Assembly: GCA_902500775.1 (NCBI GenBank)
Contig: CABVRZ010000004.1
Coordinates: forward strand, 62,001-126,000
DNA length: 64,000 nt
Origin: an uncultured Nitrospira sp.
GTDB taxonomy: Bacteria > Nitrospirota > Nitrospiria > Nitrospirales > Nitrospiraceae
Direction of reading: 5' to 3'
Shown here: positions 1 to 64,000 of the stretch, in pieces
How positions within the stretch are numbered: position 1 is the first letter of the stretch
How the letters are laid out: each line of letters opens with the position of its first letter
Program-made: the position numbers and the translations under genes
The notes under the pieces: model-generated
Databases searched by the model: none
What the model saw: only the letters and a program-made list of their open reading frames with translations
What the model was told of the DNA's origin: nothing

Positions 1-935
1 TCGATCGTGACGCGTGGCAACGCGAGGGGATGCTCCGCGTCAGCAATGGTATCTCCGATGCTCACGTCATCAAGGCCTGCAACTGCGACGATTTCCCCGG
101 CCGCTGCTTGTTCCGTGTCGGCCCGTTCGAGGCCCGAATAGACGGCGAGGTCGGACACCTTTCCTGGAATTTGTGCTCCGTCCTTGCCGAGGACCAGGAC
201 GTTCTGACGTCTGGCAACTGAACCGGACTGGATCTTGCCGATCCCCATCTTGCCTTTGTACGGATCTTGCACAAGGGCCAGGACGAGAATTTGGAGCGGG
301 GCATCAATGGTAATGGCTGGAGCAGGAATTTTCTCCAGCACTGTATCGAGCAATGGGGCTATATCGGTTCCTGGCTTGTTCACGTCCAGCGTGGCGATGC
401 CTTTAATGGCCGACGTGTAGACGATCGGAAAATCGAGTTGCTCGTCGGTGGCACCCAGGTGCACGAACAGGTCGAAGGTGCGGTTGACGACATCGTCGAT
501 CACCGCGTCGGGCCGGTCGATCTTATTGATGACGACGATGGCTTTGTGGCCCAACGCCAAGGCTTTCCGCAACACGAAGGTCGTCTGCGGCATGGGCCCT
601 TCTTTGGCATCGACCAAAATTAATACACCGTCCACCATTCGAAGCGTGCGTTCTACTTCCCCGCCGAAGTCGGCGTGACCTGGCGTATCGACAATGTTGA
701 TTTTCACCCCGTTGTAGATGACGCTGGCGTTTTTGGCGCGGATCGTGATTCCTCGCTCACGTTCCTGGTCCATCGAATCCATAATGCGTTCGCCCATATC
801 ATCGATCTTACGATGGACGTGAGTTTGGCGGAGCACGGCATCGACCAGGGTTGTCTTCCCGTGGTCAACGTGGGCGATGATCGCGATATTGCGGATATCG
901 CTGCGACGGTCTTGAGGGGCACGTACGGTGGACAT
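1..935 (-). CDS. typA: Ribosome-associated GTPase TypA/BipA, N-terminal part (cut by window start)
   Basis: Translational GTPase of the EF-G family that binds the 70S ribosome and affects ribosome assembly and stress growth. About 311 residues are visible, read leftward from an ATG at 935 and running off base 1, so the gene is partial. The P-loop region reads AHVDHGKTT, followed by the switch II motif DTPGHADFGGEVER and the G4 motif NKIDRP. The stretch FDLFVHLGATDEQLDF is characteristic of TypA rather than EF-G or LepA. The visible end falls in the start of domain II. The C-terminal domains lie outside the window. Confidence 0.95.
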   Translation of the reverse strand, partial: MSTVRAPQDRRSDIRNIAIIAHVDHGKTTLVDAVLRQTHVHRKIDDMGERIMDSMDQERERGITIRAKNASVIYNGVKINIVDTPGHADFGGEVERTLRMVDGVLILVDAKEGPMPQTTFVLRKALALGHKAIVVINKIDRPDAVIDDVVNRTFDLFVHLGATDEQLDFPIVYTSAIKGIATLDVNKPGTDIAPLLDTVLEKIPAPAITIDAPLQILVLALVQDPYKGKMGIGKIQSGSVARRQNVLVLGKDGAQIPGKVSDLAVYSGLERADTEQAAAGEIVAVAGLDDVSIGDTIADAEHPLALPRVTI

Positions 936-1195
936 GGGGTAAATCTGCTTTCTGCGAGCGACAAAAATGACGCCCCGTAGTGAGGCGCAAACTCGGCAGT
1001 ATACTCGAAGATGATCGTCCCAGGCAAGCAACAGGTTGAAACGATAGTGTCAGATGGGGCTGAAGTCCAGCCAGACAAAGGGACGCGCACCTGTCATTAT
1101 GCAGCGATTGGGGATTGACGTAGAGGGCGATGCGCGTCGCAGGAATTCTGAGTGGTTCTAGGAGGGATGGACTCCCGTGGAGGGGAACAGGATCA

Positions 1196-1600
1196 TCATG
1201 GGCGTGCCAGTGGTGTCAGGGCTCGCTCGATACATCGCAGCAACGTGTCGCGTTTAAATGGCTTGAGGACGTAATCCTGGACCCTGATAGACACCGCTTG
1301 ACGGATACAGAGCGGATCGACAACAGCCGTTAGGAGCACCACTGGGACGTCATGCCAGTCGGGGGTCGCTCGGATCGTTTCCAGGATGGTGATCCCGTCG
1401 ACATGGGGCAATTGGATATCCAACAGCACGAGTGAAGGGAGCCGCATCGAGCCGATCTTGTTCAGCGCGTCGTGGCCGTCGGCGGCATGCACGACCTGAT
1501 AGCCCTTTTCCTGCAGGATGAGCGTCACGAGAGCGGCGGTATCTGGTTCATCTTCGATAAGAAAGAGGACCGGCTGATTGATGACAGACTGTTCGATCAT
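1196..1600 (-). CDS. Single-domain CheY-like response regulator
   Basis: A 134-residue protein made only of a receiver domain. The acidic pocket is E16-D17-E18, the phospho-acceptor is D61 (VLLDIQLP), T91 follows strand 4 and K113 lies in LKPF. No output domain follows, so it should act by protein contact or as a phosphotransfer intermediate. I chose the ATG at 1600 because TAAGG lies a suitable distance upstream. An in-frame ATG at 1648 would add 16 residues but has no ribosome-binding site. No partner kinase is adjacent. It stands alone between typA and the PBP gene. Confidence 0.85.
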   Translation of the reverse strand: MIEQSVINQPVLFLIEDEPDTAALVTLILQEKGYQVVHAADGHDALNKIGSMRLPSLVLLDIQLPHVDGITILETIRATPDWHDVPVVLLTAVVDPLCIRQAVSIRVQDYVLKPFKRDTLLRCIERALTPLARP

Positions 1601-2163
1601 GCAAGAAACCTTACTCTTAATCGTCCCGGTTTTCTGAGGTGTTGGCATAATGAACGATCAATATAAATAAGGCCTTCTTGTTCATGGGTTTTTGTCACAT
1701 GCGGCGGTGTCGCTGGCGGCTAGACCGAGGCCCATTTCTTTCTTGGAGGCATCGATTGTCAGGGCGAGAATTGGATTGGGCGTGCGACGGCATTCACATT
1801 TCCTTACCGATGTACCGTGGGCACAGGTTGTATCCTTGTTTCTCATTCGTGGGTTGGCCATGTATTGGATCTTGACCAGTTGTGGTATAGGCAAGGACCT
1901 CATGTCGAAATGGGAGGATCTGGATCAATATTGGCCATATGGAGTGAAGAGGGTGTCGTCGTCGTACGCCACTCTGGTTCGGCATGTATAATTTCTACTA
2001 TGGAGCGATTCGTTTCAGAAGCGAAATGTTCTTTTCCGCCGAGAGAGATAGGGGCGAGGGTTCGAGTAGATGGCCACACAATCTGTGTCTTGCTTGAGTT
2101 TTCACATGGCGCATTGTAAGTTCTGACGTACCGCAGACGTACGTCTACCGGTATCTAACCCCA
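1601..2163. other. Intergenic region before the PBP gene
   Basis: No convincing coding frame in about 560 bases. Short open frames here have atypical composition and no ribosome-binding sites. It should hold the promoters of the leftward regulator gene and the rightward PBP gene. The only clear structure is a 12-bp perfect palindrome just before the PBP start, listed separately. Confidence 0.6.
2135..2146. promoter_or_regulatory. 12-bp perfect palindrome upstream of PBP1A gene
   Basis: AGACGTACGTCT is its own reverse complement and ends 17 bases before the PBP start codon. This position suits a repressor operator or an mRNA hairpin near the start. It could be chance; no matching regulator is nearby. 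Confidence 0.3.
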
Positions 2164-4563
2164 ATGCCAAACGACCGACGATTTATCGAAGACCTGGATC
2201 GGCCACGCCGCCGATGGCGGTGGTGGCAAATTGTTTTAATCAGTCTCGTGGCCGTCGCCATCGGCGGCGCCGCGCTTGTGGGCGGAATCATCTGGCATGT
2301 TTCTCGTGATCTTCCGTCGCTCGACCTACTGCAAAACTACCAACCGAGTTTGGTGACCACGGTCTATTCTGATGATAACCAGCCCATCGGTCAGTTCTTT
2401 ATCGAGCGCCGTATTCTGACACCGCTGCCGGAGATTCCGAAAACGCTGACACAGGCGGTCATTGCTACGGAAGATGCACGGTTTTTCGAGCATCCCGGAC
2501 TGGATCTCATCGGAATGCTGCGGGCAGCCTGGACGAACATTCGGCATGGAGGGAAAAAAGTCGAAGGTGCCAGTACGATTACACAACAGCTGGCGCGGTC
2601 ATTGTTCTTGTCGTCGGAGCGGTCGTATGAGCGTAAGATTCGCGAGCTTGTCCTGGCCTACAAGATGGAAGCGGTCTCAGGGAAAGAACAGATTCTCGAG
2701 ACCTATCTGAACCAGATCTACTTCGGTCAGGGGGCCTATGGTGTTGGGTCAGCGGCGCAATCGTATTTTGGAAAAGATGTCAGGTCTCTGACGCTTGCCG
2801 AATCAGCCTTCTTAGCGGGACTCCCGAAGTCGCCCAGCAAGTTTTCACCCTTTACCGCGTATGAGCTGGCGAAGAAGCGGCAGGAACATGTGTTGGCTCG
2901 AATGGAGGAGGTGGGGTTCGTGACGTCAGCGGAACGGGAAGCCGCTGTTCGGGACAAGCTGATGTTCCACCGACCTGGGAGCGAGCATCTCGCGCCGTAC
3001 TTCGTCGAATATGTCCGGCAATGGCTCGTGGCGAAGTATGGAGAATCAATGGTCTACAAGGGGGGCCTCCAAATCTATACCACCTTGAATTTAGACATGC
3101 AGCGAGCGGCTGAAACCGCATTCTTGAACGGCGTTCGAGAGCTCGATAAACGGGAAGGGTGGCGAGGGCCTCGACGTACCGTTGACCTTGCAGCATACCA
3201 ACCATCAGACCTGGCCTCCGGGGATCAATTGATCAAGCCTGGGTATGTGGGTGAAGGGGTCGTCTTAAAGATTACCAAGGATTACTACGTCGTTCAGGTT
3301 GGGCCGTTCACGGGGAAGCTGGCGTTTGACGATATGGGTTGGGCGAAGCGGATGCTCAAAGGGCCCGACCCAACCGTCGATTTTGTCGTGAATCCGAATC
3401 TCAAGACACTCTTGAAGCCTGGTGATGTCATCGAAATTGGTGTGAAAAAGCTGACAAAGGATGGGTTAGTCCTCTCACTTGAACAAACCCCGATTGTGGA
3501 AGGGGGGCTGATCGCCATCGATCCCAAGGTGGGCACGATCCGTGCGATGGTCGGTGGCTACGATTTCTCTCGGAGCGAATACAATCGTGCCGTGCAGGCT
3601 CATCGCCAACCAGGCTCTGCTTTTAAACCGCTCATCTATGCCACCGCGATGAGTCAGGGCTTGAGCCCGGCCACACAAATCTTGGATGCGCCGGTGGTCT
3701 ATGAACAGGAAGAGGAAGACAAGACTTGGAAGCCGGAGAACTATGGTCGAAAGTTTCATGGCATGGTGAGTCTCCGTGATGCCTTAGCCCAGTCGCACAA
3801 TCTAGCCACAGTTCGGTTGTTGGATAAAGTCGGTGTGAAAAACGTCATCGAGTTTTCCCGTGCGGTGGGTGTCATGAGTCCGCTCCCGGCCGATCTCTCG
3901 CTGGGGCTTGGCACATCGTCACTGAGCTTGATGGAGTTGACCTCGGTGTACGGCGTATTTTTGAATCAGGGCAGTCGATTAGAACCCTTTGCCGTAAAAA
4001 CGGTCAAGGACAATACGGGCAAGACGTTGGAATCAACCGAGCCTGAATCGCGTGAGGTCATCCCAAAAGAAACGGCCTACCTGATCACGAATATGATGGA
4101 AGATGTCGTCCAAAAAGGAACGGGGCAGGCTGCGAAAACGTTGGGCCGTCCGATCGCAGGAAAAACTGGGACGACGAACGACTACATCAACGCGTGGTTT
4201 ATTGGCGGCACCCCAAACCTAGTGACCGGTGTGTACGTGGGATTTGACGACCGGAGGTCGCTTGGGGAAAGCGAAACCGGAGCTCGGTCGGCCCTGCCGA
4301 TTTGGATGGCCTTTATGAAGGAGGCCCTCAAACGGCTTCCCATTGTCCCCTTCGAGATTCCTGACGGGGTCACCTTTGTCAAAGTGGATTCCTCGACGGG
4401 ACTGCTGGAAGATGACCAGGATGGTGAAGGCCAACCGGGAACCGTGGAACTCTTTGCCAAGGGCAGTGAACCGACTCAAGCGGTACAGCGGCGACTCGAT
4501 CCAACGGATTTCTATAAGCTGGATCAGATTCCTGAAGGGCAACCGAGTGGAGACATCGACTAG
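2164..4563 (+). CDS. mrcA: Class A penicillin-binding protein 1A (glycosyltransferase/transpeptidase)
   Basis: Bifunctional peptidoglycan synthase of 799 residues, anchored in the inner membrane by one segment (about residues 20-45) after a basic cytoplasmic tail. The glycosyltransferase domain carries the catalytic glutamate E103 in EDARFFEHPG and the later motif GASTITQQLAR. An OB-like insert follows at about 290-430. The transpeptidase domain has all three penicillin-binding motifs: S485-A-F-K488, S544-H545-N546 and K667-T-G. Length and motif order fit PBP1A. The ATG at 2164 lies directly before the membrane-anchor sequence. It appears to be transcribed alone. Confidence 0.95.
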   Translation: MPNDRRFIEDLDRPRRRWRWWQIVLISLVAVAIGGAALVGGIIWHVSRDLPSLDLLQNYQPSLVTTVYSDDNQPIGQFFIERRILTPLPEIPKTLTQAVIATEDARFFEHPGLDLIGMLRAAWTNIRHGGKKVEGASTITQQLARSLFLSSERSYERKIRELVLAYKMEAVSGKEQILETYLNQIYFGQGAYGVGSAAQSYFGKDVRSLTLAESAFLAGLPKSPSKFSPFTAYELAKKRQEHVLARMEEVGFVTSAEREAAVRDKLMFHRPGSEHLAPYFVEYVRQWLVAKYGESMVYKGGLQIYTTLNLDMQRAAETAFLNGVRELDKREGWRGPRRTVDLAAYQPSDLASGDQLIKPGYVGEGVVLKITKDYYVVQVGPFTGKLAFDDMGWAKRMLKGPDPTVDFVVNPNLKTLLKPGDVIEIGVKKLTKDGLVLSLEQTPIVEGGLIAIDPKVGTIRAMVGGYDFSRSEYNRAVQAHRQPGSAFKPLIYATAMSQGLSPATQILDAPVVYEQEEEDKTWKPENYGRKFHGMVSLRDALAQSHNLATVRLLDKVGVKNVIEFSRAVGVMSPLPADLSLGLGTSSLSLMELTSVYGVFLNQGSRLEPFAVKTVKDNTGKTLESTEPESREVIPKETAYLITNMMEDVVQKGTGQAAKTLGRPIAGKTGTTNDYINAWFIGGTPNLVTGVYVGFDDRRSLGESETGARSALPIWMAFMKEALKRLPIVPFEIPDGVTFVKVDSSTGLLEDDQDGEGQPGTVELFAKGSEPTQAVQRRLDPTDFYKLDQIPEGQPSGDID

Positions 4564-4627
4564 CAGGACTGTATGGTGCAGGGCGAAAGTCGAGGAAGGC
4601 TTCCGAGAGTTGTGACGTGTCGTTGTT

Positions 4628-4840
4628 CTACGATTTTGAGTCTTGATACTCTTCGTGCCACGCCATCTGGATCGTTTCTAAAATCTTTTCATTCGACTTC
4701 TTGGGGTCGTCTTTAAAATCTGGCAGTGCCACGATCCAAGTGTGCATATCCGTGAAGCGTACGGTCAATGGATCCGTCCCAGGATGTTCTTCAACCAGCC
4801 GGATGGCGATGTCTTCGGTGTCTTGCCATTTTAAGTCCAT
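4628..4840 (-). CDS. iscX: Fe-S assembly adaptor IscX
   Basis: Small acidic protein (70 residues from the chosen start) that binds IscS and iron and modulates cluster assembly. The family signature is present: DPLTVRFTDMH, then LPDFKDDP and SNEKILETIQMAW. The ATG at 4840 has AAGGAG seven bases upstream. A start at 4876 would add 12 residues without a ribosome-binding site. It is the last gene of the isc operon, 105 bp after hscA. Confidence 0.93.
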   Translation of the reverse strand: MDLKWQDTEDIAIRLVEEHPGTDPLTVRFTDMHTWIVALPDFKDDPKKSNEKILETIQMAWHEEYQDSKS

Positions 4841-4945
4841 CGAGAACTCCTTGGTATCTCGTCGTTCATCCCTCAACCATGCTCGGGACAGTGAGTGCGA
4901 ACAAACTGTGAAATATGAAACGAAATACGTTTCACGAGCGACGCG

Positions 4946-6766
4946 TTACGTCACTTCCGTGACTTTCTTTCCTTGCAAACTTTTCTTGAGCGAATCGTCC
5001 AGCATCACCACGTTCAGGTGCTTGGCAGCTTGTTCGAGTTCGGCCATCCGTGCACGGATGGCTCGGGGGTCCGTGCTGTCCTTTACTGTTGCCAGTTGAG
5101 ACAGTGCGTTTCGAATACCCTGAGCCTCATCCACGGCGATGAGGTGCCCCGCTTCCACCAGTGATTTCTCGGTCGTCTTGAGTAAGGTTTCGGCATCTAA
5201 TCGAGCCTCAATCAACTTCCGAGCATTGACATCGTCAGCGGCAAACTTAAACGAGTCCTCGATCATCCGCTCCACTTCTACGTCCGAGAGCCCATACGAG
5301 GGTTTGACTTCGATCGACTGACTCTGGCCCGTTCGCATGTCTGTTGCCGTGACATTCAGGATGCCGTTGGCATCGATCAGGAAAGTTACCTCGATGCGCG
5401 GAACACCAGCCGGGAGGGGGGGGACTTTCAGTCGGAATCGCGCCAAACTTCGATTGTCTTTAACGAGTTCTCGCTCGCCTTGTAGGATGTGGATGTCCAC
5501 ACCTGTTTGGCCGTCGACATAGGTGGTAAACATTTCCTTGGCGCTGGCCGGAATCGTCGTATTTCGGCGGATCAAACTGCTCATGACACCGCCCATCGTT
5601 TCGATGCCGAGAGACAGCGGCGTGACATCCAAGAGCAACATGTGTGTCGTCCCACCGCTTAGAATATCAGCCTGTACGGCAGCGCCAAGCGCCACGACTT
5701 CGTCTGGATTCAAGTGACAATGCGGCGCCTTTCCAAAGAGCGCCTCGACGCGTTGGCGAACCAACGGCATGCGCGTGGAACCACCCACCAAGACCACCTC
5801 GTCGATGTCTTTCGGGGTAAGTCCGGCGTCTTTGAGCGCCATGCGGCAGGGGGCCAAGGTCCGTTCAATGACTGGGAGCGCCAGGGATTCGAGTTGCTCG
5901 CGCGTCAGTTCCCTGGTGAAGTGTCCCTTGCCATCCGGTAGTTCGATGGTGATCGCGACTTTGAGATCATCAGAAAGGCGAATTTTGGCTCGCTCTGCTT
6001 CCAAACGGACGGCCTGCATATGATCGGGGTATTCGCTCAGGTTGATCCGATGCTGTTGTTGGACTTGTCCGATAAACAGATCGACAAGCAGCCGGTCGAG
6101 ATCGTCCCCTCCCAGATGAGTATCGCCATTCGTCGCCAGTACCTCAAAGATTCCGTCTTTAAGCTTCAAGATTGATATGTCGAATGTCCCGCCTCCGAAG
6201 TCGTAGACAGCAATCGTCCCTTGTGTCTTTTCCTGAAGTCCGTAAGCCAGGGAGGCAGCTGTCGGTTCGTTGATGATTCGTAGGACTTCCAGCCCAGCAA
6301 TGAGTCCGGCATCTTTGGTCGCCTGCCGTTGACTGTCGTTGAAATACGCGGGAACCGTGATGACGGCTTGGCTGATACTTTCACCCAGGTAGGCCTCCAC
6401 ACGTCGCTTCAGCTCTTTGAGGACCATGGCGGAGACTTGCGGTGGGGAATAACTCTTTTCGCCGAGCCGGATCCGGATGACGCCGCCAGTTTCAGTGAGC
6501 TGGTAGGGGAAATAGGCCAATTCGTCTTGGACATCGACCAACCCCTTGCCCATGAATCGTTTGACGGAATAGACCGTACGCTCTGGGCTGCGGGTCAAGT
6601 GTTCCTTAGCCGAATCGCCGACAATTAACCCATTGTCCGTCAGGGCCACAACTGATGGCACCATCGTTCGACCATGACGGTCGGGGACGACATAGGGTTG
6701 ACCGTCCTTCATGTAGGCGATCAGAGAATTCGTTGTGCCGAGGTCGATGCCGACAATTCTTGTCAT
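4946..6766 (-). CDS. hscA: Hsp70-type Fe-S chaperone HscA
   Basis: Specialised DnaK paralogue of 606 residues that works with HscB to release the nascent cluster from IscU. The start motif IVGIDLGTTNSL follows the ATG at 6766. Other nucleotide-binding-domain signatures include AVYDFGGGTFDISIL and VLVGGSTRMPLV. The substrate-binding domain follows, with TPLSLGIETMGG at its start. An upstream in-frame start at 6859 lies inside hscB and lacks homology, so it was rejected. The gap to hscB is 25 bp. It is called HscA rather than DnaK from its place between hscB and iscX and from its short C-terminal tail. Confidence 0.95.
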   Translation of the reverse strand: MTRIVGIDLGTTNSLIAYMKDGQPYVVPDRHGRTMVPSVVALTDNGLIVGDSAKEHLTRSPERTVYSVKRFMGKGLVDVQDELAYFPYQLTETGGVIRIRLGEKSYSPPQVSAMVLKELKRRVEAYLGESISQAVITVPAYFNDSQRQATKDAGLIAGLEVLRIINEPTAASLAYGLQEKTQGTIAVYDFGGGTFDISILKLKDGIFEVLATNGDTHLGGDDLDRLLVDLFIGQVQQQHRINLSEYPDHMQAVRLEAERAKIRLSDDLKVAITIELPDGKGHFTRELTREQLESLALPVIERTLAPCRMALKDAGLTPKDIDEVVLVGGSTRMPLVRQRVEALFGKAPHCHLNPDEVVALGAAVQADILSGGTTHMLLLDVTPLSLGIETMGGVMSSLIRRNTTIPASAKEMFTTYVDGQTGVDIHILQGERELVKDNRSLARFRLKVPPLPAGVPRIEVTFLIDANGILNVTATDMRTGQSQSIEVKPSYGLSDVEVERMIEDSFKFAADDVNARKLIEARLDAETLLKTTEKSLVEAGHLIAVDEAQGIRNALSQLATVKDSTDPRAIRARMAELEQAAKHLNVVMLDDSLKKSLQGKKVTEVT

Positions 6767-6791
6767 GTTCTTACGTGCGGGGCAGGACGTC

Positions 6792-7523
6792 TCAGGCGAT
6801 AGTTGCTGCCAAATCGTTGACGATGCTGGTGACGTACGTTCGATTGGAAAGGAGATCACGCATCTGTTTCAAGAGCCGGTCCCGTTCTGCTCGCGCCTGG
6901 CTTGTGGCTTCTCCACGGTCTTGTAACTGGTCCCACTCTGTAAACAGTCGCTGCAGTTGAGCCTCCATTTCCTGCTTGCGTTGATCTAGCGCCCGTTGTT
7001 CGGTCTCAAGGGCCACGCGAAGCTCACGACCCTTCTGCGAATCTCGGTCCGATGACCGGTATGCCTCAAGCGTATCTTGGAGTTCCAAGATTTCCTCAAA
7101 CAGGTCGGCTGGAGGAGACGTGCGAATATTTTTCACGGAACCGGCTTCGAGACACAACAGGTACTCCGCTCGTTGAATGGGGTCACGGAGTGTGCGATAG
7201 GCCGTATTCAGAACTGCAGCATTGCCGAGGCTGATCGTTTGTTCTGCCGAGCTTTTCGTCTGATAGAAATCAGGGTGGAACGTCCGGCTCAATTCGTAGA
7301 ACTTGGCCTCAAGTTTCTTTTGGTCGAGTGTGAGACGCCGGGGAAACCCAAGGCAGGTGAAATAATCGGTCTCTTTTGAAACCGGCTGGACCTTGACGCA
7401 CCGTTCGCAGAAGTATTCCCCCGTGACAGCAGACTGGCAGTGCCAGCACATGCTTCGGGCCATCTGCAGCCCACGTGTTCGAGGCGATTCCGGTGTGTGT
7501 TGATCCATAGGAGAACCCGGCAC
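6792..7523 (-). CDS. hscB: Fe-S co-chaperone HscB with N-terminal four-cysteine motif
   Basis: J-domain co-chaperone that delivers IscU to HscA. The J-domain HPD motif is at residues 83-85 (TFHPDFY), and the C-terminal half is the helical IscU-binding domain. Before the J-domain there is a CxxC-x9-CxxC motif (C26, C29, C39, C42), predicted to bind zinc. E. coli HscB lacks this; human mitochondrial HSCB has a comparable N-terminal tetracysteine. The start is uncertain: GTG at 7523, ATG at 7508 or ATG at 7463. All three keep the cysteines. It lies between iscA and hscA in the operon. Confidence 0.93.
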   Translation of the reverse strand: MPGSPMDQHTPESPRTRGLQMARSMCWHCQSAVTGEYFCERCVKVQPVSKETDYFTCLGFPRRLTLDQKKLEAKFYELSRTFHPDFYQTKSSAEQTISLGNAAVLNTAYRTLRDPIQRAEYLLCLEAGSVKNIRTSPPADLFEEILELQDTLEAYRSSDRDSQKGRELRVALETEQRALDQRKQEMEAQLQRLFTEWDQLQDRGEATSQARAERDRLLKQMRDLLSNRTYVTSIVNDLAATIA

Positions 7524-7562
7524 GTGCGTGCCGCACCAATCAGTATCAAAACTCGTTCACAA

Positions 7563-7919
7563 TCAGGCCGAGAATGATTCTCCGCAGCCGCAGGTCTTAT
7601 TGGCATTCGGGTTGAGAAACTTGAAGTTTCCCCCCATGAGATCCTTCTGATAGTCCAGTTGAGTTCCTTGGAGATAGATGGCGCTCTTGGCATCGATGAT
7701 CACTTTGACGCCATTGATCTCATAGACTTGATCGTACTGTCCGATCTTCTCGTCGAAATTGATTGTGTAGCTCAGGCCCGAACAGCCACCGCCTTTCACA
7801 CCAAGACGAAGGCCGCCTTCCTCGATCCCTTGGACGTTAATCAATCGTTTGACCTCTTTCACGGCCGCGTCGGTGAGCGTGATGACCGGAGCCTGTGTCT
7901 CGACATTCGTTGTGTCCAT
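7563..7919 (-). CDS. iscA: A-type Fe-S carrier IscA
   Basis: A-type carrier of 118 residues that accepts clusters or iron and passes them to apo-proteins. The three ligand cysteines are C46 (GGGCSGLSY) and C110/C112 in the terminal CGCGESF. The N-terminal segment VITLTDAAVKEVK is typical of the family. It lies 28 bp after iscU. ErpA is a possible alternative name, but the operon position favours IscA. Confidence 0.93.
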   Translation of the reverse strand: MDTTNVETQAPVITLTDAAVKEVKRLINVQGIEEGGLRLGVKGGGCSGLSYTINFDEKIGQYDQVYEINGVKVIIDAKSAIYLQGTQLDYQKDLMGGNFKFLNPNANKTCGCGESFSA

Positions 7920-7947
7920 GGTGACACTCCCTTCGTCGGTGTCTTGG

Positions 7948-8346
7948 TTACTTGGTGCTGGGCGTCTGTTCTTCAGTTTTCTTCTGATAATCGGCTAATG
8001 CGGCTTTGATCGCATCTTCCGCCAGGACTGAACAGTGAATCTTGACCGGAGGAAGATTCAATTCCTGCACGATGTCCGTGTTCTTGATCTGTTGTGCTTC
8101 CTCGATCGTCTTACCCTTGAGCCATTCAGTGGCTAGGCTGGAGCTGGCGATCGCTGATCCGCAGCCGAACGTCTTGAACTTGGCATCCACGATCGTATCG
8201 TTCTGTACCTTGATTTGGAGCTTCATCACGTCGCCGCACTCTGGGGCGCCCACCATACCGGTGCCGACCCCGTCTTCGTCCTTTTTAAAGCTCCCCATGT
8301 TTCGGGGGTTGTTGAAATGATCGACGACTTTATTGCTGTATGCCAT
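7948..8346 (-). CDS. iscU: Fe-S scaffold IscU
   Basis: Scaffold of 132 residues on which IscS, ferredoxin and HscBA build and release a [2Fe-2S] cluster. The three ligand cysteines are C37 (PECGDVM), C62 (FGCGSAIASSS) and C105 (KIHCS), with D39 stabilising the cluster. The chaperone-recognition loop LPPVK occupies 98-102. It lies 34 bp after iscS. Confidence 0.97.
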   Translation of the reverse strand: MAYSNKVVDHFNNPRNMGSFKKDEDGVGTGMVGAPECGDVMKLQIKVQNDTIVDAKFKTFGCGSAIASSSLATEWLKGKTIEEAQQIKNTDIVQELNLPPVKIHCSVLAEDAIKAALADYQKKTEEQTPSTK

Positions 8347-8380
8347 GGTATCCTCCGAAATGAGCGAGTCTAGTTTTAGG

Positions 8381-9598
8381 TTAGTGTGCAGCCCACTGAA
8401 CGGATTTCAGATCGACGCCTTCTTTGGCCATCTCATAGAGCGGGGACATTTCCCGCAACTTGGTGACGATCTCGATAACCTTCTTAATCGTATAGTCAAT
8501 CTCGTCATCGCTGTTGAACCGGCCCAAGCCGAAGCGAATCGACGAGTGAGCGAGTTCAGTCCCCACACCGAGCGCACGCAAGACATACGAGGGCTCCAGC
8601 GTGGCCGAGGTACAGGCTGACCCAGATGAGAGGGCAATGTCTTTCATGCCCATGAGCAACGACTCACCTTCAACATACGCGAAAGAAATGTTGAGGTTGC
8701 CGGGCAGCCGGTTCGTCGGATGGCCGTTGAGATAGCTCTCCTCCAGGGCTGCCATAATCTCGGTCTGCAGCCGGTCGCGCATTTTGGTCAGTCGAGCCGT
8801 TTCTGTCGTCATCTCCTGCTCGCAGAGCTCACAGGCCTTGCCAAACCCAACGATCAGCGGGACCGGCAAGGTGCCGGACCTCATACCACGTTCATGTCCG
8901 CCGCCATCCATCTGTGGGGCGATCCGCACGCGCGGGTTTCGTTTCCTGACGTAGAGGGCACCGATCCCCTTTGGCCCGTACATTTTATGGGCCGAGAAGG
9001 ACATGAGGTCAATCCCCATGGCCTGGACATCGACCGGAATTTTCCCGACGCCCTGGGTGGCATCGCAATGGAACAAGATGCCTTTGGCTTTGGCAATCTT
9101 GCCGATCTCGGCGATGGGATTAATCGTGCCAATTTCGTTATTCGCCAGCATGACCGAGATCAGAATCGTCTTATCGGTGATGGCGTTTTGCACATCTTGC
9201 GGATTCACCATGCCGTATTTATCGACCGGCAAGTAGGTCACGGTCGCCAGCCCTTTGGCTTCCAGAGACTTGGCGGTATCGAGCACGGCCCGGTGTTCTG
9301 TGGACGACGTGATGATGTGGGTGCCTTTTTCCTTATACATCTCCAGGACGCCCTTCAACGCGAGGTTGTCTGATTCCGTGGCACCGCTGGTAAAGACGAT
9401 TTCCTTTGAATCAGCCTTGATCAGCTTCGCGATCCGTTTACGAGCCTCTTCTACTGCTTCTTCCGCTGCCCAGCCAAAGGCATGGTTACGGCTGGCCGCA
9501 TTGCCAAACTTTTCGACGAAGTAGGGCAGCATCGCCTCGAGCACTCGAGGGTCCATGGGAGTGGTGGAATGGTTATCGAGGAAAATGGGAAGCTTCAT
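8381..9598 (-). CDS. iscS: Cysteine desulfurase IscS
   Basis: PLP-dependent enzyme of 405 residues that takes sulfur from L-cysteine as a persulfide and donates it to IscU and other acceptors. The PLP lysine lies in [12 protein letters not shown] and the mobile-loop catalytic cysteine in [13 protein letters not shown]. The N-terminus [13 protein letters not shown] is standard for group I NifS/IscS. The start overlaps the iscR stop by four bases (ATGA), which points to translational coupling. Confidence 0.97.
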
Positions 9599-10068
9599 CG
9601 TTCAACTCCTTGTGCCGCGGGAGACTGAATTGAAATCAGGGGTGTTCCCCCCATCATGTCTCCCAACGTCATGTTGTTCAGTAGCTGGTAGATGCTGTCT
9701 TGGATTTTCAAGAGCGGCGTGCGGATGTTGCAATGCTCACGCTGCATGCAGAAGTCGCCCTCTTTTTCGTGTGAGCAATCGGTAATGGCCAGCGGGCCCT
9801 CGATGCTTTCGAGGATCTGTGCAATGGTGATCTGCCTGGCACTCCGCGCCAAGAGATAGCCACCCTTGGGACCATTATGGCTCTCGATCAAACCGTGCTT
9901 TGAGAGCACCTGGAGGACTTTCGCTAACAGCTCCAGCGGAATGTTATATTCCTCGGCGATCTCTTTTGTGTTCACGACACGACCGGGAGTCACGTCACCA
10001 AACTGTACCGAGGCGATGTGCTGGAGTGCCATCAACGCATAGTCAGCTTTTTTTGATATCTTCAACAT
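9595..10068 (-). CDS. iscR: Rrf2-family Fe-S regulator IscR
   Basis: Winged-helix repressor of 157 residues that senses Fe-S status and controls the isc operon. The N-terminal helix-turn-helix begins [15 protein letters not shown]. Three candidate cluster cysteines are C98, C107 and C113, so the spacing is C-x8-C-x5-C. E. coli IscR has C-x5-C-x5-C, so the ligand loop is longer here. It is the first gene of the operon and faces a perfect inverted repeat, probably its operator. Confidence 0.93.
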
Positions 10069-10073
10069 CGCTA

Positions 10074-10114
10074 TTGCCGATCCATTAGATCGGAGACTAT
10101 AATGATCTCCGATC
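10074..10114. promoter_or_regulatory. Divergent iscR/fdx promoter region with 9-9-9 inverted repeat
   Basis: A perfect 9-bp inverted repeat (GATCGGAGA at 10088-10096 and TCTCCGATC at 10106-10114) encloses a 9-base spacer. On the plus strand the spacer holds TATAAT (10098-10103), with TTGCCG at 10074-10079, 18 bases upstream. Together these form a plausible fdx promoter. TATAGT on the minus strand overlaps the same spot and could serve iscR. A dimer bound here would cover both -10 elements. IscR is the obvious candidate, but the sequence differs from the E. coli consensus. Confidence 0.6.
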
Positions 10115-10201
10115 AGTTCAGTCGTACTAAGCTACCATGTGAGTTTCAGAGGTGTCAATACTGAGTCCAGATTTATCAACGTATGAGAAAGGAATGGGGC
10201 T

Positions 10202-10618
10202 ATGGGCGGGACAAACCCGTATATTGCGAAAACCGACTATGAACTTCCAAAGGTCTCCTATACCGTCACCTTCATTCAACCAAATGGGAGTTCCACCAAA
10301 GTCTCGGTTGATCCTGAAAAAATTCCTTATGGTCCAACGGGGCTACCCGGCAGCATTTTAGACATTGCGATGGGACATGGGGTTGATGTGGAGCATGTGT
10401 GTGGTGGGGTCTGTGCCTGTTCGACCTGTCACGTCATTGTGAAACAGGGATTGGAAACCTGTAACGACGGCACCGATGACGAATACGATCAGCTGGATGA
10501 AGCTCCCATGACGACACTCCAGTCTCGTCTGGGTTGCCAATGCGTCCCAAATGGAAAGGCGGATATCGTCGTTGAGATTCCTGCGGTGAATAAGAATCTC
10601 GTGCGGGAGGGACACTGA
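10202..10618 (+). CDS. fdx: Adrenodoxin-type [2Fe-2S] ferredoxin
   Basis: Electron donor for ISC cluster assembly, 138 residues. The ligands follow the C-x5-C-x2-C pattern at C67, C73 and C76 (VCGGVCACSTCH), with C112 as the fourth (LGCQC). The N-terminal 20 residues are an extension before the fold begins. AAGGA precedes the ATG. In proteobacteria fdx is inside the isc operon; here it is divergent from iscR and shares its control region. Confidence 0.93.
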   Translation: MGGTNPYIAKTDYELPKVSYTVTFIQPNGSSTKVSVDPEKIPYGPTGLPGSILDIAMGHGVDVEHVCGGVCACSTCHVIVKQGLETCNDGTDDEYDQLDEAPMTTLQSRLGCQCVPNGKADIVVEIPAVNKNLVREGH

Positions 10619-10700
10619 AAAAGAGTGACCAAGCTTCTGATTACAGATTGTCAGTCAACTCGATACAATCCAACAGAGCTGATGCGGACCGACGATACGG

Positions 10701-11405
10701 CTAGTCATAGGTTTCCACCTTGACCTCTTTTCGATCGTACCCCTGTTCCATAAAATAGCTTCGCAGAGGACGGACGAAGGCTTTGGTCCCACAGAGCATG
10801 GGGGCCACTTTGGGCTGGTCGGCCAGCAACGGTGACAACATGGCCAAGGTTTTCTCTACGGCGTGGGTTTCATTCTGACCAGCAACAATCGGAAGATAGC
10901 GAAACGAAGGCTCCTGGACAGCCATGGTGAGCCATTCTTGATGGAACAGCACCTCCTCCTCGTGAGGGGCCACAGCGATTAAGAGGACCGGAGTGTGCAG
11001 TTTTTCAAAAAATATCTGCTTCAACAGGCATCGCATCGGAACAAGGCCCGTATAGCGTCCAATCAGTATGAGTTCCCGATCGAGCGATTGAGGAAGAGTG
11101 AAGCGCCCATAGGGCCCGGACAAGGTAATTGCATCACCCGACTTCAGCTGAGACAGATAAGTAGAGCCGAGTCCACCGGGAACCAGGTCGAACACGAGTG
11201 TCAACTCGCCATAGGGTGAGGAAGGGTCGGCCATAGAGTAGGCTCGATTGAGTGGCGGCTTGGGCCCGACGGGGAGTTGTAGGGACAGCCATTGTCCAGG
11301 CTGGAACGCGATCTTTGTAGTCTTGGGCTTGATCACCAGCTGGCGGACGTGCGGTGTGAGATCTGTCGCGGACAGCACAGTGCCAGGTTGCGTCTGTTCT
11401 GCCAT
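10701..11405 (-). CDS. Ferredoxin/flavodoxin-NADP reductase-like FAD oxidoreductase
   Basis: About 234 residues with the two-domain FNR layout. The FAD-binding barrel contains FQPGQWLSLQL and the flavin motif NRAYSMADPSS. The nucleotide-binding half ends with PMLCGTKAFVRPL. The usual GGTGIAP pyridine-nucleotide loop is replaced by IGRYTGLVPM, so cofactor specificity is unclear. The ATG at 11405 has GGAGGAG upstream; in-frame starts at 11411 and 11429 are possible. It points toward fdx and could reduce it, but that is inference from position. Confidence 0.75.
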   Translation of the reverse strand: MAEQTQPGTVLSATDLTPHVRQLVIKPKTTKIAFQPGQWLSLQLPVGPKPPLNRAYSMADPSSPYGELTLVFDLVPGGLGSTYLSQLKSGDAITLSGPYGRFTLPQSLDRELILIGRYTGLVPMRCLLKQIFFEKLHTPVLLIAVAPHEEEVLFHQEWLTMAVQEPSFRYLPIVAGQNETHAVEKTLAMLSPLLADQPKVAPMLCGTKAFVRPLRSYFMEQGYDRKEVKVETYD

Positions 11406-11534
11406 CCCCATCTCCTCCGGCACCCTCATAGCAGAACCCGAGGAGAGATGGAAGCGTTTCAGCGGTGTACAAGGATTTTCTCAGCGTGGTATAGATGGGC
11501 GGCTTCGTATGCGTGAAGAAGGGATAATGCGGTC

Positions 11535-12950
11535 ATGAGTGAGGTTCGTGTCCGGTTCGCTCCTAGTCCAACGGGGTTTCTGCATATCGGTGGAGTGCGC
11601 ACGGCCCTGTTTAACTGGCTGTTTGCGCGCCAGCAGCAAGGGGTCTTCGTCCTTCGCATCGAGGATACGGATCAGAGTCGGTCAACCGATGAGTCGATCC
11701 AGGCCATCATCAAAGGCATGAAATGGGTCGGGCTTGATTGGGACGAGGGCCCGTTCCGCCAAACCGAACGGATGGACCTCTATCGCGGCCATGCCATGAC
11801 GCTACTTGAAGCGGGGCATGCCTATTGGTGTGTGTGTAAGGCAGAGGAATTAGAGGCTCGGCGGAAAGAAGCCGAAGCGAAAGGGCTCTCGCCACGATAT
11901 GACGGCCGTTGCCGCAATCTCGGCATCGTGAGCCCACCAGGGAATGCCGCACTTCGCTTCAAGGCGCCGCAAGAGGGCCAAATCGTCGTCGATGACCTCA
12001 TCAAGGGTAAGATTACCTTTGACAACAGCGCTGCCGACGACCTCATTATTCTGCGGTCCAACGGCTATCCGACCTATAACTTTTCAGTCGTGGTCGATGA
12101 TGCACTGATGCGCATTACGCACGTGGTGCGGGGTGATGACCACCTGACCAACACACCGCGACAGATTCCGATTTTCGAAGCCTTAGGGTTTGCCGTTCCG
12201 CGCTTTGGTCATCTCCCAATGATCCTCGGCTCGGACAAGACACGGCTCTCAAAACGCCATGGGGCGACGTCGATCATGGCCTACAAAGACATGGGCTATC
12301 TGCCCGAGGCCATGGTCAATTATCTGGTTCGGCTTGGCTGGTCGCATGGAGATCAGGAGCTCTTTACCCGGCAGGAGCTTGTCCAAAAATTCTCGTGGGA
12401 TCACGTCCAGACATCGGCTGCCGTGTTCAATCCGGACAAGCTCTTGTGGATGAACGCCGAATACATCAAGGCCAGCCCTCCTCAACAGGTGACTCACGCG
12501 CTCGTACCGTTGTTAGACCAGGCAGGGTTGAAGAAGGACGTCGAGGCGGTCTCGGACGAATGGCTTGCACAGCTGGTGGTCTTGGTGAAGGAGCGGGCGA
12601 AGACGCTAGTCGACATGGTGGAATGGGTGAAACCCTATTTCGGACAAGTTGCTCCCTTCGAGGAAGAGGCGGCCAAGAAATTTCTCATACCGGCGATGGC
12701 TCCGTTGCTACAGAAGCTGGTCACACGCTTTGAAGCATTCCCCAGCTTTTCCAAGCCAATCTGGGAAGAGAGCTTCAAGAGGTTAGTCGAAGAGGAAGGT
12801 ATAAAAATGGGCGTATTGGCCCAGCCGGTTCGTGTTGCCTTGACAGGGCGAACGGCAAGCCCGGGCCTCTTTGAGGTGATGGAAGTACTGGGACGGGATC
12901 GAACCTTGATGCGTCTGCGAACCGGGATTGAGCGTGCCTCGAAAGGATGA
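11535..12950 (+). CDS. gltX: Glutamyl-tRNA synthetase
   Basis: Class I synthetase of 471 residues that charges tRNA-Glu. The HIGH motif appears as PTGFLHIGG near residue 14 and the KMSKS motif as DKTRLSKRHG. The C-terminal anticodon-binding helical domain is complete. GlnRS is also encoded in this window (14699-16405), so this GluRS need not charge tRNA-Gln. Two tRNA-Gln genes lie immediately downstream. Confidence 0.97.
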   Translation: MSEVRVRFAPSPTGFLHIGGVRTALFNWLFARQQQGVFVLRIEDTDQSRSTDESIQAIIKGMKWVGLDWDEGPFRQTERMDLYRGHAMTLLEAGHAYWCVCKAEELEARRKEAEAKGLSPRYDGRCRNLGIVSPPGNAALRFKAPQEGQIVVDDLIKGKITFDNSAADDLIILRSNGYPTYNFSVVVDDALMRITHVVRGDDHLTNTPRQIPIFEALGFAVPRFGHLPMILGSDKTRLSKRHGATSIMAYKDMGYLPEAMVNYLVRLGWSHGDQELFTRQELVQKFSWDHVQTSAAVFNPDKLLWMNAEYIKASPPQQVTHALVPLLDQAGLKKDVEAVSDEWLAQLVVLVKERAKTLVDMVEWVKPYFGQVAPFEEEAAKKFLIPAMAPLLQKLVTRFEAFPSFSKPIWEESFKRLVEEEGIKMGVLAQPVRVALTGRTASPGLFEVMEVLGRDRTLMRLRTGIERASKG

Positions 12951-12980
12951 AGGTTTTCTCTTCCCAAACCCGCGTCGATC

Positions 12981-13009
12981 TTGACGGAAATGCGATTGAT
13001 ATATTACTG
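12981..13009 (+). promoter_or_regulatory. Candidate promoter of the tRNA-Gln pair
   Basis: TTGACG at 12981-12986 is followed by TATTAC (15-base spacer) or TTACTG (17-base spacer). The first tRNA begins at 13021, about a dozen bases after the -10 element. No other promoter-like sequence is evident between gltX and the tRNA. Confidence 0.5.
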
Positions 13010-13020
13010 TGAACTCCGGT

Positions 13021-13094
13021 TGGGGGATCGTCTAGCGGTAGGACGTCAGTCTCTGGATCTGACTACCTAGGTTCGATTCCTAGTCCCCCAGCCA
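13021..13094 (+). tRNA. tRNA-Gln (anticodon CTG)
   Basis: Cloverleaf with a 7-bp acceptor (TGGGGGA/TCCCCCA), D-arm, anticodon loop CTCTGGA giving CTG, GTTCGATTC T-loop, discriminator G and encoded CCA at 13092-13094. It reads CAG. The anticodon stem has a T-T mismatch at positions 31-39. It is nearly identical outside the anticodon arm to the next tRNA. Confidence 0.95.
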
Positions 13095-13140
13095 AAATTT
13101 CTCTCTCGTGCTACTTCCGTAATTTGCTTCGGTACCGCGC

Positions 13141-13214
13141 TGGGGGATCGTCTAGCGGTAGGACGCCGGCCTTTGGAGCCGGCTACCTAGGTTCGATTCC
13201 TAGTCCCCCAGCCA
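13141..13214 (+). tRNA. tRNA-Gln (anticodon TTG)
   Basis: Same backbone as the preceding tRNA, with a fully paired anticodon stem CCGGC/GCCGG and loop CTTTGGA giving TTG, which reads CAA. CCA is encoded at 13212-13214. The 46-base spacer and near-identity indicate tandem duplication followed by anticodon-arm divergence. Confidence 0.96.
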
Positions 13215-13248
13215 CTTCATCCAAGCTCACGGCTTCCAGATCTGTTTC

Positions 13249-14292
13249 TTATTTCAGCGATGCCATGTCGATGACGAACCGATACCGCACGTCGCCTTTG
13301 AGGACCCGTTCATAGGCTTCATTCACCTGCTGGATGGGGACTACCTCGATGTCCGATTCGATCTGATGTTCCGCGCAGAAGTCGAGCATCTGCTGGGTTT
13401 CCTTGATGCCGCCGATCAGGGAGCCGACCAGGCGCCGGCGTTTGAAAATGAGTGAAAAGGCCTCGACCGGAGTCGGCTTTTCTGGTGCCCCAACGAGGAT
13501 CATGGTCCCGTCGGTTTTGAGAAGATTTAGGTAGGTGTTGTAATCGTGCGGGGCGGAAACGGTATCGAGGACGAAGTCAAAGTATCCCTGGAGTCTACTG
13601 AGGGCCAGAGGGCTTGATGTCACGGCAAAGTTGGCGGCGCCGAGCCGTTTCGCGTCTTCCCGTTTCTTTTCCGAGGTGCTCAGGACCGTTACCTCCGCTC
13701 CCATGGCCTTGGCGAGTTTCACTGCCATGTGGCCGAGCCCGCCAAGCCCGACGACAGCCAGCTTATGATAGCGGCCGACACCCCACTGGCGTAGGGGGGA
13801 GTAGGTTGTAATACCGGCACAGAGCAATGGGGCTGTTCCGGGCAGAGAGAGTTCTGAGGGGATGCGGAGAACGTACTGCGCATCCACGACGATCTGGGTT
13901 GAATAGCCGCCCTGCGTGATTTGGCCCGTCTTGTCCTGCCCGCTGTAGGTCCAGAGGGGTTCTGCGTCACAGTATTGCTCGAGGCCCTCGCGGCAGGCTG
14001 GACAGGTTCGACAGGAATCCACGAAACACCCGACACCGGCTCGATCCCCAATCTTAAACGTACTCACTGCCGTGCCGACTTGTGCGATGGTGCCGACGAT
14101 CTCATGGCCGGGCACCATTGGGAAGAGCGAGATACCCCATTCGTTGCGGGCTTGATGGATATCGGAGTGGCAGATGCCGCAATGGGAGATTGTGATCAGG
14201 ACGTCCTGTGGGCCGACATCTCGCCGTTCAAATGAAAATGGCTGGAGCTGTGCCTTTGCGGTCATTGCCGCATAGCCTTTGGTCGGGAGCAT
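13249..14292 (-). CDS. Zinc-dependent NAD(P) alcohol dehydrogenase (cinnamyl-alcohol/AdhA type)
   Basis: Medium-chain dehydrogenase of 347 residues. Catalytic zinc ligands lie in CGICHSDIH and PGHEIVG, and the structural zinc site in CRTCPACREGLEQYC. The Rossmann motif is VVGLGGLGHMAVKLAKA, followed by TVLSTSEKK, which suits NADPH. This pattern matches the YahK/YjgB and cinnamyl-alcohol-dehydrogenase-like group, which reduces broad aldehydes. Physiological substrate unknown. It points back toward the tRNA genes. Confidence 0.9.
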   Translation of the reverse strand: MLPTKGYAAMTAKAQLQPFSFERRDVGPQDVLITISHCGICHSDIHQARNEWGISLFPMVPGHEIVGTIAQVGTAVSTFKIGDRAGVGCFVDSCRTCPACREGLEQYCDAEPLWTYSGQDKTGQITQGGYSTQIVVDAQYVLRIPSELSLPGTAPLLCAGITTYSPLRQWGVGRYHKLAVVGLGGLGHMAVKLAKAMGAEVTVLSTSEKKREDAKRLGAANFAVTSSPLALSRLQGYFDFVLDTVSAPHDYNTYLNLLKTDGTMILVGAPEKPTPVEAFSLIFKRRRLVGSLIGGIKETQQMLDFCAEHQIESDIEVVPIQQVNEAYERVLKGDVRYRFVIDMASLK

Positions 14293-14494
14293 GACGGTTC
14301 CTCCTTTACCCAGATGAGTGAAGACCAGACCTTAGCAAGTTCGTCCTGGCTTTTCCAACGGGAAACCTGCGCCGAGGTCAGCCACAGCACTACACCGATT
14401 ATCGAAGCCTGTATCGGACGATCATCACGAACAAATGGGAACTGTCGGGGACAATGTCTTGAACGTCGGACCACTCCGTGATCGACTGCCTCGC

Positions 14495-14689
14495 CTAGTC
14501 TGTGCCAGTTTTTGGATCTTCTTTGATGAACTCAGAAATACCGGAATCTGTGGTGAGTGGTGAGCCTGGGAGACGGTATCCCTCTGAAGCCCATGTGCCC
14601 AGGTCCGTGACCTGGCACCGTTCAGAACAGAACGGGCGCCAGACGTTCCCTTCCCAGGAGGTCGGTTGGCGGCAGATCGGACAGATCAT
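14495..14689 (-). CDS. yacG: DNA gyrase inhibitor-type zinc protein YacG
   Basis: A 64-residue zinc protein with the family pattern CPICRQPTSWEGN, then FCSERCQVTDLGTWASEGYR. Family members bind GyrB and inhibit gyrase in E. coli. It lies 9 bp after glnS on the same strand, so the two are probably co-transcribed. Confidence 0.92.
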   Translation of the reverse strand: MICPICRQPTSWEGNVWRPFCSERCQVTDLGTWASEGYRLPGSPLTTDSGISEFIKEDPKTGTD

Positions 14690-14698
14690 GCGGAATAC

Positions 14699-16405
14699 CT
14701 AGCGTTGAGGGGGCTGCTGGGTTTTCTCGAGCTTAGCCCACGCGTCCTTGAGAGAGACTGTTCGGTTGAAGATCAGCGTTCCGCTCGATGAGTCAGGGTC
14801 CAGACAGAAGTAGCCTTGGCGCTCGAATTGGAAACGGGCTCCAGGTGATGCAGCGCGAAGACTTGGTTCGACCAAGCACCCAGTGAGGAGTTCCAGGGAA
14901 TGGGGATTCAAGGACTGCGTCCAATCCTGGTCGACGGCTAGTTTGGCTTGGTTGGTGAGCAGCAGCGGCTGATACAGACGAATCGCTGCAGGGACGGCAT
15001 GGGCTGAGGAGACCCAATGGATCGTGGCTTTGACCTTACGCTGTTCCTGTGAGGATCCGCTCTTTGTCTCAGGGTCGTAGGTGCAGTGGAGTTCGGTGAT
15101 TGCGCCAGTGTGGGGGTCTTTTGTTACGCTCACACACTTGATGATGTAGCCATAGCGCAAGCGCACCTCGCGACCGGGCGCCAAGCGAAAGAACTGCTTG
15201 GGGGGATCCTCACGGAAATCGTCTTGCTCGATGTAGAGAGTCCGTGTGAAAGGCACTTTTCTCGTGCCGGCCGATGCATCTTCCGGGTTGTTGACCGCAT
15301 CGAGTTCTTCAACGGCGCCTTCCGGATAATTATCAAGCACAACTTTCAAGGGTCGGAGTACGGCCATCACGCGCGGGGATCGCTTGTTTAAATCCTCGCG
15401 GATGAAATGTTCGAGCAACTGCATTTCGACGATGGCATCGCGCTTGGCCACGCCGATGTGCTCACAAAACGCGCGAATCGCTTCCGGGGGCACCCCCCGA
15501 CGGCGCAGGCCTCTCAGGGTGGGAAGACGCGGATCGTCCCATCCGGCCACCAGTTTCTTCTCGACCAGTTCCAGTAGCTTGCGCTTGCTCATCACGGTAG
15601 AAGTAAGGTTGAGCCGCGCAAATTCAATTTGTTGTGGACGATGTAGGGCCTCAGTTTCAGCGACGACCCAATCGTAGAGCGGGCGGTGATCCTCAAATTC
15701 CAGCGTGCAGATGGAATGGGTGATGCCTTCGATGGCGTCCGACAGCGGATGGGCAAAATCGTAGGCAGGATAGATGTGCCAGGCAGTCCCTGTTCGGTAA
15801 TGGCTGGCATGACGAATGCGGTAGAGAATCGGATCTCGAAGATTGATGTTGGGGGAGTTCATATCAATCTTCGCGCGCAAGACATGGGTGCCATCGGCAC
15901 ACTCTCCGGTTCGCATGCGGGCGAACAGATCCAGATTCTCGTCGACGGATCGGGTTCGATAGGGACTGTCGCGGCCTGGTTCGGTCAGCGTTCCTCGGTA
16001 TTCTCGGATTTGATCGGGCGTGAGACTGTCGACGTAAGCCTTGCCTTTTTTCATCAAGGTGACGGCGAAGGTGTAGAGCTGCTCAAAGTAATCCGAGGCA
16101 TAAAACATCTTGCTATGCCAATCAAATCCCAACCATCGGACATCCTCCTGGATCGCCTGCACATACTCGGGATCCTCAGTCGTGGGATTCGTATCGTCGA
16201 ATCGGAGATGACAGGCTCCACCGGATACCTCGTTGGCCAATCCAAAATTCAGGGCGATGGATTTGGCATGACCGATGTGGAGGTAACCATTAGGCTCAGG
16301 AGGAAATCGGGTGACGACCCGCCCGCCATGTTTGCCTGCCGCATGGTCAGCGACGACGAGATCTCGGATGAAATTTGAACTGGGTGAAGACTCTGGTGTG
16401 GTCAT
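14699..16405 (-). CDS. glnS: Glutaminyl-tRNA synthetase
   Basis: Class I synthetase of 568 residues that charges tRNA-Gln directly. HIGH motif in [12 protein letters not shown] (residues 38-49), KMSKS-like VMSKRKL, and the two C-terminal anticodon-binding barrels. Most bacteria instead use GatCAB amidation, so GlnRS here implies direct charging of the two nearby tRNA-Gln. The start [12 protein letters not shown] agrees with the family length. Confidence 0.97.
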
Positions 16406-16502
16406 GGCGTTGGGTCAATCCTGTCGGCTTCGGTCGTGTGGGAGATTACATTCCGGGACGAGTTCTATCACAGGCGAGGCGATGAGAGGAATGGGTCGAT
16501 GG

Positions 16503-16928
16503 TTAGGCAGCCGGCTTAGTCGCAGTGGGATCTGGAGCCGCCATGACGGTGAAGTCTTTTTGAGCCAGAAGACGGCCCTCCATCAGGAGACGGAATTCAT
16601 AGCGACCGGGTGCCGGAAAGATGAGAAACGGGATGTTGATACCGAAATCCGAGATTTGGAGACGGTCGCCGATTTCGATGTTGGGAAGGGTGGCTCGACA
16701 GACCAGTTGTTCTGAGTTGAGATAGATCAAGTCGATATCAAAGTGGTAGAGGCCTTCAGCGTCGGTGAGGCAGAAGTAGAGCCCCATATGTTGATGGTGG
16801 AACGGGAATGACACAGTCTGAAGATGGGTAAAGATTCCGATCAGACTTTTCTTTTTAGTAAGGCTATCCTCAATGACTTGGTCGCAGACGAGAAACGCTT
16901 GCACGGATGGTTTGGGGATATCAGTCAT
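16503..16928 (-). CDS. Conserved protein of unknown function (DUF6941-like)
   Basis: About 141 residues, beginning MTDIPKPSVQAFLVCDQVI and continuing KKKSLIGIFTHL. Together with a later beta-rich region ending GRYEFRLLMEGRLLAQKDF, this resembles the DUF6941 family, whose function is unknown. The start is uncertain: the ATG at 16928 has AAGG only two bases away. An upstream extension to 17150 would overlap the next gene and looks non-coding. Family assignment is from memory and tentative. Confidence 0.65.
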   Translation of the reverse strand: MTDIPKPSVQAFLVCDQVIEDSLTKKKSLIGIFTHLQTVSFPFHHQHMGLYFCLTDAEGLYHFDIDLIYLNSEQLVCRATLPNIEIGDRLQISDFGINIPFLIFPAPGRYEFRLLMEGRLLAQKDFTVMAAPDPTATKPAA

Positions 16929-17074
16929 GGCCTTATTGTAGAGAAGCATGGGGTTGAGGGTAAATGGTTTTTGATTGTCAACGACCATACAGATGGACAA
17001 CAGGAAATTCTCAAAGACGCATGAGAGGGGCGTCCGCACGTGAGCCGTTGAGGGAGTGGCAACGATCAATCCAA

Positions 17075-17593
17075 TCAGCCGAGGATCGCGGGGCCGCCGC
17101 GCATTTCTAGGATTTCCCCAAATAATGTCGTCTGGGAGCCGATTCGACAATAATGTGGCGTGATTTCCACCGGTAGGCCTTTATGCGAGAACAGTTTCCC
17201 CCAGACGAGGTCCACCCTGTAGACCGACACCATGTGGATCTCGAGCACGGAAAGCCCCAACTGCAGATCTGATAATTGAACAGACGGCAAGGATTGCCCC
17301 TGAGGGGTCTCCACGGCAAATCGTCCCTGTTCATTCAATGTGAAGATGTTCCGGCGGAGGTGCGCAATGCGGGTACCCTGTTCGTCATAGAGATCGAGGG
17401 TGGTGAGAAGTTGCCCGAGCTCTGGCTTGAGTTCGACGACGAGCTGCTCTTTCCCGTGAATTGTGACGACGCCATTTGTGTTTCGGAAGATGTTGGATCC
17501 GATCCGAAGTTCGAGCCTCGGCTTCGACAACACTCCCATCGCCGGTGAACGGGAGAAGGGATCGGTCCCGCGAAACGGTACCGACTCACCCAT
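17075..17593 (-). CDS. Hypothetical beta-rich protein
   Basis: 172 residues, not recognised. The sequence alternates short hydrophobic and polar segments as expected for beta strands (LELRIGSNIFRN, LTTLDLYDEQGTRIAHL) and has no signal peptide or membrane segment. Composition and codon use look genuine. It is followed on the same strand by the DUF6941-like gene. Confidence 0.65.
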   Translation of the reverse strand: MGESVPFRGTDPFSRSPAMGVLSKPRLELRIGSNIFRNTNGVVTIHGKEQLVVELKPELGQLLTTLDLYDEQGTRIAHLRRNIFTLNEQGRFAVETPQGQSLPSVQLSDLQLGLSVLEIHMVSVYRVDLVWGKLFSHKGLPVEITPHYCRIGSQTTLFGEILEMRGGPAILG

Positions 17594-18031
17594 TTAGGAA
17601 CCTCGAACCGCAACAATCACGGGTCCTGTGACGCAGGTATCAAGCATAGAAAATATCGTGAAAACACGTAGCAGGCTAGGCTTTCTGCGCAGTTCTGTCA
17701 AGTTTGTTGAGGGTGAGAATCCCAGGTATTATGGCCCCATGCAAAAGGCCCACCGAGGAGATCCTAAAGGGTCCCTATCTAGAAAAAGTGCCAATCACCG
17801 TTGCCTGCTCGCTCCGTGACCTTCGAGACCCAGACCATATGCTCACGGCTGGTAGTGCGATACTCTCTCAGGTCAAGAGTCCGTTCGGCTTCTTTCATTC
17901 CCAACGGGAGATGCTGAACCCAGAGCGAGCGTAGTAGTTTCCAGTGCCTCGCCTAGCGGGGGGAGAACGAAGCTACCTCTGAACCGTTTCAGAGGTAGAG
18001 AGTCCAGCAGAGCTTAACCGGATGGAGTGAT
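17594..18031. other. Intergenic stretch
   Basis: About 440 bases without a supportable gene. Short open frames lack ribosome-binding sites. The only structure seen is the hairpin at 17973-17998. Confidence 0.5.
17973..17998. terminator. Perfect 11-bp hairpin
   Basis: CTACCTCTGAA and TTCAGAGGTAG pair perfectly around a CCGT loop, 34 bases beyond the stop of the leftward gene at 18032. It probably ends that transcript, although neither side has a T-run. Confidence 0.45.
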
Positions 18032-18499
18032 TTAGGGAGTCATGGGGCTTTCATTCCCCTCGGTGTCCGTCGCTGTCACGCAGATTTTCACGAGTTGTTC
18101 TATGCCAGCCTTTATGGGGACCGTAATGGACTCGGAAACTTCTCCGCCGCCGGACAGGTGCGTCGCTGGTACCTCTTTCGCGAGGGAACGTCCGTGACCA
18201 AGATCGTAGTAGATGCTTGTCTTGGCCAGGCTAGTGAGTGGATCCTCTTCCACGGTGCGGGATGGTTCTCTGTAGGAGACATGAACTGTTGGCTTTGTCG
18301 CACTGACTTTCGCCTGGACCGTGTTGGGGCACGGGAGGGTGCTTTGGCGGATTCCGGCGCAGCTCCAGAAACTAGTTGCGAAACAGAGAAGAAGTGCCAA
18401 AGCGAATCGGCTGGGTGTCTGTCGAAGCGTGATCGTGCTTGTGTAGGATGGGATGAACATAGAGATCTTTCTCACAATTAAGAGGTCTTTTTGTGACAT
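18032..18499 (-). CDS. Predicted lipoprotein or secreted protein
   Basis: 155 residues. A hydrophobic segment FALALLLCFATSFWSC followed by AG looks like a signal peptide with a lipobox-like cysteine. The remaining about 100 residues suggest a single fibronectin-III-like beta sandwich (ending KICVTATDTEGNESPMTP), which is inference. The start may be ATG 18499 or ATG 18460. It lies directly before the tRNA-Glu gene, in opposite orientation. Confidence 0.6.
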   Translation of the reverse strand: MSQKDLLIVRKISMFIPSYTSTITLRQTPSRFALALLLCFATSFWSCAGIRQSTLPCPNTVQAKVSATKPTVHVSYREPSRTVEEDPLTSLAKTSIYYDLGHGRSLAKEVPATHLSGGGEVSESITVPIKAGIEQLVKICVTATDTEGNESPMTP

Positions 18500-18663
18500 G
18501 TCACTTCATGATATGCCAAAGTTGAGGCTTAGATATGTATAGGTTAGATGTGGGGGATGTCGCAAGGGACGTCCATCCGCCGTATGGGTTCAGTTTCAAC
18601 TGCCACTTCATTGCAAAGGGAAAACTGCTTGTGCTACCGTCGTACCATCAGACTGATTCGGCT

Positions 18664-18741
18664 GGTCCCATCGTCTAGCCTGGCCTAGGACGGAGCCCTC
18701 TCAAGGCTTAAACACGGGTTCGAATCCCGTTGGGACCACCA
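18664..18741 (+). tRNA. tRNA-Glu (anticodon CTC), integration target
   Basis: Acceptor GGTCCCA pairs with TGGGACC. The anticodon loop CTCTCAA gives CTC, which reads GAG. The T-loop is GTTCGAATC, and A plus an encoded CCA ends at 18741. Bases 18697-18741 are the 45-bp att repeat. The anticodon loop and 3' half of this working tRNA therefore come from the integrated element, which restores the gene exactly. Confidence 0.95.
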
Positions 18742-19932
18742 AACTTTTCCCTCATCTCTCCGAGAGTTAGCGACCTTCACCCGTTCTGTCGATTCCTCAA
18801 GCGGACTGCCATAGGACAATCCATAGGACAAAAGGGCGTTGTGTAGCTGAGAAACGGCGGCTCGGAGCTGCTGATTCCAGCCATAGCCACCGTGCGAATA
18901 CGCGGCGGTCATGGATTCGCCCCCGAGTGGATCGTGTCCCATTCCCCGCAGGCGATGCCCAAGCAATGCCGCTCGCACTTCCAGAGGAACGCCGAGATTC
19001 TGCAGCCACGTGGCGAAGGTGTGGCGGAGATCATGGAAGTGGAGATCGACTATCTTGGCTTCCTTCGCCAAACGCTTCCAGAAGATGCTGAAGGCGGCAG
19101 GAGTCCATCGCCTGAAGATTCTTCCGTCCACATGGGCGATCGCCCCGCGTAGGGCCGCGTAGGCGGCAGGATTGAGGGGGATTTCACGGGGTGTCTGCTT
19201 CAATCGGCTTCGAGCGGGTGGGAGGATCAACCACCAACCGTCATCCCGCTTCCGCATCCAGGTTCGATCGATCTCTAAAATTTTGGCTTCCCGAAGGCCG
19301 GTATTGAGGGCAACCGTGACAATCCGCCAGAGTTCTAACGGGTCGTATTGGTTCGCCTGCATCACCTTGAGCTGGCGTTCATCCGTTTTCAGCTTGATCG
19401 CCTTGAGTTCTTCCGTGGTGGCCACTCGCTCACGGGTTACCACATCGGGCAGTTCGACTCGCTTGAGCCGGTTCTTATCGAGCTTGTCGAAGTCGACGGC
19501 GAGATTGAGGATCCGCATGAGCACGTTCCACTCACGCCGGATTGTCCAAGGGGCCGCCTTCGCAGCAAGTCGGGCCGTGATGTAGGCGAGACCATCCTCA
19601 GCTGTGAGGGAGTCCAGGGGACGCTGGCCAAAGCGGGGGAGTAGGTGAGTGTCGATGATCGATTCCGGTCTGGCCAGGTCAAACCGTTTCTTCACGTGCA
19701 TCGTTTGCCAGTACAGCGGGAGAAAGTCGGCGAAAGTCGGGGAGACATGCCGAGGGGTGACGTGTTGCTCGTTCCGCTGAATCTTGCCGATCATGGCGAT
19801 CGCCGCTTCCTCAGCCTGCTCTTTGGTCAGGTTGTACCCGAGGAGCGGGCGGTACCGTTGGCCTTTCCAGCGGACGTACAGATCGAAGGCTAGGCCCTTC
19901 TGAGTTCGCCGTGTTTTGATGGTGTAGGCCAT
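18685..19932 (-). CDS. int: Tyrosine recombinase (tRNA-Glu integrase)
   Basis: Site-specific recombinase of 415 residues. Catalytic residues are R214 (NTGLREAK), H300-x-x-R303 (HFHDLRHTF), H326 (LLGHR) and the nucleophile Y345. About 14 extra residues separate H326 from the tyrosine segment, which is longer than usual. The N-terminus carries the AP2-like arm domain and a SAM-like core-binding domain. The last codons are read from the tRNA and att sequence, and the stop TAG at 18685-18687 lies in the tRNA D-arm. In the excised circle the same frame would read a different, longer tail. It lies 3 bp after xis. Confidence 0.96.
   Translation of the reverse strand: MAYTIKTRRTQKGLAFDLYVRWKGQRYRPLLGYNLTKEQAEEAAIAMIGKIQRNEQHVTPRHVSPTFADFLPLYWQTMHVKKRFDLARPESIIDTHLLPRFGQRPLDSLTAEDGLAYITARLAAKAAPWTIRREWNVLMRILNLAVDFDKLDKNRLKRVELPDVVTRERVATTEELKAIKLKTDERQLKVMQANQYDPLELWRIVTVALNTGLREAKILEIDRTWMRKRDDGWWLILPPARSRLKQTPREIPLNPAAYAALRGAIAHVDGRIFRRWTPAAFSIFWKRLAKEAKIVDLHFHDLRHTFATWLQNLGVPLEVRAALLGHRLRGMGHDPLGGESMTAAYSHGGYGWNQQLRAAVSQLHNALLSYGLSYGSPLEESTERVKVANSRRDEGKVWWSQRDSNPCLSLERAPS
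18697..18741 (+). repeat. Attachment site repeat, left copy (attL)
   Basis: 45 bases identical to 29772-29816. It covers the tRNA-Glu anticodon loop, variable region, T-arm, acceptor strand and CCA. The identity ends at 18696 (C versus T) and 18742 (A versus C). Confidence 0.95.
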
Positions 19933-19935
19933 ATG

Positions 19936-20223
19936 CTACCGATACCGAGCGTTGCGATGGTAAACACGTCCTGCCTGAATGTCCATGACATCAGCACGGT
20001 CCTCGATCTGGCTTTGCTGTTGCTGATTTATCGCCACCGTGACCGGGCTCTCCCTAGTTCCATCCATCCGCCCCGCTTTCAACAACACTTCCAATTCATC
20101 CTGATCGAACAACTGAACTCGAGAGCCAGGCAGGCGATACCGAGGGATGTCCTTTCGCTGGTATAGGCTTGAGCGGGACATCCGGAGGAATTCAGCGGCT
20201 TCAGCAAGCGTAAGGGGTTTCAT
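19936..20223 (-). CDS. xis: Excisionase-like HTH protein
   Basis: 95 residues with an N-terminal MerR/excisionase winged helix: LTLAEAAEFLRMSRSSLYQ then PRYRLPGSRVQLF. The C-terminal tail is polar. Position directly upstream of int on the same strand, with a 3-bp gap, indicates co-transcription and a directionality-factor role. Function is inferred from fold and context. Confidence 0.85.
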   Translation of the reverse strand: MKPLTLAEAAEFLRMSRSSLYQRKDIPRYRLPGSRVQLFDQDELEVLLKAGRMDGTRESPVTVAINQQQQSQIEDRADVMDIQAGRVYHRNARYR

Positions 20224-20288
20224 TCTCCGATTCCTGGCTACGATACCAGTCGTCTACTCTTTCTCTTCTCCGCAACACCGTAGCAACG

Positions 20289-20306
20289 CCCCCCTTATAA
20301 GGGGGG
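20289..20306. repeat. 18-bp perfect GC-AT-GC palindrome
   Basis: CCCCCCTTATAAGGGGGG is its own reverse complement. It sits between xis and the iteron array and flanks the first iteron by two bases. It could be a terminator stem, an initiator-protein site or part of an origin. Confidence 0.7.
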
Positions 20307-20308
20307 GC

Positions 20309-20462
20309 TGTTACGCTACGCTGCAATAATACGAACGCTACGCATGCTGTTACGCTTCGATAAGCTATTGAATCTACAGAAAGAACTGTTCATTTTAGCT
20401 ACGCTGTTACGGGTGTTACGCTCTGTTACGCTACGAAGAGTGTTACGCTGCACTGTTACGCT
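20309..20462 (+). repeat. Iteron array (TGTTACGCT), candidate replication origin
   Basis: Six perfect copies of TGTTACGCT in one orientation begin at 20309, 20348, 20414, 20424, 20441 and 20454. A seventh copy, TGTTACGGG, begins at 20405. Extra TACGCT half-sites lie between the first copies. An AT-richer block at about 20357-20400 separates the outer and inner groups. The array ends one base inside the stop of the RepA-like gene. Direct repeats beside a replication ATPase gene are the hallmark of iteron plasmid origins. The array could instead be a regulatory or excision-accessory site. Confidence 0.75.
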
Positions 20463-20463
20463 C

Positions 20464-21672
20464 CTATTTCGAGCTGGTCACAGACCATTTGCCGTTAGAC
20501 AACTTGGACCACTTCCGGCGATCGTGACGGTTAAGAGTGGCTCGTACAGTCGGATGACCTTCTCCTAACTCTGTTGCGATCTCCTTCGCAGTTCTCGGCA
20601 TTCCGTCCTCTAACAAATTTCTGATCCGTGACGGTATCGGCAGAGACGCATCCTCATGACCCTCATCCTCTGCTTGTGGGTCGAACGCGCTCACGTGGCA
20701 GGCATTGCCGCTGAAATCAAACGTCAAGCCTTTGGGCTGCTGCAGGGCTCCGAAATTGATCTTTCGATGCGTCAGCGTGATGCGCTTCTGCTCCTCGGTC
20801 TCATCCATCAACTCCACCTCGTATTGGTTCCGGCAGAGATTCTGAAAGAACACGTTGCCATAGGCGGTCTTGGTATCTGTGTTCTTGGCCACGTGCGACA
20901 GCACGATCGACGAACAACCCATTGTCCTTAACGCCCGTTGCAGTTGCTTGGGAGCTTGCGTACTGTTGAGGTCATCGCCGCAGGCCATAATTGCACTGTC
21001 GATGATTACTAACTGGATGCCCTTCTCCTGAATCTCGCCAGCGATGAATTCCACCTCCTCGTGGAGGGGTTGGTTGCAGGCGCGATAGTAAGGGGCAAAG
21101 ACGTTCAGTTCTGGGTGTCCTTTGTAGAGACGCGTCAGGCGGGTCCCAATCGTCTCAGCATCCAACTCCCAATCCAGGTAGAGCACCGGACAGGATACTG
21201 CTCGGAAACCGTTCTGGTTGGCCCCGTGACAGGCGAGGAGGGCGAGATAGAGCGCCAGATACGATTTGCAGGATCCGCCTGGCGCATAGATCAACGTTTG
21301 ATGCTTCTGATAGACGAGCGGATTCAAGAGGAGCGGTACATTCGGCTGCTCATGGGGTTGCAGTACAATGACTGGCTCGCCCTTCCTGAGCTCCCGCAAG
21401 CCCAATACACACACGGTTTCAAGAACGGTGTCCCAACTGAGCGACTCGAGCTGATGCTTCCGGTCGAGCTCTTTAGCGAGTTGAGCTCGACTTCGTCCCG
21501 ACAACAAGTTGATTGATTGCTGGGTGAGAATACCCTTGGGATTAACCGCGACAACCTCCGCCCTCGTCTCTCCGCCAGTCTCTCGGATTCGGGAAAGGCT
21601 AATCGTGATCGAGTGGCTCGGCCAATCGAAGGATAGGGCACTGTTGCGCCGAGTCAGCGTGGGCTCAGTCAT
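20464..21672 (-). CDS. RepA-like AAA/RecA-fold ATPase with C-terminal winged helix
   Basis: 402 residues. A P-loop at 130-137 (APGGSCKS) has cysteine where GxGK(S/T) normally has glycine. Strand-end LVIIDS at 221-226 is the Walker B, and LSHVAK follows at the position of the RepA/DnaB sensor. About residues 340-400 form a winged-helix segment (RTAKEIATELGEGHPTVRATL). The layout matches AAA_25/RepA hexameric helicases of plasmids and islands. The adjacent iterons support a replication role. An N-terminal primase-like domain is not apparent. Confidence 0.8.
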   Translation of the reverse strand: MTEPTLTRRNSALSFDWPSHSITISLSRIRETGGETRAEVVAVNPKGILTQQSINLLSGRSRAQLAKELDRKHQLESLSWDTVLETVCVLGLRELRKGEPVIVLQPHEQPNVPLLLNPLVYQKHQTLIYAPGGSCKSYLALYLALLACHGANQNGFRAVSCPVLYLDWELDAETIGTRLTRLYKGHPELNVFAPYYRACNQPLHEEVEFIAGEIQEKGIQLVIIDSAIMACGDDLNSTQAPKQLQRALRTMGCSSIVLSHVAKNTDTKTAYGNVFFQNLCRNQYEVELMDETEEQKRITLTHRKINFGALQQPKGLTFDFSGNACHVSAFDPQAEDEGHEDASLPIPSRIRNLLEDGMPRTAKEIATELGEGHPTVRATLNRHDRRKWSKLSNGKWSVTSSK

Positions 21673-22004
21673 TGCGCAATCACCACCGGTTGAAAGGTCG
21701 CCGGATCGTGCTTTACGCGTTGAGGCTCACGAGCGTAGTTGGAGCGAGATATAGATCCGGTATTTGCCCCGTGAAGTTGTTCGTTTCGCAATCGAAGGTC
21801 GGCATTCTCCTGCTCCAACTCCTTGATGCGTTGAACCAACGGATCAGGAGGGAGGAATCCAGGCAGGTAGTGAGAAATCGCTCGCTCGACGTGAACAAAG
21901 CAGGCCTCACAAACACAGCCAACATTGTGGCCAATGGAGCGAAAGCGATGATACGGAGGAAGGTTCTGTTGTGCCTGATGCTCACAGGTGATACTGTTTC
22001 TCAT
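21669..22004 (-). CDS. Small coiled-coil protein coupled to the RepA-like gene
   Basis: 111 residues, unrecognised. The N-terminal third has four cysteines and several histidines (C7, C30, C32, C35 region: GCVCEACFVHVERA), a possible metal site. Residues 55-80 form a short coiled coil (RIKELEQENADLRLRNEQL). AAAGGAG precedes the ATG. The stop overlaps the RepA-like start by four bases, so they are translated together and likely act together. Confidence 0.75.
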   Translation of the reverse strand: MRNSITCEHQAQQNLPPYHRFRSIGHNVGCVCEACFVHVERAISHYLPGFLPPDPLVQRIKELEQENADLRLRNEQLHGANTGSISRSNYAREPQRVKHDPATFQPVVIAQ

Positions 22005-22083
22005 CGCTAGTCTCCTTTCTTGGTTCCGCCTCGCTTCGAGTTCGTACCTCGGGGCGGGGCGTTTTTATGCGCCTTTCTTTCAT

Positions 22084-22311
22084 TTAGCCAACATCCACAC
22101 ATGCCGGAGTGCGGGACCCTCGGACCGCAGGACGAAATAGCGTTGCTGCAGAAGTTCTAAGGATCGTCGCGAGCCGCTCTCGTTCGTCAGGGGTTGGTTC
22201 TATAAGGCCACGCTCAATCATCGAGTATCGCCCCTGACTCATTCCAGCGGCCCGGGCTAAATCCCACTGCGATTGTGTAGCAGACAAACGTAGAAGCTTA
22301 AGCCTCAGCAT
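22084..22311 (-). CDS. XRE-family HTH regulator
   Basis: 75 residues made of one Cro/CI-type helix-turn-helix: LRLSATQSQWDLARAAGMSQGRYSMIERG. The ATG at 22311 has GAAAGGATA upstream; the ATG at 22326 does not. It probably controls the replication and integration module that follows on the same strand. Confidence 0.85.
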   Translation of the reverse strand: MLRLKLLRLSATQSQWDLARAAGMSQGRYSMIERGLIEPTPDERERLATILRTSAATLFRPAVRGSRTPACVDVG

Positions 22312-22443
22312 TGGGTATCCTTTCATTTGGAAAATAGTGAATCATCATGGTGAGATGATGCCTGAAACATTTCAGAGAAAAGAGTCCGACAAAATGGTTG
22401 GCAGTGCTGCCGATGGCGGAGAGACGCGGGATATTTCGGGTGG

Positions 22444-23298
22444 CTATCGACAGGGAATGCGCGGAGAGACTGTGATGGTAGCCGGGATGGAGTATGCTGC
22501 AAGGCGTTTCCGGATCCATTCGCGGGATGGCGGAGGTAGGCCTTGGGCTATAAGAGCCTTTTGAATCTTCCCTGGTGACATTCCATGAACACCAAGCTCC
22601 AAAATGGTCAGATCAGTCAAAGCTTCTTGTGGGTTAGAATATGGCCTCTTTGTGCCGGTTTCTAAACCTTTCCGTGCTTTCCTGAGGAATTCATAATCCC
22701 CAAGCGATCGACGGATTCTTAAGAAGTCCCGGACGATTGGATCATCTGGCTGCCAGACCATGGCTTGACGCATCAGCAATTCATACTGGGATTGCAAATC
22801 GTTGTAGTCTTGATCCGTAATGGCCAGAGCGTGCCCCGCAGTTCGCTGCCTTTCGAGAAAACTCTTTTTTATTGTGGCCCAACGCTTGCGGAGGCGTTCA
22901 GACGTCTTAAGCAAAGCATCAAAGAGAGCTTGATAGTGATGAAGCCGTGCTCTCTCGGACTTACTGATGGATCGGCCTCGCTGTTTTGTCAGTTCTTGAG
23001 ACCTTTCCCAAAAGTGGACACTTGCCGCGTAGGCTGACCGATCGCTGCTGTCAGCGGTTTTGAGAGGCTTCCGAGGGGTTAAGGGGGGTCGAGAGCGCTT
23101 CCGTGAACTTGGTTGTGGTCGACTCCGATCAGATGCGATTGAGGTTTCCTTTGATCGCGAAGGGAGAGGACGATACCCACAAATTAGGCATTTCACCTCG
23201 CCGACTGAGCGGCCATCAATGATGGTATAACTTGGCATTAGACATTCGGAACCACACTTTGCGCATAAAACGGGAGATGAAAGTGAATTACCGGACAT
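22444..23298 (-). CDS. Zinc-ribbon protein of unknown function
   Basis: 284 residues from the ATG at 23298, which has AGGAGGG just upstream. The N-terminus carries two CxxC pairs (CAKCGSEC, then CLICGYRP) about 25 residues apart, a treble-clef or ribbon zinc site. A basic Ser/Arg/Pro-rich linker follows. The C-terminal 150 residues are helical and charged and end in a segment resembling a helix-turn-helix (MSPGKIQKALIAQGLPPPSREWIRK). Probable nucleic-acid binding; not recognised as a named family. Confidence 0.7.
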   Translation of the reverse strand: MSGNSLSSPVLCAKCGSECLMPSYTIIDGRSVGEVKCLICGYRPLPSRSKETSIASDRSRPQPSSRKRSRPPLTPRKPLKTADSSDRSAYAASVHFWERSQELTKQRGRSISKSERARLHHYQALFDALLKTSERLRKRWATIKKSFLERQRTAGHALAITDQDYNDLQSQYELLMRQAMVWQPDDPIVRDFLRIRRSLGDYEFLRKARKGLETGTKRPYSNPQEALTDLTILELGVHGMSPGKIQKALIAQGLPPPSREWIRKRLAAYSIPATITVSPRIPCR

Positions 23299-23403
23299 GC
23301 TCCCTCCTGGTCGAGGTCCTGGGTAGAGGGAAGAGGCACGGGCGCCAGGAACGCCCGCCGATCGGTTCATGAGGCCGATCGTTGCCTCCAAGAAGCTACA
23401 GTA

Positions 23404-24087
23404 TCATGAAGCGCGGGCCATGATGCGTGACAGCTGGGTAGCGCTCCATGTCCCAGCCCCTCGATACGTTGGAACGCCACTCTTGTTCATCGCCTCTGCT
23501 GTTGCGCGAAGCGTTAGACCTTGGGCCTGATAACCTTGAATCATGGGTTTGATAGAAGCGGCGAACGTGTTCGCGGCCTGTTGTCTTGCCTTGGCTCCCC
23601 GCCGTGAGGCGTTGCAGAGACTTCGACGTGATGGGTTGCCCAGCTTGATCCCTTTGCGTTTCAAGGCAGCTAAGGCTTCACGGGTTCTGGTGGAAATCAT
23701 GCTCCGTTCCTTCTCGCTTAACGCGGCATAGAGGTGCAATACGAACGGGTCTACATCCGGTCCAAGATCGGCCACGATGAAGGGAACACGCTCAGCCATA
23801 AGCCCAGCAATAAAGGCCACGTCCCTCGACAGCCGATCGAGCTTTGACACGATCACGGGTGCCTTGATCCTTCGCGCTTGGCGCAGCACCTCGGCTAGCT
23901 TCGGCCGACGAGTGAGGGCATCAGCTCCCTTACCTGTTTCGACTTCTTCCACCCAGTCGAGAATTGTGAAGCCCTCGGCGCCAGCAAAGCGCCGGATGGT
24001 CTCGCGTTGGGCGGATAGACCATTGCCTTTGTTGCCCTGATCCGCTGTGCTGACCCTCATATAAGCGAATGCAGCTCGGTTTTCCAT
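23404..24087 (-). CDS. Serine recombinase (resolvase/invertase family)
   Basis: 227 residues. The catalytic serine is S13 in [10 protein letters not shown]. The conserved arginine pair lies in [10 protein letters not shown] and the helix E region in [16 protein letters not shown]. The C-terminal DNA-binding segment is [21 protein letters not shown] strong GGAGAGGAGG ribosome-binding site precedes the ATG. It is a second recombinase class in an element that already has a tyrosine integrase. Dimer resolution of a circular form or DNA inversion are both possible. Confidence 0.92.
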
Positions 24088-24142
24088 CAGACCTCCTCTC
24101 CATACACAAGACCAAATGGACGTTTGAAGTTGTGTATATGTT

Positions 24143-24535
24143 TCATGATGCGGGTTCTACGAGAGCGAGAGACGAGCCGCTATCCCGTGTAGCGGGAGGA
24201 GGGATCGGAGACAACGCTTCAGAATTCGCAAACATCTCCTGCGTTGTCTCCACATAGGAGAGCATGTCGCTGCCGGACCGGAGTTCTATCAGTAAATCCT
24301 CGACCACCATCCGTACGAGTTCGGCATCGAGTTGCGGTCGGCTCTCAGTCGCTAGGGCGAGCAGCTCCAATCGTTGTAGGCATTGCTTCAGAATATGAAT
24401 GGCTAACTCACCATTCTCTGCCATCCTTTTCAGCCCGAACAGGTGGCCCTGCGTCTCATCGCTAATCTCACCATCTCGATTCCTGAACATGACCCGGCCA
24501 TGAAGCATCACTAATGGTGTGGCGTTCCCTAGCAT
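24143..24535 (-). CDS. Hypothetical element protein
   Basis: 130 residues, unrecognised, mostly helical and acidic, without signal peptide or membrane segment. The central part ([20 protein letters not shown]) looks like an amphipathic helix. An AAGGGA sequence lies upstream of the ATG. It is the first of a run of small genes upstream of the serine recombinase. Confidence 0.55.
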
Positions 24536-24574
24536 CTGTCACCATCCCTTCTTTCTGATTCTAGGCAGTTGTAA

Positions 24575-24769
24575 TCAAAGGACTGGCTCACCTTGATACA
24601 TTCGGCGAAGGATCGTCACGGCGTCATTAACCAGTCCCGAGAGGCTTTGGCCAGTCTGCTTTGATTCTGCCGTGAGAAAGGCGATGTTTTGTGGATGGAT
24701 GTATCCCTGCATCCGTTTAAATTGAACCTGCTGCGTGGGGCGATTTCGGCGATTCTTGGTCTGTGTCAT
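24575..24769 (-). CDS. Small ribbon-helix-helix-like protein
   Basis: 64 residues. A basic N-terminus precedes KRMQGYIHPQNIAFLTAESKQT and GQSLSGLVNDAVTILRRMY, which fits the strand-helix-helix layout of CopG/Arc proteins. AAAGGAG lies eight bases before the ATG. It follows another ribbon-helix-helix gene by 33 bp and may share its operon. Confidence 0.65.
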   Translation of the reverse strand: MTQTKNRRNRPTQQVQFKRMQGYIHPQNIAFLTAESKQTGQSLSGLVNDAVTILRRMYQGEPVL

Positions 24770-24802
24770 CTGACAAACTCCTTTCCGTTTTCTGTTAATG
24801 GG

Positions 24803-24949
24803 CTACCGCTTCTTTTCTCTAGAGGCTTGAAGCTCTCTCTCCAGCAAACCTCGAATGAACCCGCTGGCCGTGGTGCCCTTGGATCTCAAGGCGTCGAGTT
24901 TCGACTTGAGCGACGGCGGAACCTGAATTAGTAGACGAACCATTTTCAT
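24803..24949 (-). CDS. CopG-like ribbon-helix-helix protein
   Basis: 48 residues from the ATG at 24949, which has GGGAGGTGA upstream. The sequence VRLLIQVPPSLKSKLDALRSKG and TTASGFIRGLLEREL is a textbook CopG/Arc fold. It faces a nested palindrome at 24974-24999 and a divergent small gene, so it is a likely autorepressor. Confidence 0.75.
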   Translation of the reverse strand: MKMVRLLIQVPPSLKSKLDALRSKGTTASGFIRGLLERELQASREKKR

Positions 24950-24973
24950 ACCCTCACCTCCCTTCATGGCAGT

Positions 24974-24999
24974 ATGATATGTGAGCATATCATGATATG
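24974..24999. promoter_or_regulatory. Nested palindromic operator between divergent RHH genes
   Basis: ATGATATG-TGAG-CATATCAT (24974-24993) is a perfect 8-4-8 inverted repeat. It overlaps a second perfect palindrome, CATATCATGATATG (24986-24999). Three half-sites of the same ATATG-type motif at regular spacing suit cooperative binding of ribbon-helix-helix dimers. It lies 25 bases before the leftward start and 52 bases before the rightward start. Confidence 0.7.
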
Positions 25000-25051
25000 T
25001 CAACGAGGTGTTCCTATCAGGGGCGTGGGAACCGTGCTAAGCTGTCGCACC

Positions 25052-25243
25052 ATGGCCAAAAAGACTGAAAGTGAAGACAAAGGCGGGGCTTGGATTTTTC
25101 GAGACATCTCACGTGATCTCATGAAGAGAGCCAAGATTGCCGCTGCGGTGGAAGGCAAGAGCATCAAGGCGCTCGTTCTGGAAGCGTTAGAGGGGAAGAT
25201 CCAAGAACTTGAGAAGAAGGGACTCTTGCCGAAAAACAAGTGA
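25052..25243 (+). CDS. Arc-like ribbon-helix-helix protein
   Basis: 63 residues from the ATG at 25052. WIFRDISRDLMKRAKIAAAVEGKSIKAL... begins with the beta strand and first helix of Arc/FitA-type antitoxin and repressor folds. The tail is lysine-rich. It is divergent from the CopG-like gene across the nested operator. No toxin-like partner is adjacent, so a toxin-antitoxin role is not supported. Confidence 0.7.
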   Translation: MAKKTESEDKGGAWIFRDISRDLMKRAKIAAAVEGKSIKALVLEALEGKIQELEKKGLLPKNK

Positions 25244-25405
25244 GGACTACTCACCGTCGAGACAGTCAGAGGCATGAGCAAGCTGAGTAGGAGGCACATT
25301 TCATCCCAGAATCTGTGCTTCGAACTCGAAGAGGCGATTGTGTTGCATTTCACACCATCGAATAAACCTCAGCTCCTTCCCTAATAAAGGGTCAGTGGTC
25401 GCAGA

Positions 25406-26155
25406 ATGCTGAACATGCTGCCGTCGAAGCTGGCCTGCCTGATACGAAAGCCATTCTGTTGGTATAACCAACTTACAATGGCTGCGAAAATAGATGTTTC
25501 GAGCACCATCATTGTTACTTTTTCCACCTTAGTTATGGCTGTCTTCACTATTGCACTCTGGTGGACTTCGGCTGAGCAGCTCGGGCAGATTAAAGCGCAG
25601 ACCAAAGCGATGCAAGACCAGCTCACAGAAATGAAAGAAGGAAGCGAGGATACTAAAACCATCTCTGAATCAACCAAAGCTCAAGCTGAAAGCACGAGAG
25701 TTATGGCCGAATCTATGTTGCGCGATCAGCGTGCTTGGGTCGGACCATACAGAGTTGCCAATCCTCGAGTGACAGCTGGGAAGCCCGTTGGCTTGGAAAT
25801 TGATTACGTCAATGGCGGCAGAAGCCCTGCTAGAAGCTTCAAAGTGACTACGGCATTGAAGTATCAGCCTAGCAGTGAGAAGTTCGTTCCTGATTATAGG
25901 GTTCTCACAACCAGTCAGGCGCTGGTAGCTATGTACCCTCAAATGATTGTTTCTTCCGACCTCTCTCAAATAAACTTCGTGCTTGAAAAAAAGCAGATTG
26001 ACCAACTGATAAATGGAAGCTTTAGGATGTATGTTTTTGGTAAGTACACATACAGCACTGTTAATGTTGAGGGTGGAGGAACATTTTGTATCTTTTTTCG
26101 TAGCGAGCTGACTCAAGCTCCAGGCTGGTGCGACTCCTACAATGATATCTATTAA
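25406..26155 (+). CDS. Single-pass membrane protein with coiled coil and beta domain
   Basis: Up to 249 residues; a start at ATG 25478 (MAAKIDVSS) is also plausible, and neither has a clear ribbon of AGGAGG. One membrane segment (about 33-53: TIIVTFSTLVMAVFTIALWW) is followed by a helical, probably coiled segment (QLGQIKAQTKAMQDQLTEM) and a C-terminal beta-rich domain starting at RAWVGPYRV. Unrecognised. The layout resembles the host protein at 59128-59796. It opens a three-gene cassette with a lipoprotein and an exported protein. Confidence 0.7.
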   Translation: MLNMLPSKLACLIRKPFCWYNQLTMAAKIDVSSTIIVTFSTLVMAVFTIALWWTSAEQLGQIKAQTKAMQDQLTEMKEGSEDTKTISESTKAQAESTRVMAESMLRDQRAWVGPYRVANPRVTAGKPVGLEIDYVNGGRSPARSFKVTTALKYQPSSEKFVPDYRVLTTSQALVAMYPQMIVSSDLSQINFVLEKKQIDQLINGSFRMYVFGKYTYSTVNVEGGGTFCIFFRSELTQAPGWCDSYNDIY

Positions 26156-26207
26156 GGCCCTAGAACGGTTTGCGGCGTCAGTCAATCCGAATGGTCGGAG
26201 ATGATTT

Positions 26208-26609
26208 ATGCGAACGGTTTTTAATGCAGTCACAATGGTAGCTATCTTGGCCGGCTGTACCCATGCCAGCATCTCTTCTATCCCAATGGAGATTGAGGGT
26301 GTCGGTACAGTCTATCGATACCAGGGGCGAGCGAACTTTTCCCACCAAATAGCTGAGGCTGATCGACTGCTTACCGAGCACTGCAAGGCTCTGAATAATG
26401 GTCGGCCTGTGATCGTCGATCTGCAGAAACGGGATCTAGGCATGGTCACTATGGGGAGTGGACAGTCCTCCACACACTTCAATGCAACCGGAACGGGGAC
26501 GCCTTACAGTACAAACCTTATGGGCTCGGCAACGACTTTTTCGTCAGGCACCACGTCGGGAATGCGCAATCTCAATCAAGAGATCCTTTTCAAGTGTGTT
26601 GCTGAGTAA
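26208..26609 (+). CDS. Predicted lipoprotein
   Basis: 133 residues. The signal peptide MRTVFNAVTMVAILAGC ends in a canonical LAGC lipobox, so C17 would be lipidated. The mature part is Ser/Thr/Gly-rich near its C-terminus. GGAG lies upstream of the ATG. No family recognised. The next gene starts 2 bp after its stop. Confidence 0.75.
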   Translation: MRTVFNAVTMVAILAGCTHASISSIPMEIEGVGTVYRYQGRANFSHQIAEADRLLTEHCKALNNGRPVIVDLQKRDLGMVTMGSGQSSTHFNATGTGTPYSTNLMGSATTFSSGTTSGMRNLNQEILFKCVAE

Positions 26610-26611
26610 TC

Positions 26612-27034
26612 ATGGTGGTCCCACAACCTAGAGCTTTCGCATCCTGCGCTGTCGTCCTTCTCATCGGAATGGCGATTTCAGTCCCTTCTATTGCGATAGG
26701 GGAAGACGATCAAATTGAAAGTGAACCGCGAGAGTCTTACAACGAATGGAAGGAGAGGCAAAAAAAGAGCTTCGATAAATATTTTAATGCTCCGCGCTAT
26801 ACAATCGCACTAGATGCTAGCAACATTAGCGAGTATCGCATCACAAGTGAGAACTATGTGAAATGTGTCTTGAAATCACCCCAGGAAGGCTTAAAGACCA
26901 TGCTGTGGCCGTCTCATACCTTGAGCGAAGCTCAAGACTTTATCCAGCTTGTGAAGAAAGGAGCAGTTAGGTCAGCTATTGTGCAGAACGGAATGATTCT
27001 CGAAATTCTATTAAAAGACACAACCACAAAGTGA
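26612..27034 (+). CDS. Exported protein of unknown function
   Basis: 140 residues. An N-terminal signal peptide (hydrophobic FASCAVVLLIGMAISVPSIAIG) precedes a charged mature domain with EWKERQKKSFDKYF. No lipobox, no family recognised. Two bases separate it from the lipoprotein gene, so the pair is co-expressed and may form an envelope complex. Confidence 0.7.
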   Translation: MVVPQPRAFASCAVVLLIGMAISVPSIAIGEDDQIESEPRESYNEWKERQKKSFDKYFNAPRYTIALDASNISEYRITSENYVKCVLKSPQEGLKTMLWPSHTLSEAQDFIQLVKKGAVRSAIVQNGMILEILLKDTTTK

Positions 27035-27578
27035 CCACACCAGCCTTGATTAGACTTACCAGCATATGATTTGCGCGGCATCCTTCCCGTGAAATGAAAC
27101 GACGTGCACCTTTCTGCCGCGCCTTCGTCTCTCTAGCGGATCTCTAGTTTTCTCTAGTAGCCAGCGGGCTGTGCGATCAATGCATTCCCCGGTGCACCCC
27201 ACCCGAATCGGCGCGCTATCTTTCCATCATTGATCTGTCTATTAGGGGTCTAGTTTGGTCTAGCAGTCCGATTGCTGGTCAGTGGTGAATGCTTCATGTG
27301 TTTGATCAGGAAGATCAGGCCTCGGTCGACCGCGCTTCTTCATGGCAAGGGTAATAGCTAGGGTGATTGGAACCGAAATCATTATGTGCCGCGTTGGAAT
27401 GCTGAGACTGGAGATTGGCGAGATATCCAGACCGTTCCTTACCGGTCAGGGTAATGGTCAGGGTAGTCTTAGGGTGAATCGGGTCAAAATCATCTTTGTT
27501 GTCCTGATGGGTATTCGGACATGTTTTTGTATCCAGAGCCTGTGAGTAGTGTTCTAGGAAGGTTTAGTGACCCGTATC
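27035..27578. other. Non-coding stretch with phased short repeats
   Basis: No supportable gene in about 540 bases. TCTCTAG recurs at 27130, 27141 and 27151, and GGTCTAG at 27247 and 27257, spaced by about one helical turn. A 12-bp motif around AGGGTNAT occurs in two clusters (27345-27368 and 27444-27479). An open frame at 27342-27545 runs across this repeat but is probably incidental. Confidence 0.5.
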
Positions 27579-27935
27579 CTAAACCACCTCGAAGGCGGTT
27601 GAACCCACAGCCTTTTGCTCATGCTGTTGGAGGAAATGGGTCAAGTGCGCCCGGTCTAATTCATCCATTTGCCCAAATTCCCACCCGGCCTCGTGTCCGT
27701 ACTTCCAGCGCACCACGGCAGAAGGAATGAGGAGGTGATGGCAGGTGCCTCCTTCCTGCAAGGTGATAAAAATGGGCTTCTCTACTCCAACGGGCAGGGA
27801 GTGGGTACCGGTCACGCGCACCCCTGTCGCTGAAAGATCGCGCACCGCTCCCTCAATCATGCTGTCCTCGGTGACGCAATAGAACTGACACTGCACGGGA
27901 GTCCGTGATTCATTTCGAAGTGCGTAGGGTTTCAT
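27579..27935 (-). CDS. PilZ-domain protein
   Basis: 118 residues from the ATG at 27935, which has an AGGAGGAGGAG ribosome-binding site. Both c-di-GMP contact motifs are present: R7-x-x-x-R11 (RNESR) and D33-L-S-A-T-G38. The single domain ends with VVRWKYGHEAGWEFG. It is predicted to bind c-di-GMP. It is the last gene of the element's right arm and could link the host second messenger to the element. Confidence 0.85.
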   Translation of the reverse strand: MKPYALRNESRTPVQCQFYCVTEDSMIEGAVRDLSATGVRVTGTHSLPVGVEKPIFITLQEGGTCHHLLIPSAVVRWKYGHEAGWEFGQMDELDRAHLTHFLQQHEQKAVGSTAFEVV

Positions 27936-28122
27936 GAGTTCTCCTCCTCCTGCCATCGGATTCAGTACATCCTCTATGAACAAGCCTAATAGAACCGCCT
28001 GGATGCGCCATGCCACCTCTGAGGGGTGTAGAAGCGAAAGAGGTAGGGGACAGCGGTTCGGGCACGCTCCAGGACGCATCGATTTGAAGGGGAAACGGCT
28101 AATCTAAGAACACCCGTTTTCT

Positions 28123-28518
28123 CTAAACCATCCGATGTCGGCGCCCATAGCTTTGATCTCGAGACTGATACTGGGAGGGGTAGGCTAGGCCGTAGCAGCG
28201 TCGACAGAAGAAGGGACGAGATGGAGCGTGATATAGAATCCCGGCTCGCCGTTGGCATTGAGGACAGGCAAACCAGGGGCGCTTCCCACCATGAGGACCA
28301 GCTGAGTAGACCAGTGATACCCGCTGGAGCATTCGCGTTGACTCCATCGGAATAAAGAGCTCCACGGAAGACTCAAGAGCTGTAATCTTCACGGCCTCGA
28401 TGCTGGTTCCCTTATTCGTCCGCCAGACCCACTCATAGGTTGTGTTGGGATAGAGCCATCCTCCTCGGTTGAGTTGGGTGACGTTGAGCGCATGAAACTG
28501 GGAAACAAGGGCTTTCAT
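28123..28518 (-). CDS. Small zinc-ribbon protein
   Basis: 131 residues. Two CxxC pairs (FACPQCQRRAG and FFCRRCYGLAYPSQ) flank a short beta hairpin, giving a four-cysteine zinc ribbon near the C-terminus. The N-terminal half is beta-rich. Proteins with this CRRCxxLxYxSQ ending are common in mobile elements. Function unknown. Confidence 0.7.
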   Translation of the reverse strand: MKALVSQFHALNVTQLNRGGWLYPNTTYEWVWRTNKGTSIEAVKITALESSVELFIPMESTRMLQRVSLVYSAGPHGGKRPWFACPQCQRRAGILYHAPSRPFFCRRCYGLAYPSQYQSRDQSYGRRHRMV

Positions 28519-28832
28519 CTCGGTTGTCCAACCCCTTATAAGTTGCTTACAAGTCCCTACTCAACTGTCTCAAAAGGTCTACCCGTGAGGATGACTTAGT
28601 ATACCTGTCCCACTCGAAATCATCCGGTGTGTCGCATGTTAAGAGCCGTAACATGGACATATTCACGCTCTTTCAAATCCTTAACAATCACGCGCCTTCC
28701 CTACTATTGATGTGCTCAAGAGACTGAGTTGTGTCACCCGGCATGTATACATATGTCTACCTGTGTCAGTCTGCTCAGCCTCGAAATCATGAGGCGGCTT
28801 GGAATTGCAGCACCGCCAATACAAACATACTG
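28519..28832. other. Non-coding gap in the element
   Basis: About 310 bases without a convincing gene or repeat. It should contain the promoter for the leftward zinc-ribbon gene. Confidence 0.5.
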
Positions 28833-29255
28833 TCATCGTCGCCATCTGGGATAACTCGCGGACATGGTGGATGGCATGAACTCCCGAGCCGGTTTCGCTA
28901 CGAACCGCTGGGCTGGCAGAAGAGACTGGGCCATAGTCATCGGCATTGGACGTATGGTCACTTGAGGCTGTGCTCGCGGCGCTGCTCCCATACTGGCTAA
29001 GGGGCTAGGCACTGCCGGTGGCGCGGCCTGAGCGGGAGCCTGAGGAGGTTCCGAGGTGGGAGCCTGGTGAGGAGACTGAAGACGGGGCGGCAGCGCTCTG
29101 GCGTCAATCCAGGCCTGCTCCAGCGCCATGCGGTCATAGTCTCGCTCCCTCAACGCATCAAATTGATTTTGCTGCTGCTTCATTTTCATGGCATCGGTTA
29201 AAAAGCCGGCTGCCATTTGCACCCCTTCATTCAATCCTTGTCCGACTCCGTACAT
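28833..29255 (-). CDS. Proline/alanine-rich element protein
   Basis: 140 residues. A helical N-terminal third (about 1-55, with AMKMKQQQNQFDALRERDYD) precedes a long Pro/Ala/Gln-rich tail. Unrecognised; the helical head and disordered tail recall small phage structural or accessory proteins. The start overlaps the TSCPD gene end by 25 bases, so translation is probably coupled. Confidence 0.6.
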   Translation of the reverse strand: MYGVGQGLNEGVQMAAGFLTDAMKMKQQQNQFDALRERDYDRMALEQAWIDARALPPRLQSPHQAPTSEPPQAPAQAAPPAVPSPLASMGAAPRAQPQVTIRPMPMTMAQSLLPAQRFVAKPAREFMPSTMSASYPRWRR

Positions 29256-29743
29256 GAGGCACCTCCTTGGTTGATAGGTTGAACGTTTACTGGCGGCACA
29301 TGGGCGAGCTCGTCACGCCCACAATACTCAACGAGCAGGTGTCGCCCGATCAGATCGGGCAAGCTGGAGCAATGTTTCAGTCGATCATGGCCGGAGACCG
29401 ACCCGCAGGGGCCAAATTGGGCTCCGGTGAGGAGATCCCCGATCTTTTCGAGGGATGCACCGTACTGCAGGGCTACGCTCATCAGGCGGGCGATCACGTC
29501 GTAGAGCGCAATGGTCTCAGGAGTACAGTCAGGGCCTTTGATTCGAAGGAAGACCTCGGCAGGGGATGGATCGTCGTGCACCGACACATAGAGCGTTCGT
29601 TGATCTGCGATCCGGACTTTTTGGGTGATGTGGTTGCGACGGGAAGGCAGAGAACGACGCGGTGATGGTTGTCCTATATCGGACAGTGATTCTGTAAGTC
29701 GTTGTAAATCCGTACTACTCATCGGACTTGTCAGAGGCATCAT
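29231..29743 (-). CDS. Stand-alone TSCPD-domain protein
   Basis: 170 residues from the ATG at 29743; a TTG at 29779, inside the att core, would add 12. The middle (TLYVSVHDDPSPAEVFLRI, then IARLMSVALQYGASLEKIGDLL) matches the TSCPD domain. That domain otherwise closes B12-dependent ribonucleotide reductases and occurs as separate small proteins in phages. A cysteine (GPCGSVSG) sits at the family's conserved loop, and another cysteine precedes SSLPDLIGRHL. An in-frame stop at 29783-29785 prevents extension beyond the att repeat. Role in the element unknown. Confidence 0.75.
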   Translation of the reverse strand: MMPLTSPMSSTDLQRLTESLSDIGQPSPRRSLPSRRNHITQKVRIADQRTLYVSVHDDPSPAEVFLRIKGPDCTPETIALYDVIARLMSVALQYGASLEKIGDLLTGAQFGPCGSVSGHDRLKHCSSLPDLIGRHLLVEYCGRDELAHVPPVNVQPINQGGASCTESDKD

Positions 29744-29771
29744 CTTGTTGATATTCTTCACTTTGGTCGGT

Positions 29772-29816
29772 CCTCTCAAGGCTTAAACACGGGTTCGAAT
29801 CCCGTTGGGACCACCA
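29772..29816 (+). repeat. Attachment site repeat, right copy (attR)
   Basis: 45 bases identical to the tRNA-Glu 3' end at 18697-18741. It lacks the acceptor 5' strand and D-arm, so it is a tRNA remnant. Host DNA resumes at 29817. Confidence 0.95.
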
Positions 29817-29966
29817 CCCATCCTCTTCCCTCGGAGGCCTGGCGAAGTTCAAGCTTCCGTCAAGGAAGGAGCTGAACATGTTGCGAGGGGTGGGATTGAT
29901 TAGTCGACACCGAGTTCCTTCCTGAAGGTTTCAGACATCGCGCCCCTTCGTGATGGGGAGTGAATT

Positions 29967-30527
29967 ATGAGCCTCCTGACCTTTCGCTTCCGCGAGTCCC
30001 AGGCCGTGGACTTTTATTGGAATCTCGAGCTGGCCAAGCGTGGATCCCTACGCGAATTTAAGGTGCATCCCAACATCGTCATCTACGAGTCGGCGTTCGA
30101 TCTCCTGAACCCGATTCAAGTGGGACACGCCTTGTCCCTAGCCAAGGCCTTGGTGCTCGACAAACGAGCCGAGGTCTTTTCGGGGAACGCGTCGTTGACC
30201 ATGGGGATGGTCCGTGATGTGTTGCAGTGCTATCAGCAATCGATGCAAGTCGATGACCATCATGCTCATTGTTGGTTCAAGATCCGGCTCACATTGGATC
30301 TGACTGTGACGCGGTTCGAGGTGGAACCTGACGACTCGGGGAAGTCATTCGTGTTCCCCTGTCGAAGTGCGGCTACACATGCTTATGGCATCCACTATGA
30401 GCATCCAGGAACGATCTATGCCCAACTGGACTCGGCCTTGTGGCGGGCCGGCACCCGTTGGTGTCCGAGGCTCGCGGATCTCTCAGAAATAAAACTGGTC
30501 AACGTGGAGTTGCAGACGAAGAGATGA
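29967..30527 (+). CDS. Hypothetical protein at the island's right border
   Basis: 186 residues, not recognised. No signal peptide or membrane segment. The central VDDHHAHCWFKIRLTLDL is histidine-rich and could bind metal. Composition fits the host. It is the first chromosomal gene after attR, so before integration it would have followed tRNA-Glu. Confidence 0.6.
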   Translation: MSLLTFRFRESQAVDFYWNLELAKRGSLREFKVHPNIVIYESAFDLLNPIQVGHALSLAKALVLDKRAEVFSGNASLTMGMVRDVLQCYQQSMQVDDHHAHCWFKIRLTLDLTVTRFEVEPDDSGKSFVFPCRSAATHAYGIHYEHPGTIYAQLDSALWRAGTRWCPRLADLSEIKLVNVELQTKR

Positions 30528-30787
30528 AGAGCCGACCACGATTACCGATTCGATGGCAGCTGTAGCCAGGCTGCCTTTCCATTACTCTTTCGGACTTGGC
30601 GGCCGCAGATAAACCCCCTCCGGTGTTTTTTGTAGTGATGCCGCAGTTCCTGCGTACCACACTCACGATGTAGTCCATTTTTTGTTGGTGGCAGCGAAGC
30701 CTCTCACACTGCGGGATGTACCTGATGGAACGGTTGCAAATCGACTATAATCCATTCGGCCCGGACTGTGGTCTCAAGAGGAATGAC

Positions 30788-31477
30788 ATGATGGCTAAAT
30801 GGCAAGCGGGGTGGGTCGCTGTTGGTGGTTTCCTCCTACTGATTGGCCTGCCGGCTGTCTGGGCGGGTCCGAACGAGAGCGCTGACGCCGAGGGGCCATC
30901 GTTGGAAGAGACCTTGGTGTTTATCAAAGATACGTGGGACGCTTGTGCGACCATGCGTAGCGGACTGCAACGGATGGCTCCGAAGGACGGAGCACCCTGG
31001 CAGATGGACCGCACGGCGAAAGTCGATGTGGTGGTTCGGCCTCCCTCCGGCCTCCAATTCGTCACACGGCTCAATGAGCGGATGCGATTGAGCGGAGCAC
31101 TTGATCTGCAATCGCCGGTGGAAAAAGTTCAGGAGTTTGACTTGCGCGCCATGTCTCCCGACGTCAGCCTTGAACGAGAGGGAGAGGGGACGAACCTCTA
31201 TGGGATTCGGCTGCGTTGCACACGTGCAGCCTGTGTGACCGAATGGGTGGCGACGCTCTCGATGCCGGGGAAACCAATGCACGATCTCAAAACCGGCCGC
31301 TTGATTGTCACGAACCTGGAGGAGCTGGTCTATGAGGAGCGTGCACCAAAGGACAAGCCGGGAGAAAGGAAGGGGGAGATCTCTTTGCCGGTCTGCGATG
31401 CGGCTGCTGCCGAGAGCCTCTCAAAGGCCCTGAGTCACGCCATCATCAAGGCGGGCGGGAAGAAACCGTTATTCTAG
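30788..31477 (+). CDS. Periplasmic protein of unknown function
   Basis: 229 residues from the ATG at 30788, which follows AGAGGAA. The signal peptide (WVAVGGFLLLIGLPAVWAG) is clear. The mature protein is mixed alpha/beta with two cysteines near LRCTRAACVTEW and one near the C-terminus. No family recognised. It is transcribed toward the deoxyhypusine-synthase-like gene. Confidence 0.7.
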   Translation: MMAKWQAGWVAVGGFLLLIGLPAVWAGPNESADAEGPSLEETLVFIKDTWDACATMRSGLQRMAPKDGAPWQMDRTAKVDVVVRPPSGLQFVTRLNERMRLSGALDLQSPVEKVQEFDLRAMSPDVSLEREGEGTNLYGIRLRCTRAACVTEWVATLSMPGKPMHDLKTGRLIVTNLEELVYEERAPKDKPGERKGEISLPVCDAAAAESLSKALSHAIIKAGGKKPLF

Positions 31478-31488
31478 AGAACGGTTTC
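31462..31488. terminator. Hairpin spanning the stop of the preceding gene
   Basis: GAAACCGTT and AACGGTTTC form a perfect 9-bp stem with a 9-base loop that includes the TAG stop. No strong T-run follows, so termination efficiency is uncertain. Confidence 0.4.
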
Positions 31489-31736
31489 CCAATCGGCGCG
31501 TTCTTGTTTCCGTCCATTGTCTGTGGAATGAGGGGCGTGGGGTCTCCATCAACAGAAGTTCGGTGTCGCGATATTTCTTGAGGTGAAGATCTCTCTCTGT
31601 CTTCTACACCGTTCTCTCTGTGCCGTCGTGTCGATGAGAGTCCTTGCGTCAACATTCATTGACGCCTCTATTCAGGGTTGTGTATAACCGAATCCACATC
31701 AGTGAACCATTCTAGAGAGACGTAGAGGGTTGCTTT

Positions 31737-32843
31737 ATGTACGCACGTGAGTTTCGTGATGGAGCAAAAGACGGGTTAGAAGCGCTTGAGCCGCTCGATC
31801 CTGACAAGATTTCCTCGTTTGGTGAACTGTTGGAGGCGATGGGAAAGACGGCCTTCGGTGGCCGGCATGTGGGGAAGGCCTTCGAGGTGCTCTCGGCGAT
31901 GATCGAAGACCCGGAGTGCAAGGTTGTGATGACCTTGTCCGGTGCGATGACCATCGCCAAGATGGGAAAGATCATCACGAAGATGATCGATGAGGGAATG
32001 GTGCAGTGCATCATCTCGACCGGGGCGCTCATGGCCCATGGCCTGAGTGAGTCGGTCGGGAAGACGCATTATCGGCACGATCCCTCGATGAGCGACGAGG
32101 AGTTGTTCAAGAAGGGGTACAATCGCGTCTATGACACGCTGGAGATGGAAGCCAATTTAAATTATGTCGAGCATATCGTGACTCAGACGGTGAAACATCT
32201 GAGCCAGGATCGACCGCTCTGTTCCGAGATGCTGACGCGCGAGCTGGGCAAAACATTGGCCGAGGAAGTCCAGGGCGAGGGTATTTTAAAAAGCGCGTAT
32301 CTGAAAAACGTACCGGTCTATATCCCGGCCTTTACTGATTCCGAAGTGGGACTTGATATGGGCACATGGGCGATGGCTCGGGAGGTGACGCAGGCACGGG
32401 CCCAAGCCGGTCATAACGGAGATCTCTCGGTTCTGAAGAGCATCCTCCGATCACAGCCTTCGTTCAATCCCTACCTCGATCTCAATAGTTATGCCGATCA
32501 TGTGCTCTCGGCGAAGCGTCTGGGAATCTTCACGATCGGTGGTGGGGTGCCGAGGAATTGGGCACAGCAGGTCGGTCCCTACATCGAAATCAGCAACCTT
32601 CGCTTGGGGCTCAGCGTGAAGCCACCTCGCTTCCACTACGGCGTGAGGATTTGTCCGGAACCGGATTACTGGGGTGGACTGAGCGGCTGTACCTATCAGG
32701 AAGGACTCTCCTGGGGCAAGTTTGTCACGCCGAAGGATGGGGGACGGTTTGCTGAAGTCTTGAGCGATGCCACCGTCGTGTGGCCGCTGCTCATGATGGG
32801 ACTTCTGGAGAGAAAAAAAACAGGAGTCGTGCGCGGCTCATGA
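31737..32843 (+). CDS. Deoxyhypusine synthase-like enzyme
   Basis: 368 residues of the deoxyhypusine synthase family, which transfers an aminobutyl group from spermidine using NAD. The catalytic lysine aligns with K328 in GLSWGKF. NAD-loop segments SGAMTIAKMG and STGALMAHGLSE are present. Bacteria have no hypusinated eIF5A, so bacterial members probably act on polyamines (for example in homospermidine synthesis) or on an unknown acceptor. Arginine decarboxylase and agmatinase lie 3 kb downstream, which supports a polyamine role. The stop overlaps the next start (ATGA). Confidence 0.85.
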   Translation: MYAREFRDGAKDGLEALEPLDPDKISSFGELLEAMGKTAFGGRHVGKAFEVLSAMIEDPECKVVMTLSGAMTIAKMGKIITKMIDEGMVQCIISTGALMAHGLSESVGKTHYRHDPSMSDEELFKKGYNRVYDTLEMEANLNYVEHIVTQTVKHLSQDRPLCSEMLTRELGKTLAEEVQGEGILKSAYLKNVPVYIPAFTDSEVGLDMGTWAMAREVTQARAQAGHNGDLSVLKSILRSQPSFNPYLDLNSYADHVLSAKRLGIFTIGGGVPRNWAQQVGPYIEISNLRLGLSVKPPRFHYGVRICPEPDYWGGLSGCTYQEGLSWGKFVTPKDGGRFAEVLSDATVVWPLLMMGLLERKKTGVVRGS

Positions 32844-33481
32844 ACGGATTGACAGGGCAACGGGCGTGTCTGACTCTCATAGGCGGCCTGCTCTTGTGGT
32901 CTGCCCAAGTTTTCGCAGGAAATGCGAGTGACACCGATATGCGAATGAGGGGGCAGGCAAATGCCCCGGTTACGTTAATCGAATATTCTGATTTTACCTG
33001 CGGGTTTTGTTTGAAATTCTTCAAGCGGACGTGGCCACGCATTCAGGCACAGTACGTCGACACCGGGAAAGTTCGATTTGTGTATCGCGATTTTCCACGG
33101 GGCGACCAAGGCTCGGGACTCGATGCGGCGACGGCGGCACGATGTGCTGGCGATCAGGGTCAGTATTGGGCGATGCATGACCGGTTGTTTTCCGAAGGAG
33201 GGCAACTGGACAAGCAGGTGTATCGGCGACATGCGACGACGTTGAGTCTGGATCAAGCAGCCTTTGAACGGTGCATGAGCGACGGGCGGCATACGAAGGC
33301 GATTTTCGAAGACCGGCAAGAAGCCAACCAGTGGGGGTTTCATGGAACCCCTGGGTTTATCCTCGTGCGCACCGCGACGGAGCCGACGGAAAAGGAACCG
33401 GCCGTTGCCATCCCGGGCGCATTTCCGTTCGAGATGTTCGCCGAAGAGATTGATCGGCTGTTGGTGAACGGCAAAAAGTAG
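32840..33481 (+). CDS. Periplasmic DsbA-like thiol oxidoreductase
   Basis: 213 residues from the ATG at 32840. A signal peptide (about 1-27, ending VFAG) precedes a thioredoxin fold with active site C54-G-F-C57 and the cis-proline loop HGTPGFIL. The central helical insert is of the DsbA/DsbG thioredoxin_4 type. It overlaps the deoxyhypusine-synthase-like stop by four bases, a surprising pairing of a periplasmic and a cytoplasmic protein. Confidence 0.88.
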   Translation: MNGLTGQRACLTLIGGLLLWSAQVFAGNASDTDMRMRGQANAPVTLIEYSDFTCGFCLKFFKRTWPRIQAQYVDTGKVRFVYRDFPRGDQGSGLDAATAARCAGDQGQYWAMHDRLFSEGGQLDKQVYRRHATTLSLDQAAFERCMSDGRHTKAIFEDRQEANQWGFHGTPGFILVRTATEPTEKEPAVAIPGAFPFEMFAEEIDRLLVNGKK

Positions 33482-33593
33482 AGGAAGCGAGTGGCTAAAA
33501 GTATGTGGAACCACCGTGCGTTTGCGTGCATTGGGTTGACATCGGTACTCAGGTGCGATAGTCCTCTGTATCACACAAGGTAGAGGTATCCCT

Positions 33594-33866
33594 ATGGATT
33601 CGATGCAATCATTCTGGCCGGTCTCTCATCGCGATGATGACTTCTGGGTGTGCATGTCGTGTCTCACAGAAGTATTTTATCGAAAAGTTCCGATGCCGGA
33701 CTGTCCGTCCTGTCATGGCGTCTCGACCTACGAAGGCTTTACCCTGGAGGCGATTCGTGATTGGGGGACGGACGAACTGATCGCCAAGGCCAGTTCGGCC
33801 CAGGAGGTTGCTGCATTGGTGCAGCCGGCAGCCGAAGCTGCTACGCCGGTGGAAACGGCGGACTAA
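33594..33866 (+). CDS. Small zinc-ribbon protein
   Basis: 90 residues. Two CxxC pairs (VCMSC and CPSC, 17 residues apart) form a zinc ribbon. An acidic helix and an Ala/Pro/Glu-rich tail follow. Function unknown. It lies between the DsbA-like and aldehyde dehydrogenase genes. Confidence 0.7.
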   Translation: MDSMQSFWPVSHRDDDFWVCMSCLTEVFYRKVPMPDCPSCHGVSTYEGFTLEAIRDWGTDELIAKASSAQEVAALVQPAAEAATPVETAD

Positions 33867-33902
33867 TACCAACCTCAGTAAGAGACTCCAGCGAATCCTC
33901 CA

Positions 33903-35357
33903 GTGCAGGAATCCCGTCCATTTCTGGTTCATGGTCAGTGGAAACCGGGTGCGGTCGCGACTCCGGTCGTCGATCCGTTCACTGGGAAATCTGTGGCTCA
34001 GGTCGCTCAGGCTAACGAGTCTGATGTCGAAGAGGCCGTGGTATCGACGTCCGCCTCGGCGACGGTCATGGGACAGTTGCCGGGACATGCTCGGTACAAC
34101 ATGCTCCAGCAGATCGCGGCGTTGCTCTACCGACGGCGAGATGAGGTTGCGCAGACGATCACAGCCGAGGCGGGGAAGCCGATTACTGATGCCAAGCGGG
34201 AAGTCAGTCGAGCCATCCAAACCTTCACCGTGGCGGCCGAAGAATCGCGGCGGATTTCTGGCGAGGTGGTACCACTCGATTGGACGCCAGGCTCTGATAC
34301 CCATCTCGGCATCCTTCGCCGGTTCCCGATCGGTCCGATTCTCGGCATCACCCCTTTCAACTTTCCACTGAATCTTGTGGCGCACAAGGTGGCGCCGGCA
34401 CTTGCGGCTGGGAACCCGATTCTGATCAAGCCGGCCCCACAAACGCCGTTGACGGCACTGTTGCTCGGCGAGATTGCGCTCGAAGCGGGCGTGCCTCCAG
34501 GTGGACTGAATGTCGTACCCTGCGACAATGCCCTTGCCGAACGGATGGTGGTCGACTCTCGGTTCAAACTGCTGAGTTTCACCGGCAGTGTGTCGGTGGG
34601 GTGGATGTTGAAGGCTAAATGTGGAAAGAAAAAGGTCACGCTTGAGCTTGGCGGCAACGCGGGCGTGGTGATTGAACCGGATGCCGATCTTGAGCTCGCT
34701 GCGCAGCGCTGCGCCGCTGGCGGGTTTGGGTATGCCGGGCAGACCTGCATTTCGGTGCAGCGGGTCTTCGTGCACCAGGCTGTCGTTGATGCCTTTACGA
34801 CAAAACTCCTCATGCACGTGGCTCGACTCAAACTCGGTGATCCTGCTGATGAGACGACGACCATCGGTCCCCTCATCGATCAGGCGGCCGCGCAGCGGGT
34901 AGAGAGCTGGATCGGTGAGGCGGTGACCGATGGGGCGCGAGTGCTCTTGGGTGGAAAACGGATCGGCTCAATGATAGAGGCGACGGTGTTGGGAAATGTG
35001 AAGCCTGAGATGAAAGTTTCTTGTCGAGAGGTGTTCGGTCCGGTTGTGGCCGTGACGCCCTATCGGCAGCTCAGCGAAGCCGTGGCGCTGCTCAATCAAT
35101 CGGACTTTGGCTTGCAGGCTGGTATTTTCACACAGGACATCAATAAGATTTTTTACGCCTTCCGTCACGTTGAAGTCGGAGCCGTCTTGGCGAACGAAAT
35201 TCCAACGTTTCGGGCGGACCATATGCCCTATGGCGGGGTGAAGGATTCTGGATTGGGGCGGGAAGGCGTCCGTGCCGCGATCGAAGATATGACCGAACCC
35301 AGGATGCTCATTATGAACCTCAAGGAGCCGTCCAATCCTTCCGAAAAAAGTGGCTAG
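33903..35357 (+). CDS. NAD(P)-dependent aldehyde dehydrogenase
   Basis: 484 residues of the ALDH superfamily. The catalytic cysteine is in GQTCISVQR and the general-base glutamate in LELGGNAG. The substrate-channel motif ITPFNFPLN and cofactor motif FTGSVSVG are present. The pattern recalls the GapN/lactaldehyde dehydrogenase-like group. Its place next to a polyamine cluster could mean oxidation of an aminoaldehyde, but this is inference. The start is a GTG with a poor ribosome-binding site. Confidence 0.9.
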   Translation: MQESRPFLVHGQWKPGAVATPVVDPFTGKSVAQVAQANESDVEEAVVSTSASATVMGQLPGHARYNMLQQIAALLYRRRDEVAQTITAEAGKPITDAKREVSRAIQTFTVAAEESRRISGEVVPLDWTPGSDTHLGILRRFPIGPILGITPFNFPLNLVAHKVAPALAAGNPILIKPAPQTPLTALLLGEIALEAGVPPGGLNVVPCDNALAERMVVDSRFKLLSFTGSVSVGWMLKAKCGKKKVTLELGGNAGVVIEPDADLELAAQRCAAGGFGYAGQTCISVQRVFVHQAVVDAFTTKLLMHVARLKLGDPADETTTIGPLIDQAAAQRVESWIGEAVTDGARVLLGGKRIGSMIEATVLGNVKPEMKVSCREVFGPVVAVTPYRQLSEAVALLNQSDFGLQAGIFTQDINKIFYAFRHVEVGAVLANEIPTFRADHMPYGGVKDSGLGREGVRAAIEDMTEPRMLIMNLKEPSNPSEKSG

Positions 35358-35509
35358 AAGATATTGCGAAGCCGATGCAATCTTGTTACAACAAGCGCGC
35401 AATACAATCGTTAGGACGGAGCAGTCTGTGTGCTAGGCTGTCCTCTTGAACACACGTCACGCACAACTTCCAAACAACCAGAAAGGCCGACAGCCAGACG
35501 AAAGGGGAG

Positions 35510-36082
35510 ATGATGGTACCTACGCATATGTTTCTCACGAGAGGGGTGGGAGTCCACAAGGAAAAGCTGGCCTCCTTCGAAGAGGCGTTGCGCAGCGCCG
35601 GTGTGGCCTACTGCAACCTGGTCAGCGTGTCCTCCATCCTTCCGCCGCACTGCAAGATCATCCCCCGAAAGCGCGGTGAGCAACTGCTGAAGCCAGGAGA
35701 AATCACCTTTTGCGTTATGGCTCGGTCCGAAACCAATGAACGGAACCAGCTCGTCTCGGCATCCGTGGGGCTCGCGAAGCCGACCGATCACGGAACCTAC
35801 GGGTATCTCTCTGAGCATCATGCCCATGGCGAGACAGATGAAGAAACGGGAGAGTACACGGAAGACTTAGCGGCGCAGATGCTGGCGACGACGTTAGGTG
35901 TCGAATTTGATCCCAATGTCGCCTGGAAAGAGCGGGAACAGGTGTTCAAGATGGGCGGAAAGATCGTGCAGACACTGAACATTACCCAATCGGCTGTTGG
36001 GAAGAAGGGCAAGTGGACGACGGTCATCGCACTGGCCGTGTTTATCCCACCAGAAAACGTGCCCGCTCGTCCTCGCCGGTAG
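35510..36082 (+). CDS. pdaD: Pyruvoyl-dependent arginine decarboxylase
   Basis: 190 residues. Converts arginine to agmatine. Self-cleavage at a serine generates the pyruvoyl group, and the expected site is in [10 protein letters not shown]. Family motifs include [18 protein letters not shown] and [18 protein letters not shown] sits at the start, where two ATGs (35510 and 35513) are adjacent. Agmatinase follows 65 bp downstream, which gives a two-step route from arginine to putrescine. Confidence 0.93.
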
Positions 36083-36147
36083 GGGCCTGTCATGCTCGTT
36101 GATCATCGTGAGTCTCAATCGTCCTGTGGGCGAAGGGAAGGATCAGC

Positions 36148-37080
36148 GTGACGCTTCCCGTCGGCTGGGAAGGCCCGGACCATAACTTCTTGGGGATCGA
36201 TGAACCCTGGTGCCATCCGGACCACGCGGGCGTCTATGTCCTGCCGGCTCCCTACGAGCACACCTCCAGCTACATCCGTGGTTCGGACCGTGGCCCTTCG
36301 GCTATCCTCGAAGCTTCCGGTCAAGTAGAGTTCTACGACGAACAACTGAGATGCGAGCCCTATCGAGAATGGGGTGGTGTGGCCACGGCATCTCCGTTGG
36401 AACTGAGTGGTAAGGTCGATCGTGCGGCCGTCGACGCGATCGAGGCGTTTGTTACACCACATGTCGGGGCCGGTCGGTTTCTGGTCACATTGACGGGCGA
36501 ACACACTGGGGCGTTGGGTGCGATTCGTGCCCATGCCAAGCGATATCCGCAGATGACGGTCGTGCAGATCGATGCACATGGCGATCTGCGTGAGGCCTAT
36601 CAAGGTAATCCATTCAGCCATGCCAGTGTCATGGCGCGGGTAGTGGATGACGGGTTACCGCTCGTGCAGGTGGGAATCCGTTCGATCAGTCAGGAAGAGG
36701 TCGCTCGCATCGATACGACGGATCGCATCAAGACGTTCTTTGCGGCGACTATCCTCGATCCCTCCGGTCCGTATGAGGGAAGAGCGGCGAAATGGATTCC
36801 TGACGTGGTCGCCGCCTGCCGAACACCCGTCTATCTCACGTTCGACTGCGATGGGTTGGATGCCTCAATTGTTCCGGCGTTGGGTACTCCGGAGCCTGGG
36901 GGACTGGGGTGGTATGAGACGCTCAATCTCATCACCGCTCTGGCGAACGGACCTGGGATCGTGGGGATGGATATCAGCGAGATCGCGCCCATCGACGGGT
37001 TCGTGGCCCCGCAGTTTTCCATCGCGCGGTTGATCTATCGTATGCTCGGCCGTATCAAAGCTGGCCGTCGCGTCCATTGA
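36148..37080 (+). CDS. speB: Agmatinase (ureohydrolase family)
   Basis: 310 residues. Manganese enzyme that hydrolyses agmatine to putrescine and urea. The second ligand motif is DAHGDLREAYQGNPFSH and the third is FDCDGLDAS. The first motif reads GEHTGALG instead of the common GGDHS, so the metal-site histidine is kept but the neighbour is Glu. GTG start with AAGGA upstream. Agmatinase is favoured over arginase by the arginine decarboxylase next door. Confidence 0.88.
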   Translation: MTLPVGWEGPDHNFLGIDEPWCHPDHAGVYVLPAPYEHTSSYIRGSDRGPSAILEASGQVEFYDEQLRCEPYREWGGVATASPLELSGKVDRAAVDAIEAFVTPHVGAGRFLVTLTGEHTGALGAIRAHAKRYPQMTVVQIDAHGDLREAYQGNPFSHASVMARVVDDGLPLVQVGIRSISQEEVARIDTTDRIKTFFAATILDPSGPYEGRAAKWIPDVVAACRTPVYLTFDCDGLDASIVPALGTPEPGGLGWYETLNLITALANGPGIVGMDISEIAPIDGFVAPQFSIARLIYRMLGRIKAGRRVH

Positions 37081-37252
37081 GCCGGATGTTGACATGGGCC
37101 GTCCGCATCGTTCGCACCTCGCTCAGACGCTCAACGTACACCAACACGTATGCCTTGCGCCTTCGCTCGCTGCGACCGACCCGGGGAAGAACGCGTCTTG
37201 GCGGGCCGGGGTCGGGCGGGTGAGAAGTGGAACCTGTTTGAGTATCCGGTGA

Positions 37253-37981
37253 TTGGACTCATCTTCTGTGGCTCAATCCATTCGCATCAATAAGTTCTTC
37301 ACCGAACAGGGGATCTGTTCTCGGCGTGAAGCGGACCGATTGGTCGAGTCCGGAGTGATCTCGATCAACGGCCGTGTAGCCAAGCTCGGTGATCAGGTTG
37401 AGCCATCAGATGTCATCGCTCGTGACGGCCAGATCTTGCCCTGGGGACGAGCCCCTCTCTATATCAAGTACCATAAGCCGGTCGGTGTGACGACCACGAG
37501 TGAATCACATGTCCCTCGCAATATCATCGCTGAGATCGGGCACCCTGAACGGATTTTCCCAATCGGGCGGCTCGACAAGGATTCGTCCGGGCTCATCCTC
37601 CTGACGAACGACGGTGACATCGTGAATGAGATCCTCCGTACCGAATTTGGCCATGAGCGAGAGTATCTTGTGCAGGTGAATCGTCCGTTCGATCAGGTCT
37701 TTCTGGATCGTATGGCGGGAGGTGTCGTGATTCTCGGTCGTCAGACGAAACCCTGTCACATGAGTCGAGTCGGGCGAGACCGGTTCCGCATTGTCCTGAC
37801 CGAGGGGCGGAATCGCCAGATCAGGCGAATGTGTCAAGCGCTCGGCTATCGAGTGATCATGCTGCATCGAATCAGGATTATGCACATCACCGTCGGCGGG
37901 CTGGGCACCGGCGAGTGGAAAGAGCTCATGAGGCAAGAGAGCGATCAACTACTAAAGGCCGTCGGGCGGCTTCAGATCTGA
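37253..37981 (+). CDS. rluF: 23S rRNA pseudouridine synthase, RluF/RsuA family
   Basis: About 242 residues. An N-terminal S4 domain (IRINKFFTEQGICSRREADRL) is followed by the catalytic domain with the active aspartate in GRLDKDSSGLILL. The end LTEGRNRQIRRMCQALGYRV is typical. RluF modifies U2604; RsuA or RluB activity cannot be excluded. The start is TTG 37253 or GTG 37268. Confidence 0.88.
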   Translation: MDSSSVAQSIRINKFFTEQGICSRREADRLVESGVISINGRVAKLGDQVEPSDVIARDGQILPWGRAPLYIKYHKPVGVTTTSESHVPRNIIAEIGHPERIFPIGRLDKDSSGLILLTNDGDIVNEILRTEFGHEREYLVQVNRPFDQVFLDRMAGGVVILGRQTKPCHMSRVGRDRFRIVLTEGRNRQIRRMCQALGYRVIMLHRIRIMHITVGGLGTGEWKELMRQESDQLLKAVGRLQI

Positions 37982-38011
37982 TTGCACCTGTACGGTGGAA
38001 GTGCGGTACGG

Positions 38012-38911
38012 CTAGCTCAGTAATTCACGTCGGGCGGTGCGGACAAGCGCAAGGACGGCCGGGTGCTTCAGCCGCCGTTCGACGGTGATTGCGTAGAAGT
38101 GCTGGATGAGCTCGTCCAGCCGTCCCACCACCTGTACCTGATACTGGCGACAGATCTCTTTCTCGATCACGGTGGCGCCGGGGAAGATCCCATGGCCGTC
38201 CTGACCGAAGGCTTTGAGGGTCGCACTGTCGTCGAATTCACCGACTATAATGGGGTGCAAGCCATGGTTCACCATCCATTGGTCCATCAACCGGCGGAGC
38301 ACGGCTGTGGAGGTGGGGAGGAGAAGAGGTGCATCGCGCAGTGAGTCGGGGAAGTCTCGGCGGTAGCGAGCTGCCAGTGTTGCCGTGGCAAACAACGTCA
38401 CCCCTGATTCACCCAAGGGGTGATTATACGTCTGCTCCTTCGCGCCCGGTGGAGCGGGGGTGTCAGCGATCACCAAGTCTGACCGATGGGCGGCCAGATC
38501 GGCCAGGAGCTGGCGCAGTTTATCTTCCTGGCAGATCAAGCGCGTCGGGCGATACGTCTTGAGGGCCGACTTGAGGAGTTGGGTCGCCAATGGTTTGGGG
38601 ACTGCGTCAGCAATACCCACGACTAAACGCGTCGGCTGTCCATCGGTTTTTCCTTTGACGGTGTTGAGGAGTTCTTGCCCGGTCGCGAAGATGTCGTCCG
38701 CATACTTAAACACGAGCTGGCCCATTTCCGTCAGCACGAGACGCCGGCCCGTTCGAATAAATAACTTTTCTCCAAAGGTATTTTCCAAGAGGTGAATCTG
38801 GCCACTTAGGGTGGGCTGCGCCAAGCGAAGTTCTTCAGAGGCCTTGGTCACGGTTCCATGTTTCGCTACGGACCAGAAATATAGGAGATGATGGTAGTTC
38901 AACCACTCCAT
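38012..38911 (-). CDS. nhaR: LysR-family regulator, NhaR-like
   Basis: 299 residues. The N-terminal winged helix MEWLNYHHLLYFWSVAKHG strongly resembles NhaR, the sodium-responsive activator of nhaA. The rest is a periplasmic-binding-protein-like effector domain. No Na+/H+ antiporter gene is nearby. Instead it is divergent from the triple-TolC export operon, with a LysR-type inverted repeat between them, so that operon is the likely target. Confidence 0.88.
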   Translation of the reverse strand: MEWLNYHHLLYFWSVAKHGTVTKASEELRLAQPTLSGQIHLLENTFGEKLFIRTGRRLVLTEMGQLVFKYADDIFATGQELLNTVKGKTDGQPTRLVVGIADAVPKPLATQLLKSALKTYRPTRLICQEDKLRQLLADLAAHRSDLVIADTPAPPGAKEQTYNHPLGESGVTLFATATLAARYRRDFPDSLRDAPLLLPTSTAVLRRLMDQWMVNHGLHPIIVGEFDDSATLKAFGQDGHGIFPGATVIEKEICRQYQVQVVGRLDELIQHFYAITVERRLKHPAVLALVRTARRELLS

Positions 38912-38962
38912 ACGGCCTCCTCGGTCACAACAAGGGGGCCCTACTATACATCGGAATTCACG

Positions 38963-38986
38963 ATAGATCCAATCTGTTTTATCTAT
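38963..38986. promoter_or_regulatory. Candidate LysR operator
   Basis: ATAGAT and ATCTAT form a perfect inverted repeat with a 12-base spacer. It lies in an AT-rich block between the divergent NhaR-like gene and the first TolC-like gene. The spacing suits a LysR-type regulator. Confidence 0.5.
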
Positions 38987-39064
38987 TTTGAAAAATGAAG
39001 GGGAGATTGCTAGTGTGGGCGCCGTCCGCTACCTGACACGACGTGACTCGAAGGGAGTTCCTCG

Positions 39065-40615
39065 ATGGTCGCTCTGTGGTTGGCTTTACTGCTTATGTTC
39101 CCGGCCGTAACGATGGCGGAACCGATAACCGATGATAGCGCGTTAAAGTCCGTTTCTTCTCGAACCGCCCCCCTTACCATTGGAGAAGTGCTGGCTCGCA
39201 TCGAATTGACACATCCCTTGCTTCAGGCGATGGGTGCCGAGCGAACGAAGGCTCGGGCAAAAATCCTCAAGGCGCTCGGGGCCTGGGAACCACAGGTCAA
39301 GAACTATACACAGGTCGAACGGTATACTACGTGGAATCTCACGACGGCGTTCGATATTCCGAGTCAACATACGACGGGCTATGCCGACAGTACCATCCAG
39401 GTCGGACATCCGTGGGGCTTCACGGTTGAAGGCGGGCTCCGCAGCGGCTTTGGGGATAAGGGCAACGCCAGGATTGCTTATCCTCCAGATCTACTGGGCA
39501 CGTATCCTCAGCAGCATCTCTACTACGGTGGGGTGTTCCATCTGCTCCGAGGCTTCATGGTCAACGATGAGAATGCCCAGTTTCAACAGGCCGAACTCGC
39601 TGGGCCGCAGGCGGAGATCAAAGTTGCGCAGAAACGGCAGGATCTCTATCTCGCCGGTGCCGTCCAGTACTGGGATTGGCAGGTTGCTGTCAAGCAAGCT
39701 GAGGTGGTGAAGCGCGCCTTGGGCGTCGCCGAAGATCGGTTGGTTCAGATTGAAGGGTTGGCCAAGGGTGGGCGGGTCGCGCCACTCGATGTTGTTGAGG
39801 CGAACCAAGAGGTTCAAAAGCGGAGACAGGCAGCGATCGCTGCCCAGCGGAAGACTGAGTATGAGCAGTACAAGCTGTCCCTCTTTCTCTGGGAGAACGG
39901 TGAGCCGGTAACGCCGCGTCCGGAATGGGCGCCGGAATTCCAGGGTGAAACGCCACTTCCGACCAACGAAGAAGTCGCGGCCTATAAAGTAGAGGCGAAG
40001 GAAATACGGCCAGAAGTGCGGGACCTCTACATCGAAGCCAAGATCAACAATATCGACATCAAGCTCGCGAAGAACAAACTCCTCCCAAAATTAGATCTTG
40101 AGGGCGGACCAACCAAGGGCGCTGCGGACTGGGTCGTGGGGCTTGGGTATCGAGTTGGCGTGCACTTGGAAGTACCGGTGTTCCAGCGGGAAGGGCGGGG
40201 GAAGGTCATGGCTGCGGAAGTGGCTCAGCAACAACTGGCATTGAAGCAGCTCTACACCGAGCAGCAAGTCAGCTTCGACGTGGATAACTGGCTCTCGGCC
40301 CAAGTGCGGTCCAGGGACCGGGTGACGGCGGCGACGGAAGCCCTTCGTTTGGCGAAGACGCTGGAAGAAGGCGAACGCACGAGGTTTAACATGGGGGCTA
40401 CCACCGTGTTATTCGTGAACCTCCGTGAGCGCCATGTGGTGGAGTCGGCGTACCAGTTGTATCGGGCACAAGCAGACTATGCCGTCGCGCGTGGAGGAAT
40501 GCTGTGGGCTAGGGGCGTGCTAGCAAAGCCTTGGCCGACGGAGTCCCTGGCGCAATATGGCAATCCGCTGGCGGCGGTGGGCATGAACGGCTACAAACAA
40601 CCGGGCCGCGATTAA
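39065..40615 (+). CDS. TolC-family outer-membrane channel, copy 1
   Basis: 516 residues. A signal peptide (MVALWLALLLMFPAVTMAEP) precedes two long helical-hairpin repeats with a beta segment in each, the TolC layout. The residues LGAWEPQVKNYTQ and YWDWQVAVKQAE are shared with copies 2 and 3. The extracellular/first barrel segment (about 80-155) differs strongly among the copies. It heads a tandem of three paralogues read toward an ABC exporter. Confidence 0.9.
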   Translation: MVALWLALLLMFPAVTMAEPITDDSALKSVSSRTAPLTIGEVLARIELTHPLLQAMGAERTKARAKILKALGAWEPQVKNYTQVERYTTWNLTTAFDIPSQHTTGYADSTIQVGHPWGFTVEGGLRSGFGDKGNARIAYPPDLLGTYPQQHLYYGGVFHLLRGFMVNDENAQFQQAELAGPQAEIKVAQKRQDLYLAGAVQYWDWQVAVKQAEVVKRALGVAEDRLVQIEGLAKGGRVAPLDVVEANQEVQKRRQAAIAAQRKTEYEQYKLSLFLWENGEPVTPRPEWAPEFQGETPLPTNEEVAAYKVEAKEIRPEVRDLYIEAKINNIDIKLAKNKLLPKLDLEGGPTKGAADWVVGLGYRVGVHLEVPVFQREGRGKVMAAEVAQQQLALKQLYTEQQVSFDVDNWLSAQVRSRDRVTAATEALRLAKTLEEGERTRFNMGATTVLFVNLRERHVVESAYQLYRAQADYAVARGGMLWARGVLAKPWPTESLAQYGNPLAAVGMNGYKQPGRD

Positions 40616-40638
40616 CCCGGCACAAGGAGCATCCTTCG

Positions 40639-42186
40639 ATGGTCGCTCTCTTACTCGCGATTCTGATCTTACTGCCAGTCGTGACACTGGCGGAACCGGT
40701 GCACGATTCCAGCGCGTTGAAGGCGCAGTCTGTCCGCACTGAACCTTTGAGCATCAGCGAAGTGCTGGCTCGTATCGAGTTGACGCATCCGCTGCTTCGG
40801 GCGACCGGGGTCGAACGGATGCAAGCCCGGGCAAAAATTCTCAAGGCGCTCGGAGCCTGGGAGCCGAAGTTCAAGAACCGGACCGAGGTCGACCGGTATC
40901 AGACTTGGAATTTCTTGGCCTTCGTGAATGAGACGACGGGGGGCTTTAACGACAGCACGCTTGAGATGGGGCATCCTTGGGGTTTCCGGATCGAAGGCGG
41001 CATCCGCAACGGGTTTGGAGATCGCACGAACCAAGGCGCCCATGCATACCTTCCGAATGATGGACTGCTCTTCTGGCATAACCAGCAAATGATCGTCGGT
41101 GGGGAGGCTCATCTGCTGCGGGGCTTCATGATGAACGAGGAGTACGCCGACTTCCAGAAGGCCGAACTCGCGGGGCCGCAAGCGGAGATCCATGTCGCAC
41201 AGAAACGACAGGACCTCTACCTCGACGGAGCTGTGCAGTACTGGGATTGGCAGGTAGCGGTCAAGCAAGCCGAGATTGTGAAGCGTGCGTTGGCTGTGGC
41301 TGAAGAGCGGTTCACGCAGGTCGAGGGGCAAGCCAAACGTGGGCTGGCTTCGCCGCTTGATGTCGTTGAGACCAACAAAGAGGTGCAGGTGCGGCGAGAG
41401 GCGGCCATCGCTGCCCAGCGGAAGGTGGAGTATGAGCAGTACAAACTGTCCCTCTTTCTCTGGGAGAACGGTGAGCCGGTAACGCCGCGTCCGGAATGGG
41501 CGCCGGAATTCCAGGGCGAAACGCCACTCCCGACCAAAGATGAGATCGCGGCTTATAAAGTAGAGGCCAAAGAAGTGCGGCCAGAAGTGCGGGAGCTCTA
41601 CATCGACGCCAAGATCAACAATATCGACATCAAGCTCGCCAAGAACTACTTGCTCCCGAAGTTGGATTTTAAAGGGGGGCAAATGGACGCGGGCGCAGAC
41701 TGGAATGTGGGCGTGGGATATCGGATGGAATCATGGTTTGCGATGCCGGTGTTCCAGCGAGCAGGGCGAGGAAAGGTCCTGTACGCAGAAGCGGACCAAC
41801 AGCAATTGGCTTTGAAACAGCTGTATACCGAGCAACAAGTCAGCATTGATGTCGATAACTGGCTCTCGGCTCAAGTGCGAGCTCGCGACCGCGTGAAGGT
41901 GGCGACGGAAGCACTGCGATTGGCCAAGACGCTGGAAGAGGGCGAACGGACTCGATTCAATATGGGCGCGAGCACCGTGCTCTTTGTGAACATCCGGGAG
42001 CGCAACGTGGTGGAACAGGCGTACCAGCTGTATCGGGCGCAAGCCGACTACGCAGTATCGCGTGGAGGTATGTTGTACGCGAGGGGCGTGTTGGCGAAGC
42101 CGTGGCCTGACAGTGAGTTGGCGAAGTACGGCAACCCGCTGGCCGCGGCTGGTATGAACGGCTTCAAACGACCTGGGCGCGATTAA
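40639..42186 (+). CDS. TolC-family outer-membrane channel, copy 2
   Basis: 515 residues from the ATG at 40639, which follows AAGGAGCATCCTTCG. The signal peptide is MVALLLAILILLPVVTLAEP. The protein is closely similar to copy 1 over the periplasmic helices. A 71-bp stretch (41446-41516) is identical in DNA to 39875-39945 of copy 1. The gap from copy 1 is 23 bp. Translation upstream to 40531 would overlap copy 1 and was rejected. Confidence 0.9.
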   Translation: MVALLLAILILLPVVTLAEPVHDSSALKAQSVRTEPLSISEVLARIELTHPLLRATGVERMQARAKILKALGAWEPKFKNRTEVDRYQTWNFLAFVNETTGGFNDSTLEMGHPWGFRIEGGIRNGFGDRTNQGAHAYLPNDGLLFWHNQQMIVGGEAHLLRGFMMNEEYADFQKAELAGPQAEIHVAQKRQDLYLDGAVQYWDWQVAVKQAEIVKRALAVAEERFTQVEGQAKRGLASPLDVVETNKEVQVRREAAIAAQRKVEYEQYKLSLFLWENGEPVTPRPEWAPEFQGETPLPTKDEIAAYKVEAKEVRPEVRELYIDAKINNIDIKLAKNYLLPKLDFKGGQMDAGADWNVGVGYRMESWFAMPVFQRAGRGKVLYAEADQQQLALKQLYTEQQVSIDVDNWLSAQVRARDRVKVATEALRLAKTLEEGERTRFNMGASTVLFVNIRERNVVEQAYQLYRAQADYAVSRGGMLYARGVLAKPWPDSELAKYGNPLAAAGMNGFKRPGRD

Positions 42187-42211
42187 TTCGGCAACAAAGG
42201 AGCATCCTTCT

Positions 42212-43807
42212 TTGATCCTTCTCTTGCTGTTCTCGCTGATGATGGTGCCGGCGGCTGCACTGGCGGAGCCGGTGATCGACTCAAGTGTCGTGCAGGCTCA
42301 GTCGGCCCGTACCGCTCCCTTGACCATTGAAGAGGTGCTGGCCAGGATTGAGTTGACCCATCCGCTCCTCCGGGCAACTGGACTGGAGCGGGCGCAGGCT
42401 CGGGCGAAAGTTCTGAAAGCGTTGGGCGCGTGGGAGCCAAAGGTTCGGAACGAGATCGAGTACGATCGCTATCAAACGTACAATCTGACGAACGTGAGCG
42501 GTGCGCCGAATCACTTAAGTTCTGGCTATGTGGATACCTTTCTCAAAATTGGGCACCCTTGGGGGTGGGAGATCTTCGGCGGTATCCGCAACGTCTTTGG
42601 TGATCATGCAACGCTCAGTGGAGTCAGCACCCTTACGTTCGAACGTAACGTCCAGAGTCCCGGAGTGGGGGTCCCTCAAGACTTTCAACTGTTCTATCCC
42701 CAGCAAATGGGCATCGTTGGGGGAAAGCTTAATCTCTTGCGGGGATTCATGGTCAACGAAGAGTTTGCCCAATTTCAACAGGCGGAACTCGCCGGGCCAC
42801 AAGCAGAGATCAAAGTGGCTCAGAAACGGCAAGAGCTCTATCTCGCAGGGGCCGTTCAATACTGGGATTGGCAAGTCGCCGCCAAGCAAGCCGATGTGGT
42901 GAAGCGAGCACTCGCCGTTGCGGAAGAGCGTTATCGCATGGTCGAGGGTCGAGCCAAAGCCGGGGCGGTCGCTCCGATTGACGTAGTCGAAGCCCGAGAA
43001 GAAGTTCAGCGGCGTCGAGAAGCTGCCATAGCCGCGCAACGGAAGGTGGAGTACGAACAATATAAACTCGCGCTCTTCCTCTGGGAAAACGGTGAACCGG
43101 TGACGCCACGACCTGAGTGGGCCCCAGAATTTCAGGGAGAAACCCCCTTGCCAAGTGACGAGGATGTGGCGGCCTTCAAGGTGGAAGCGACGGAGGATCG
43201 GCCGGAGGTTCGCGATCTGTATGTTGAAGCCAAACTGAACAATATTGAAATAAAACTGGCGAAGAATAGTCTGCTTCCTAAGTTCACGGTTGAGGGTGGG
43301 CCTTCGATCGGCTCGATCTATTGGGTCGGAGGGGTTGGTTACCGAGTGGCAACTTTATTCAGTATGCCACTGTTCAATAGAGGCGCCAGAGGGAAAGTCC
43401 TTCACGCAGAAGCTGAGCAGGAACGGCTGGCCTATAAACAAGCCTACACGGAGCGACAGGTGCAGATCGATGTGGACAATTGGCTGTCAGCCCAAGTGCG
43501 GGCCCGAGACCGAGTGAAGGCAGCGACGGAAGCCCTGCGGTTGGCCAAGACGCTGGAAGAGGGCGAACGCGCCAGGTTTAACATGGGAGCAACAAGTGTC
43601 CTCTTCGTCAACCTACGAGAGCGTGCAGTGGTCGAAGCGGCGTATGAGCTCTACCGTGCCCAAGCCGATTATGTCGTGTCGCGGGGAGGGATGCTCTGGG
43701 CAAGGGGAGCCCTATCGAAGCCAGTGGCGGAAAATGTGCTGGCAAAGTATGGAGATTCTCTGCATTCTGCGGGATCATCGGGACGTAAGCAGGTAGGACG
43801 CGACTAG
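42212..43807 (+). CDS. TolC-family outer-membrane channel, copy 3
   Basis: 531 residues with a TTG start (42212) after AAAGGAGCATCC, the same ribosome-binding sequence as copy 2. Signal peptide MILLLLFSLMMVPAAALAEP. The first barrel segment is about 15 residues longer than in copies 1 and 2. The helical domains are conserved, but at DNA level this copy is more diverged. 141 bp separate it from the ABC gene. Confidence 0.9.
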   Translation: MILLLLFSLMMVPAAALAEPVIDSSVVQAQSARTAPLTIEEVLARIELTHPLLRATGLERAQARAKVLKALGAWEPKVRNEIEYDRYQTYNLTNVSGAPNHLSSGYVDTFLKIGHPWGWEIFGGIRNVFGDHATLSGVSTLTFERNVQSPGVGVPQDFQLFYPQQMGIVGGKLNLLRGFMVNEEFAQFQQAELAGPQAEIKVAQKRQELYLAGAVQYWDWQVAAKQADVVKRALAVAEERYRMVEGRAKAGAVAPIDVVEAREEVQRRREAAIAAQRKVEYEQYKLALFLWENGEPVTPRPEWAPEFQGETPLPSDEDVAAFKVEATEDRPEVRDLYVEAKLNNIEIKLAKNSLLPKFTVEGGPSIGSIYWVGGVGYRVATLFSMPLFNRGARGKVLHAEAEQERLAYKQAYTERQVQIDVDNWLSAQVRARDRVKAATEALRLAKTLEEGERARFNMGATSVLFVNLRERAVVEAAYELYRAQADYVVSRGGMLWARGALSKPVAENVLAKYGDSLHSAGSSGRKQVGRD

Positions 43808-43885
43808 GGAATTCCACCAGAGCTTAGTAGTAAGGAATAGTTCCTTTGGTGGGCTTGGATATTGATCTCAGAATCAACTAAGTTT

Positions 43886-43899
43886 CTTTGTATACAAAG
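43886..43899. promoter_or_regulatory. 14-bp palindrome upstream of the ABC gene
   Basis: CTTTGTATACAAAG is a perfect palindrome, flanked by CTAA and TTAG in inverted orientation. It lies 49 bases before the ABC start in the only sizeable gap of the export locus, so the ABC and adaptor genes may have their own regulated promoter. Confidence 0.5.
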
Positions 43900-43948
43900 T
43901 TAGTAAGGGGCCGATGATTCACATTCTGACATATTACTGGGGGTACTC

Positions 43949-45625
43949 ATGAACGAACCTCAGGGCGAAGGAAACCAAAACCTGTTCCAAGCATTGATGA
44001 GGCAGCTGTCGGTGGCCATGCGGGCAGAGAAAAAGATTATGAGCTTGCTCATTTCTTACGCCGTGGCTGTTGGATTTTTCTCTCTTATCATTCCATTGAC
44101 TGTGCAGGAATTGGTCAGTACCTTTTCCTACGCGGTTCAGCCGGTCATGATTTGGACCTTGACAGCGATCATGTTCTCGGTGCTGCTGTTCGTGGGACTA
44201 TTTAAGACCTTCCATTTTTACGCCGTGGACGTAGTCCAGCGGCGACTCTTTGCGCGGGTCGCCGTGGCGATGGTTGAACAGCTTCCACGCAATCGCTTCA
44301 AAGGGGCACGGCCTGAGCTAGCAAACTACTTCATCGAAACAGTCTTTATGCAGCGGGCGCTTTCGACGCTGCTCATCGATCTCTTGAACGTGGTAGTAGG
44401 TGGAACTGTCGGGATGATCATGTTGGTCGTCTATCACCCATATTTTCTGGTTTACAATCTGCTACTCATGACGGGGTTTGCAATCACGTTTTTTGTACTC
44501 TCCCGTGGTGCATTGAGGACGACCCTGGCGATGTCTCATGCCAAGTACGACGTCTTTAATTTTATCCAAGAAGTTTCAAGGAATGCGCTGCAATTGAAGG
44601 CGACCGACAGTAAGCCGTTTCTCATCCAGAAAGCCGACGAACTTGTTAGCCGATACGTCGAAGCTCGGAAGGCGCGCTTTACCGTGCTCGTGCGGCAGTA
44701 TGTCGGGTCCGTGGGAGGACAAGCGGTCGCACAGGCTGGTGCCATCGGCATCTCAGGCACGCTCTTGGCTGCCGGACAGTTGACACTTGGGCAGTTGGTC
44801 GCGGTCCAGGCGGTTGTCAGTGCGTTGGTCATCAGTTTTGACTCTTTGATCAAGAACATGGGCTTTGTGTACTATTTCTTTGCCTCCCTGAGCCATCTTG
44901 ATGAGGTGTTTGGGCAGGAACAGGATTATGTCTCCGCAGAGTCTGTCGTGGCCTTGCCGAAGCATTTGGGTCAAGGCGTTCGCGTGACCTGCAAAGGGGT
45001 CAGTCTCGTTCATGGTGGTCAGGCAGTGTTCGATGGCTTCAACCTTGATGTGGCACCTGGTGAGAAGCTGGGGATTTATGCCAAAACAACGGCTGCGAAG
45101 ACCTCACTGGCAAGAGTGCTTGGTGGTCTTGAAGTGCCAACTGGTGGAGTCGTGCAGTACAACGGAGTCGATCTTCGCTACATTGATGCTGGGGCGATCA
45201 ACCAGTGCCGCAGTGTCATGATTGACTCACAGTTGTCCTTGGTCAAAGGCACCATCGAAGAGAATATTGTGATGGGCCGGTCCTATGTCACCTATGACGA
45301 CTTGAACTGGGCACTTCGTTTTACAGAACTTGAAGAGGATATTGAAGGTCTTCCACGCGGGGTGAAGTCCGAGATCTCCTCGTTGGGTGAGTCTGTATCG
45401 CCGACGCATGTTGTGCAGATCCTTCTGGCTCGTGCCATTCTCGGACGCCCGCAAGTGCTCGTATTTGATGGGTTGATCCACTCGCTTGAGCCGTCATTGC
45501 GTGAACGGATTTTACGTCGGCTTTGCTCCAAGGACGAGGCCTGGTCGGTGATCTTTGTGTCGACCGATCCTAACCTCACGGATCATGCTGATCGTCGTAT
45601 TATGTTGCATCATACACATGCGTAA
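43949..45625 (+). CDS. ABC exporter (type I secretion) with degenerate ATPase domain
   Basis: 558 residues. The N-terminal half has the membrane helices of a type I secretion exporter (for example IMSLLISYAVAVGFFSLIIPL) without a peptidase domain. The C-terminal half has the ABC fold, but the motifs are altered. The P-loop is A378-K-T-T-A-A-K384-T-S386, without its glycines. The signature LSGGQ is replaced around S484-P-T-H487. The Walker B ends D507-G508, so the catalytic glutamate is missing. The switch histidine position is T539. The frame is intact and the fold retained, so it is not a simple pseudogene. It lies between triple TolC genes and an HlyD gene. Confidence 0.85.
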   Translation: MNEPQGEGNQNLFQALMRQLSVAMRAEKKIMSLLISYAVAVGFFSLIIPLTVQELVSTFSYAVQPVMIWTLTAIMFSVLLFVGLFKTFHFYAVDVVQRRLFARVAVAMVEQLPRNRFKGARPELANYFIETVFMQRALSTLLIDLLNVVVGGTVGMIMLVVYHPYFLVYNLLLMTGFAITFFVLSRGALRTTLAMSHAKYDVFNFIQEVSRNALQLKATDSKPFLIQKADELVSRYVEARKARFTVLVRQYVGSVGGQAVAQAGAIGISGTLLAAGQLTLGQLVAVQAVVSALVISFDSLIKNMGFVYYFFASLSHLDEVFGQEQDYVSAESVVALPKHLGQGVRVTCKGVSLVHGGQAVFDGFNLDVAPGEKLGIYAKTTAAKTSLARVLGGLEVPTGGVVQYNGVDLRYIDAGAINQCRSVMIDSQLSLVKGTIEENIVMGRSYVTYDDLNWALRFTELEEDIEGLPRGVKSEISSLGESVSPTHVVQILLARAILGRPQVLVFDGLIHSLEPSLRERILRRLCSKDEAWSVIFVSTDPNLTDHADRRIMLHHTHA

Positions 45626-45673
45626 GTTGTCGAAACGGCGAATTCATTCGGGTACTTTTATTATGGAGGCTCC

Positions 45674-47119
45674 ATGGCTAGCCTAGGTCGCGGTCATGAT
45701 AATAGCGGTGAGCGTGCTTTGGTTCAGCGAGGGGTCGGCTTGGAGGCGATCACGATTGAACAGGGCCCCGCATTGGCGAAGTTGCCTTGCTGGCAGGCTG
45801 TACAAATACCAAGAGGGATGTTCACGGCGTCTCGTGCCATTCTTACGATTCTCCTCTTGTTTCTAATTGTGCTTGAGTTTGTTCCTTGGACACAAACGAT
45901 CAGTGCCAAGGGAAAGGTTTCTGCGTACACTCCCTATGATCGGCCTCAGAATATTGAGTCTCGGATCACAGGACGGGTGAAAGCGTGGCATATTTATGAA
46001 GGTGTCAAGGTCAAGAAGGGTGAACTCGTTGGAGAGTTGGAAGACTACGATCCGACCTTCATGGCGCCGGAGATCCTTCCACTGTTCGAACAGCGGAAAG
46101 AGGCATTGGAAAAAACCCGTCAGGCGGCATTGGCCAGAGCAGACCAATTGAACAAACGGATCGGTGAAATGAAAAAATTGGTCCAGGCTGCAGTGCCTTC
46201 AGCCGAAGCTCGTGTGGTTGAGGCAGATAATAAGGTGCGTGAGGCTCAGCAGAAGGTTGAACAGTACAAGATCGATGTGCACACAGCTCAGCTCAATGTC
46301 GACCGCCATCGACAACTGGTCCGGGATGGGTTGGTGTCACAACGTGAACTTGAGTTGACGATTCAAACTGAAATCGGTACCAAGGCTGGTTTACAGGCGG
46401 CACAGGCCAGTCTTCTGGCGGCGGAGCAGGCCCGGTCATCGTTGAGCTTCGGTCGTGATCAGATCTCGGCGGATGTGAACCAGAGGTTGATGGACGCGGT
46501 TGCATCACGCGATTCTGCTGTAGCGGAAGCTGCCAAGGCTACGGAGTCGCTGGCTGATATCGCCTATCGCCAACAGGGAGTGCAACAACGAATTGAAGCC
46601 GCGAAACTCTACGCGCCTATGGATGGCACTGTCGTCAAGATGGCGAAGGTTGGTATGAATGAAACTGTGAAGCAGGGAGAGAATTTGGTCACTATTTCTC
46701 CTCTTGCTTCTGATCCCGCCATTGAAATGGTGGCTGAAGGGTTGGATTCTCCACTTCTGAAAGCTGGGCGTAAGGTGCGGATCCTCTTTTTCGGGGTTCC
46801 GGCTATTCCCTTGCCGGCATGGCCAGGCTTAATGGCTGGCACCCGTGGAGGCATCATCAAAGTGGTCGACCAGATCGATGATGGCAAGGGCAATTATCGA
46901 TTCTGGGTCGTCCCAGATCCCGATGATTCTCAGCCATGGCCTGATCAAGCCCAGGTGAGGCAAGGAACAAAGGTGTTGGGTTGGGTCATTATGAATCGGG
47001 TTCCGCTCTGGTACGAACTCTGGCGGCGGTTTAACTTCTTCCCGCCGGACTATATGGAACGTGAGCCGAGTCTGTTTGAAATGTTTGCGCCAAAGGTGGC
47101 AGCACCTGGCGCTAAGTAA
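45674..47119 (+). CDS. HlyD-family membrane fusion protein
   Basis: 481 residues. One membrane segment (about 55-75, AILTILLLFLIVLEFVPW) follows a 50-residue cytoplasmic part. The first half-lipoyl motif is in ITGRVKAWHIYEGVKVKKGEL, followed by a long coiled coil (about 130-310), the second half (APMDGTVVKMAKVGMNE) and a C-terminal beta domain. It should bridge the ABC exporter and the TolC-like channels. It follows the ABC gene by 48 bp. Confidence 0.92.
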   Translation: MASLGRGHDNSGERALVQRGVGLEAITIEQGPALAKLPCWQAVQIPRGMFTASRAILTILLLFLIVLEFVPWTQTISAKGKVSAYTPYDRPQNIESRITGRVKAWHIYEGVKVKKGELVGELEDYDPTFMAPEILPLFEQRKEALEKTRQAALARADQLNKRIGEMKKLVQAAVPSAEARVVEADNKVREAQQKVEQYKIDVHTAQLNVDRHRQLVRDGLVSQRELELTIQTEIGTKAGLQAAQASLLAAEQARSSLSFGRDQISADVNQRLMDAVASRDSAVAEAAKATESLADIAYRQQGVQQRIEAAKLYAPMDGTVVKMAKVGMNETVKQGENLVTISPLASDPAIEMVAEGLDSPLLKAGRKVRILFFGVPAIPLPAWPGLMAGTRGGIIKVVDQIDDGKGNYRFWVVPDPDDSQPWPDQAQVRQGTKVLGWVIMNRVPLWYELWRRFNFFPPDYMEREPSLFEMFAPKVAAPGAK

Positions 47120-47125
47120 GTGAAG

Positions 47126-47151
47126 GGCACCGCAGCAACCGCTGCGGTGCC
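47126..47151 (+). terminator. Perfect 11-bp hairpin after the export operon
   Basis: GGCACCGCAGC and GCTGCGGTGCC pair around AACC, seven bases after the adaptor stop. No T-run follows directly. Confidence 0.6.
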
Positions 47152-47169
47152 TAGATTCTTCAAGCAAGC

Positions 47170-47207
47170 GACCCAGGGGAGAGCGTTCCCTTGGGTCGTT
47201 TATTTTT
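47170..47207 (+). terminator. Intrinsic terminator
   Basis: GACCCAGGGGA pairs with TTCCCTTGGGTC (one wobble) and is followed by GTTTATTTTT. This is the classical stem plus T-tract and closes the export operon. Confidence 0.75.
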
Positions 47208-47428
47208 CCGCCTCCAACCGAGGGTGAGCCAACCTAACTAGGTCAGTCCTAGTGGCCTAACGCTTCTATAGCTTCATGGGTCAGTCGCCAGGGATCCTCT
47301 GTCTCGATAGGAATCCAGACGAGCCGTCTTGCTTAGATTGGCTTGACCCGGTCTGTTGGACTCGCTATGGTGCCGCCATCGGGTCCGAGAATGGTGTCGA
47401 TTCTCTCAAATCAAAGGAGGCTGAGGGT

Positions 47429-48019
47429 ATGGGCAAGATCAAACTGCCAAGACGACAGTCTCTAGGTCGCATACGTGCCAACAGGATGAATGGCCAGCCG
47501 CTGGTTGGTGTGCTGGGAGGTAGTAAGTCCGATTTCCCCATTCTTGAAAAGGCCGTGCAGATTTTGGCTCAATTAGGTATTCCACATGAATTTCTCGTCG
47601 TGTCGGCACATCGCACACCCGACCGACTCTTTGACTATGCAACCACAGCCTCAGAACGAGGTGTCCAAGTCATCATTGGCGGTGCAGGCGGGGCGGCTCA
47701 TCTTCCGGGAATGCTTGCAGCGAAGACTCATCTCCCAGTGATTGGTGTACCAATTCCAACAGAAAACCTCCGTGGACTGGACTCATTACTCTCCATAGTC
47801 CAGATGCCCAAAGGAGTTCCCGTGGCCACTGTGGCCATTGGCGGAGCCGAAAATGCCGGGCTTCTCGCAGCACAGATCCTCTCTGGGCGCTATCCCGAAA
47901 TAGCGGAGCGCCTCATTGCCTACCGACGTATTCAGACAGAGACGGTTCTCCAGTCCCCTGAGGCGAAGGGAATCGGTCGTGCTATGACTAAAGTCTCAAT
48001 TTCCAAACAACGACCGTGA
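47429..48019 (+). CDS. purE: N5-carboxyaminoimidazole ribonucleotide mutase PurE
   Basis: 196 residues. Rearranges N5-CAIR to CAIR in purine synthesis. Motifs include [19 protein letters not shown] and [12 protein letters not shown]. The ATG at 47429 has AAAGGAGG upstream; an extension to 47276 was rejected. A start at MNGQPLVGV would trim a 19-residue basic leader. The TGA stop overlaps the purK ATG. Confidence 0.95.
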
Positions 48020-49203
48020 TGCAGCCGATATTTGAACCGGGTTCAACCATAGGTGTGCTTGGGGGTGGGCAACTCGGAGCAATGTTTACTGAAGCGGCTC
48101 GCTGCATGGGGTATCAGGCCGTCGTCTGGGATCCAGATCCCAATGCACCGGCCCATCGAGTGGCCGATCAATCTTTGTCCACACCTTTCACTGACCATGA
48201 GACCCGGGAACGGTTCGTCGAGATGGTCCAAGCCATTACCCTGGAATGGGAGAATATCCCGACCGATCTCTGCGAGTGGCTTGAGCAGCGTCGACCGCTG
48301 CGTCCCTCAGGTGCCATTCTGCGAGTCCTTCAAGACCGTCTTGAGCAGAAGCAGTTCTTATCGTCCTTGTCGCTTCCCGTTGCTGAGTTTGCTGAAGTCC
48401 AATCTGGGCAACAGCTTCATCACGCGGTCAATCGGCTTGGTTTTCCATTGATATGCAAAACGGCGAGAAATGGTTACGACGGGAAAGGTCAATGGCTGTT
48501 TAGACAGCCATCAGATGTCACACAGTTCGAACAGATCCTCGCCACAATTTCTTCAGGGGCTCGGTGGATTGCTGAACAGTACATCCCCTTTGTGCGAGAG
48601 CTGTCGGTTCTAGTGGTTAGAAGTGCGAGTGGCGAAACTCGGGTCTATCCTGTCGTCGAGAATCGACATGAGCAAGGGGTGTTGCGCGTGAGTCTAGTCC
48701 CAGCCCCCATTTCTTCTCTTGATGCAGAGACGGCACGTGAGCTTTCCGTCGGAGCGGTGGTCGCGTTGCAGGGAGTCGGAGTCTTCTGTGTCGAACTCTT
48801 TCAGATTCAAGACGGTCGCTTGTACATCAATGAAATTGCGCCGCGTCCGCATAACTCTGGTCACTACACGTTGGATGCTTGTACCGTTTCCCAATTTGAG
48901 CAACAAGTTCGAGTGACCTGTGGTCTTCCGTTGGGGGAAGTCAGACTACTGTCCGCTGCCGCTATGGTGAATCTGCTGGGTGATGAGATAGCCGCGGTGA
49001 CGTCTGGCCAGGGATGCCGCGAGATCTTTTCTACCCCAGGTGCCTCGGTGCATCTCTATGGCAAGCGGGTGATTCGTCCGGGAAGAAAGATGGGGCATGT
49101 GACGTTTACGGCCTCCGACGCAGAAATCGCAGTTGCATCGGCTCAGCACTTCATGTCGCTATTCCATAACCCGCCCTCTGCTGGTCCAGTCCCATATAGA
49201 TAG
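48016..49203 (+). CDS. purK: N5-carboxyaminoimidazole ribonucleotide synthase PurK
   Basis: 395 residues. ATP-grasp enzyme that makes N5-CAIR from AIR and bicarbonate, feeding PurE. The N-terminus [17 protein letters not shown] and the ATP-grasp segment [15 protein letters not shown] are diagnostic, and [14 protein letters not shown] closes the active site. GTG (48016) and ATG (48019) are adjacent starts; TGATG coupling with purE favours the ATG. Confidence 0.95.
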
Positions 49204-49383
49204 AAGGCAACATCACGTCTTTCCGAGAGTTCATTCCTGACCGCCGGGATCCGTTCGATTTTGTCCCCTGATGGTTCGGAAGAGATCCAAGACTAGAGGG
49301 TATAGCAGGGAAATCGGTGAATTTCTCATGAGTCGGAGGGCACACAACTTGCTGGTTCACGACTGTTTGCCTCACTGGAGGTC

Positions 49384-51240
49384 ATGCCTGGTATGGAACA
49401 CGATTCGACCGCATCTCGATCCAATCGAGCCCCAGACAGACTCTACCGGATGTTGACTGACTCAGGATCACGCTATCTTGTCCTGCAGGGGCTCGTCACC
49501 ATCATCTTGTCCTATGAGCTTTTGTTTGGTGCTGATCCCATCTTGAGCCCTGTGACAACCAATAGTCTAGTTATGGGACTGTGGCTTGGAGTCATGGCCC
49601 TGGTGATGTTGCCACGAACCGTTTTGGAAAGTGCATGGTTTGGAACTATGCTCGTGACGCTCGATACGGTTCTAGTCACCGCGGCTATTTATCTGTCTGG
49701 GAATGCCAGATCAGATCTCTACATTACCTACTTTGTCCTTATGTTACTAGCAGCTTCAGTTCGGCGACTGAGCCATCTGTTCAGTCTCTCGTTGCTCTTG
49801 AGCGCCGGATACGCCGTGGTCCTGTATGAAGGTGTTCTCAGCACAGGGGCTCCGGTGACCGGACAGTTGTTAGGAATTCCGGTGTTAGTTGTGATGGCGG
49901 TCTTTTACGGAGTGGCTCTAGAAAATACCGCGGTGGTTCAAAAAGAAAAGGACTCGTTGCAGAGGGACGTTGAAGGGTTGAAAAAGACCGAAGAGGACTT
50001 ACTCACTGCAAAGACTGAATTAGAGGCTCGGATTGCTGCGTTGAAATCAGATCTCACCAAGACAAAAACGGAACTGCACGAAGGGCAACTTGCCCGCCAA
50101 GGACTTGAACGGCAGCTGCACGAGGCGCAGAAACTGGAAGCTGTCGGGCGGGTCGCGGCGAGAATTGCGGGGGAATTTGGAGCTTTGTACGCAGCTGTTG
50201 GGAAACAGACGGGTGTCATGTTGGCTCATCTCCAACAACATGACCCGCTTCGGGCTACGGTTGACGAACTGTTTAAAGTTGGAGAACAGGCGGCCACGCT
50301 CACGGCACAACTCATTGCGCTCAATCTTGAGCGAGGCTCGGATCGAAACTGGGTGTCGATTCATGCCGTGTTGGCCGACGTGCGTAGCATGATTGCTGAT
50401 CTTCTCCCCGAACACATTGAGCTGAAGGTACAGCTGGATCCCCAAGCGGCGTATGTGGAAGTGGATCGGGAAGGCTTAGAAACCATATTGTTTCAGTTGG
50501 TGGTGAATGCACGAGATGCTATGCCGAATGGAGGTCAGCTTACGATCAAGGTCAAGACGATTGAAGCGTCTGTGCAATCCTTTCGAACAACCAAGGTCGG
50601 TGCGACGGCGTCTCAGGTCGAGATCACCATCAGCGATACCGGAACCGGTATGAACTTGGATACTCAAGCCCACATGTTCGAGCCTCTGTTTTCCACCAAG
50701 GAAATGAATATCGGACTCGGACTCACCGCTGTCTTTCGGATTGTTAAACAACATGGCGGTCGACTGGATGTGGAGAGTCGGCCAGGGCAGGGGACGGTCG
50801 TCCGTGTGTACTTTTCTGCCGTTGCCGTATCAGATAGGGACGATGAATCACTTCCCACGGCTCTGTTGGCCAGAGGGGAAGAGACCATCTTACTGGTGGA
50901 AGAGGATGAGATTGAACGGAAGTTAGCGAAGTCGGCCTTACAGCGGCACCGCTATCGTGTCCTAGAAGCCGCCTCACCGGTCGAGGCGCTGATGATGACG
51001 CAACAGTACCAGGGGATTGTGCATCTCACGGTGAGTCCATTGGTCATGCCAGACATCGGCGGTCGGGAATTGGCTCGCCGGCTTTTAAACCTCCAGCCCA
51101 CGATGAAGGCGCTGTTTATCTCAAGCTATGATGATGAGACCATTCGACAGCACCGCATCAATCAGCGGTTTGTCCTACAGCAGCCGTATCGCCAAACTGG
51201 GCTGATCGGAAAAGTCAGAGAGATGTTGGATGCCGCCTGA
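49384..51240 (+). CDS. Membrane hybrid histidine-kinase homologue lacking phosphotransfer residues
   Basis: 618 residues. Several membrane segments occupy about 30-185, a coiled coil about 188-245, then a DHp-like helix, an ATPase domain and a receiver domain. The phospho-His position is G263 (ARIAGEFGALY replaces the usual IAHDFNN). The ATPase boxes remain: N375 in VVNARDAMPNGG, DTGTGM, and GLGLTAVFRIVKQHGG. In the receiver, the phospho-Asp position is P552 (VSPLVMPD) and the conserved lysine is Q600. It should bind ATP but cannot run normal phosphorelay. Ligand and partner unknown. Confidence 0.85.
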   Translation: MPGMEHDSTASRSNRAPDRLYRMLTDSGSRYLVLQGLVTIILSYELLFGADPILSPVTTNSLVMGLWLGVMALVMLPRTVLESAWFGTMLVTLDTVLVTAAIYLSGNARSDLYITYFVLMLLAASVRRLSHLFSLSLLLSAGYAVVLYEGVLSTGAPVTGQLLGIPVLVVMAVFYGVALENTAVVQKEKDSLQRDVEGLKKTEEDLLTAKTELEARIAALKSDLTKTKTELHEGQLARQGLERQLHEAQKLEAVGRVAARIAGEFGALYAAVGKQTGVMLAHLQQHDPLRATVDELFKVGEQAATLTAQLIALNLERGSDRNWVSIHAVLADVRSMIADLLPEHIELKVQLDPQAAYVEVDREGLETILFQLVVNARDAMPNGGQLTIKVKTIEASVQSFRTTKVGATASQVEITISDTGTGMNLDTQAHMFEPLFSTKEMNIGLGLTAVFRIVKQHGGRLDVESRPGQGTVVRVYFSAVAVSDRDDESLPTALLARGEETILLVEEDEIERKLAKSALQRHRYRVLEAASPVEALMMTQQYQGIVHLTVSPLVMPDIGGRELARRLLNLQPTMKALFISSYDDETIRQHRINQRFVLQQPYRQTGLIGKVREMLDAA

Positions 51241-51267
51241 ATTTTTTGTGGCGTCTGAATTGCCTGG

Positions 51268-51972
51268 TTATCGATTCCAGGTCGGTCGGCTAGGAGCAAA
51301 GAAGGGCACGTCCTTTCGCTTGAACAGTCCGACCAAGCCCATGCCAGCCAGAAATCCACCGATGTGAGCGAAGAAGGCGACGCCCCCCCCCGTAGACCCG
51401 ACACTCATGCCTCCGCTGACGAGTTGAGTCACGAACCACATCCCTAGGACGACGCCTGCAGGTACGCGGGTCATTCCAATTGCCGGGAGCAACACCAGCA
51501 CGTGCGCGCGTGGATAGAGCAAGAGGTATGCGCCGAGTACCGCGGAGATGGCTCCGCTGGCTCCCACCATAGGAATGTCAGAGGAGGGATCAGTGAGTGC
51601 ATGGCTGAGTGCTGCCAAAGCACCAGACAGGACATAAAAGACGATAAACTTGGCATGCCCCATGGCGTCTTCAACGTTGTTCCCGAAAATCCACAAGTAG
51701 AGCATGTTTCCGAGCAGATGCATCCAGCCGCCATGTAGAAACATGCTGGTTACCAGTGTGAAAATGGCGGGAAACGAGATTGCAGCTTCCTCTGGGAGGG
51801 AGGCATGGCCGAAGATGACGGACGGAATAGCCCCGTACTGAATGGCGAAGAGCTGGGCCGGCCCCTCCAAGAGACTTGCCTGATAGAGAAACACCACAAA
51901 GCACATGGCGATGAATGCCATTGTTACGAGAGGGGTGAGCCTGGTCGGATTATCGTCGTGGAGTGGGATCAC
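51268..51972 (-). CDS. Rhomboid-family intramembrane serine protease
   Basis: 234 residues with about six or seven membrane helices. The catalytic dyad is S139 in GASGAIS and H203 in AHIGGFLAG. The conserved H-x-x-x-N region reads HGGWMHLLGN. Substrate unknown. It lies 12 bp after the DHH gene on the same strand and is convergent with the hybrid kinase homologue. Confidence 0.92.
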   Translation of the reverse strand: MIPLHDDNPTRLTPLVTMAFIAMCFVVFLYQASLLEGPAQLFAIQYGAIPSVIFGHASLPEEAAISFPAIFTLVTSMFLHGGWMHLLGNMLYLWIFGNNVEDAMGHAKFIVFYVLSGALAALSHALTDPSSDIPMVGASGAISAVLGAYLLLYPRAHVLVLLPAIGMTRVPAGVVLGMWFVTQLVSGGMSVGSTGGGVAFFAHIGGFLAGMGLVGLFKRKDVPFFAPSRPTWNR

Positions 51973-51984
51973 GACCGTTCAATG

Positions 51985-52875
51985 TTATAAGTGTTGGCGT
52001 CGATCAGTAACCAAACGAGGCAATTGAGCGTCGCTTGGAGGGGATCCGTCTGGGTTTAACGGAACAGAAAATCCGGCTGCATGGGTATGGCCTCCACCGC
52101 CGAATGAGGCAGCGATGGCACCCACATCCGTCCCATCTGCCCTGGAACGCATGCTGAAATACCGACGACCATCCCGATCATGCCAGATCACACAAAACGG
52201 ATGCTGTGGGGAGAGTCGCTCGCCGATCTGGCTGGTGAGGATCGCACTTTGGACCGATGGAACGACCGCTCTCTGGAAGCTGACCATGACCGCCTGTGCT
52301 GCAAGTTTCCCAACCAGTTCTTGTTCGTAGCGGAGGATGGCTCGTCCTTCCTGCTCGAGTATCGATTGAGAAAACCCGTCCCACAATTTGAAGTCAAATG
52401 GATAGGATGCTAATGCCGCACTGATTTCACGACTGCCGGGTAATGCCCATGTCCACAAATCCTTGTCTTGTACATATTGAAGGAGCCACGGTGCTGTCGT
52501 TCGATGGGCCCATTCCCAACTCAGGACGGCTCCAGACTTGGTCTGATCAAAGTAGGCATGGGGAAAGCCGTCGAGGATCCTTTCGGCGGTAATATGGTGG
52601 TCCAAGATCAGGAGTTCTTTGGTTTCGGCGGCCATCATCTCCAGAATTGGTCTCGCATAGCTGAAGTCGACAATCACCACCCGGCGATCGTTGAGATCTG
52701 GAGGCGGAGGTTGGCCGTGTTTGACGGGGAGAAAGTTGGCGCTCGGAAACTTCTTCCAGAGTGCCCAGGCGGCTCCAAACCCGTCGAAGCAGTCCGCATG
52801 GTACAGGACGATGTCTGGAGGGCCATGGAACGATGGAGCGGATGATATCGACGGCATAGACTTGGGAGAAGGCAC
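51985..52875 (-). CDS. DHH-family phosphoesterase
   Basis: 296 residues. Metal motifs are HADCFDGFGAAW near the N-terminus, IVDFSY and LDHHIT. The C-terminal DHHA1 part has GGGGHTHAAGF. Family members hydrolyse short oligonucleotides or cyclic-dinucleotide products, or are exopolyphosphatase-like. The exact substrate is not clear. It belongs to an operon running CBS-PilZ, LOG, DHH, rhomboid. Confidence 0.88.
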   Translation of the reverse strand: MPSPKSMPSISSAPSFHGPPDIVLYHADCFDGFGAAWALWKKFPSANFLPVKHGQPPPPDLNDRRVVIVDFSYARPILEMMAAETKELLILDHHITAERILDGFPHAYFDQTKSGAVLSWEWAHRTTAPWLLQYVQDKDLWTWALPGSREISAALASYPFDFKLWDGFSQSILEQEGRAILRYEQELVGKLAAQAVMVSFQRAVVPSVQSAILTSQIGERLSPQHPFCVIWHDRDGRRYFSMRSRADGTDVGAIAASFGGGGHTHAAGFSVPLNPDGSPPSDAQLPRLVTDRRQHL

Positions 52876-52925
52876 CTAGGTTTAGCGTAGAGCCACCAGC
52901 GAACTGTACATGGAATCGGAGTGCC

Positions 52926-53975
52926 TTACAAGTCGTTGAGGTGGTGGATCAATTGGCGGAGTCGTCCGGCACTGCGTCGATTGAAGTTGAATACGAGTCG
53001 GGAGAGCTCCCGTATGGCCGGTTCATCGAGTTCTTCTTGCAGTGGGCCGCTCAGTTCAAACGTGCCATCAGAAAGGAGGTCGGAAAAACGCTCCCGAATC
53101 TGTTCGAGTTGTTCCGCAGAGATGGGCTGTTTGAGTCTCATGGCCAGTTGCCTGCCCACAAATCGCATGGAGTGATAGCGCCGGTAGAAGCGGAGAATGT
53201 AGCTCATGGCTGCATCGGCAGAGGTCACAATGGTGAAGAGAGCCAAGTCTTCTTCGTTGACCAGTTTGCGGCGCAAGAGTTGTTTGGTGATGAATGCCGC
53301 CCAATCGTCCCAATAGTCGCAGCCGGGGGCCTGAAGGCAGACGATCGGTTGCGGATCGCTCTTCCCCGTCTGAGCGAGAGTCAGAATTTCAAACCCCTCG
53401 TCGTGTGTGCCGAACCCTCCTGGGAAGAGCGCGATGGCGTTGGCTTCCTTTTGGAACATCAATTTACGGGTGAAAAAATACTTAAAGGTGATCAATTTTG
53501 GGTCGTCGGCGATGGTGGAATTCGGTCCCTGTTCGAACGGCAACATGATGTTGACGCCGAAACTGTTCTCACGCCCGGCCCCTTCCTGTGCGGCACGCAT
53601 GATGCCGTCTGCCCCACCTGTGATGACCATGAAGCCTTCTTGCACAATGGCCTGGGAGAATTGATAGGCCAGCCGATAGTTGGGATCGTCGGAAGGGGTG
53701 CGTGCTGAGCCAAAAATGCTCACTTTTTGTCGATCGCGATATCCATGGAAGACACCGAAGGCATGACGGAGTTCTTTAACCGCGCGGTTGACAATCTTGA
53801 CATCGAGCAGATCCAACTGCGCCTCGTGCAACTTCAACAGTCCCGTCAACAGCTCACGCATGAGTGCAGCATGGAGGTCGTCTTCCGGACTATCGAGGAG
53901 CAGGCTGATCTGGTGGAGAATTTCCTCTCGCGCTAAAGCGGGACGGGATCGAAGCGATGCAGGTTTGCCGGCCAT
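52926..53975 (-). CDS. LOG-family protein (possible nucleotide 5'-monophosphate phosphoribohydrolase)
   Basis: 349 residues from the ATG at 53975. The Rossmann-like core contains VSIFGSARTP, ITGGADGIMRAAQEGA and the diagnostic PGGFGTHDEGFE. Additional N- and C-terminal helical regions make it longer than typical LOG cytokinin-activating enzymes, similar to PpnN-like forms. An extension to 54134 was rejected because it overlaps the upstream spacer and lacks homology. Confidence 0.85.
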   Translation of the reverse strand: MAGKPASLRSRPALAREEILHQISLLLDSPEDDLHAALMRELLTGLLKLHEAQLDLLDVKIVNRAVKELRHAFGVFHGYRDRQKVSIFGSARTPSDDPNYRLAYQFSQAIVQEGFMVITGGADGIMRAAQEGAGRENSFGVNIMLPFEQGPNSTIADDPKLITFKYFFTRKLMFQKEANAIALFPGGFGTHDEGFEILTLAQTGKSDPQPIVCLQAPGCDYWDDWAAFITKQLLRRKLVNEEDLALFTIVTSADAAMSYILRFYRRYHSMRFVGRQLAMRLKQPISAEQLEQIRERFSDLLSDGTFELSGPLQEELDEPAIRELSRLVFNFNRRSAGRLRQLIHHLNDL

Positions 53976-54061
53976 CGTCGTGGGTATCCTTGTGGGTGAA
54001 TAATACGAAAGTTTACCAACGGATTGGATCCTGGTCAAAGACTGATTCAAACCGGAGCAGT

Positions 54062-54838
54062 CTACGAAGAACCGAGCGACGGAGGAAGGCGGCTGAGCAC
54101 CCAGGCTTTGATTCGAGACTGATCTGCTGGACAAAGGTCCATAAACTGGACTTCGACAACGGGTGGTGCGGACACGATGGGCCGGGTTGCACCCGATATG
54201 TCCTCAAGGCCGGCGTTATTCAACACCGTTCCCCGGATGGTGAGGGGGCTCATTGTTGCCGAGAGGGAGAAGCCCAAAATCACTCGGGCTCCAGGTAACA
54301 AGAACGCGGGAGAGACCAGCGACGCGCCGGCATGACTCAGTTGGGTGATGGTGCTCTGATGGGCAGTCCTTGCGCATTCCCCTTCCAACACACTGATGGT
54401 GGCAGAAATATTAGCGACGCATCGCTTGGGCGAAAGAACAAGGTCTCGAGCGGTCAACACACCAACCGGTTGATGTTCTTTGGTGACAATGAGAATCGGG
54501 GTACCCGTGGACATCATGAGCGTGGATGCTTCCTCGATCGCACGATCATACTCAATAAATTGGACCGGGCGTGTCATGATGGTCCGCACTTCGACATCGT
54601 CTGGTTCCAGCCCCTGAGCCACGACCTTCTTCACGATGTCGGTCGGGGTCATGAGTCCGAAACGCCATTCGGTATCTTTGATCAACAGGCAGGGCATCCG
54701 CTCGCGTTCTAACAATGAGGCCGCTTCCGTGACGGATACATCTCCGGGAATTTGGACTACACCGGGTGTCATCATATGTCCAACCAGGATAGTCTGCGGA
54801 TCCTCCCCTTTCAGCTGTTCAATGTCCTTCTCTAGCAT
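54062..54838 (-). CDS. CBS-pair and PilZ fusion protein
   Basis: 258 residues. Two CBS domains (about 18-75, starting MMTPGVVQIPGDVSV, and about 82-138, starting IMTRPVQFI) form an adenylate-sensing pair. A C-terminal PilZ-like domain (about 145-250) has QLSHAGASLVS as the second PilZ motif. The RxxxR motif is not evident, so c-di-GMP binding is uncertain. It heads the minus-strand operon and shares a 138-bp control region with the divergent MNIO-like gene. Confidence 0.82.
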   Translation of the reverse strand: MLEKDIEQLKGEDPQTILVGHMMTPGVVQIPGDVSVTEAASLLERERMPCLLIKDTEWRFGLMTPTDIVKKVVAQGLEPDDVEVRTIMTRPVQFIEYDRAIEEASTLMMSTGTPILIVTKEHQPVGVLTARDLVLSPKRCVANISATISVLEGECARTAHQSTITQLSHAGASLVSPAFLLPGARVILGFSLSATMSPLTIRGTVLNNAGLEDISGATRPIVSAPPVVEVQFMDLCPADQSRIKAWVLSRLPPSLGSS

Positions 54839-54976
54839 CGCTTAGCCAGGTCCTCTCCCATGACGAATCTGCACGCCTGGCTGCAACGTATGCCAAGTAT
54901 AGCAGACGGTCCTTGCAGGCCTTGGTGACGTGAAATCCTTGTCATTCAATGGTTTGACAGCATACACTAGGGCAGA

Positions 54977-56491
54977 ATGTTCGCGGTTGACGGAATGGAA
55001 TACACGCGTATGGGAAGCCGGTCTCACAAAGAATTCCTTTGTCGTGCGGGGCGCATTCCGATTCATGGGTTAGGGTTGTCCGTCGACATCCACTCCCCAG
55101 ATTTGCCTAGCTTGCTGCGAAGTCTACAGGCACGTCAAGTACCGCCTGCCTACTTTGAAGTATTTTATACAGAACCGGCGGCATTACGGGTGGTGAGAGA
55201 GCAGATCGGTCAACGGTTCCTGGCCTATCATGGCGAAGGGCTGTGGATAACTCAGCCTGAAATGGTTGGTTCTTGGGCAGATCGACAGGAACTGGATGAC
55301 GCGATCACCCACCTGCAGATCCTGCAGAGCGCATGGCTCAATCATGAATGTGCGACAAAATACCTTGCTGGCTATTCGTATGGAACCTATCTTCCACCTC
55401 TCTATACGCGAGCTGCTGCCGAAACCGTGGCGGAGAATGCGTGGCAGATTCAAACGCTCTTGGATGAGCGGTGTGCATTGGCAAATGGATCTACACCGCT
55501 GTTGTTAGTAGAGATGCCGCCGCTCACGTATTTTGTGGCGGGGACTCTCCCGATCCCCGTTTTTTTTCGTCTCCTGACCCAACGAGCTCCCTGCGGATTG
55601 GTCTTGGACGTGGGTCATCTCTGGACCGTATTTCGGTATTCGGGGGCCTATCGAACGAGTTCATTGGAGGCATTCGTCCGACTCTTTCTGGACGAGTTTC
55701 CCCTGGACCGCGTCGTGGAGATTCATGTGGCGGGGCTGGCCATTCATGAGTCACACATGGATGCCGCTTCTGCACAAGCCAGGTCAGCGTATGGTGGTCC
55801 ACTTTCGGCATGGACAGATGCCCATGCAGCGCCTATCCCTCCGGTCTTATTCGACATGCTGGATCAGATTCTGAGTCATCCTCGGCTGACCAGCCTCAAG
55901 GGCATGGCTTTGGAGGTTGATATGAAATCAGAGGAATTGATCGTTGAGGAGTTCTCCGGATTCAGCCAGCGGTATTCCAATGTCTTTGAGCGTGTGACCG
56001 TGAAGAAGGATTTGCCCTCAGAACTGGAGATCCATCCAACTCGAGAAGAGGCTGTGTCGCCGTCTGAGCAGCAGGGTCTTGGCGTATTGTATGATCGATA
56101 TGCACGAGTCGTCGCTGGCAGAGCAGAGCCGGTCGGAACAGAATGGGATCATGGGCAAGCCTGTTTCGATGAGCTGGATCTCTATCGCTTCAGTTATCTC
56201 CCGTATGAGATTCTCCATTGGGGTGGCAAGGTCTCTGATATGTTTCCCGAATCGTGCCAAGGACTCATGGCGTTGCACGTGCCACTTGCTGAATTCGTTC
56301 CGTTCTGGTTTCGAGAACCACGATCGCTCTCAGGGACCTATGATTTCTTCTTGCTCAAGGTTGAGCGATTTGTGGAGTTTGTCCGCGAGGTGGCGCCAAC
56401 GTTAGAGGCGATTGCTGAGCGGGAGGCCGAGGGGCTTCGACAGGGATATCGTGCGGCCAATATCCCTCATGGTGCCGTGCAGGTACATTAA
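54977..56491 (+). CDS. DUF692/MNIO-type multinuclear iron oxidase homologue with extra C-terminal domain
   Basis: 504 residues. The first about 330 match the DUF692 (MbnB/TglH/ChrH) TIM barrel. Candidate iron ligands in order are H85 (YHGEG), H123 (NHE), E179 (LLVEMPP), D211 (LDVGHL), H250 (EIHVAG), D281/H283 (DAHAAP) and E313 (LEVD). The usual Asn after DVN is G/H here (G213-H214). Known family members modify cysteine or peptide precursors of natural products. Residues about 335-504 form an unrecognised extra domain. The Dus gene begins one base after the stop. Confidence 0.8.
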   Translation: MFAVDGMEYTRMGSRSHKEFLCRAGRIPIHGLGLSVDIHSPDLPSLLRSLQARQVPPAYFEVFYTEPAALRVVREQIGQRFLAYHGEGLWITQPEMVGSWADRQELDDAITHLQILQSAWLNHECATKYLAGYSYGTYLPPLYTRAAAETVAENAWQIQTLLDERCALANGSTPLLLVEMPPLTYFVAGTLPIPVFFRLLTQRAPCGLVLDVGHLWTVFRYSGAYRTSSLEAFVRLFLDEFPLDRVVEIHVAGLAIHESHMDAASAQARSAYGGPLSAWTDAHAAPIPPVLFDMLDQILSHPRLTSLKGMALEVDMKSEELIVEEFSGFSQRYSNVFERVTVKKDLPSELEIHPTREEAVSPSEQQGLGVLYDRYARVVAGRAEPVGTEWDHGQACFDELDLYRFSYLPYEILHWGGKVSDMFPESCQGLMALHVPLAEFVPFWFREPRSLSGTYDFFLLKVERFVEFVREVAPTLEAIAEREAEGLRQGYRAANIPHGAVQVH

Positions 56492-56492
56492 G

Positions 56493-57671
56493 ATGAACTT
56501 TTGGTCGACACTTCCGAGGCCACTCGTCGGGTTATCACCGATGGACGGCGTGACCGATGCGGCGTTTCGCTCGGTGATCGCGGGCCAAGGCAAGCCGGAT
56601 GTCGCCTTTACCGAATTCACGCACGTGCATGATGTCTGTCGAGGTCCGGAGATTCAGTTGGAGACGCTTCTCTATAGCCAAGTTGAACGCCCCATCGTGG
56701 CCCAGCTGTATGGGAAGGATCCAGATCTGTTTTATCTCGCGGCGCATGCCGTGTGTGAACTCGGCTTCGATGGGTTGGATATCAATATGGGATGTCCGTC
56801 GAAAAGCGTGGCCAACTCAGGCTCAGGCGCTGGTCTCATCCGAACCCCTGAACTGGCGCGATCTATTATGCAGGCGGCTCGACGTGGGATTGAGGATTGG
56901 GCACATGGGCAGACGCTGGAACAAGCTGGGTTCAAGGCGTCCCGTGTTGAGGCCTTTGAGCGTATGAATCGACAGCGTGGTGCCCCTGGTCCTACGACAC
57001 GGCGGCAGGTGCCGCTTTCGGTAAAAACCCGTCTCGGGTACGAAGACGTGACCGTGGAAACCTGGCTGGAACAGCTATTATTGGAAAAGCCGACGGTGAT
57101 TTCACTCCATGGCCGAACGTTGCGTCAGATGTATAAGGGCACAGCGGATTGGTCAGCCATTGCTCGTGCCGCGGCGTTGATCAAAGGGACCGGAACGTTG
57201 CTCCTAGGGAACGGTGATATTCAGAACCTCGAAGAGGCATTCGCGCGCGTGAGCGAGACCGGTGTTGATGGGGTATTAGTCGGACGAGGAGCCCTTGGCG
57301 CGCCGTGGCTCTTTCGCCAAAAAGAGGAGTTCCGTGCACATTCAAAACAAATGGATACCGCGGAAGGTATGTCAGGTCTGGTCGAGAGGGTGTCGCTCGA
57401 TGAACGGTTTGCGGTGCTACGCGATCATGCCCATCAGTTCCAGGCGATGTTTGGGGAACGGCAGTTCTATCGGATGCGTAAACATTTGGGGTGGTACTGC
57501 AAAGGATTCCCCCATGCCGCGGCACTCCGTGCACGCATGGTGCGCGTGTCTTCGGTTGAAGAACTCACCAATGTCCTCTCAGATTTTCAGCATGCTGCGC
57601 AGAGTGGGTTCGATTCATCATTTGCAGAATCGGTCGATGAAACCGATCTTCTGACTTCGCGATGCAGCTAA
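56493..57671 (+). CDS. tRNA-dihydrouridine synthase (Dus)
   Basis: 392 residues from the ATG at 56493. FMN enzyme that reduces uridines in tRNA. The catalytic cysteine is in DINMGCPSKSV, and the FMN-site motifs LSPMDGVTD and VGRGALGAPWLF are present. About 40 extra residues (around 125-170) interrupt the barrel after the catalytic loop, and a C-terminal helical domain follows. Specificity among DusA/B/C types is not assigned. It lies in a tight operon between the MNIO-like gene and maf. Confidence 0.93.
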   Translation: MNFWSTLPRPLVGLSPMDGVTDAAFRSVIAGQGKPDVAFTEFTHVHDVCRGPEIQLETLLYSQVERPIVAQLYGKDPDLFYLAAHAVCELGFDGLDINMGCPSKSVANSGSGAGLIRTPELARSIMQAARRGIEDWAHGQTLEQAGFKASRVEAFERMNRQRGAPGPTTRRQVPLSVKTRLGYEDVTVETWLEQLLLEKPTVISLHGRTLRQMYKGTADWSAIARAAALIKGTGTLLLGNGDIQNLEEAFARVSETGVDGVLVGRGALGAPWLFRQKEEFRAHSKQMDTAEGMSGLVERVSLDERFAVLRDHAHQFQAMFGERQFYRMRKHLGWYCKGFPHAAALRARMVRVSSVEELTNVLSDFQHAAQSGFDSSFAESVDETDLLTSRCS

Positions 57672-58294
57672 TCCTCGCTTCGAGTTCGCCGCGCCGTCAC
57701 GAGCTGCTTGCTCTGCTGGGCCTGGCTTTTGAGGTTTATCCGTCGGACTTCCACGAGCATCCAGTGGCGGGATCGTCACCGCTCGAGCAGGTCAAATATT
57801 TCTCGCTTGAAAAAGCTCGATCAGCGGCCAAGGTTCATCCACAGGCCTATGTGCTGGGCAGTGATACCGTGATTGATCTGGATGGTCACACATTGGGAAA
57901 GCCTCGAGACCTTGCTGATGCGCGGGGTATGCTGAGTCGCTTAGCCGGCCGTGCTCATCATGTTCACACAGCTGTTGCGCTCATGAATAGCGAGCAACAT
58001 CACGAAATGGTCGAGGTGTCAACAGCGGCAGTCCGAATGAGGGCCGATGTCGAAGACATCTACCAGCGGTATCTTGCCTCAGGAGAATCACTTGGGAAAG
58101 CCGGGTCCTATGCTATTCAAGGGCTTGGCGGAGAACTAGTGGAACGAATCGACGGTGACTACACGACTGTGGTGGGTTTACCGCTGAAACTGGTCGCGTA
58201 CCTGTTGCAGGCAGTCGGGTATCCTATTTCGGTCGACATTCAAGAGTTGTATCACCGCAAGCCCTATGCAAACTGGACTCGCTTCGCGGTGTGA
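57662..58294 (+). CDS. maf: Maf-family nucleoside triphosphate pyrophosphatase
   Basis: 210 residues. Hydrolyses dTTP/UTP or modified nucleotides to monophosphates, preventing misincorporation. Motifs are LASSSPRRHELL, GSDTVIDLDG and GKAGSYAIQG. The C-terminal about 15 residues are an extension. The start overlaps the Dus stop by 10 bases, so translation is coupled. Confidence 0.92.
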   Translation: MQLILASSSPRRHELLALLGLAFEVYPSDFHEHPVAGSSPLEQVKYFSLEKARSAAKVHPQAYVLGSDTVIDLDGHTLGKPRDLADARGMLSRLAGRAHHVHTAVALMNSEQHHEMVEVSTAAVRMRADVEDIYQRYLASGESLGKAGSYAIQGLGGELVERIDGDYTTVVGLPLKLVAYLLQAVGYPISVDIQELYHRKPYANWTRFAV

Positions 58295-58389
58295 TTGAAA
58301 AGGCAAGGCGGTTCCCCTACAATGCGCTTTAATCATCAGCTTGAGGCTGTTCGGCTCGTGCGTTTCCGCACCGGAAAGAAAGAACACCT

Positions 58390-59037
58390 ATGACCGTTCG
58401 CCATCAGATCAGACTGGTATGTGGACTCATCGGAACCCTGGCCCTGGGAGCGCATTCGTCCTGGGCGATCGATATCAATTTGTCCTCAGAGGAGGCCCAC
58501 AAGACGCTTGAAACTGGGCGCATCCCGATGGAAAAAGCAAATTCGCAAGATGACGTGAAGAAGGTTCTTCAGCAAGCCTCGCTGGCGACTCGCGTCGGCG
58601 CTGATCCAGAAACGGATCCCTGCGGGGCAAGTGCCGTCCTCCGTACGAAACGGTACCGGCTTGAGGCGTTTGGTCGACAAGAAGCAGCCGAATCGAAAAA
58701 GCGGAAGGCCGAAATCCGTATGCCCGAAGAGTTCATCAAAAAAGTGATGGACATGCCGAACATGGAGATCGAGGTCCAGCTCTGCGGTGATGATGAGTAC
58801 TTCGCCGAGGGTGTGCTGATCGAGTTGCAGCAAGGATCGAAGCGGATCAAGGCTATCGATATCGGCAAGGCCGAACGGGGACGAAAGAACGAAACCAACG
58901 GTCCCGCCTACCGGTCCCGGTTTACCGCCCTCTTCGCCTACGAACAGTTTGACCCCACCGCGGCATCAGTGTTTGTCGTCAATCTCCAAGACGGCAAAGA
59001 GATCCGTATTCCCGCCGAGTTCTCCAAAGTGAAGTAA
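58390..59037 (+). CDS. Periplasmic protein of unknown function
   Basis: 215 residues. A signal peptide (LVCGLIGTLALGAHSSWA) precedes a charged, Lys/Glu-rich mature domain with two cysteines (DPCGAS and QLCGDD). Unrecognised. It follows maf by 95 bp, possibly with its own promoter. Confidence 0.7.
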   Translation: MTVRHQIRLVCGLIGTLALGAHSSWAIDINLSSEEAHKTLETGRIPMEKANSQDDVKKVLQQASLATRVGADPETDPCGASAVLRTKRYRLEAFGRQEAAESKKRKAEIRMPEEFIKKVMDMPNMEIEVQLCGDDEYFAEGVLIELQQGSKRIKAIDIGKAERGRKNETNGPAYRSRFTALFAYEQFDPTAASVFVVNLQDGKEIRIPAEFSKVK

Positions 59038-59127
59038 GCTCCGCTTCTTCAAAATCCTGTTATCCAAGCTTGCAGCCTAGCGCAACGTCTCATGAAATTT
59101 CCAAGAATCCTCGTAGTTAGGTGATAC

Positions 59128-59796
59128 ATGTGGAATTTCTTTGCCGGGCCGGCTTTTGCGGTTCTTGTCGGCTCGTTGTTGGTTGCATGGGCAAATTTCT
59201 GGCTCCGCTCGCCCCAGAGGAAGAAGCAGAGAGAACTCCTTATCTTCCTCGGCGCCACTGTTTCAATAGTGGGAGCATTTTGGGCATCAGCTCAACAAAC
59301 GGCACAGGAACGACGAATTGCCGAACTAAACGAGCACATAGCCTCGTCTATCACTGGCGGCAACAGTTTTGCCTATATGACTGTTCTCTTACAATTTAAC
59401 CCGCCGAGGCTTGTTCTTTTCCATCAAGGCAAATATCCGCTCTATGATGTTGCAGTAAGAATAGTCGATCTGGGGAAAATGAAACAGAAAAGCTATTCAA
59501 TTTCTGACTTAGAAAGTGAGGCTCAGTTTTCCATTGGCAATTTGGCACCGCATCAATCGCGAGTGCTCAAACCCATTTTGATCTCTAGTGACTCGCTCCG
59601 GTTGAACATTTTCTTTAGTGCAAGAAACCAATTTTTCACACAGCTACTCAGGATGAGGCGAATAGGCAATCAGTGGAAGATCGCCATCAAGGTTGTAAGT
59701 GTTCCTATGGAAGGAGAACAGATAAAGACATTGCTGGAAACAATTGATCCAGGCTTTCCACTTGAGAAGGACGGTCATATCGATTGGGAGAATTGA
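59128..59796 (+). CDS. Membrane protein of unknown function
   Basis: 222 residues. Two N-terminal membrane segments (about 3-25 and 37-55) precede a short helix and a beta-rich domain (LLQFNPPRLVLFHQGKYPLYDV). The layout of membrane segment, helix and beta domain resembles the island protein at 25406-26155, without clear sequence identity. AT-richer than its neighbours, so recent acquisition is possible. Confidence 0.65.
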   Translation: MWNFFAGPAFAVLVGSLLVAWANFWLRSPQRKKQRELLIFLGATVSIVGAFWASAQQTAQERRIAELNEHIASSITGGNSFAYMTVLLQFNPPRLVLFHQGKYPLYDVAVRIVDLGKMKQKSYSISDLESEAQFSIGNLAPHQSRVLKPILISSDSLRLNIFFSARNQFFTQLLRMRRIGNQWKIAIKVVSVPMEGEQIKTLLETIDPGFPLEKDGHIDWEN

Positions 59797-59915
59797 CCGG
59801 TAGGCCGGGTTATCGCATTCGTGCCTTTAGGCCCCTCATGTCCTCACTAGAAACCTGCGCACTGGTCTTGCGTAACTCTTGGCCATATCTGTACATATGA
59901 AAACGGGAGGTATGC

Positions 59916-60908
59916 ATGAACGCACTTGGTTATACACAAGCGCATTCGCTAGAACGCTTCAATCTTTGGCTCATGGACTTACCAGATCCGGTCCCAACCG
60001 GTCGCGATCTCTTGGTTGAGGTCGAAGCGATCGGGTTGAATCCCATCGATTATAAGATTCGTTCACGGCGATCCAGTACAGACGGCCAACCGGTTATTTT
60101 GGGCTGGGATGTGGCAGGGGTTGTCCGCGCTCGTGGCCCACAGGCAACAAAGTTTAACATGGGCGACGAAGTGTTTTATAGCGGCGACTTGAACCGGGCT
60201 GGATCGTATGCCACACGGCAACTGGTTGATGAACGACTGGTGGCGTTCAAACCAAAGAATCTCTCGTTTGCCGAGGCCGCAGCACTACCGCTAACCAGCC
60301 TCACGGCCTACGAGATGCTCTTCGAAAAGATGCGCCTCATCAATTCTGACCGTCGGACGGTGCTCATCATCGGTGGTGCTGGTGGCGTCGGATCTCAGGC
60401 AATCCAGTTGCTCAAGTTGAAAACATCGGCAACCGTCATTGCCACCGCATCTCGTCTGGAGAGCCGACAATGGGCGGCCAGTCTGGGCGCCGATCATGTG
60501 GTGTCACATCAAGACTTCGTCTCGGAGATCCGTGCACGTGGTATCCAGTTCGTCGATTTCATTTTCAGCACAACCCATTCTGGTCAGCACTGGTTGAACA
60601 TGGCCGACATGATTGCCCCGTTCGGTGCGATCGGGCTTATTGACGAGGGCGACGGGTTGGACTTCTCCCTAGTGAAGCGAAAATCTGTGAGCATCCATTG
60701 GGAGCTGATGTTTACCAAGTCGATGTTCGACCATCGTACAGAAACTCAAGGGGAGATTCTTGCTGAAGTGAGGGCCTTGATTGAATCCGGCAAGATGCGC
60801 ACGACGGCGAACAAAGTGTTGAACGGACTGACTGTCGAGAATCTTCGTGCCGGCCACACCATGCTGGAACAGCACACCAACATCGGCAAGGTGGTGGTGC
60901 AGTTATAA
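59916..60908 (+). CDS. Zinc-less MDR oxidoreductase (quinone oxidoreductase/ZADH type)
   Basis: 330 residues of the medium-chain reductase superfamily. IGLNPIDYKIR and LGWDVAGVV identify the catalytic domain, without the catalytic zinc cysteine. The NADPH loop is IIGGAGGVGSQAIQLLK. The length and pattern match zinc-binding-dehydrogenase-family YhdH/ZADH-like enone or quinone reductases. Substrate unknown. Confidence 0.88.
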   Translation: MNALGYTQAHSLERFNLWLMDLPDPVPTGRDLLVEVEAIGLNPIDYKIRSRRSSTDGQPVILGWDVAGVVRARGPQATKFNMGDEVFYSGDLNRAGSYATRQLVDERLVAFKPKNLSFAEAAALPLTSLTAYEMLFEKMRLINSDRRTVLIIGGAGGVGSQAIQLLKLKTSATVIATASRLESRQWAASLGADHVVSHQDFVSEIRARGIQFVDFIFSTTHSGQHWLNMADMIAPFGAIGLIDEGDGLDFSLVKRKSVSIHWELMFTKSMFDHRTETQGEILAEVRALIESGKMRTTANKVLNGLTVENLRAGHTMLEQHTNIGKVVVQL

Positions 60909-61030
60909 AGGTCCGTCCCTATTGATAAGGATGAATCTAGTGGGCACCAGATTGGCTGTTGGTTCAGTGTACGGAGGAGCGTAGAATCGACCCGTTCACT
61001 TCAATCAATCCTCAAGAGAGTGCGGTACAT

Positions 61031-62290
61031 ATGAGTGACGAGACCCGGGAGCATCTGGAACATTCGAGTCGAGCGCCGAGTGTGCCAGCACTCAATCGGC
61101 GCCAGCTTCTTGCTGGCGGTGCATCATTGCTGGCGATGAGTGTGTCGTCGACGCTATTCGACGCGCATGCTGAAGAACCACCTGACGCACGTGACCCTAT
61201 GCGGGTGCCTGGTGCTCTGCCGCGCTCCTATGGCGAGCGGTCGCCTTTTGAAAAGCAGACAAGGCTCGTCGCGCCGACCTCTTCAACCACACCGCTTCAA
61301 GGTCTCCAGGGGATCATCACCCCGTCGGCTCTCCATTTCGAGCGACACCACAATGGAGTGCCAGCCATCGATCCAACCCGCCATCGCTTGCTGATACATG
61401 GGTTGGTCGATCATCCCCTGTTCTTCACTCTAGAGGAATTGATGCGGTTGCCATCAGCGTCTCGCATCGCCTTCGTGGAATGCTCTGGGAACAGTCGAGA
61501 CGGGTGGGGCGAGGCACGGGATGTCACGGTGCAGAGTCTTCATGGTCTGACGAGCACGAGCGAATGGACTGGTGTCAGGCTATCTACCTTGCTGGATACG
61601 GTTCATGTACAGCGGGAAGCGACCTGGATGTTGGCGGAAGGAAGCGATGCGGCTGCCTTGGCGCGCAGTGTGCCGCTCACCGATGAGGTGCTGAACGAAG
61701 CGATGGTGTGCTATGGCCAAAATGGTGAACCGTTGTGGCCTGAACAGGGGTATCCACTCCGATTACTCCTCCCCGGTTTTGAGGGCAACATCAACGTGAA
61801 ATGGCTGAGACGATTGAAGTTTGGTTCAGCACCGTTCATGACCAGGTGGGAGACGGCGAAATACACGGATCTGCTTCCTGACGGGAAAGCCTATCAGTTC
61901 AGTCTCGCTATGGAGGCCAAGTCGGTCATCACGAGGCCTTCTGGACAACAGCACCTCCATCCAGGCTTTCAGGAAATTCAAGGGCTCGCGTGGAGTGGGC
62001 GCGGACGTATCACCACCGTCGAAGTGTCGGTGGATACCGGTCAGACCTGGCAACCAGCACGGTTACAAGAGCCGGTACTGCCCAAGTGCCATACACGTTT
62101 TCGGTTGCCCTGGAGCTGGGATGGTCAGGAGACCATCATCCAAAGTCGCTGTCTTGACGAGACCGGATACCAGCAGCCGACTCGCGACGAACTGATCAAA
62201 GTCCGTGGTACCCATTCAAGCTACCACTACAACGGAATTCAAAGCTGGAAAATAGGACGGGATGGCGTTGTGAGGAACGTCTATGCCTAA
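61031..62290 (+). CDS. soxC: Sulfite dehydrogenase molybdopterin subunit (SoxC-like)
   Basis: 419 residues from the ATG at 61031. A twin-arginine signal (NRRQLLAGGASLL) directs folded export. The molybdenum-ligating cysteine is C151 in FVECSGNSRDGWG. The C-terminal dimerisation domain is present. It fits the sulfite oxidase family, SoxC branch, which oxidises sulfur-bound or free sulfite. It overlaps the cytochrome gene by eight bases. Other sox genes are not in the window. Confidence 0.9.
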   Translation: MSDETREHLEHSSRAPSVPALNRRQLLAGGASLLAMSVSSTLFDAHAEEPPDARDPMRVPGALPRSYGERSPFEKQTRLVAPTSSTTPLQGLQGIITPSALHFERHHNGVPAIDPTRHRLLIHGLVDHPLFFTLEELMRLPSASRIAFVECSGNSRDGWGEARDVTVQSLHGLTSTSEWTGVRLSTLLDTVHVQREATWMLAEGSDAAALARSVPLTDEVLNEAMVCYGQNGEPLWPEQGYPLRLLLPGFEGNINVKWLRRLKFGSAPFMTRWETAKYTDLLPDGKAYQFSLAMEAKSVITRPSGQQHLHPGFQEIQGLAWSGRGRITTVEVSVDTGQTWQPARLQEPVLPKCHTRFRLPWSWDGQETIIQSRCLDETGYQQPTRDELIKVRGTHSSYHYNGIQSWKIGRDGVVRNVYA

Positions 62291-62837
62291 CGGTCTTTGG
62301 GTTGTGCCTGTCGGCTTGATGATTCTTGTGTTGTCAATTGTATCGGCAGGATTGTCCGCGGAGATTGGTGATGGAGGCTTTGGATTGGGCCATCCTGTGT
62401 CGGAGAGCGACATCGCCACGTGGAATATCGACGTCTCACCAGATGGGCAGGGTCTGCCACCAGGGCAAGGTACGGTGACGCAGGGTGCACAACTCTATGC
62501 GATGAAGTGTGCCTCGTGCCATGGGCCGACGGGAAAAGAGGGGCCGAATGATGTCCTGGTTGGCGGGCAGGGTAGCTTGCGGACGGCCAAGCCGCTCAAG
62601 ACCATCGGGAGCTACTGGCCCTACGCCACGACGCTGTATGACTATCTCCGCCGTGCGATGCCGTTCACTGCGCCACAGTCATTGAAGCCTGGTGACATCT
62701 ACGCGCTCGTCGCTTGGTTACTGAACCAGAACCAGATTATTGCCGAGGACACCATTCTGGATGCCCACAGTCTTTCCAAAATAGAGATGCCGAACCGGAA
62801 CGGGTTTATCCCTGATCCAAGACCTGACATCCACTGA
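62283..62837 (+). CDS. soxD: Cytochrome c subunit of sulfite dehydrogenase (SoxD-like)
   Basis: 184 residues. A signal peptide (VVPVGLMILVLSIVSAGLSA) precedes a single class I haem site C76-A-S-C79-H80, with a probable axial methionine in RRAMPFTAP. It accepts electrons from the SoxC-like molybdoenzyme. Canonical SoxD is longer with two haem domains, so this is the short SorB/SoxD-like type. Confidence 0.88.
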   Translation: MPNGLWVVPVGLMILVLSIVSAGLSAEIGDGGFGLGHPVSESDIATWNIDVSPDGQGLPPGQGTVTQGAQLYAMKCASCHGPTGKEGPNDVLVGGQGSLRTAKPLKTIGSYWPYATTLYDYLRRAMPFTAPQSLKPGDIYALVAWLLNQNQIIAEDTILDAHSLSKIEMPNRNGFIPDPRPDIH

Positions 62838-62900
62838 ATGAGTGTAGACCCACTGTACCCAGGTTCATCCTTCATACTCGGTCGAGACCACGTGTGAAAC

Positions 62901-63620
62901 ATGCCACGACTACGAGACAAGATCGCGATTGTTACGGGGAGTAGCAGCGGGATCGGCAAGGCCATCGCTCTTCGGTTCGGCTTGGAGGGAGCCAAGGTGG
63001 TTGTTGCAGCAAGGCGAAAGACGCTTTGTCAGCAAACTGTGCAACAGATCCAACAAAATGGTGGAGAGGCCATAGCTGTCCAAACAGACGTGGCTGATGA
63101 GCAGCAGGTGGAGCGATTGATTGCCGAATCGGTGTCCCGTTACGGTCGGATCGATATTCTCGTCAACAATGCTGGTGTCGGTGGCGGTGGACGGCTCGCA
63201 GAGACGAGCACTCAGACATTCGATGAGGTAATGAACGTCAACTTACGTGGCACCTTCTTATGTTGTCGAGCCGGCTTCCGACAGATGAAGCAGCAGGGCG
63301 GTGGTGTGATCCTCAACATATCGAGTGTGGCTGGCCTGCAAGCCTGGAGTGGCATGGGAACGTACAGCGCGTCGAAGCATGGCATTATGGCGCTGACCAA
63401 ATCCTTGGCTGATGAAGGTAGACCCTACGGCATCAAAGTCAGCGCCATCTGCCCCGGAGCTGTGGCAGATGAATTGGTGGATGCGCCTCATACGGAGATC
63501 GAACGCAGTGAGAAGATCGATCCGTTTGATGTCGCCGAGGCAGCGGTCTACCTCTCCACCTTGGGGAAATACACCGTGGTCCATCAGATCGTCATCGATC
63601 GGCTTGGCGCAGACTGGTGA
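62901..63620 (+). CDS. Short-chain dehydrogenase/reductase
   Basis: 239 residues of the classical SDR family. Cofactor motif TGSSSGIGKAIAL, NNAG motif LVNNAGVGGGG, catalytic serine in LNISSVAG and Y-x-x-x-K in YSASKHG. Acidic-residue absence after strand 2 (VVAARRKT) favours NADPH. It is FabG-like, but the substrate is unknown. Confidence 0.9.
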   Translation: MPRLRDKIAIVTGSSSGIGKAIALRFGLEGAKVVVAARRKTLCQQTVQQIQQNGGEAIAVQTDVADEQQVERLIAESVSRYGRIDILVNNAGVGGGGRLAETSTQTFDEVMNVNLRGTFLCCRAGFRQMKQQGGGVILNISSVAGLQAWSGMGTYSASKHGIMALTKSLADEGRPYGIKVSAICPGAVADELVDAPHTEIERSEKIDPFDVAEAAVYLSTLGKYTVVHQIVIDRLGADW

Positions 63621-63695
63621 CCATTCAACGGGCCTATCTGTCTCTTACCCCTCAGTCCGTGGCTCTTTTGCCAGCTTCTCGACTCTTTGTTCCAA

Positions 63696-64000
63696 TTACC
63701 GGCGATAAACCCAGTGGTGAACGGCAGCGAGGCAGTGCCAGTCGCGCGCGCTCATGGGGCCAAACCAGGGATGGGCATGGCGCGTGGTCCGACCGAGCGT
63801 ACCAAGTCGCGGCTCCGTCGATTCATAGTTGGCCACGATGCTCAAGAGTCGAGCGATTGTCCTAGGGCCGCTCGCGAGGCTTGGCTTGACATCTTGGATA
63901 CGAACCTCCTGTGGAAAGAGCCGATCACTCGTCAGGGTTGTGATAATCAGGGTGATGCATTCGTGGACGATTCGAACGTGGTCGAGCACCGACTTTATAG
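63696..64000 (-). CDS. DinB-fold protein, C-terminal part (cut by window end)
   Basis: The frame is open to the window's right edge, so the start is not visible. About 101 residues are seen. The ending HPWFGPMSARDWHCLAAVHHWVYR matches the last helix of DinB/DUF1569-type four-helix metal proteins, with histidines as possible ligands. Convergent with the SDR gene. Moderate certainty because only the end is visible. Confidence 0.6.
   Translation of the reverse strand, partial: IKSVLDHVRIVHECITLIITTLTSDRLFPQEVRIQDVKPSLASGPRTIARLLSIVANYESTEPRLGTLGRTTRHAHPWFGPMSARDWHCLAAVHHWVYRR

Follow-up and report, generated by a model that had tools for sequence, protein, structure and literature searches.

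A degenerate ABC exporter and three TolC paralogues with matched variable loops at a conserved Nitrospira locus

A locus in a comammox Nitrospira genome encodes three tandem TolC-like channels (T1, T2, and T3), an ABC half-transporter, and an HlyD-type adaptor. The transporter that these channels serve is a conserved pseudo-ABC protein in which all of the catalytic motifs are degenerate, and this is a larger surprise than the channel triplet itself. It was overlooked in the initial annotation of this DNA, as was the fact that the variable loops of T1, T2, and T3 form matched sets across genomes. The reading that we favor, at a confidence that is evenly balanced, is that the locus specifies a trans-envelope conduit built on the type I/tripartite plan, with a pseudo-ABC that works without hydrolysis and three co-adapted TolC paralogues that would most likely assemble as a T1:T2:T3 hetero-trimer. 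Such a conduit probably works without the usual ATP fuel, and its exit pore may consist of three different parts. The defining property of ABC exporters is that ATP is hydrolyzed at the NBD dimer. An order-wide family in which the fold is selected and catalysis is lost, and which is still encoded with HlyD and TolC, makes roles of the NBD beyond hydrolysis directly testable. As judged from the papers searched, three co-adapted channels would be a first case of an outer-membrane factor made more complex by its paralogues, and the organisms that carry this locus are globally important nitrifiers.

The window (the whole 64,000-nucleotide stretch that was analyzed) lies on contig C4 of a host genome of 4.53 Mb. 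The nearest relatives of this genome are Nitrospira and it contains amoA, which together indicate that the host is a comammox Nitrospira. The amoA gene is at positions 93 to 800 of contig C30 of the same genome (G000), near an OEP match (3963 to 5147) and two ABC matches (7231 to 8691 and 11527 to 12975, in open frames of about 730 amino acids). In the window, T1 (516 amino acids, positions 39065 to 40615), T2 (515 amino acids, 40639 to 42186), and T3 (531 amino acids, with a TTG start, 42212 to 43807) are followed on the plus strand by the ABC half-transporter (558 amino acids, 43949 to 45625) and the HlyD-type periplasmic adaptor (481 amino acids, 45674 to 47119). The OEP domain is above the Pfam cut-off in T1, T2, and T3 (86, 94, and 103 bits, respectively) and occurs as two stretches in each, corresponding to two repeats. 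Thus, open reading frames and Pfam matches agree with the earlier description of three tandem paralogues preceding a single ABC protein and adaptor. The adaptor matches Pfam HlyD_3 at 25.2 bits (cut-off, 22.2) and TIGR01843 at 60 bits, which is under the cut-off of 208.7. The ribosome-binding sequences had been described as near-identical for all three channels; this holds for T2 and T3, which both have AAGGAGCATCCTTC, and is weaker for T1 in the window genome, while T1 in relatives has the same GGAGCATCC sequence.

A LysR-family gene (38012 to 38911, minus strand) is divergent from T1 and is kept beside the triplet in relatives. Its product passes the NCBIfam NhaR equivalog model with 240.4 bits (cut-off, 219), in agreement with its annotation as NhaR-like. 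The conserved part of the LysR-T1 spacer (38950 to 38989) contains an ATCGG-N5-CCGAT inverted repeat, followed by near-invariant TTTTATCTATTTT. An alignment of this spacer shows that the repeat is conserved over the relatives and is imperfect in the window. The NhaR-like protein may control the channel operon, with this repeat as a candidate LysR site in a candidate promoter region. The gap between T3 and the ABC gene is about 115 to 143 bp in most genomes and contains a conserved stretch immediately upstream of the ABC start (GATTCACATTCTGACAT...TTACTGGGG in the window spacer at 43808 to 43948, plus strand, from the alignment over relatives), which raises the possibility that the channels and the ABC gene are separate transcripts. 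Within this spacer, positions 43826 to 43905 also contain CCACCA...TGGTGG, which resembles a hairpin, and CTTTGTATACAAAG, which is a perfect palindrome. The core of the palindrome, TTGTATACAA, recurs only in the closest relatives.

A complete triplet in identical order is present in 28 genomes, comprising the window genome and at least 27 other Nitrospira. Since the array is carried by 27 other genomes, it is neither a chance arrangement nor an assembly artefact. Where contigs are long enough, the recurrent order in Nitrospira genomes is agmatinase, RsuA, LysR (minus strand), T1, T2, T3, ABC, HlyD, and PurE, so that the survey of synteny called for by the initial annotation finds the order conserved among relatives. 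Orthology is as expected from position in the array in 28/28, 31/31, and 35/35 of the comparable cases, counts that leave out the expanded array of L050. In a tree of the channels, the T3 sequences form one clade, and those of T1 and of T2 are close to monophyletic. Together with the positional orthology, this indicates that the triplication is older than the triplet-bearing group. A single channel occurs in Nitrospira moscoviensis, in other Nitrospira, and in sister genera. It is part of an HlyD-TolC-ABC arrangement that is mostly located at the purE-rsuA site; these single-copy relatives do not have an unrelated channel gene, but a homologous one at the same locus. Some genomes have both the triplet and the single-channel system, and in L099 the two are side by side. 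The one-channel state is probably ancestral. The exceptions to the conserved array are L092, which has two channels only (a T1/T2 chimera and T3), L050, which has a larger channel array, and L049, which has channel fragments. All three are draft metagenome assemblies, and their odd arrays may be assembly artefacts. A contig labelled uncultured Nitrosospira (L072; CAADGK010000056.1) has the Nitrospira triplet locus, with an ABC identity of 93%, and is probably mislabelled or misbinned.

The channels are 74% (T1 and T2), 68% (T1 and T3), and 69% (T2 and T3) identical at the protein level. Their differences peak at alignment columns 76 to 175, with a lower second peak near columns 351 to 400. The hypervariable first barrel/loop segments comprise amino acids 79 to 161 of T1 (39299 to 39547), 79 to 160 of T2 (40873 to 41118), and 79 to 177 of T3 (42446 to 42742), the longest of the three, and the second segment of T1 comprises amino acids 341 to 374 (40085 to 40186; all plus strand). 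A model of T1 (pLDDT 81) has the TolC fold of long helices and strands, and TolC structures are its top PDB matches. The strands are at residues 77 to 89, 100 to 114, 120 to 130, and 150 to 159 in the first half and at residues 342 to 349 and 362 to 369 in the second half, with the variable stretches inside, giving six strands per protomer at modest or low confidence (pLDDT about 55 to 82 in this part). An invariant Gly118 in a PWG turn between strands 2 and 3 fits a periplasmic turn. In the T1 model, the variable stretch is therefore in beta strands and turns and not in the periplasmic helices, as would be expected from its initial assignment to the barrel and extracellular region. T1, T2, and T3 have almost the same second periplasmic tip, RFNMGA.[ST]VLFVN. 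The cores of T1 and T2 (39548 to 40615 and 41119 to 42186) show gene conversion within genomes, with synonymous differences that are lower within than between genomes, and the stretch around QYKLSLFLWENGEPVTPRPEWAPEFQGETPLPT in these cores is nearly identical at the DNA level.

We compared the loop segments across the genomes with complete triplets (28, including the window, with 28 positional comparisons used in the loop analyses). The mean amino acid distance is about 0.36 to 0.39 for the first loop segments, compared with 0.14 in the channel cores and in the ABC protein. Loop divergence does not track genome relatedness: L090 has an ABC dS of 3.7 and a loop dS of 0.38 to 0.73, and L040 has an ABC dS of 0.95 and a loop dN of 0.38 to 0.47. 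In contrast, the loops of the different channels track each other. For distant pairs, the mean correlation between loops of different genes is 0.66 (minimum, 0.57), while the correlation is 0.25 between a loop and its own core, 0.10 between loop and ABC, and 0.63 between core and ABC. When the set is dereplicated to 16 genomes for Mantel tests, r between first loops of different genes is 0.57 to 0.75 (0/1000 permutations), r between a loop and its own core is 0.12 to 0.16 and not significant, and r between loop and ABC is about zero. The T2-loop tree (dL 67) is also a far better fit to the T1 loops than the tree of their own core (dL 160) or the ABC tree (dL 422). The AU test rejects identical loop trees among the three genes, which are similar, not identical. 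All three loops are shared in 29/275 distant pairs, compared with about 1.8 expected from single-gene rates, although the pairs are not independent. The variable loops of T1, T2, and T3 are thus matched sets across genomes.

This pattern is expected under epistasis between the loops of the three channels, and the simplest physical cause of it would be contact within a mixed trimer. The initial annotation had suggested interchangeable or hetero-trimeric exit pores. The matched loop sets lend the hetero-trimer indirect support and weaken the idea that the channels are interchangeable. Judged from sequence covariation, co-assembly as a hetero-trimer is favored over freely interchangeable homotrimers, which is not proof of it, and we regard a mixed channel trimer as having an even chance of being correct. 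If L092, with two channels, and L050, with its larger array, are not assembly errors, they fit poorly with an obligate 1:1:1 trimer.

The explanation that best withstands these data as an alternative, and which we consider possible at well below even confidence, is that three separate homotrimers serve the pseudo-ABC and HlyD, and that phages or bacteriocins have driven the diversity of their loops, which strains have exchanged as one block, so that they look matched. No other part of the channels is nearly as variable as the loops, which likely face phage or the environment, and phages and colicins are known to use TolC as a receptor (PMC8277102). The L090 values given above are signs of horizontal exchange in the TolC region, and synonymous distances contain some signal that is common to the entire TolC block. 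However, transfer of a block would also bring the cores closer, and in loop-matched distant pairs the intervening cores show little or no reduction in synonymous distance (0.362 versus 0.384 for the middle of T2, 0.362 versus 0.363 for the middle of T3, and 0.423 versus 0.408 for the C-terminal part of T2). The synonymous distances therefore fit poorly with simple block transfer as the only reason that the loops are matched. Block exchange combined with short conversion tracts could mimic matched loop sets. Pairwise loop dN is also below dS, so these values give no support to positive selection.

The ABC protein consists of an exporter-type membrane domain and a degenerate NBD, and it matches Pfam ABC_tran weakly (34 bits; cut-off, 25). 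In the Walker A motif, GIYAKTTAAKTS (45071 to 45106), the three glycines are replaced by A, T, and A, with Lys and Thr retained. VSPTH replaces the LSGGQ signature (45395 to 45409), the catalytic Glu that follows the retained Asp507 of Walker B is Gly508 (45467 to 45472), and the H-loop His is Thr539 (45563 to 45565; all plus strand). In the same columns of the same alignment, a canonical control has GATGAGKTS, FSAGQ, ILDE, and AHR. In a set of 90 distinct Nitrospirales sequences, Gly takes the place of the catalytic Glu in 90/90, the H-loop His is found in 0/90 (46 have T, 42 have N, and 2 have I), and LSGGQ is found in 0/90, and the degenerate motifs are themselves conserved. The family retains the Lys of Walker A and the Asp of Walker B in most cases, so ATP binding is possible. 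In the 11 Bacteroidota relatives, the Glu position is occupied by Asp, and both the H-loop His and the signature are absent. More distant members of the family have a better Walker A (e.g., GTSTGKTT in L114), which suggests that Walker A erosion is probably later than the loss of Glu, His, and signature.

Purifying selection is stronger on the degenerate NBD than on the membrane domain, with a median dN/dS of 0.031 versus 0.055. A dN/dS of 0.03 and conserved degenerate motifs rule out that the ABC gene is a decaying pseudogene. In an AlphaFold model (pLDDT 76), the exporter fold is kept, and the best PDB match is HlyB (8dck; TMq 0.84). The family is found in 77/295 Nitrospirota genomes, all within two families of the window's order, and in Nitrospira and sister genera HlyD and TolC are encoded with it at the purE-rsuA locus. 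Given the loss of every catalytic motif family-wide, the initial description of a type I system with an ABC pump is not supported. A plain type I secretion ABC is ruled out by this loss and by scores far below the T1SS family cut-offs (103 of 693 bits for LssB, 83 of 726 for HlyB, and 86 of 510 for PrtD). No gene for a secreted substrate is linked to the locus; the neighbors at all loci are housekeeping genes (agmatinase, RsuA, and PurE), and a substrate may be encoded elsewhere. Based on the motifs, the pseudo-ABC very probably does not hydrolyze ATP.

We consider it unlikely that the ABC protein instead runs on ATP as the degenerate half of an asymmetric exporter, with a canonical half-transporter encoded elsewhere, in the manner of TAP or TmrAB. 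It is common for half-transporters to have one degenerate site (PMC7756269), the Lys of Walker A and the Asp of Walker B are retained here for the most part, and there are other ABC proteins in the genome. However, one ATP site is composed of the Walker motifs of one partner and the signature of the other (PMC7756269), and the signature of the pseudo-ABC has been lost as well, so that a canonical partner would not restore a complete site. Known degenerate halves, by comparison, still provide a working signature to the site of the partner. No canonical ABC gene adjoins the locus among the loci read. Sister genera do have two tandem ABC genes, but both copies have dead motifs, which rules out an active heterodimer with the tandem ABC.

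Still less probable, to the point of being quite improbable, is that the pseudo-ABC acts as a sensor or as a signalling receptor and is not part of a transporter, with the channels working with other pumps of the cell. The spacer separates the channels from the ABC gene, and three sister genera have paralogous pseudo-ABC genes followed by genes for a PAS histidine kinase and an NtrC-type regulator. These loci, from three genera of the family (L128, 2812 to 7360; L129, 3973 to 8513; L130, 6178 to 10707), lack HlyD and TolC and encode a PAS-HisKA-HATPase kinase and an NtrC-like sigma-54 response regulator; they are possible pseudo-ABC sensor systems. Another pseudo-ABC, a lone one, directly adjoins a Na+/H+ exchanger (PF00999) and a universal stress protein (L107, 5182 to 8518), and the exchanger was not found in the related L108. 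Against a sensor at the triplet locus, the association of HlyD and TolC with the ABC gene has persisted through at least two gene order rearrangements, and no kinase gene was seen there.

In the trans-envelope conduit that we propose, the HlyD adaptor would dock the channel trimer, via the near-identical second periplasmic tips, onto a dimer of the pseudo-ABC. The retained NBD would be a structural, nucleotide-sensing, or signalling domain and not a motor, and transport would be gated and driven otherwise, by a substrate gradient, the membrane potential, or another partner. Both the docking and the energization without ATP are inferences. That all five proteins form one machine seems likely to us. 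The more specific combination, in which a non-hydrolyzing pseudo-enzyme ABC exporter is energized or gated by other means and exits through an obligate hetero-trimeric TolC pore with matched loop sets, is put forward as a tentative model.

In the open-access literature, we found no direct precedent for a dead ABC exporter with HlyD/TolC or for HlyD/TolC in Nitrospira, and no TolC-family hetero-trimer. Loci associated with SecA_DEAD have type I-like parts without an ABC homologue (PMC4452313). They resemble the present locus in having these parts without a working ABC and differ from it in that there is no ABC homologue there at all; since no SecA_DEAD gene was seen at the locus, it is not a system of that kind. 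The HlyB-HlyD-TolC system has the same three-part layout, with HlyD and TolC/OEP families and with HlyB as the structure closest to the window ABC model (TM 0.84). In contrast to that system, the window NBD lacks catalytic motifs and its scores are far below the T1SS cut-offs, the ABC protein, at 558 amino acids, has no room for a C39-like domain, there are three channels rather than one, and there is no linked substrate. TAP, TmrAB, and TM287/288 are structural matches to the window ABC and have a similarly degenerate Walker A, catalytic Glu, and H-loop. These exporters keep one complete composite site, whereas here the signature is lost and the tandem partners in relatives are dead. The ABC-HlyD-TolC operons of Bacteroidota (L076 to L086) encode an ABC protein that is about 25% identical and also lacks the catalytic Glu, the signature, and the H-loop His, but its Walker A is intact or nearly so, it has Asp rather than Gly at the Glu position, and the operons have a single channel and another gene order. 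Outer-membrane factors of the E. coli TolC/OprM type share the alpha-barrel and beta strands and the two-repeat layout of the channels described here and are their top PDB matches. Compared with these factors, the first barrel segment of T1 is about twice as long, with four strands predicted in it, so that the T1 model has, at low confidence, six strands per protomer rather than the four of E. coli TolC, and the channels at this locus are three tandem paralogues with matched loop sets.

Follow-up and report, generated by a model that had tools for sequence, protein, structure and literature searches.

The window, the whole 64,000-nucleotide stretch of Nitrospira DNA analysed here, contains a type I secretion-like operon with the gene order TolC-TolC-TolC-ABC-HlyD. 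Three consecutive genes on the forward strand encode TolC-family outer-membrane proteins (39065..40615, 40642..42186 and 42212..43807; PF02321 at 86, 94 and 103 bits, respectively), the second being assigned an ATG start picked within a longer open reading frame. They are followed on the same strand by a gene for a 558-residue ABC-exporter half with a fully degenerate ATPase domain, whose frame is intact from ATG to stop (43949..45625), and by a gene for a HlyD-family periplasmic adaptor (45674..47119) that carries an RLS-type TolC-binding motif, RHRQLVRDGLVS, at residues 211-222. The RLS/RLT motif of such adaptors has been defined previously (PMC3391258), and the RLS motif is present in HlyD both here and at the loci described below in which the ABC protein lacks its nucleotide-binding domain (NBD). 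A LysR-family regulator is encoded on the reverse strand (38012..38911), divergent from the operon, and falls in one sequence cluster with a LysR protein (PF00126, PF03466) adjoining the NBD-less operons. With an ABC protein, a HlyD-family adaptor and a TolC-family channel in one locus, three TolC-family genes lying upstream of the ABC gene and the HlyD-family gene downstream, the gene content expected of a type I secretion system is present, as an earlier reading made from the sequence alone had proposed. No cargo gene was recognised in the loci examined.

The three tandem TolC-family paralogues 5' of the ABC gene (39065-43807) are found in the window lineage, and most other operons of the family have one. 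PurE and PurK genes lie 3' of the operon (47276-49203) in many Nitrospira; they also occur near the cassette in some Planctomycetota loci (both genes in L136 and L143, PurE in L134) and are absent from most. A SecA-associated HlyD/TolC locus considered for comparison (PMC4452313) contains no ABC transporter and is a different system.

ATPase motifs and predicted fold of the ABC protein

The NBD spans residues 340-558 (44966..45622, forward strand, as are all features of this gene) and was delimited with the AlphaFold model and a match to PF00005 (ABC_tran), which is still recognised at 34 bits against a cut-off of 25. The motifs were read from an alignment to canonical exporters that the same genome encodes. 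The former Walker A segment, AKTTAAKTS (45080..45106), runs A378-K-T-T-A-A-K384-T385-S386 against the consensus GxxGxGK[ST], with the glycines gone and the lysine and hydroxyl residue retained. V483-S-P-T-H487 stands in place of the LSGGQ signature (S484-P-T-H487, 45398..45409), the Walker B segment VLVFDG (45455..45472) has a glycine, G508, after D507 where the catalytic glutamate is expected, and the H-switch region (S538-T539-D-P, 45560..45571) has T539 in the histidine column. In the D-loop, which reads HSLEP, aspartate is replaced by glutamate. Alignment and model confirm the sequence-only reading that the frame and fold are intact and the ATPase motifs degenerate, and its residue numbers were correct.

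The AlphaFold model has a mean pLDDT of 76.8, with NBD blocks mostly at 82-93 and parts of the transmembrane domain (TMD) below 60. It resembles ABC exporters throughout: the top Foldseek match is HlyB of the HlyB/D complex (8dck), comparison with 3qf4_A gives a Z score of 25.2 (rmsd 4.1, 415 residues), and the NBD matches that of ComA with a Z score of 24.2 (rmsd 2.4 Å, 216 residues). In the model, the helix that follows the P-loop begins at residue 381 and so precedes K384 by three residues, a hint that the phosphate loop is shortened. Judged by the model and its PDB matches, the fold expected of an ABC exporter is present, with a six-helix TMD and an ABC-type NBD in one chain; judged by the alignment, the protein fails all of the motif criteria (Walker A, LSGGQ, catalytic glutamate and switch histidine). 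Its ancestry and fold are thus those of an ABC exporter, while the class-defining residues are missing. Like the type I secretion ABC proteins HlyB, PrtD and LssB, it is a half-transporter encoded with HlyD-family and TolC-family proteins, but it differs from them in having no catalytic NBD motifs and no C39-like domain, and it falls outside all three curated families, with NCBIfam scores far below the cut-offs (PrtD, 86 versus 510 bits; LssB, 103 versus 693 bits).

Conservation and motif decay across the family

A match at E < 1e-30 was found in 66 of 99 related genomes. Among 41 close orthologues (group A), residues A378, A383, K384, D507, G508, S538, T539, D540 and P541 are invariant and T385 is retained in 38. 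As the same substitutions recur in 41/41 orthologues, they reflect neither chance nor sequencing error. In this group dN/dS is highest in the TMD (0.074), lower in the NBD (0.042) and lowest in the motif segments (0.029), and the more divergent group B (50-62% identical) gave 0.127 and 0.132; these are Nei-Gojobori counts with dS near 1, so that absolute values are approximate. Since the NBD evolves more slowly than the TMD and its altered residues are fixed, the domain is being retained for some purpose, altered residues included. Comparison of the orthologous sequences, which is the extent of the evidence here, shows the degenerate NBD to be under strong purifying selection, with the fold and the HlyD and TolC partners retained. 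Canonical orthologues together with a high dN/dS would have marked the gene as a pseudogene, and that objection fails.

Profile and pattern searches identified 167 distinct family members, fragments counted. Ten genomes from other phyla showed a wide gap between the family member, with E values of 4e-145 or better, and the next-best exporter, at 6e-49 or weaker, which indicates that the family is sharply bounded; it was not found in other sampled classes of the same phylum. In a TMD tree the family is monophyletic, on a single long branch (UFBoot 100). The Nitrospirales clade is firm (support 100), as is the grouping of the Bacteroidota members with a canonical early clade (support 100). The canonical outgroup is not monophyletic in this tree, and support is weak (31-50) for the deepest divisions of the family.

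When the motifs are compared across these groups, a graded series emerges. All are canonical in each of the five members of the early clade (Blastocatellia, Armatimonadota, Vampirovibrio, RI_106). Members from Planctomycetota, Myxococcota, Acidobacteriota and the delta-type group retain K384 and G378 in 21/21 cases, the glutamate in 5/21 and the histidine in 2/21. Among the 123 Nitrospirales homologues with an NBD, G378, G381, E508 and H539 are each found in none, with G383 still present in 14 (S-x-G-K-T types), and the NBD-less members nest inside a degenerate clade. As far as can be read from alignment and tree, these states show that the ATPase motifs decayed stepwise within one ABC-exporter family, from canonical, to Walker A without most of the glutamates and histidines, to all gone, to NBD-less. 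The simplest order of loss is that of the catalytic glutamate and histidine first, then the P-loop glycines. The Bacteroidota (n=2) and Novosphingobium (n=2) members are degenerate through other substitutions, and on this tree the Bacteroidota loss would be separate from the Nitrospirales loss.

Several further features of the family were observed. Members are usually encoded beside HlyD and/or TolC genes, an arrangement that recurs in several phyla with varying gene order. The two Novosphingobium relatives are plasmid-borne and adjoin HlyD and TolC genes, and their differently degraded NBDs lack the P-loop lysine. An extra N-terminal segment of ~130-160 residues is present at eight loci, and many non-Nitrospirales members have it. 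Eight loci of other Nitrospirales contain tandem family ABC pairs, both degenerate, that are possibly heterodimers, and in a further Nitrospirales subclade (seven loci) the family ABC genes stand alone, with no HlyD or TolC gene adjacent, in a different conserved neighbourhood.

Relatives that lack the nucleotide-binding domain

In three Nitrospirales species the family member is 337-346 residues long and ends just past the TMD. No NBD remnant was found 3' of the TMD in the three separate assemblies, which rules out frameshift artefacts as the source of these short reading frames. A family NBD in trans was not found in the genomes of the three species either; the candidates were rejected, the best matches being ~35% identical, in open frames of 584-615 aa, with a counterpart in an NBD-keeping genome. 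Two more short matches were left out of the NBD-less count, one a first gene copy in frameshifted pieces (G382) and the other at a contig end (L133). The predicted structure of an NBD-less member (pLDDT 81.4) matches exporter TMDs with Z scores of ~22 (rmsd 3.3-3.5, 306-311 residues).

The three NBD-less proteins are 78-92% identical and have dN/dS ratios of 0.23-0.29, compared to 0.10-0.16 for HlyD and 0.14-0.17 for TolC of the same operons. The NBD-less TMD is therefore still under purifying selection, more loosely than its HlyD and TolC partners, and, being more relaxed than these, may be decaying. When NBD-less and NBD-bearing sisters are compared, conservation is about equal along the transmembrane helices and falls chiefly at residues 205-228, where the two identity values are 0.79 and 0.53 among NBD-bearing proteins and 0.34 and 0.15 between groups. 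The C-terminal linker has also drifted in the NBD-less proteins, and conservation is reduced to a lesser degree at the N-terminus and around coupling helix 1. Residues 205-228 lie between TM4 and TM5 in the predicted models, the location of coupling helix 2, which docks on the NBD in ABC exporters; this region is conserved in the window protein (44561..44632).

Like the engineered constructs LmrA-MD and MsbA-MD, the natural NBD-less members are exporter TMDs without an NBD, and their length can be compared to that of MsbA-MD, which ends after N346 (PMC4979069). They differ from the constructs in that they sit in a HlyD-TolC operon, are under selection and have no ion-coupling data. The window protein differs from LmrA-MD-like exporters in retaining its own NBD.

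In the three NBD-less species a HlyD-TolC-TMD cassette is flanked by a LysR gene on one side and a dabB-dabA operon on the other. The same dab operon occurs in sister genomes with no cassette beside it (DabA confirmed, PF10070); the cassette is present or absent as one unit. Beyond the LysR gene in the cassette-free sisters lies a second partial DabA-like stretch (L216:14808-16330 and L217:14965-16410), whose profile-match region contains an internal stop. The dabA and dabB genes also adjoin the cassette in a distant locus with a canonical ATPase (L137), and DabA is encoded upstream at locus L050. A link to inorganic carbon through DabA/DabB and PurE/PurK was considered and not used; the DabA of the window's own genome is on another contig, and most Planctomycetota loci have neither.

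Proposed export without ATP hydrolysis and its alternatives

The loss of ATPase function is strongly supported, if only by sequence data, and the energy source of export is an inference. In the absence of biochemistry, we consider the window protein to be, probably, the inner-membrane unit of a three-part TolC-HlyD-ABC export complex in which ATP is no longer hydrolysed. In the inferred mechanism the coupling helices would hold the NBD, which would now serve as a scaffold for dimerisation or docking, and a substrate, not identified, would pass from the TMD through HlyD to TolC, with an ion gradient or the substrate's own gradient as the driving force. There is no direct evidence of ion coupling in this family; NBD-truncated MsbA (PMC4979069) and NBD-truncated LmrA (PMC6155054) both transport ethidium with proton coupling. 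The sequence-only reading had left a choice between an active partner encoded elsewhere and a gated scaffold that makes poor use of ATP or none. The uniformly degenerate orthologues and the NBD-less species favour the second, although "gated" exceeds the data. A wider proposal is put forward tentatively, as plausible while falling somewhat short of probable: that an exporter lineage was converted stepwise from an ATP-driven pump to an ATP-independent (ion- or gradient-driven) TolC-HlyD inner-membrane unit, ending in species that discard the NBD, with the ATPase lost more than once (in Nitrospirales, in Bacteroidota and probably in Novosphingobium).

The ABC-exporter fold can serve a non-pumping role, as in SUR1/SUR2, which the NBD-less structural model also matches, and both SUR and CFTR are gated by ATP binding. 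The window protein could, by analogy, be a conduit whose NBD binds ATP or another ligand without hydrolysing it, with the TMD path opened or closed by that binding. Group A keeps K384, D507 and, in most members, T385, so that binding of ATP cannot be ruled out. The NBD is also more conserved than the TMD in this group, K384 and D507 being invariant and the changed segment S-T-D-P itself fixed, and such strong conservation could mean a ligand-binding or regulatory role, not mere scaffolding. However, SUR keeps nucleotide binding, whereas in the window protein the motifs are lost. The P-loop glycines are gone, K384 itself is missing in a sister family clade (CSTETARH, CPTPSTGH) and three species dispense with the NBD altogether, which leaves this explanation unlikely, though credible.

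A protein that moves nothing, and that positions HlyD and TolC for another inner-membrane pump or as an envelope tether, would need no energy, and HlyD and TolC are indeed conserved together with the ABC protein. Conservation of the entire TMD, membrane helices included, nevertheless matches that seen in canonical relatives, in the NBD-less members too, which suggests that the translocation path is kept; we regard a role as assembly anchor as rather unlikely.

Ordinary ATP-driven export could persist if the degenerate half paired with a canonical half encoded elsewhere and borrowed one or two sites from it. Exporters with one degenerate half are common (PMC7756269), and the transporters covered by that review still have one canonical site, which the window protein cannot supply. 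TM287/288, TmrAB and TAP share with it an ABCB-type fold and non-canonical motifs, but they keep one complete ATP site, and none can be assembled from the window operon. In heterodimers each composite site joins motifs from both halves; because Walker A, Walker B, the H-switch and the signature are all lost on one side, neither site would be complete. A second canonical ABC half was not found in ~100 family loci, with the exception of one 27%-identical match ~6 kb away in a non-Nitrospira locus (L129/L240), other pattern matches being chance or family members. Tandem copies are both degenerate, and NBD-less relatives exist without an NBD in trans. Several canonical exporters are encoded elsewhere in the source genome, so that a search for a co-occurring complete half comes out negative for the neighbourhood and not for the genome, and the active partner of the sequence-only reading, while not formally excluded, is improbable. 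Finally, a pseudogene or decaying gene, suggested by the number of motifs lost, is already refuted for the window lineage by intact frames and dN/dS of 0.04-0.07 across 41 species, and next to no likelihood remains for it.

No paper describing this ABC family was found in the open-licence literature. ABC transporters are defined by their hydrolysis of ATP, and this type of Nitrospira pump appears to work without it. A label of "ABC transporter ATP-binding protein" assigned from fold or Pfam match only is probably misleading for the whole family, in several phyla. The argument over ion-driven work by ABC TMDs has rested on engineered LmrA and MsbA truncations, and in the NBD-less relatives evolution seems to have produced the NBD truncation itself. 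With canonical, intermediate, dead-NBD and NBD-less members present in otherwise similar operons, the family offers matched natural proteins with which this question can be tested directly.
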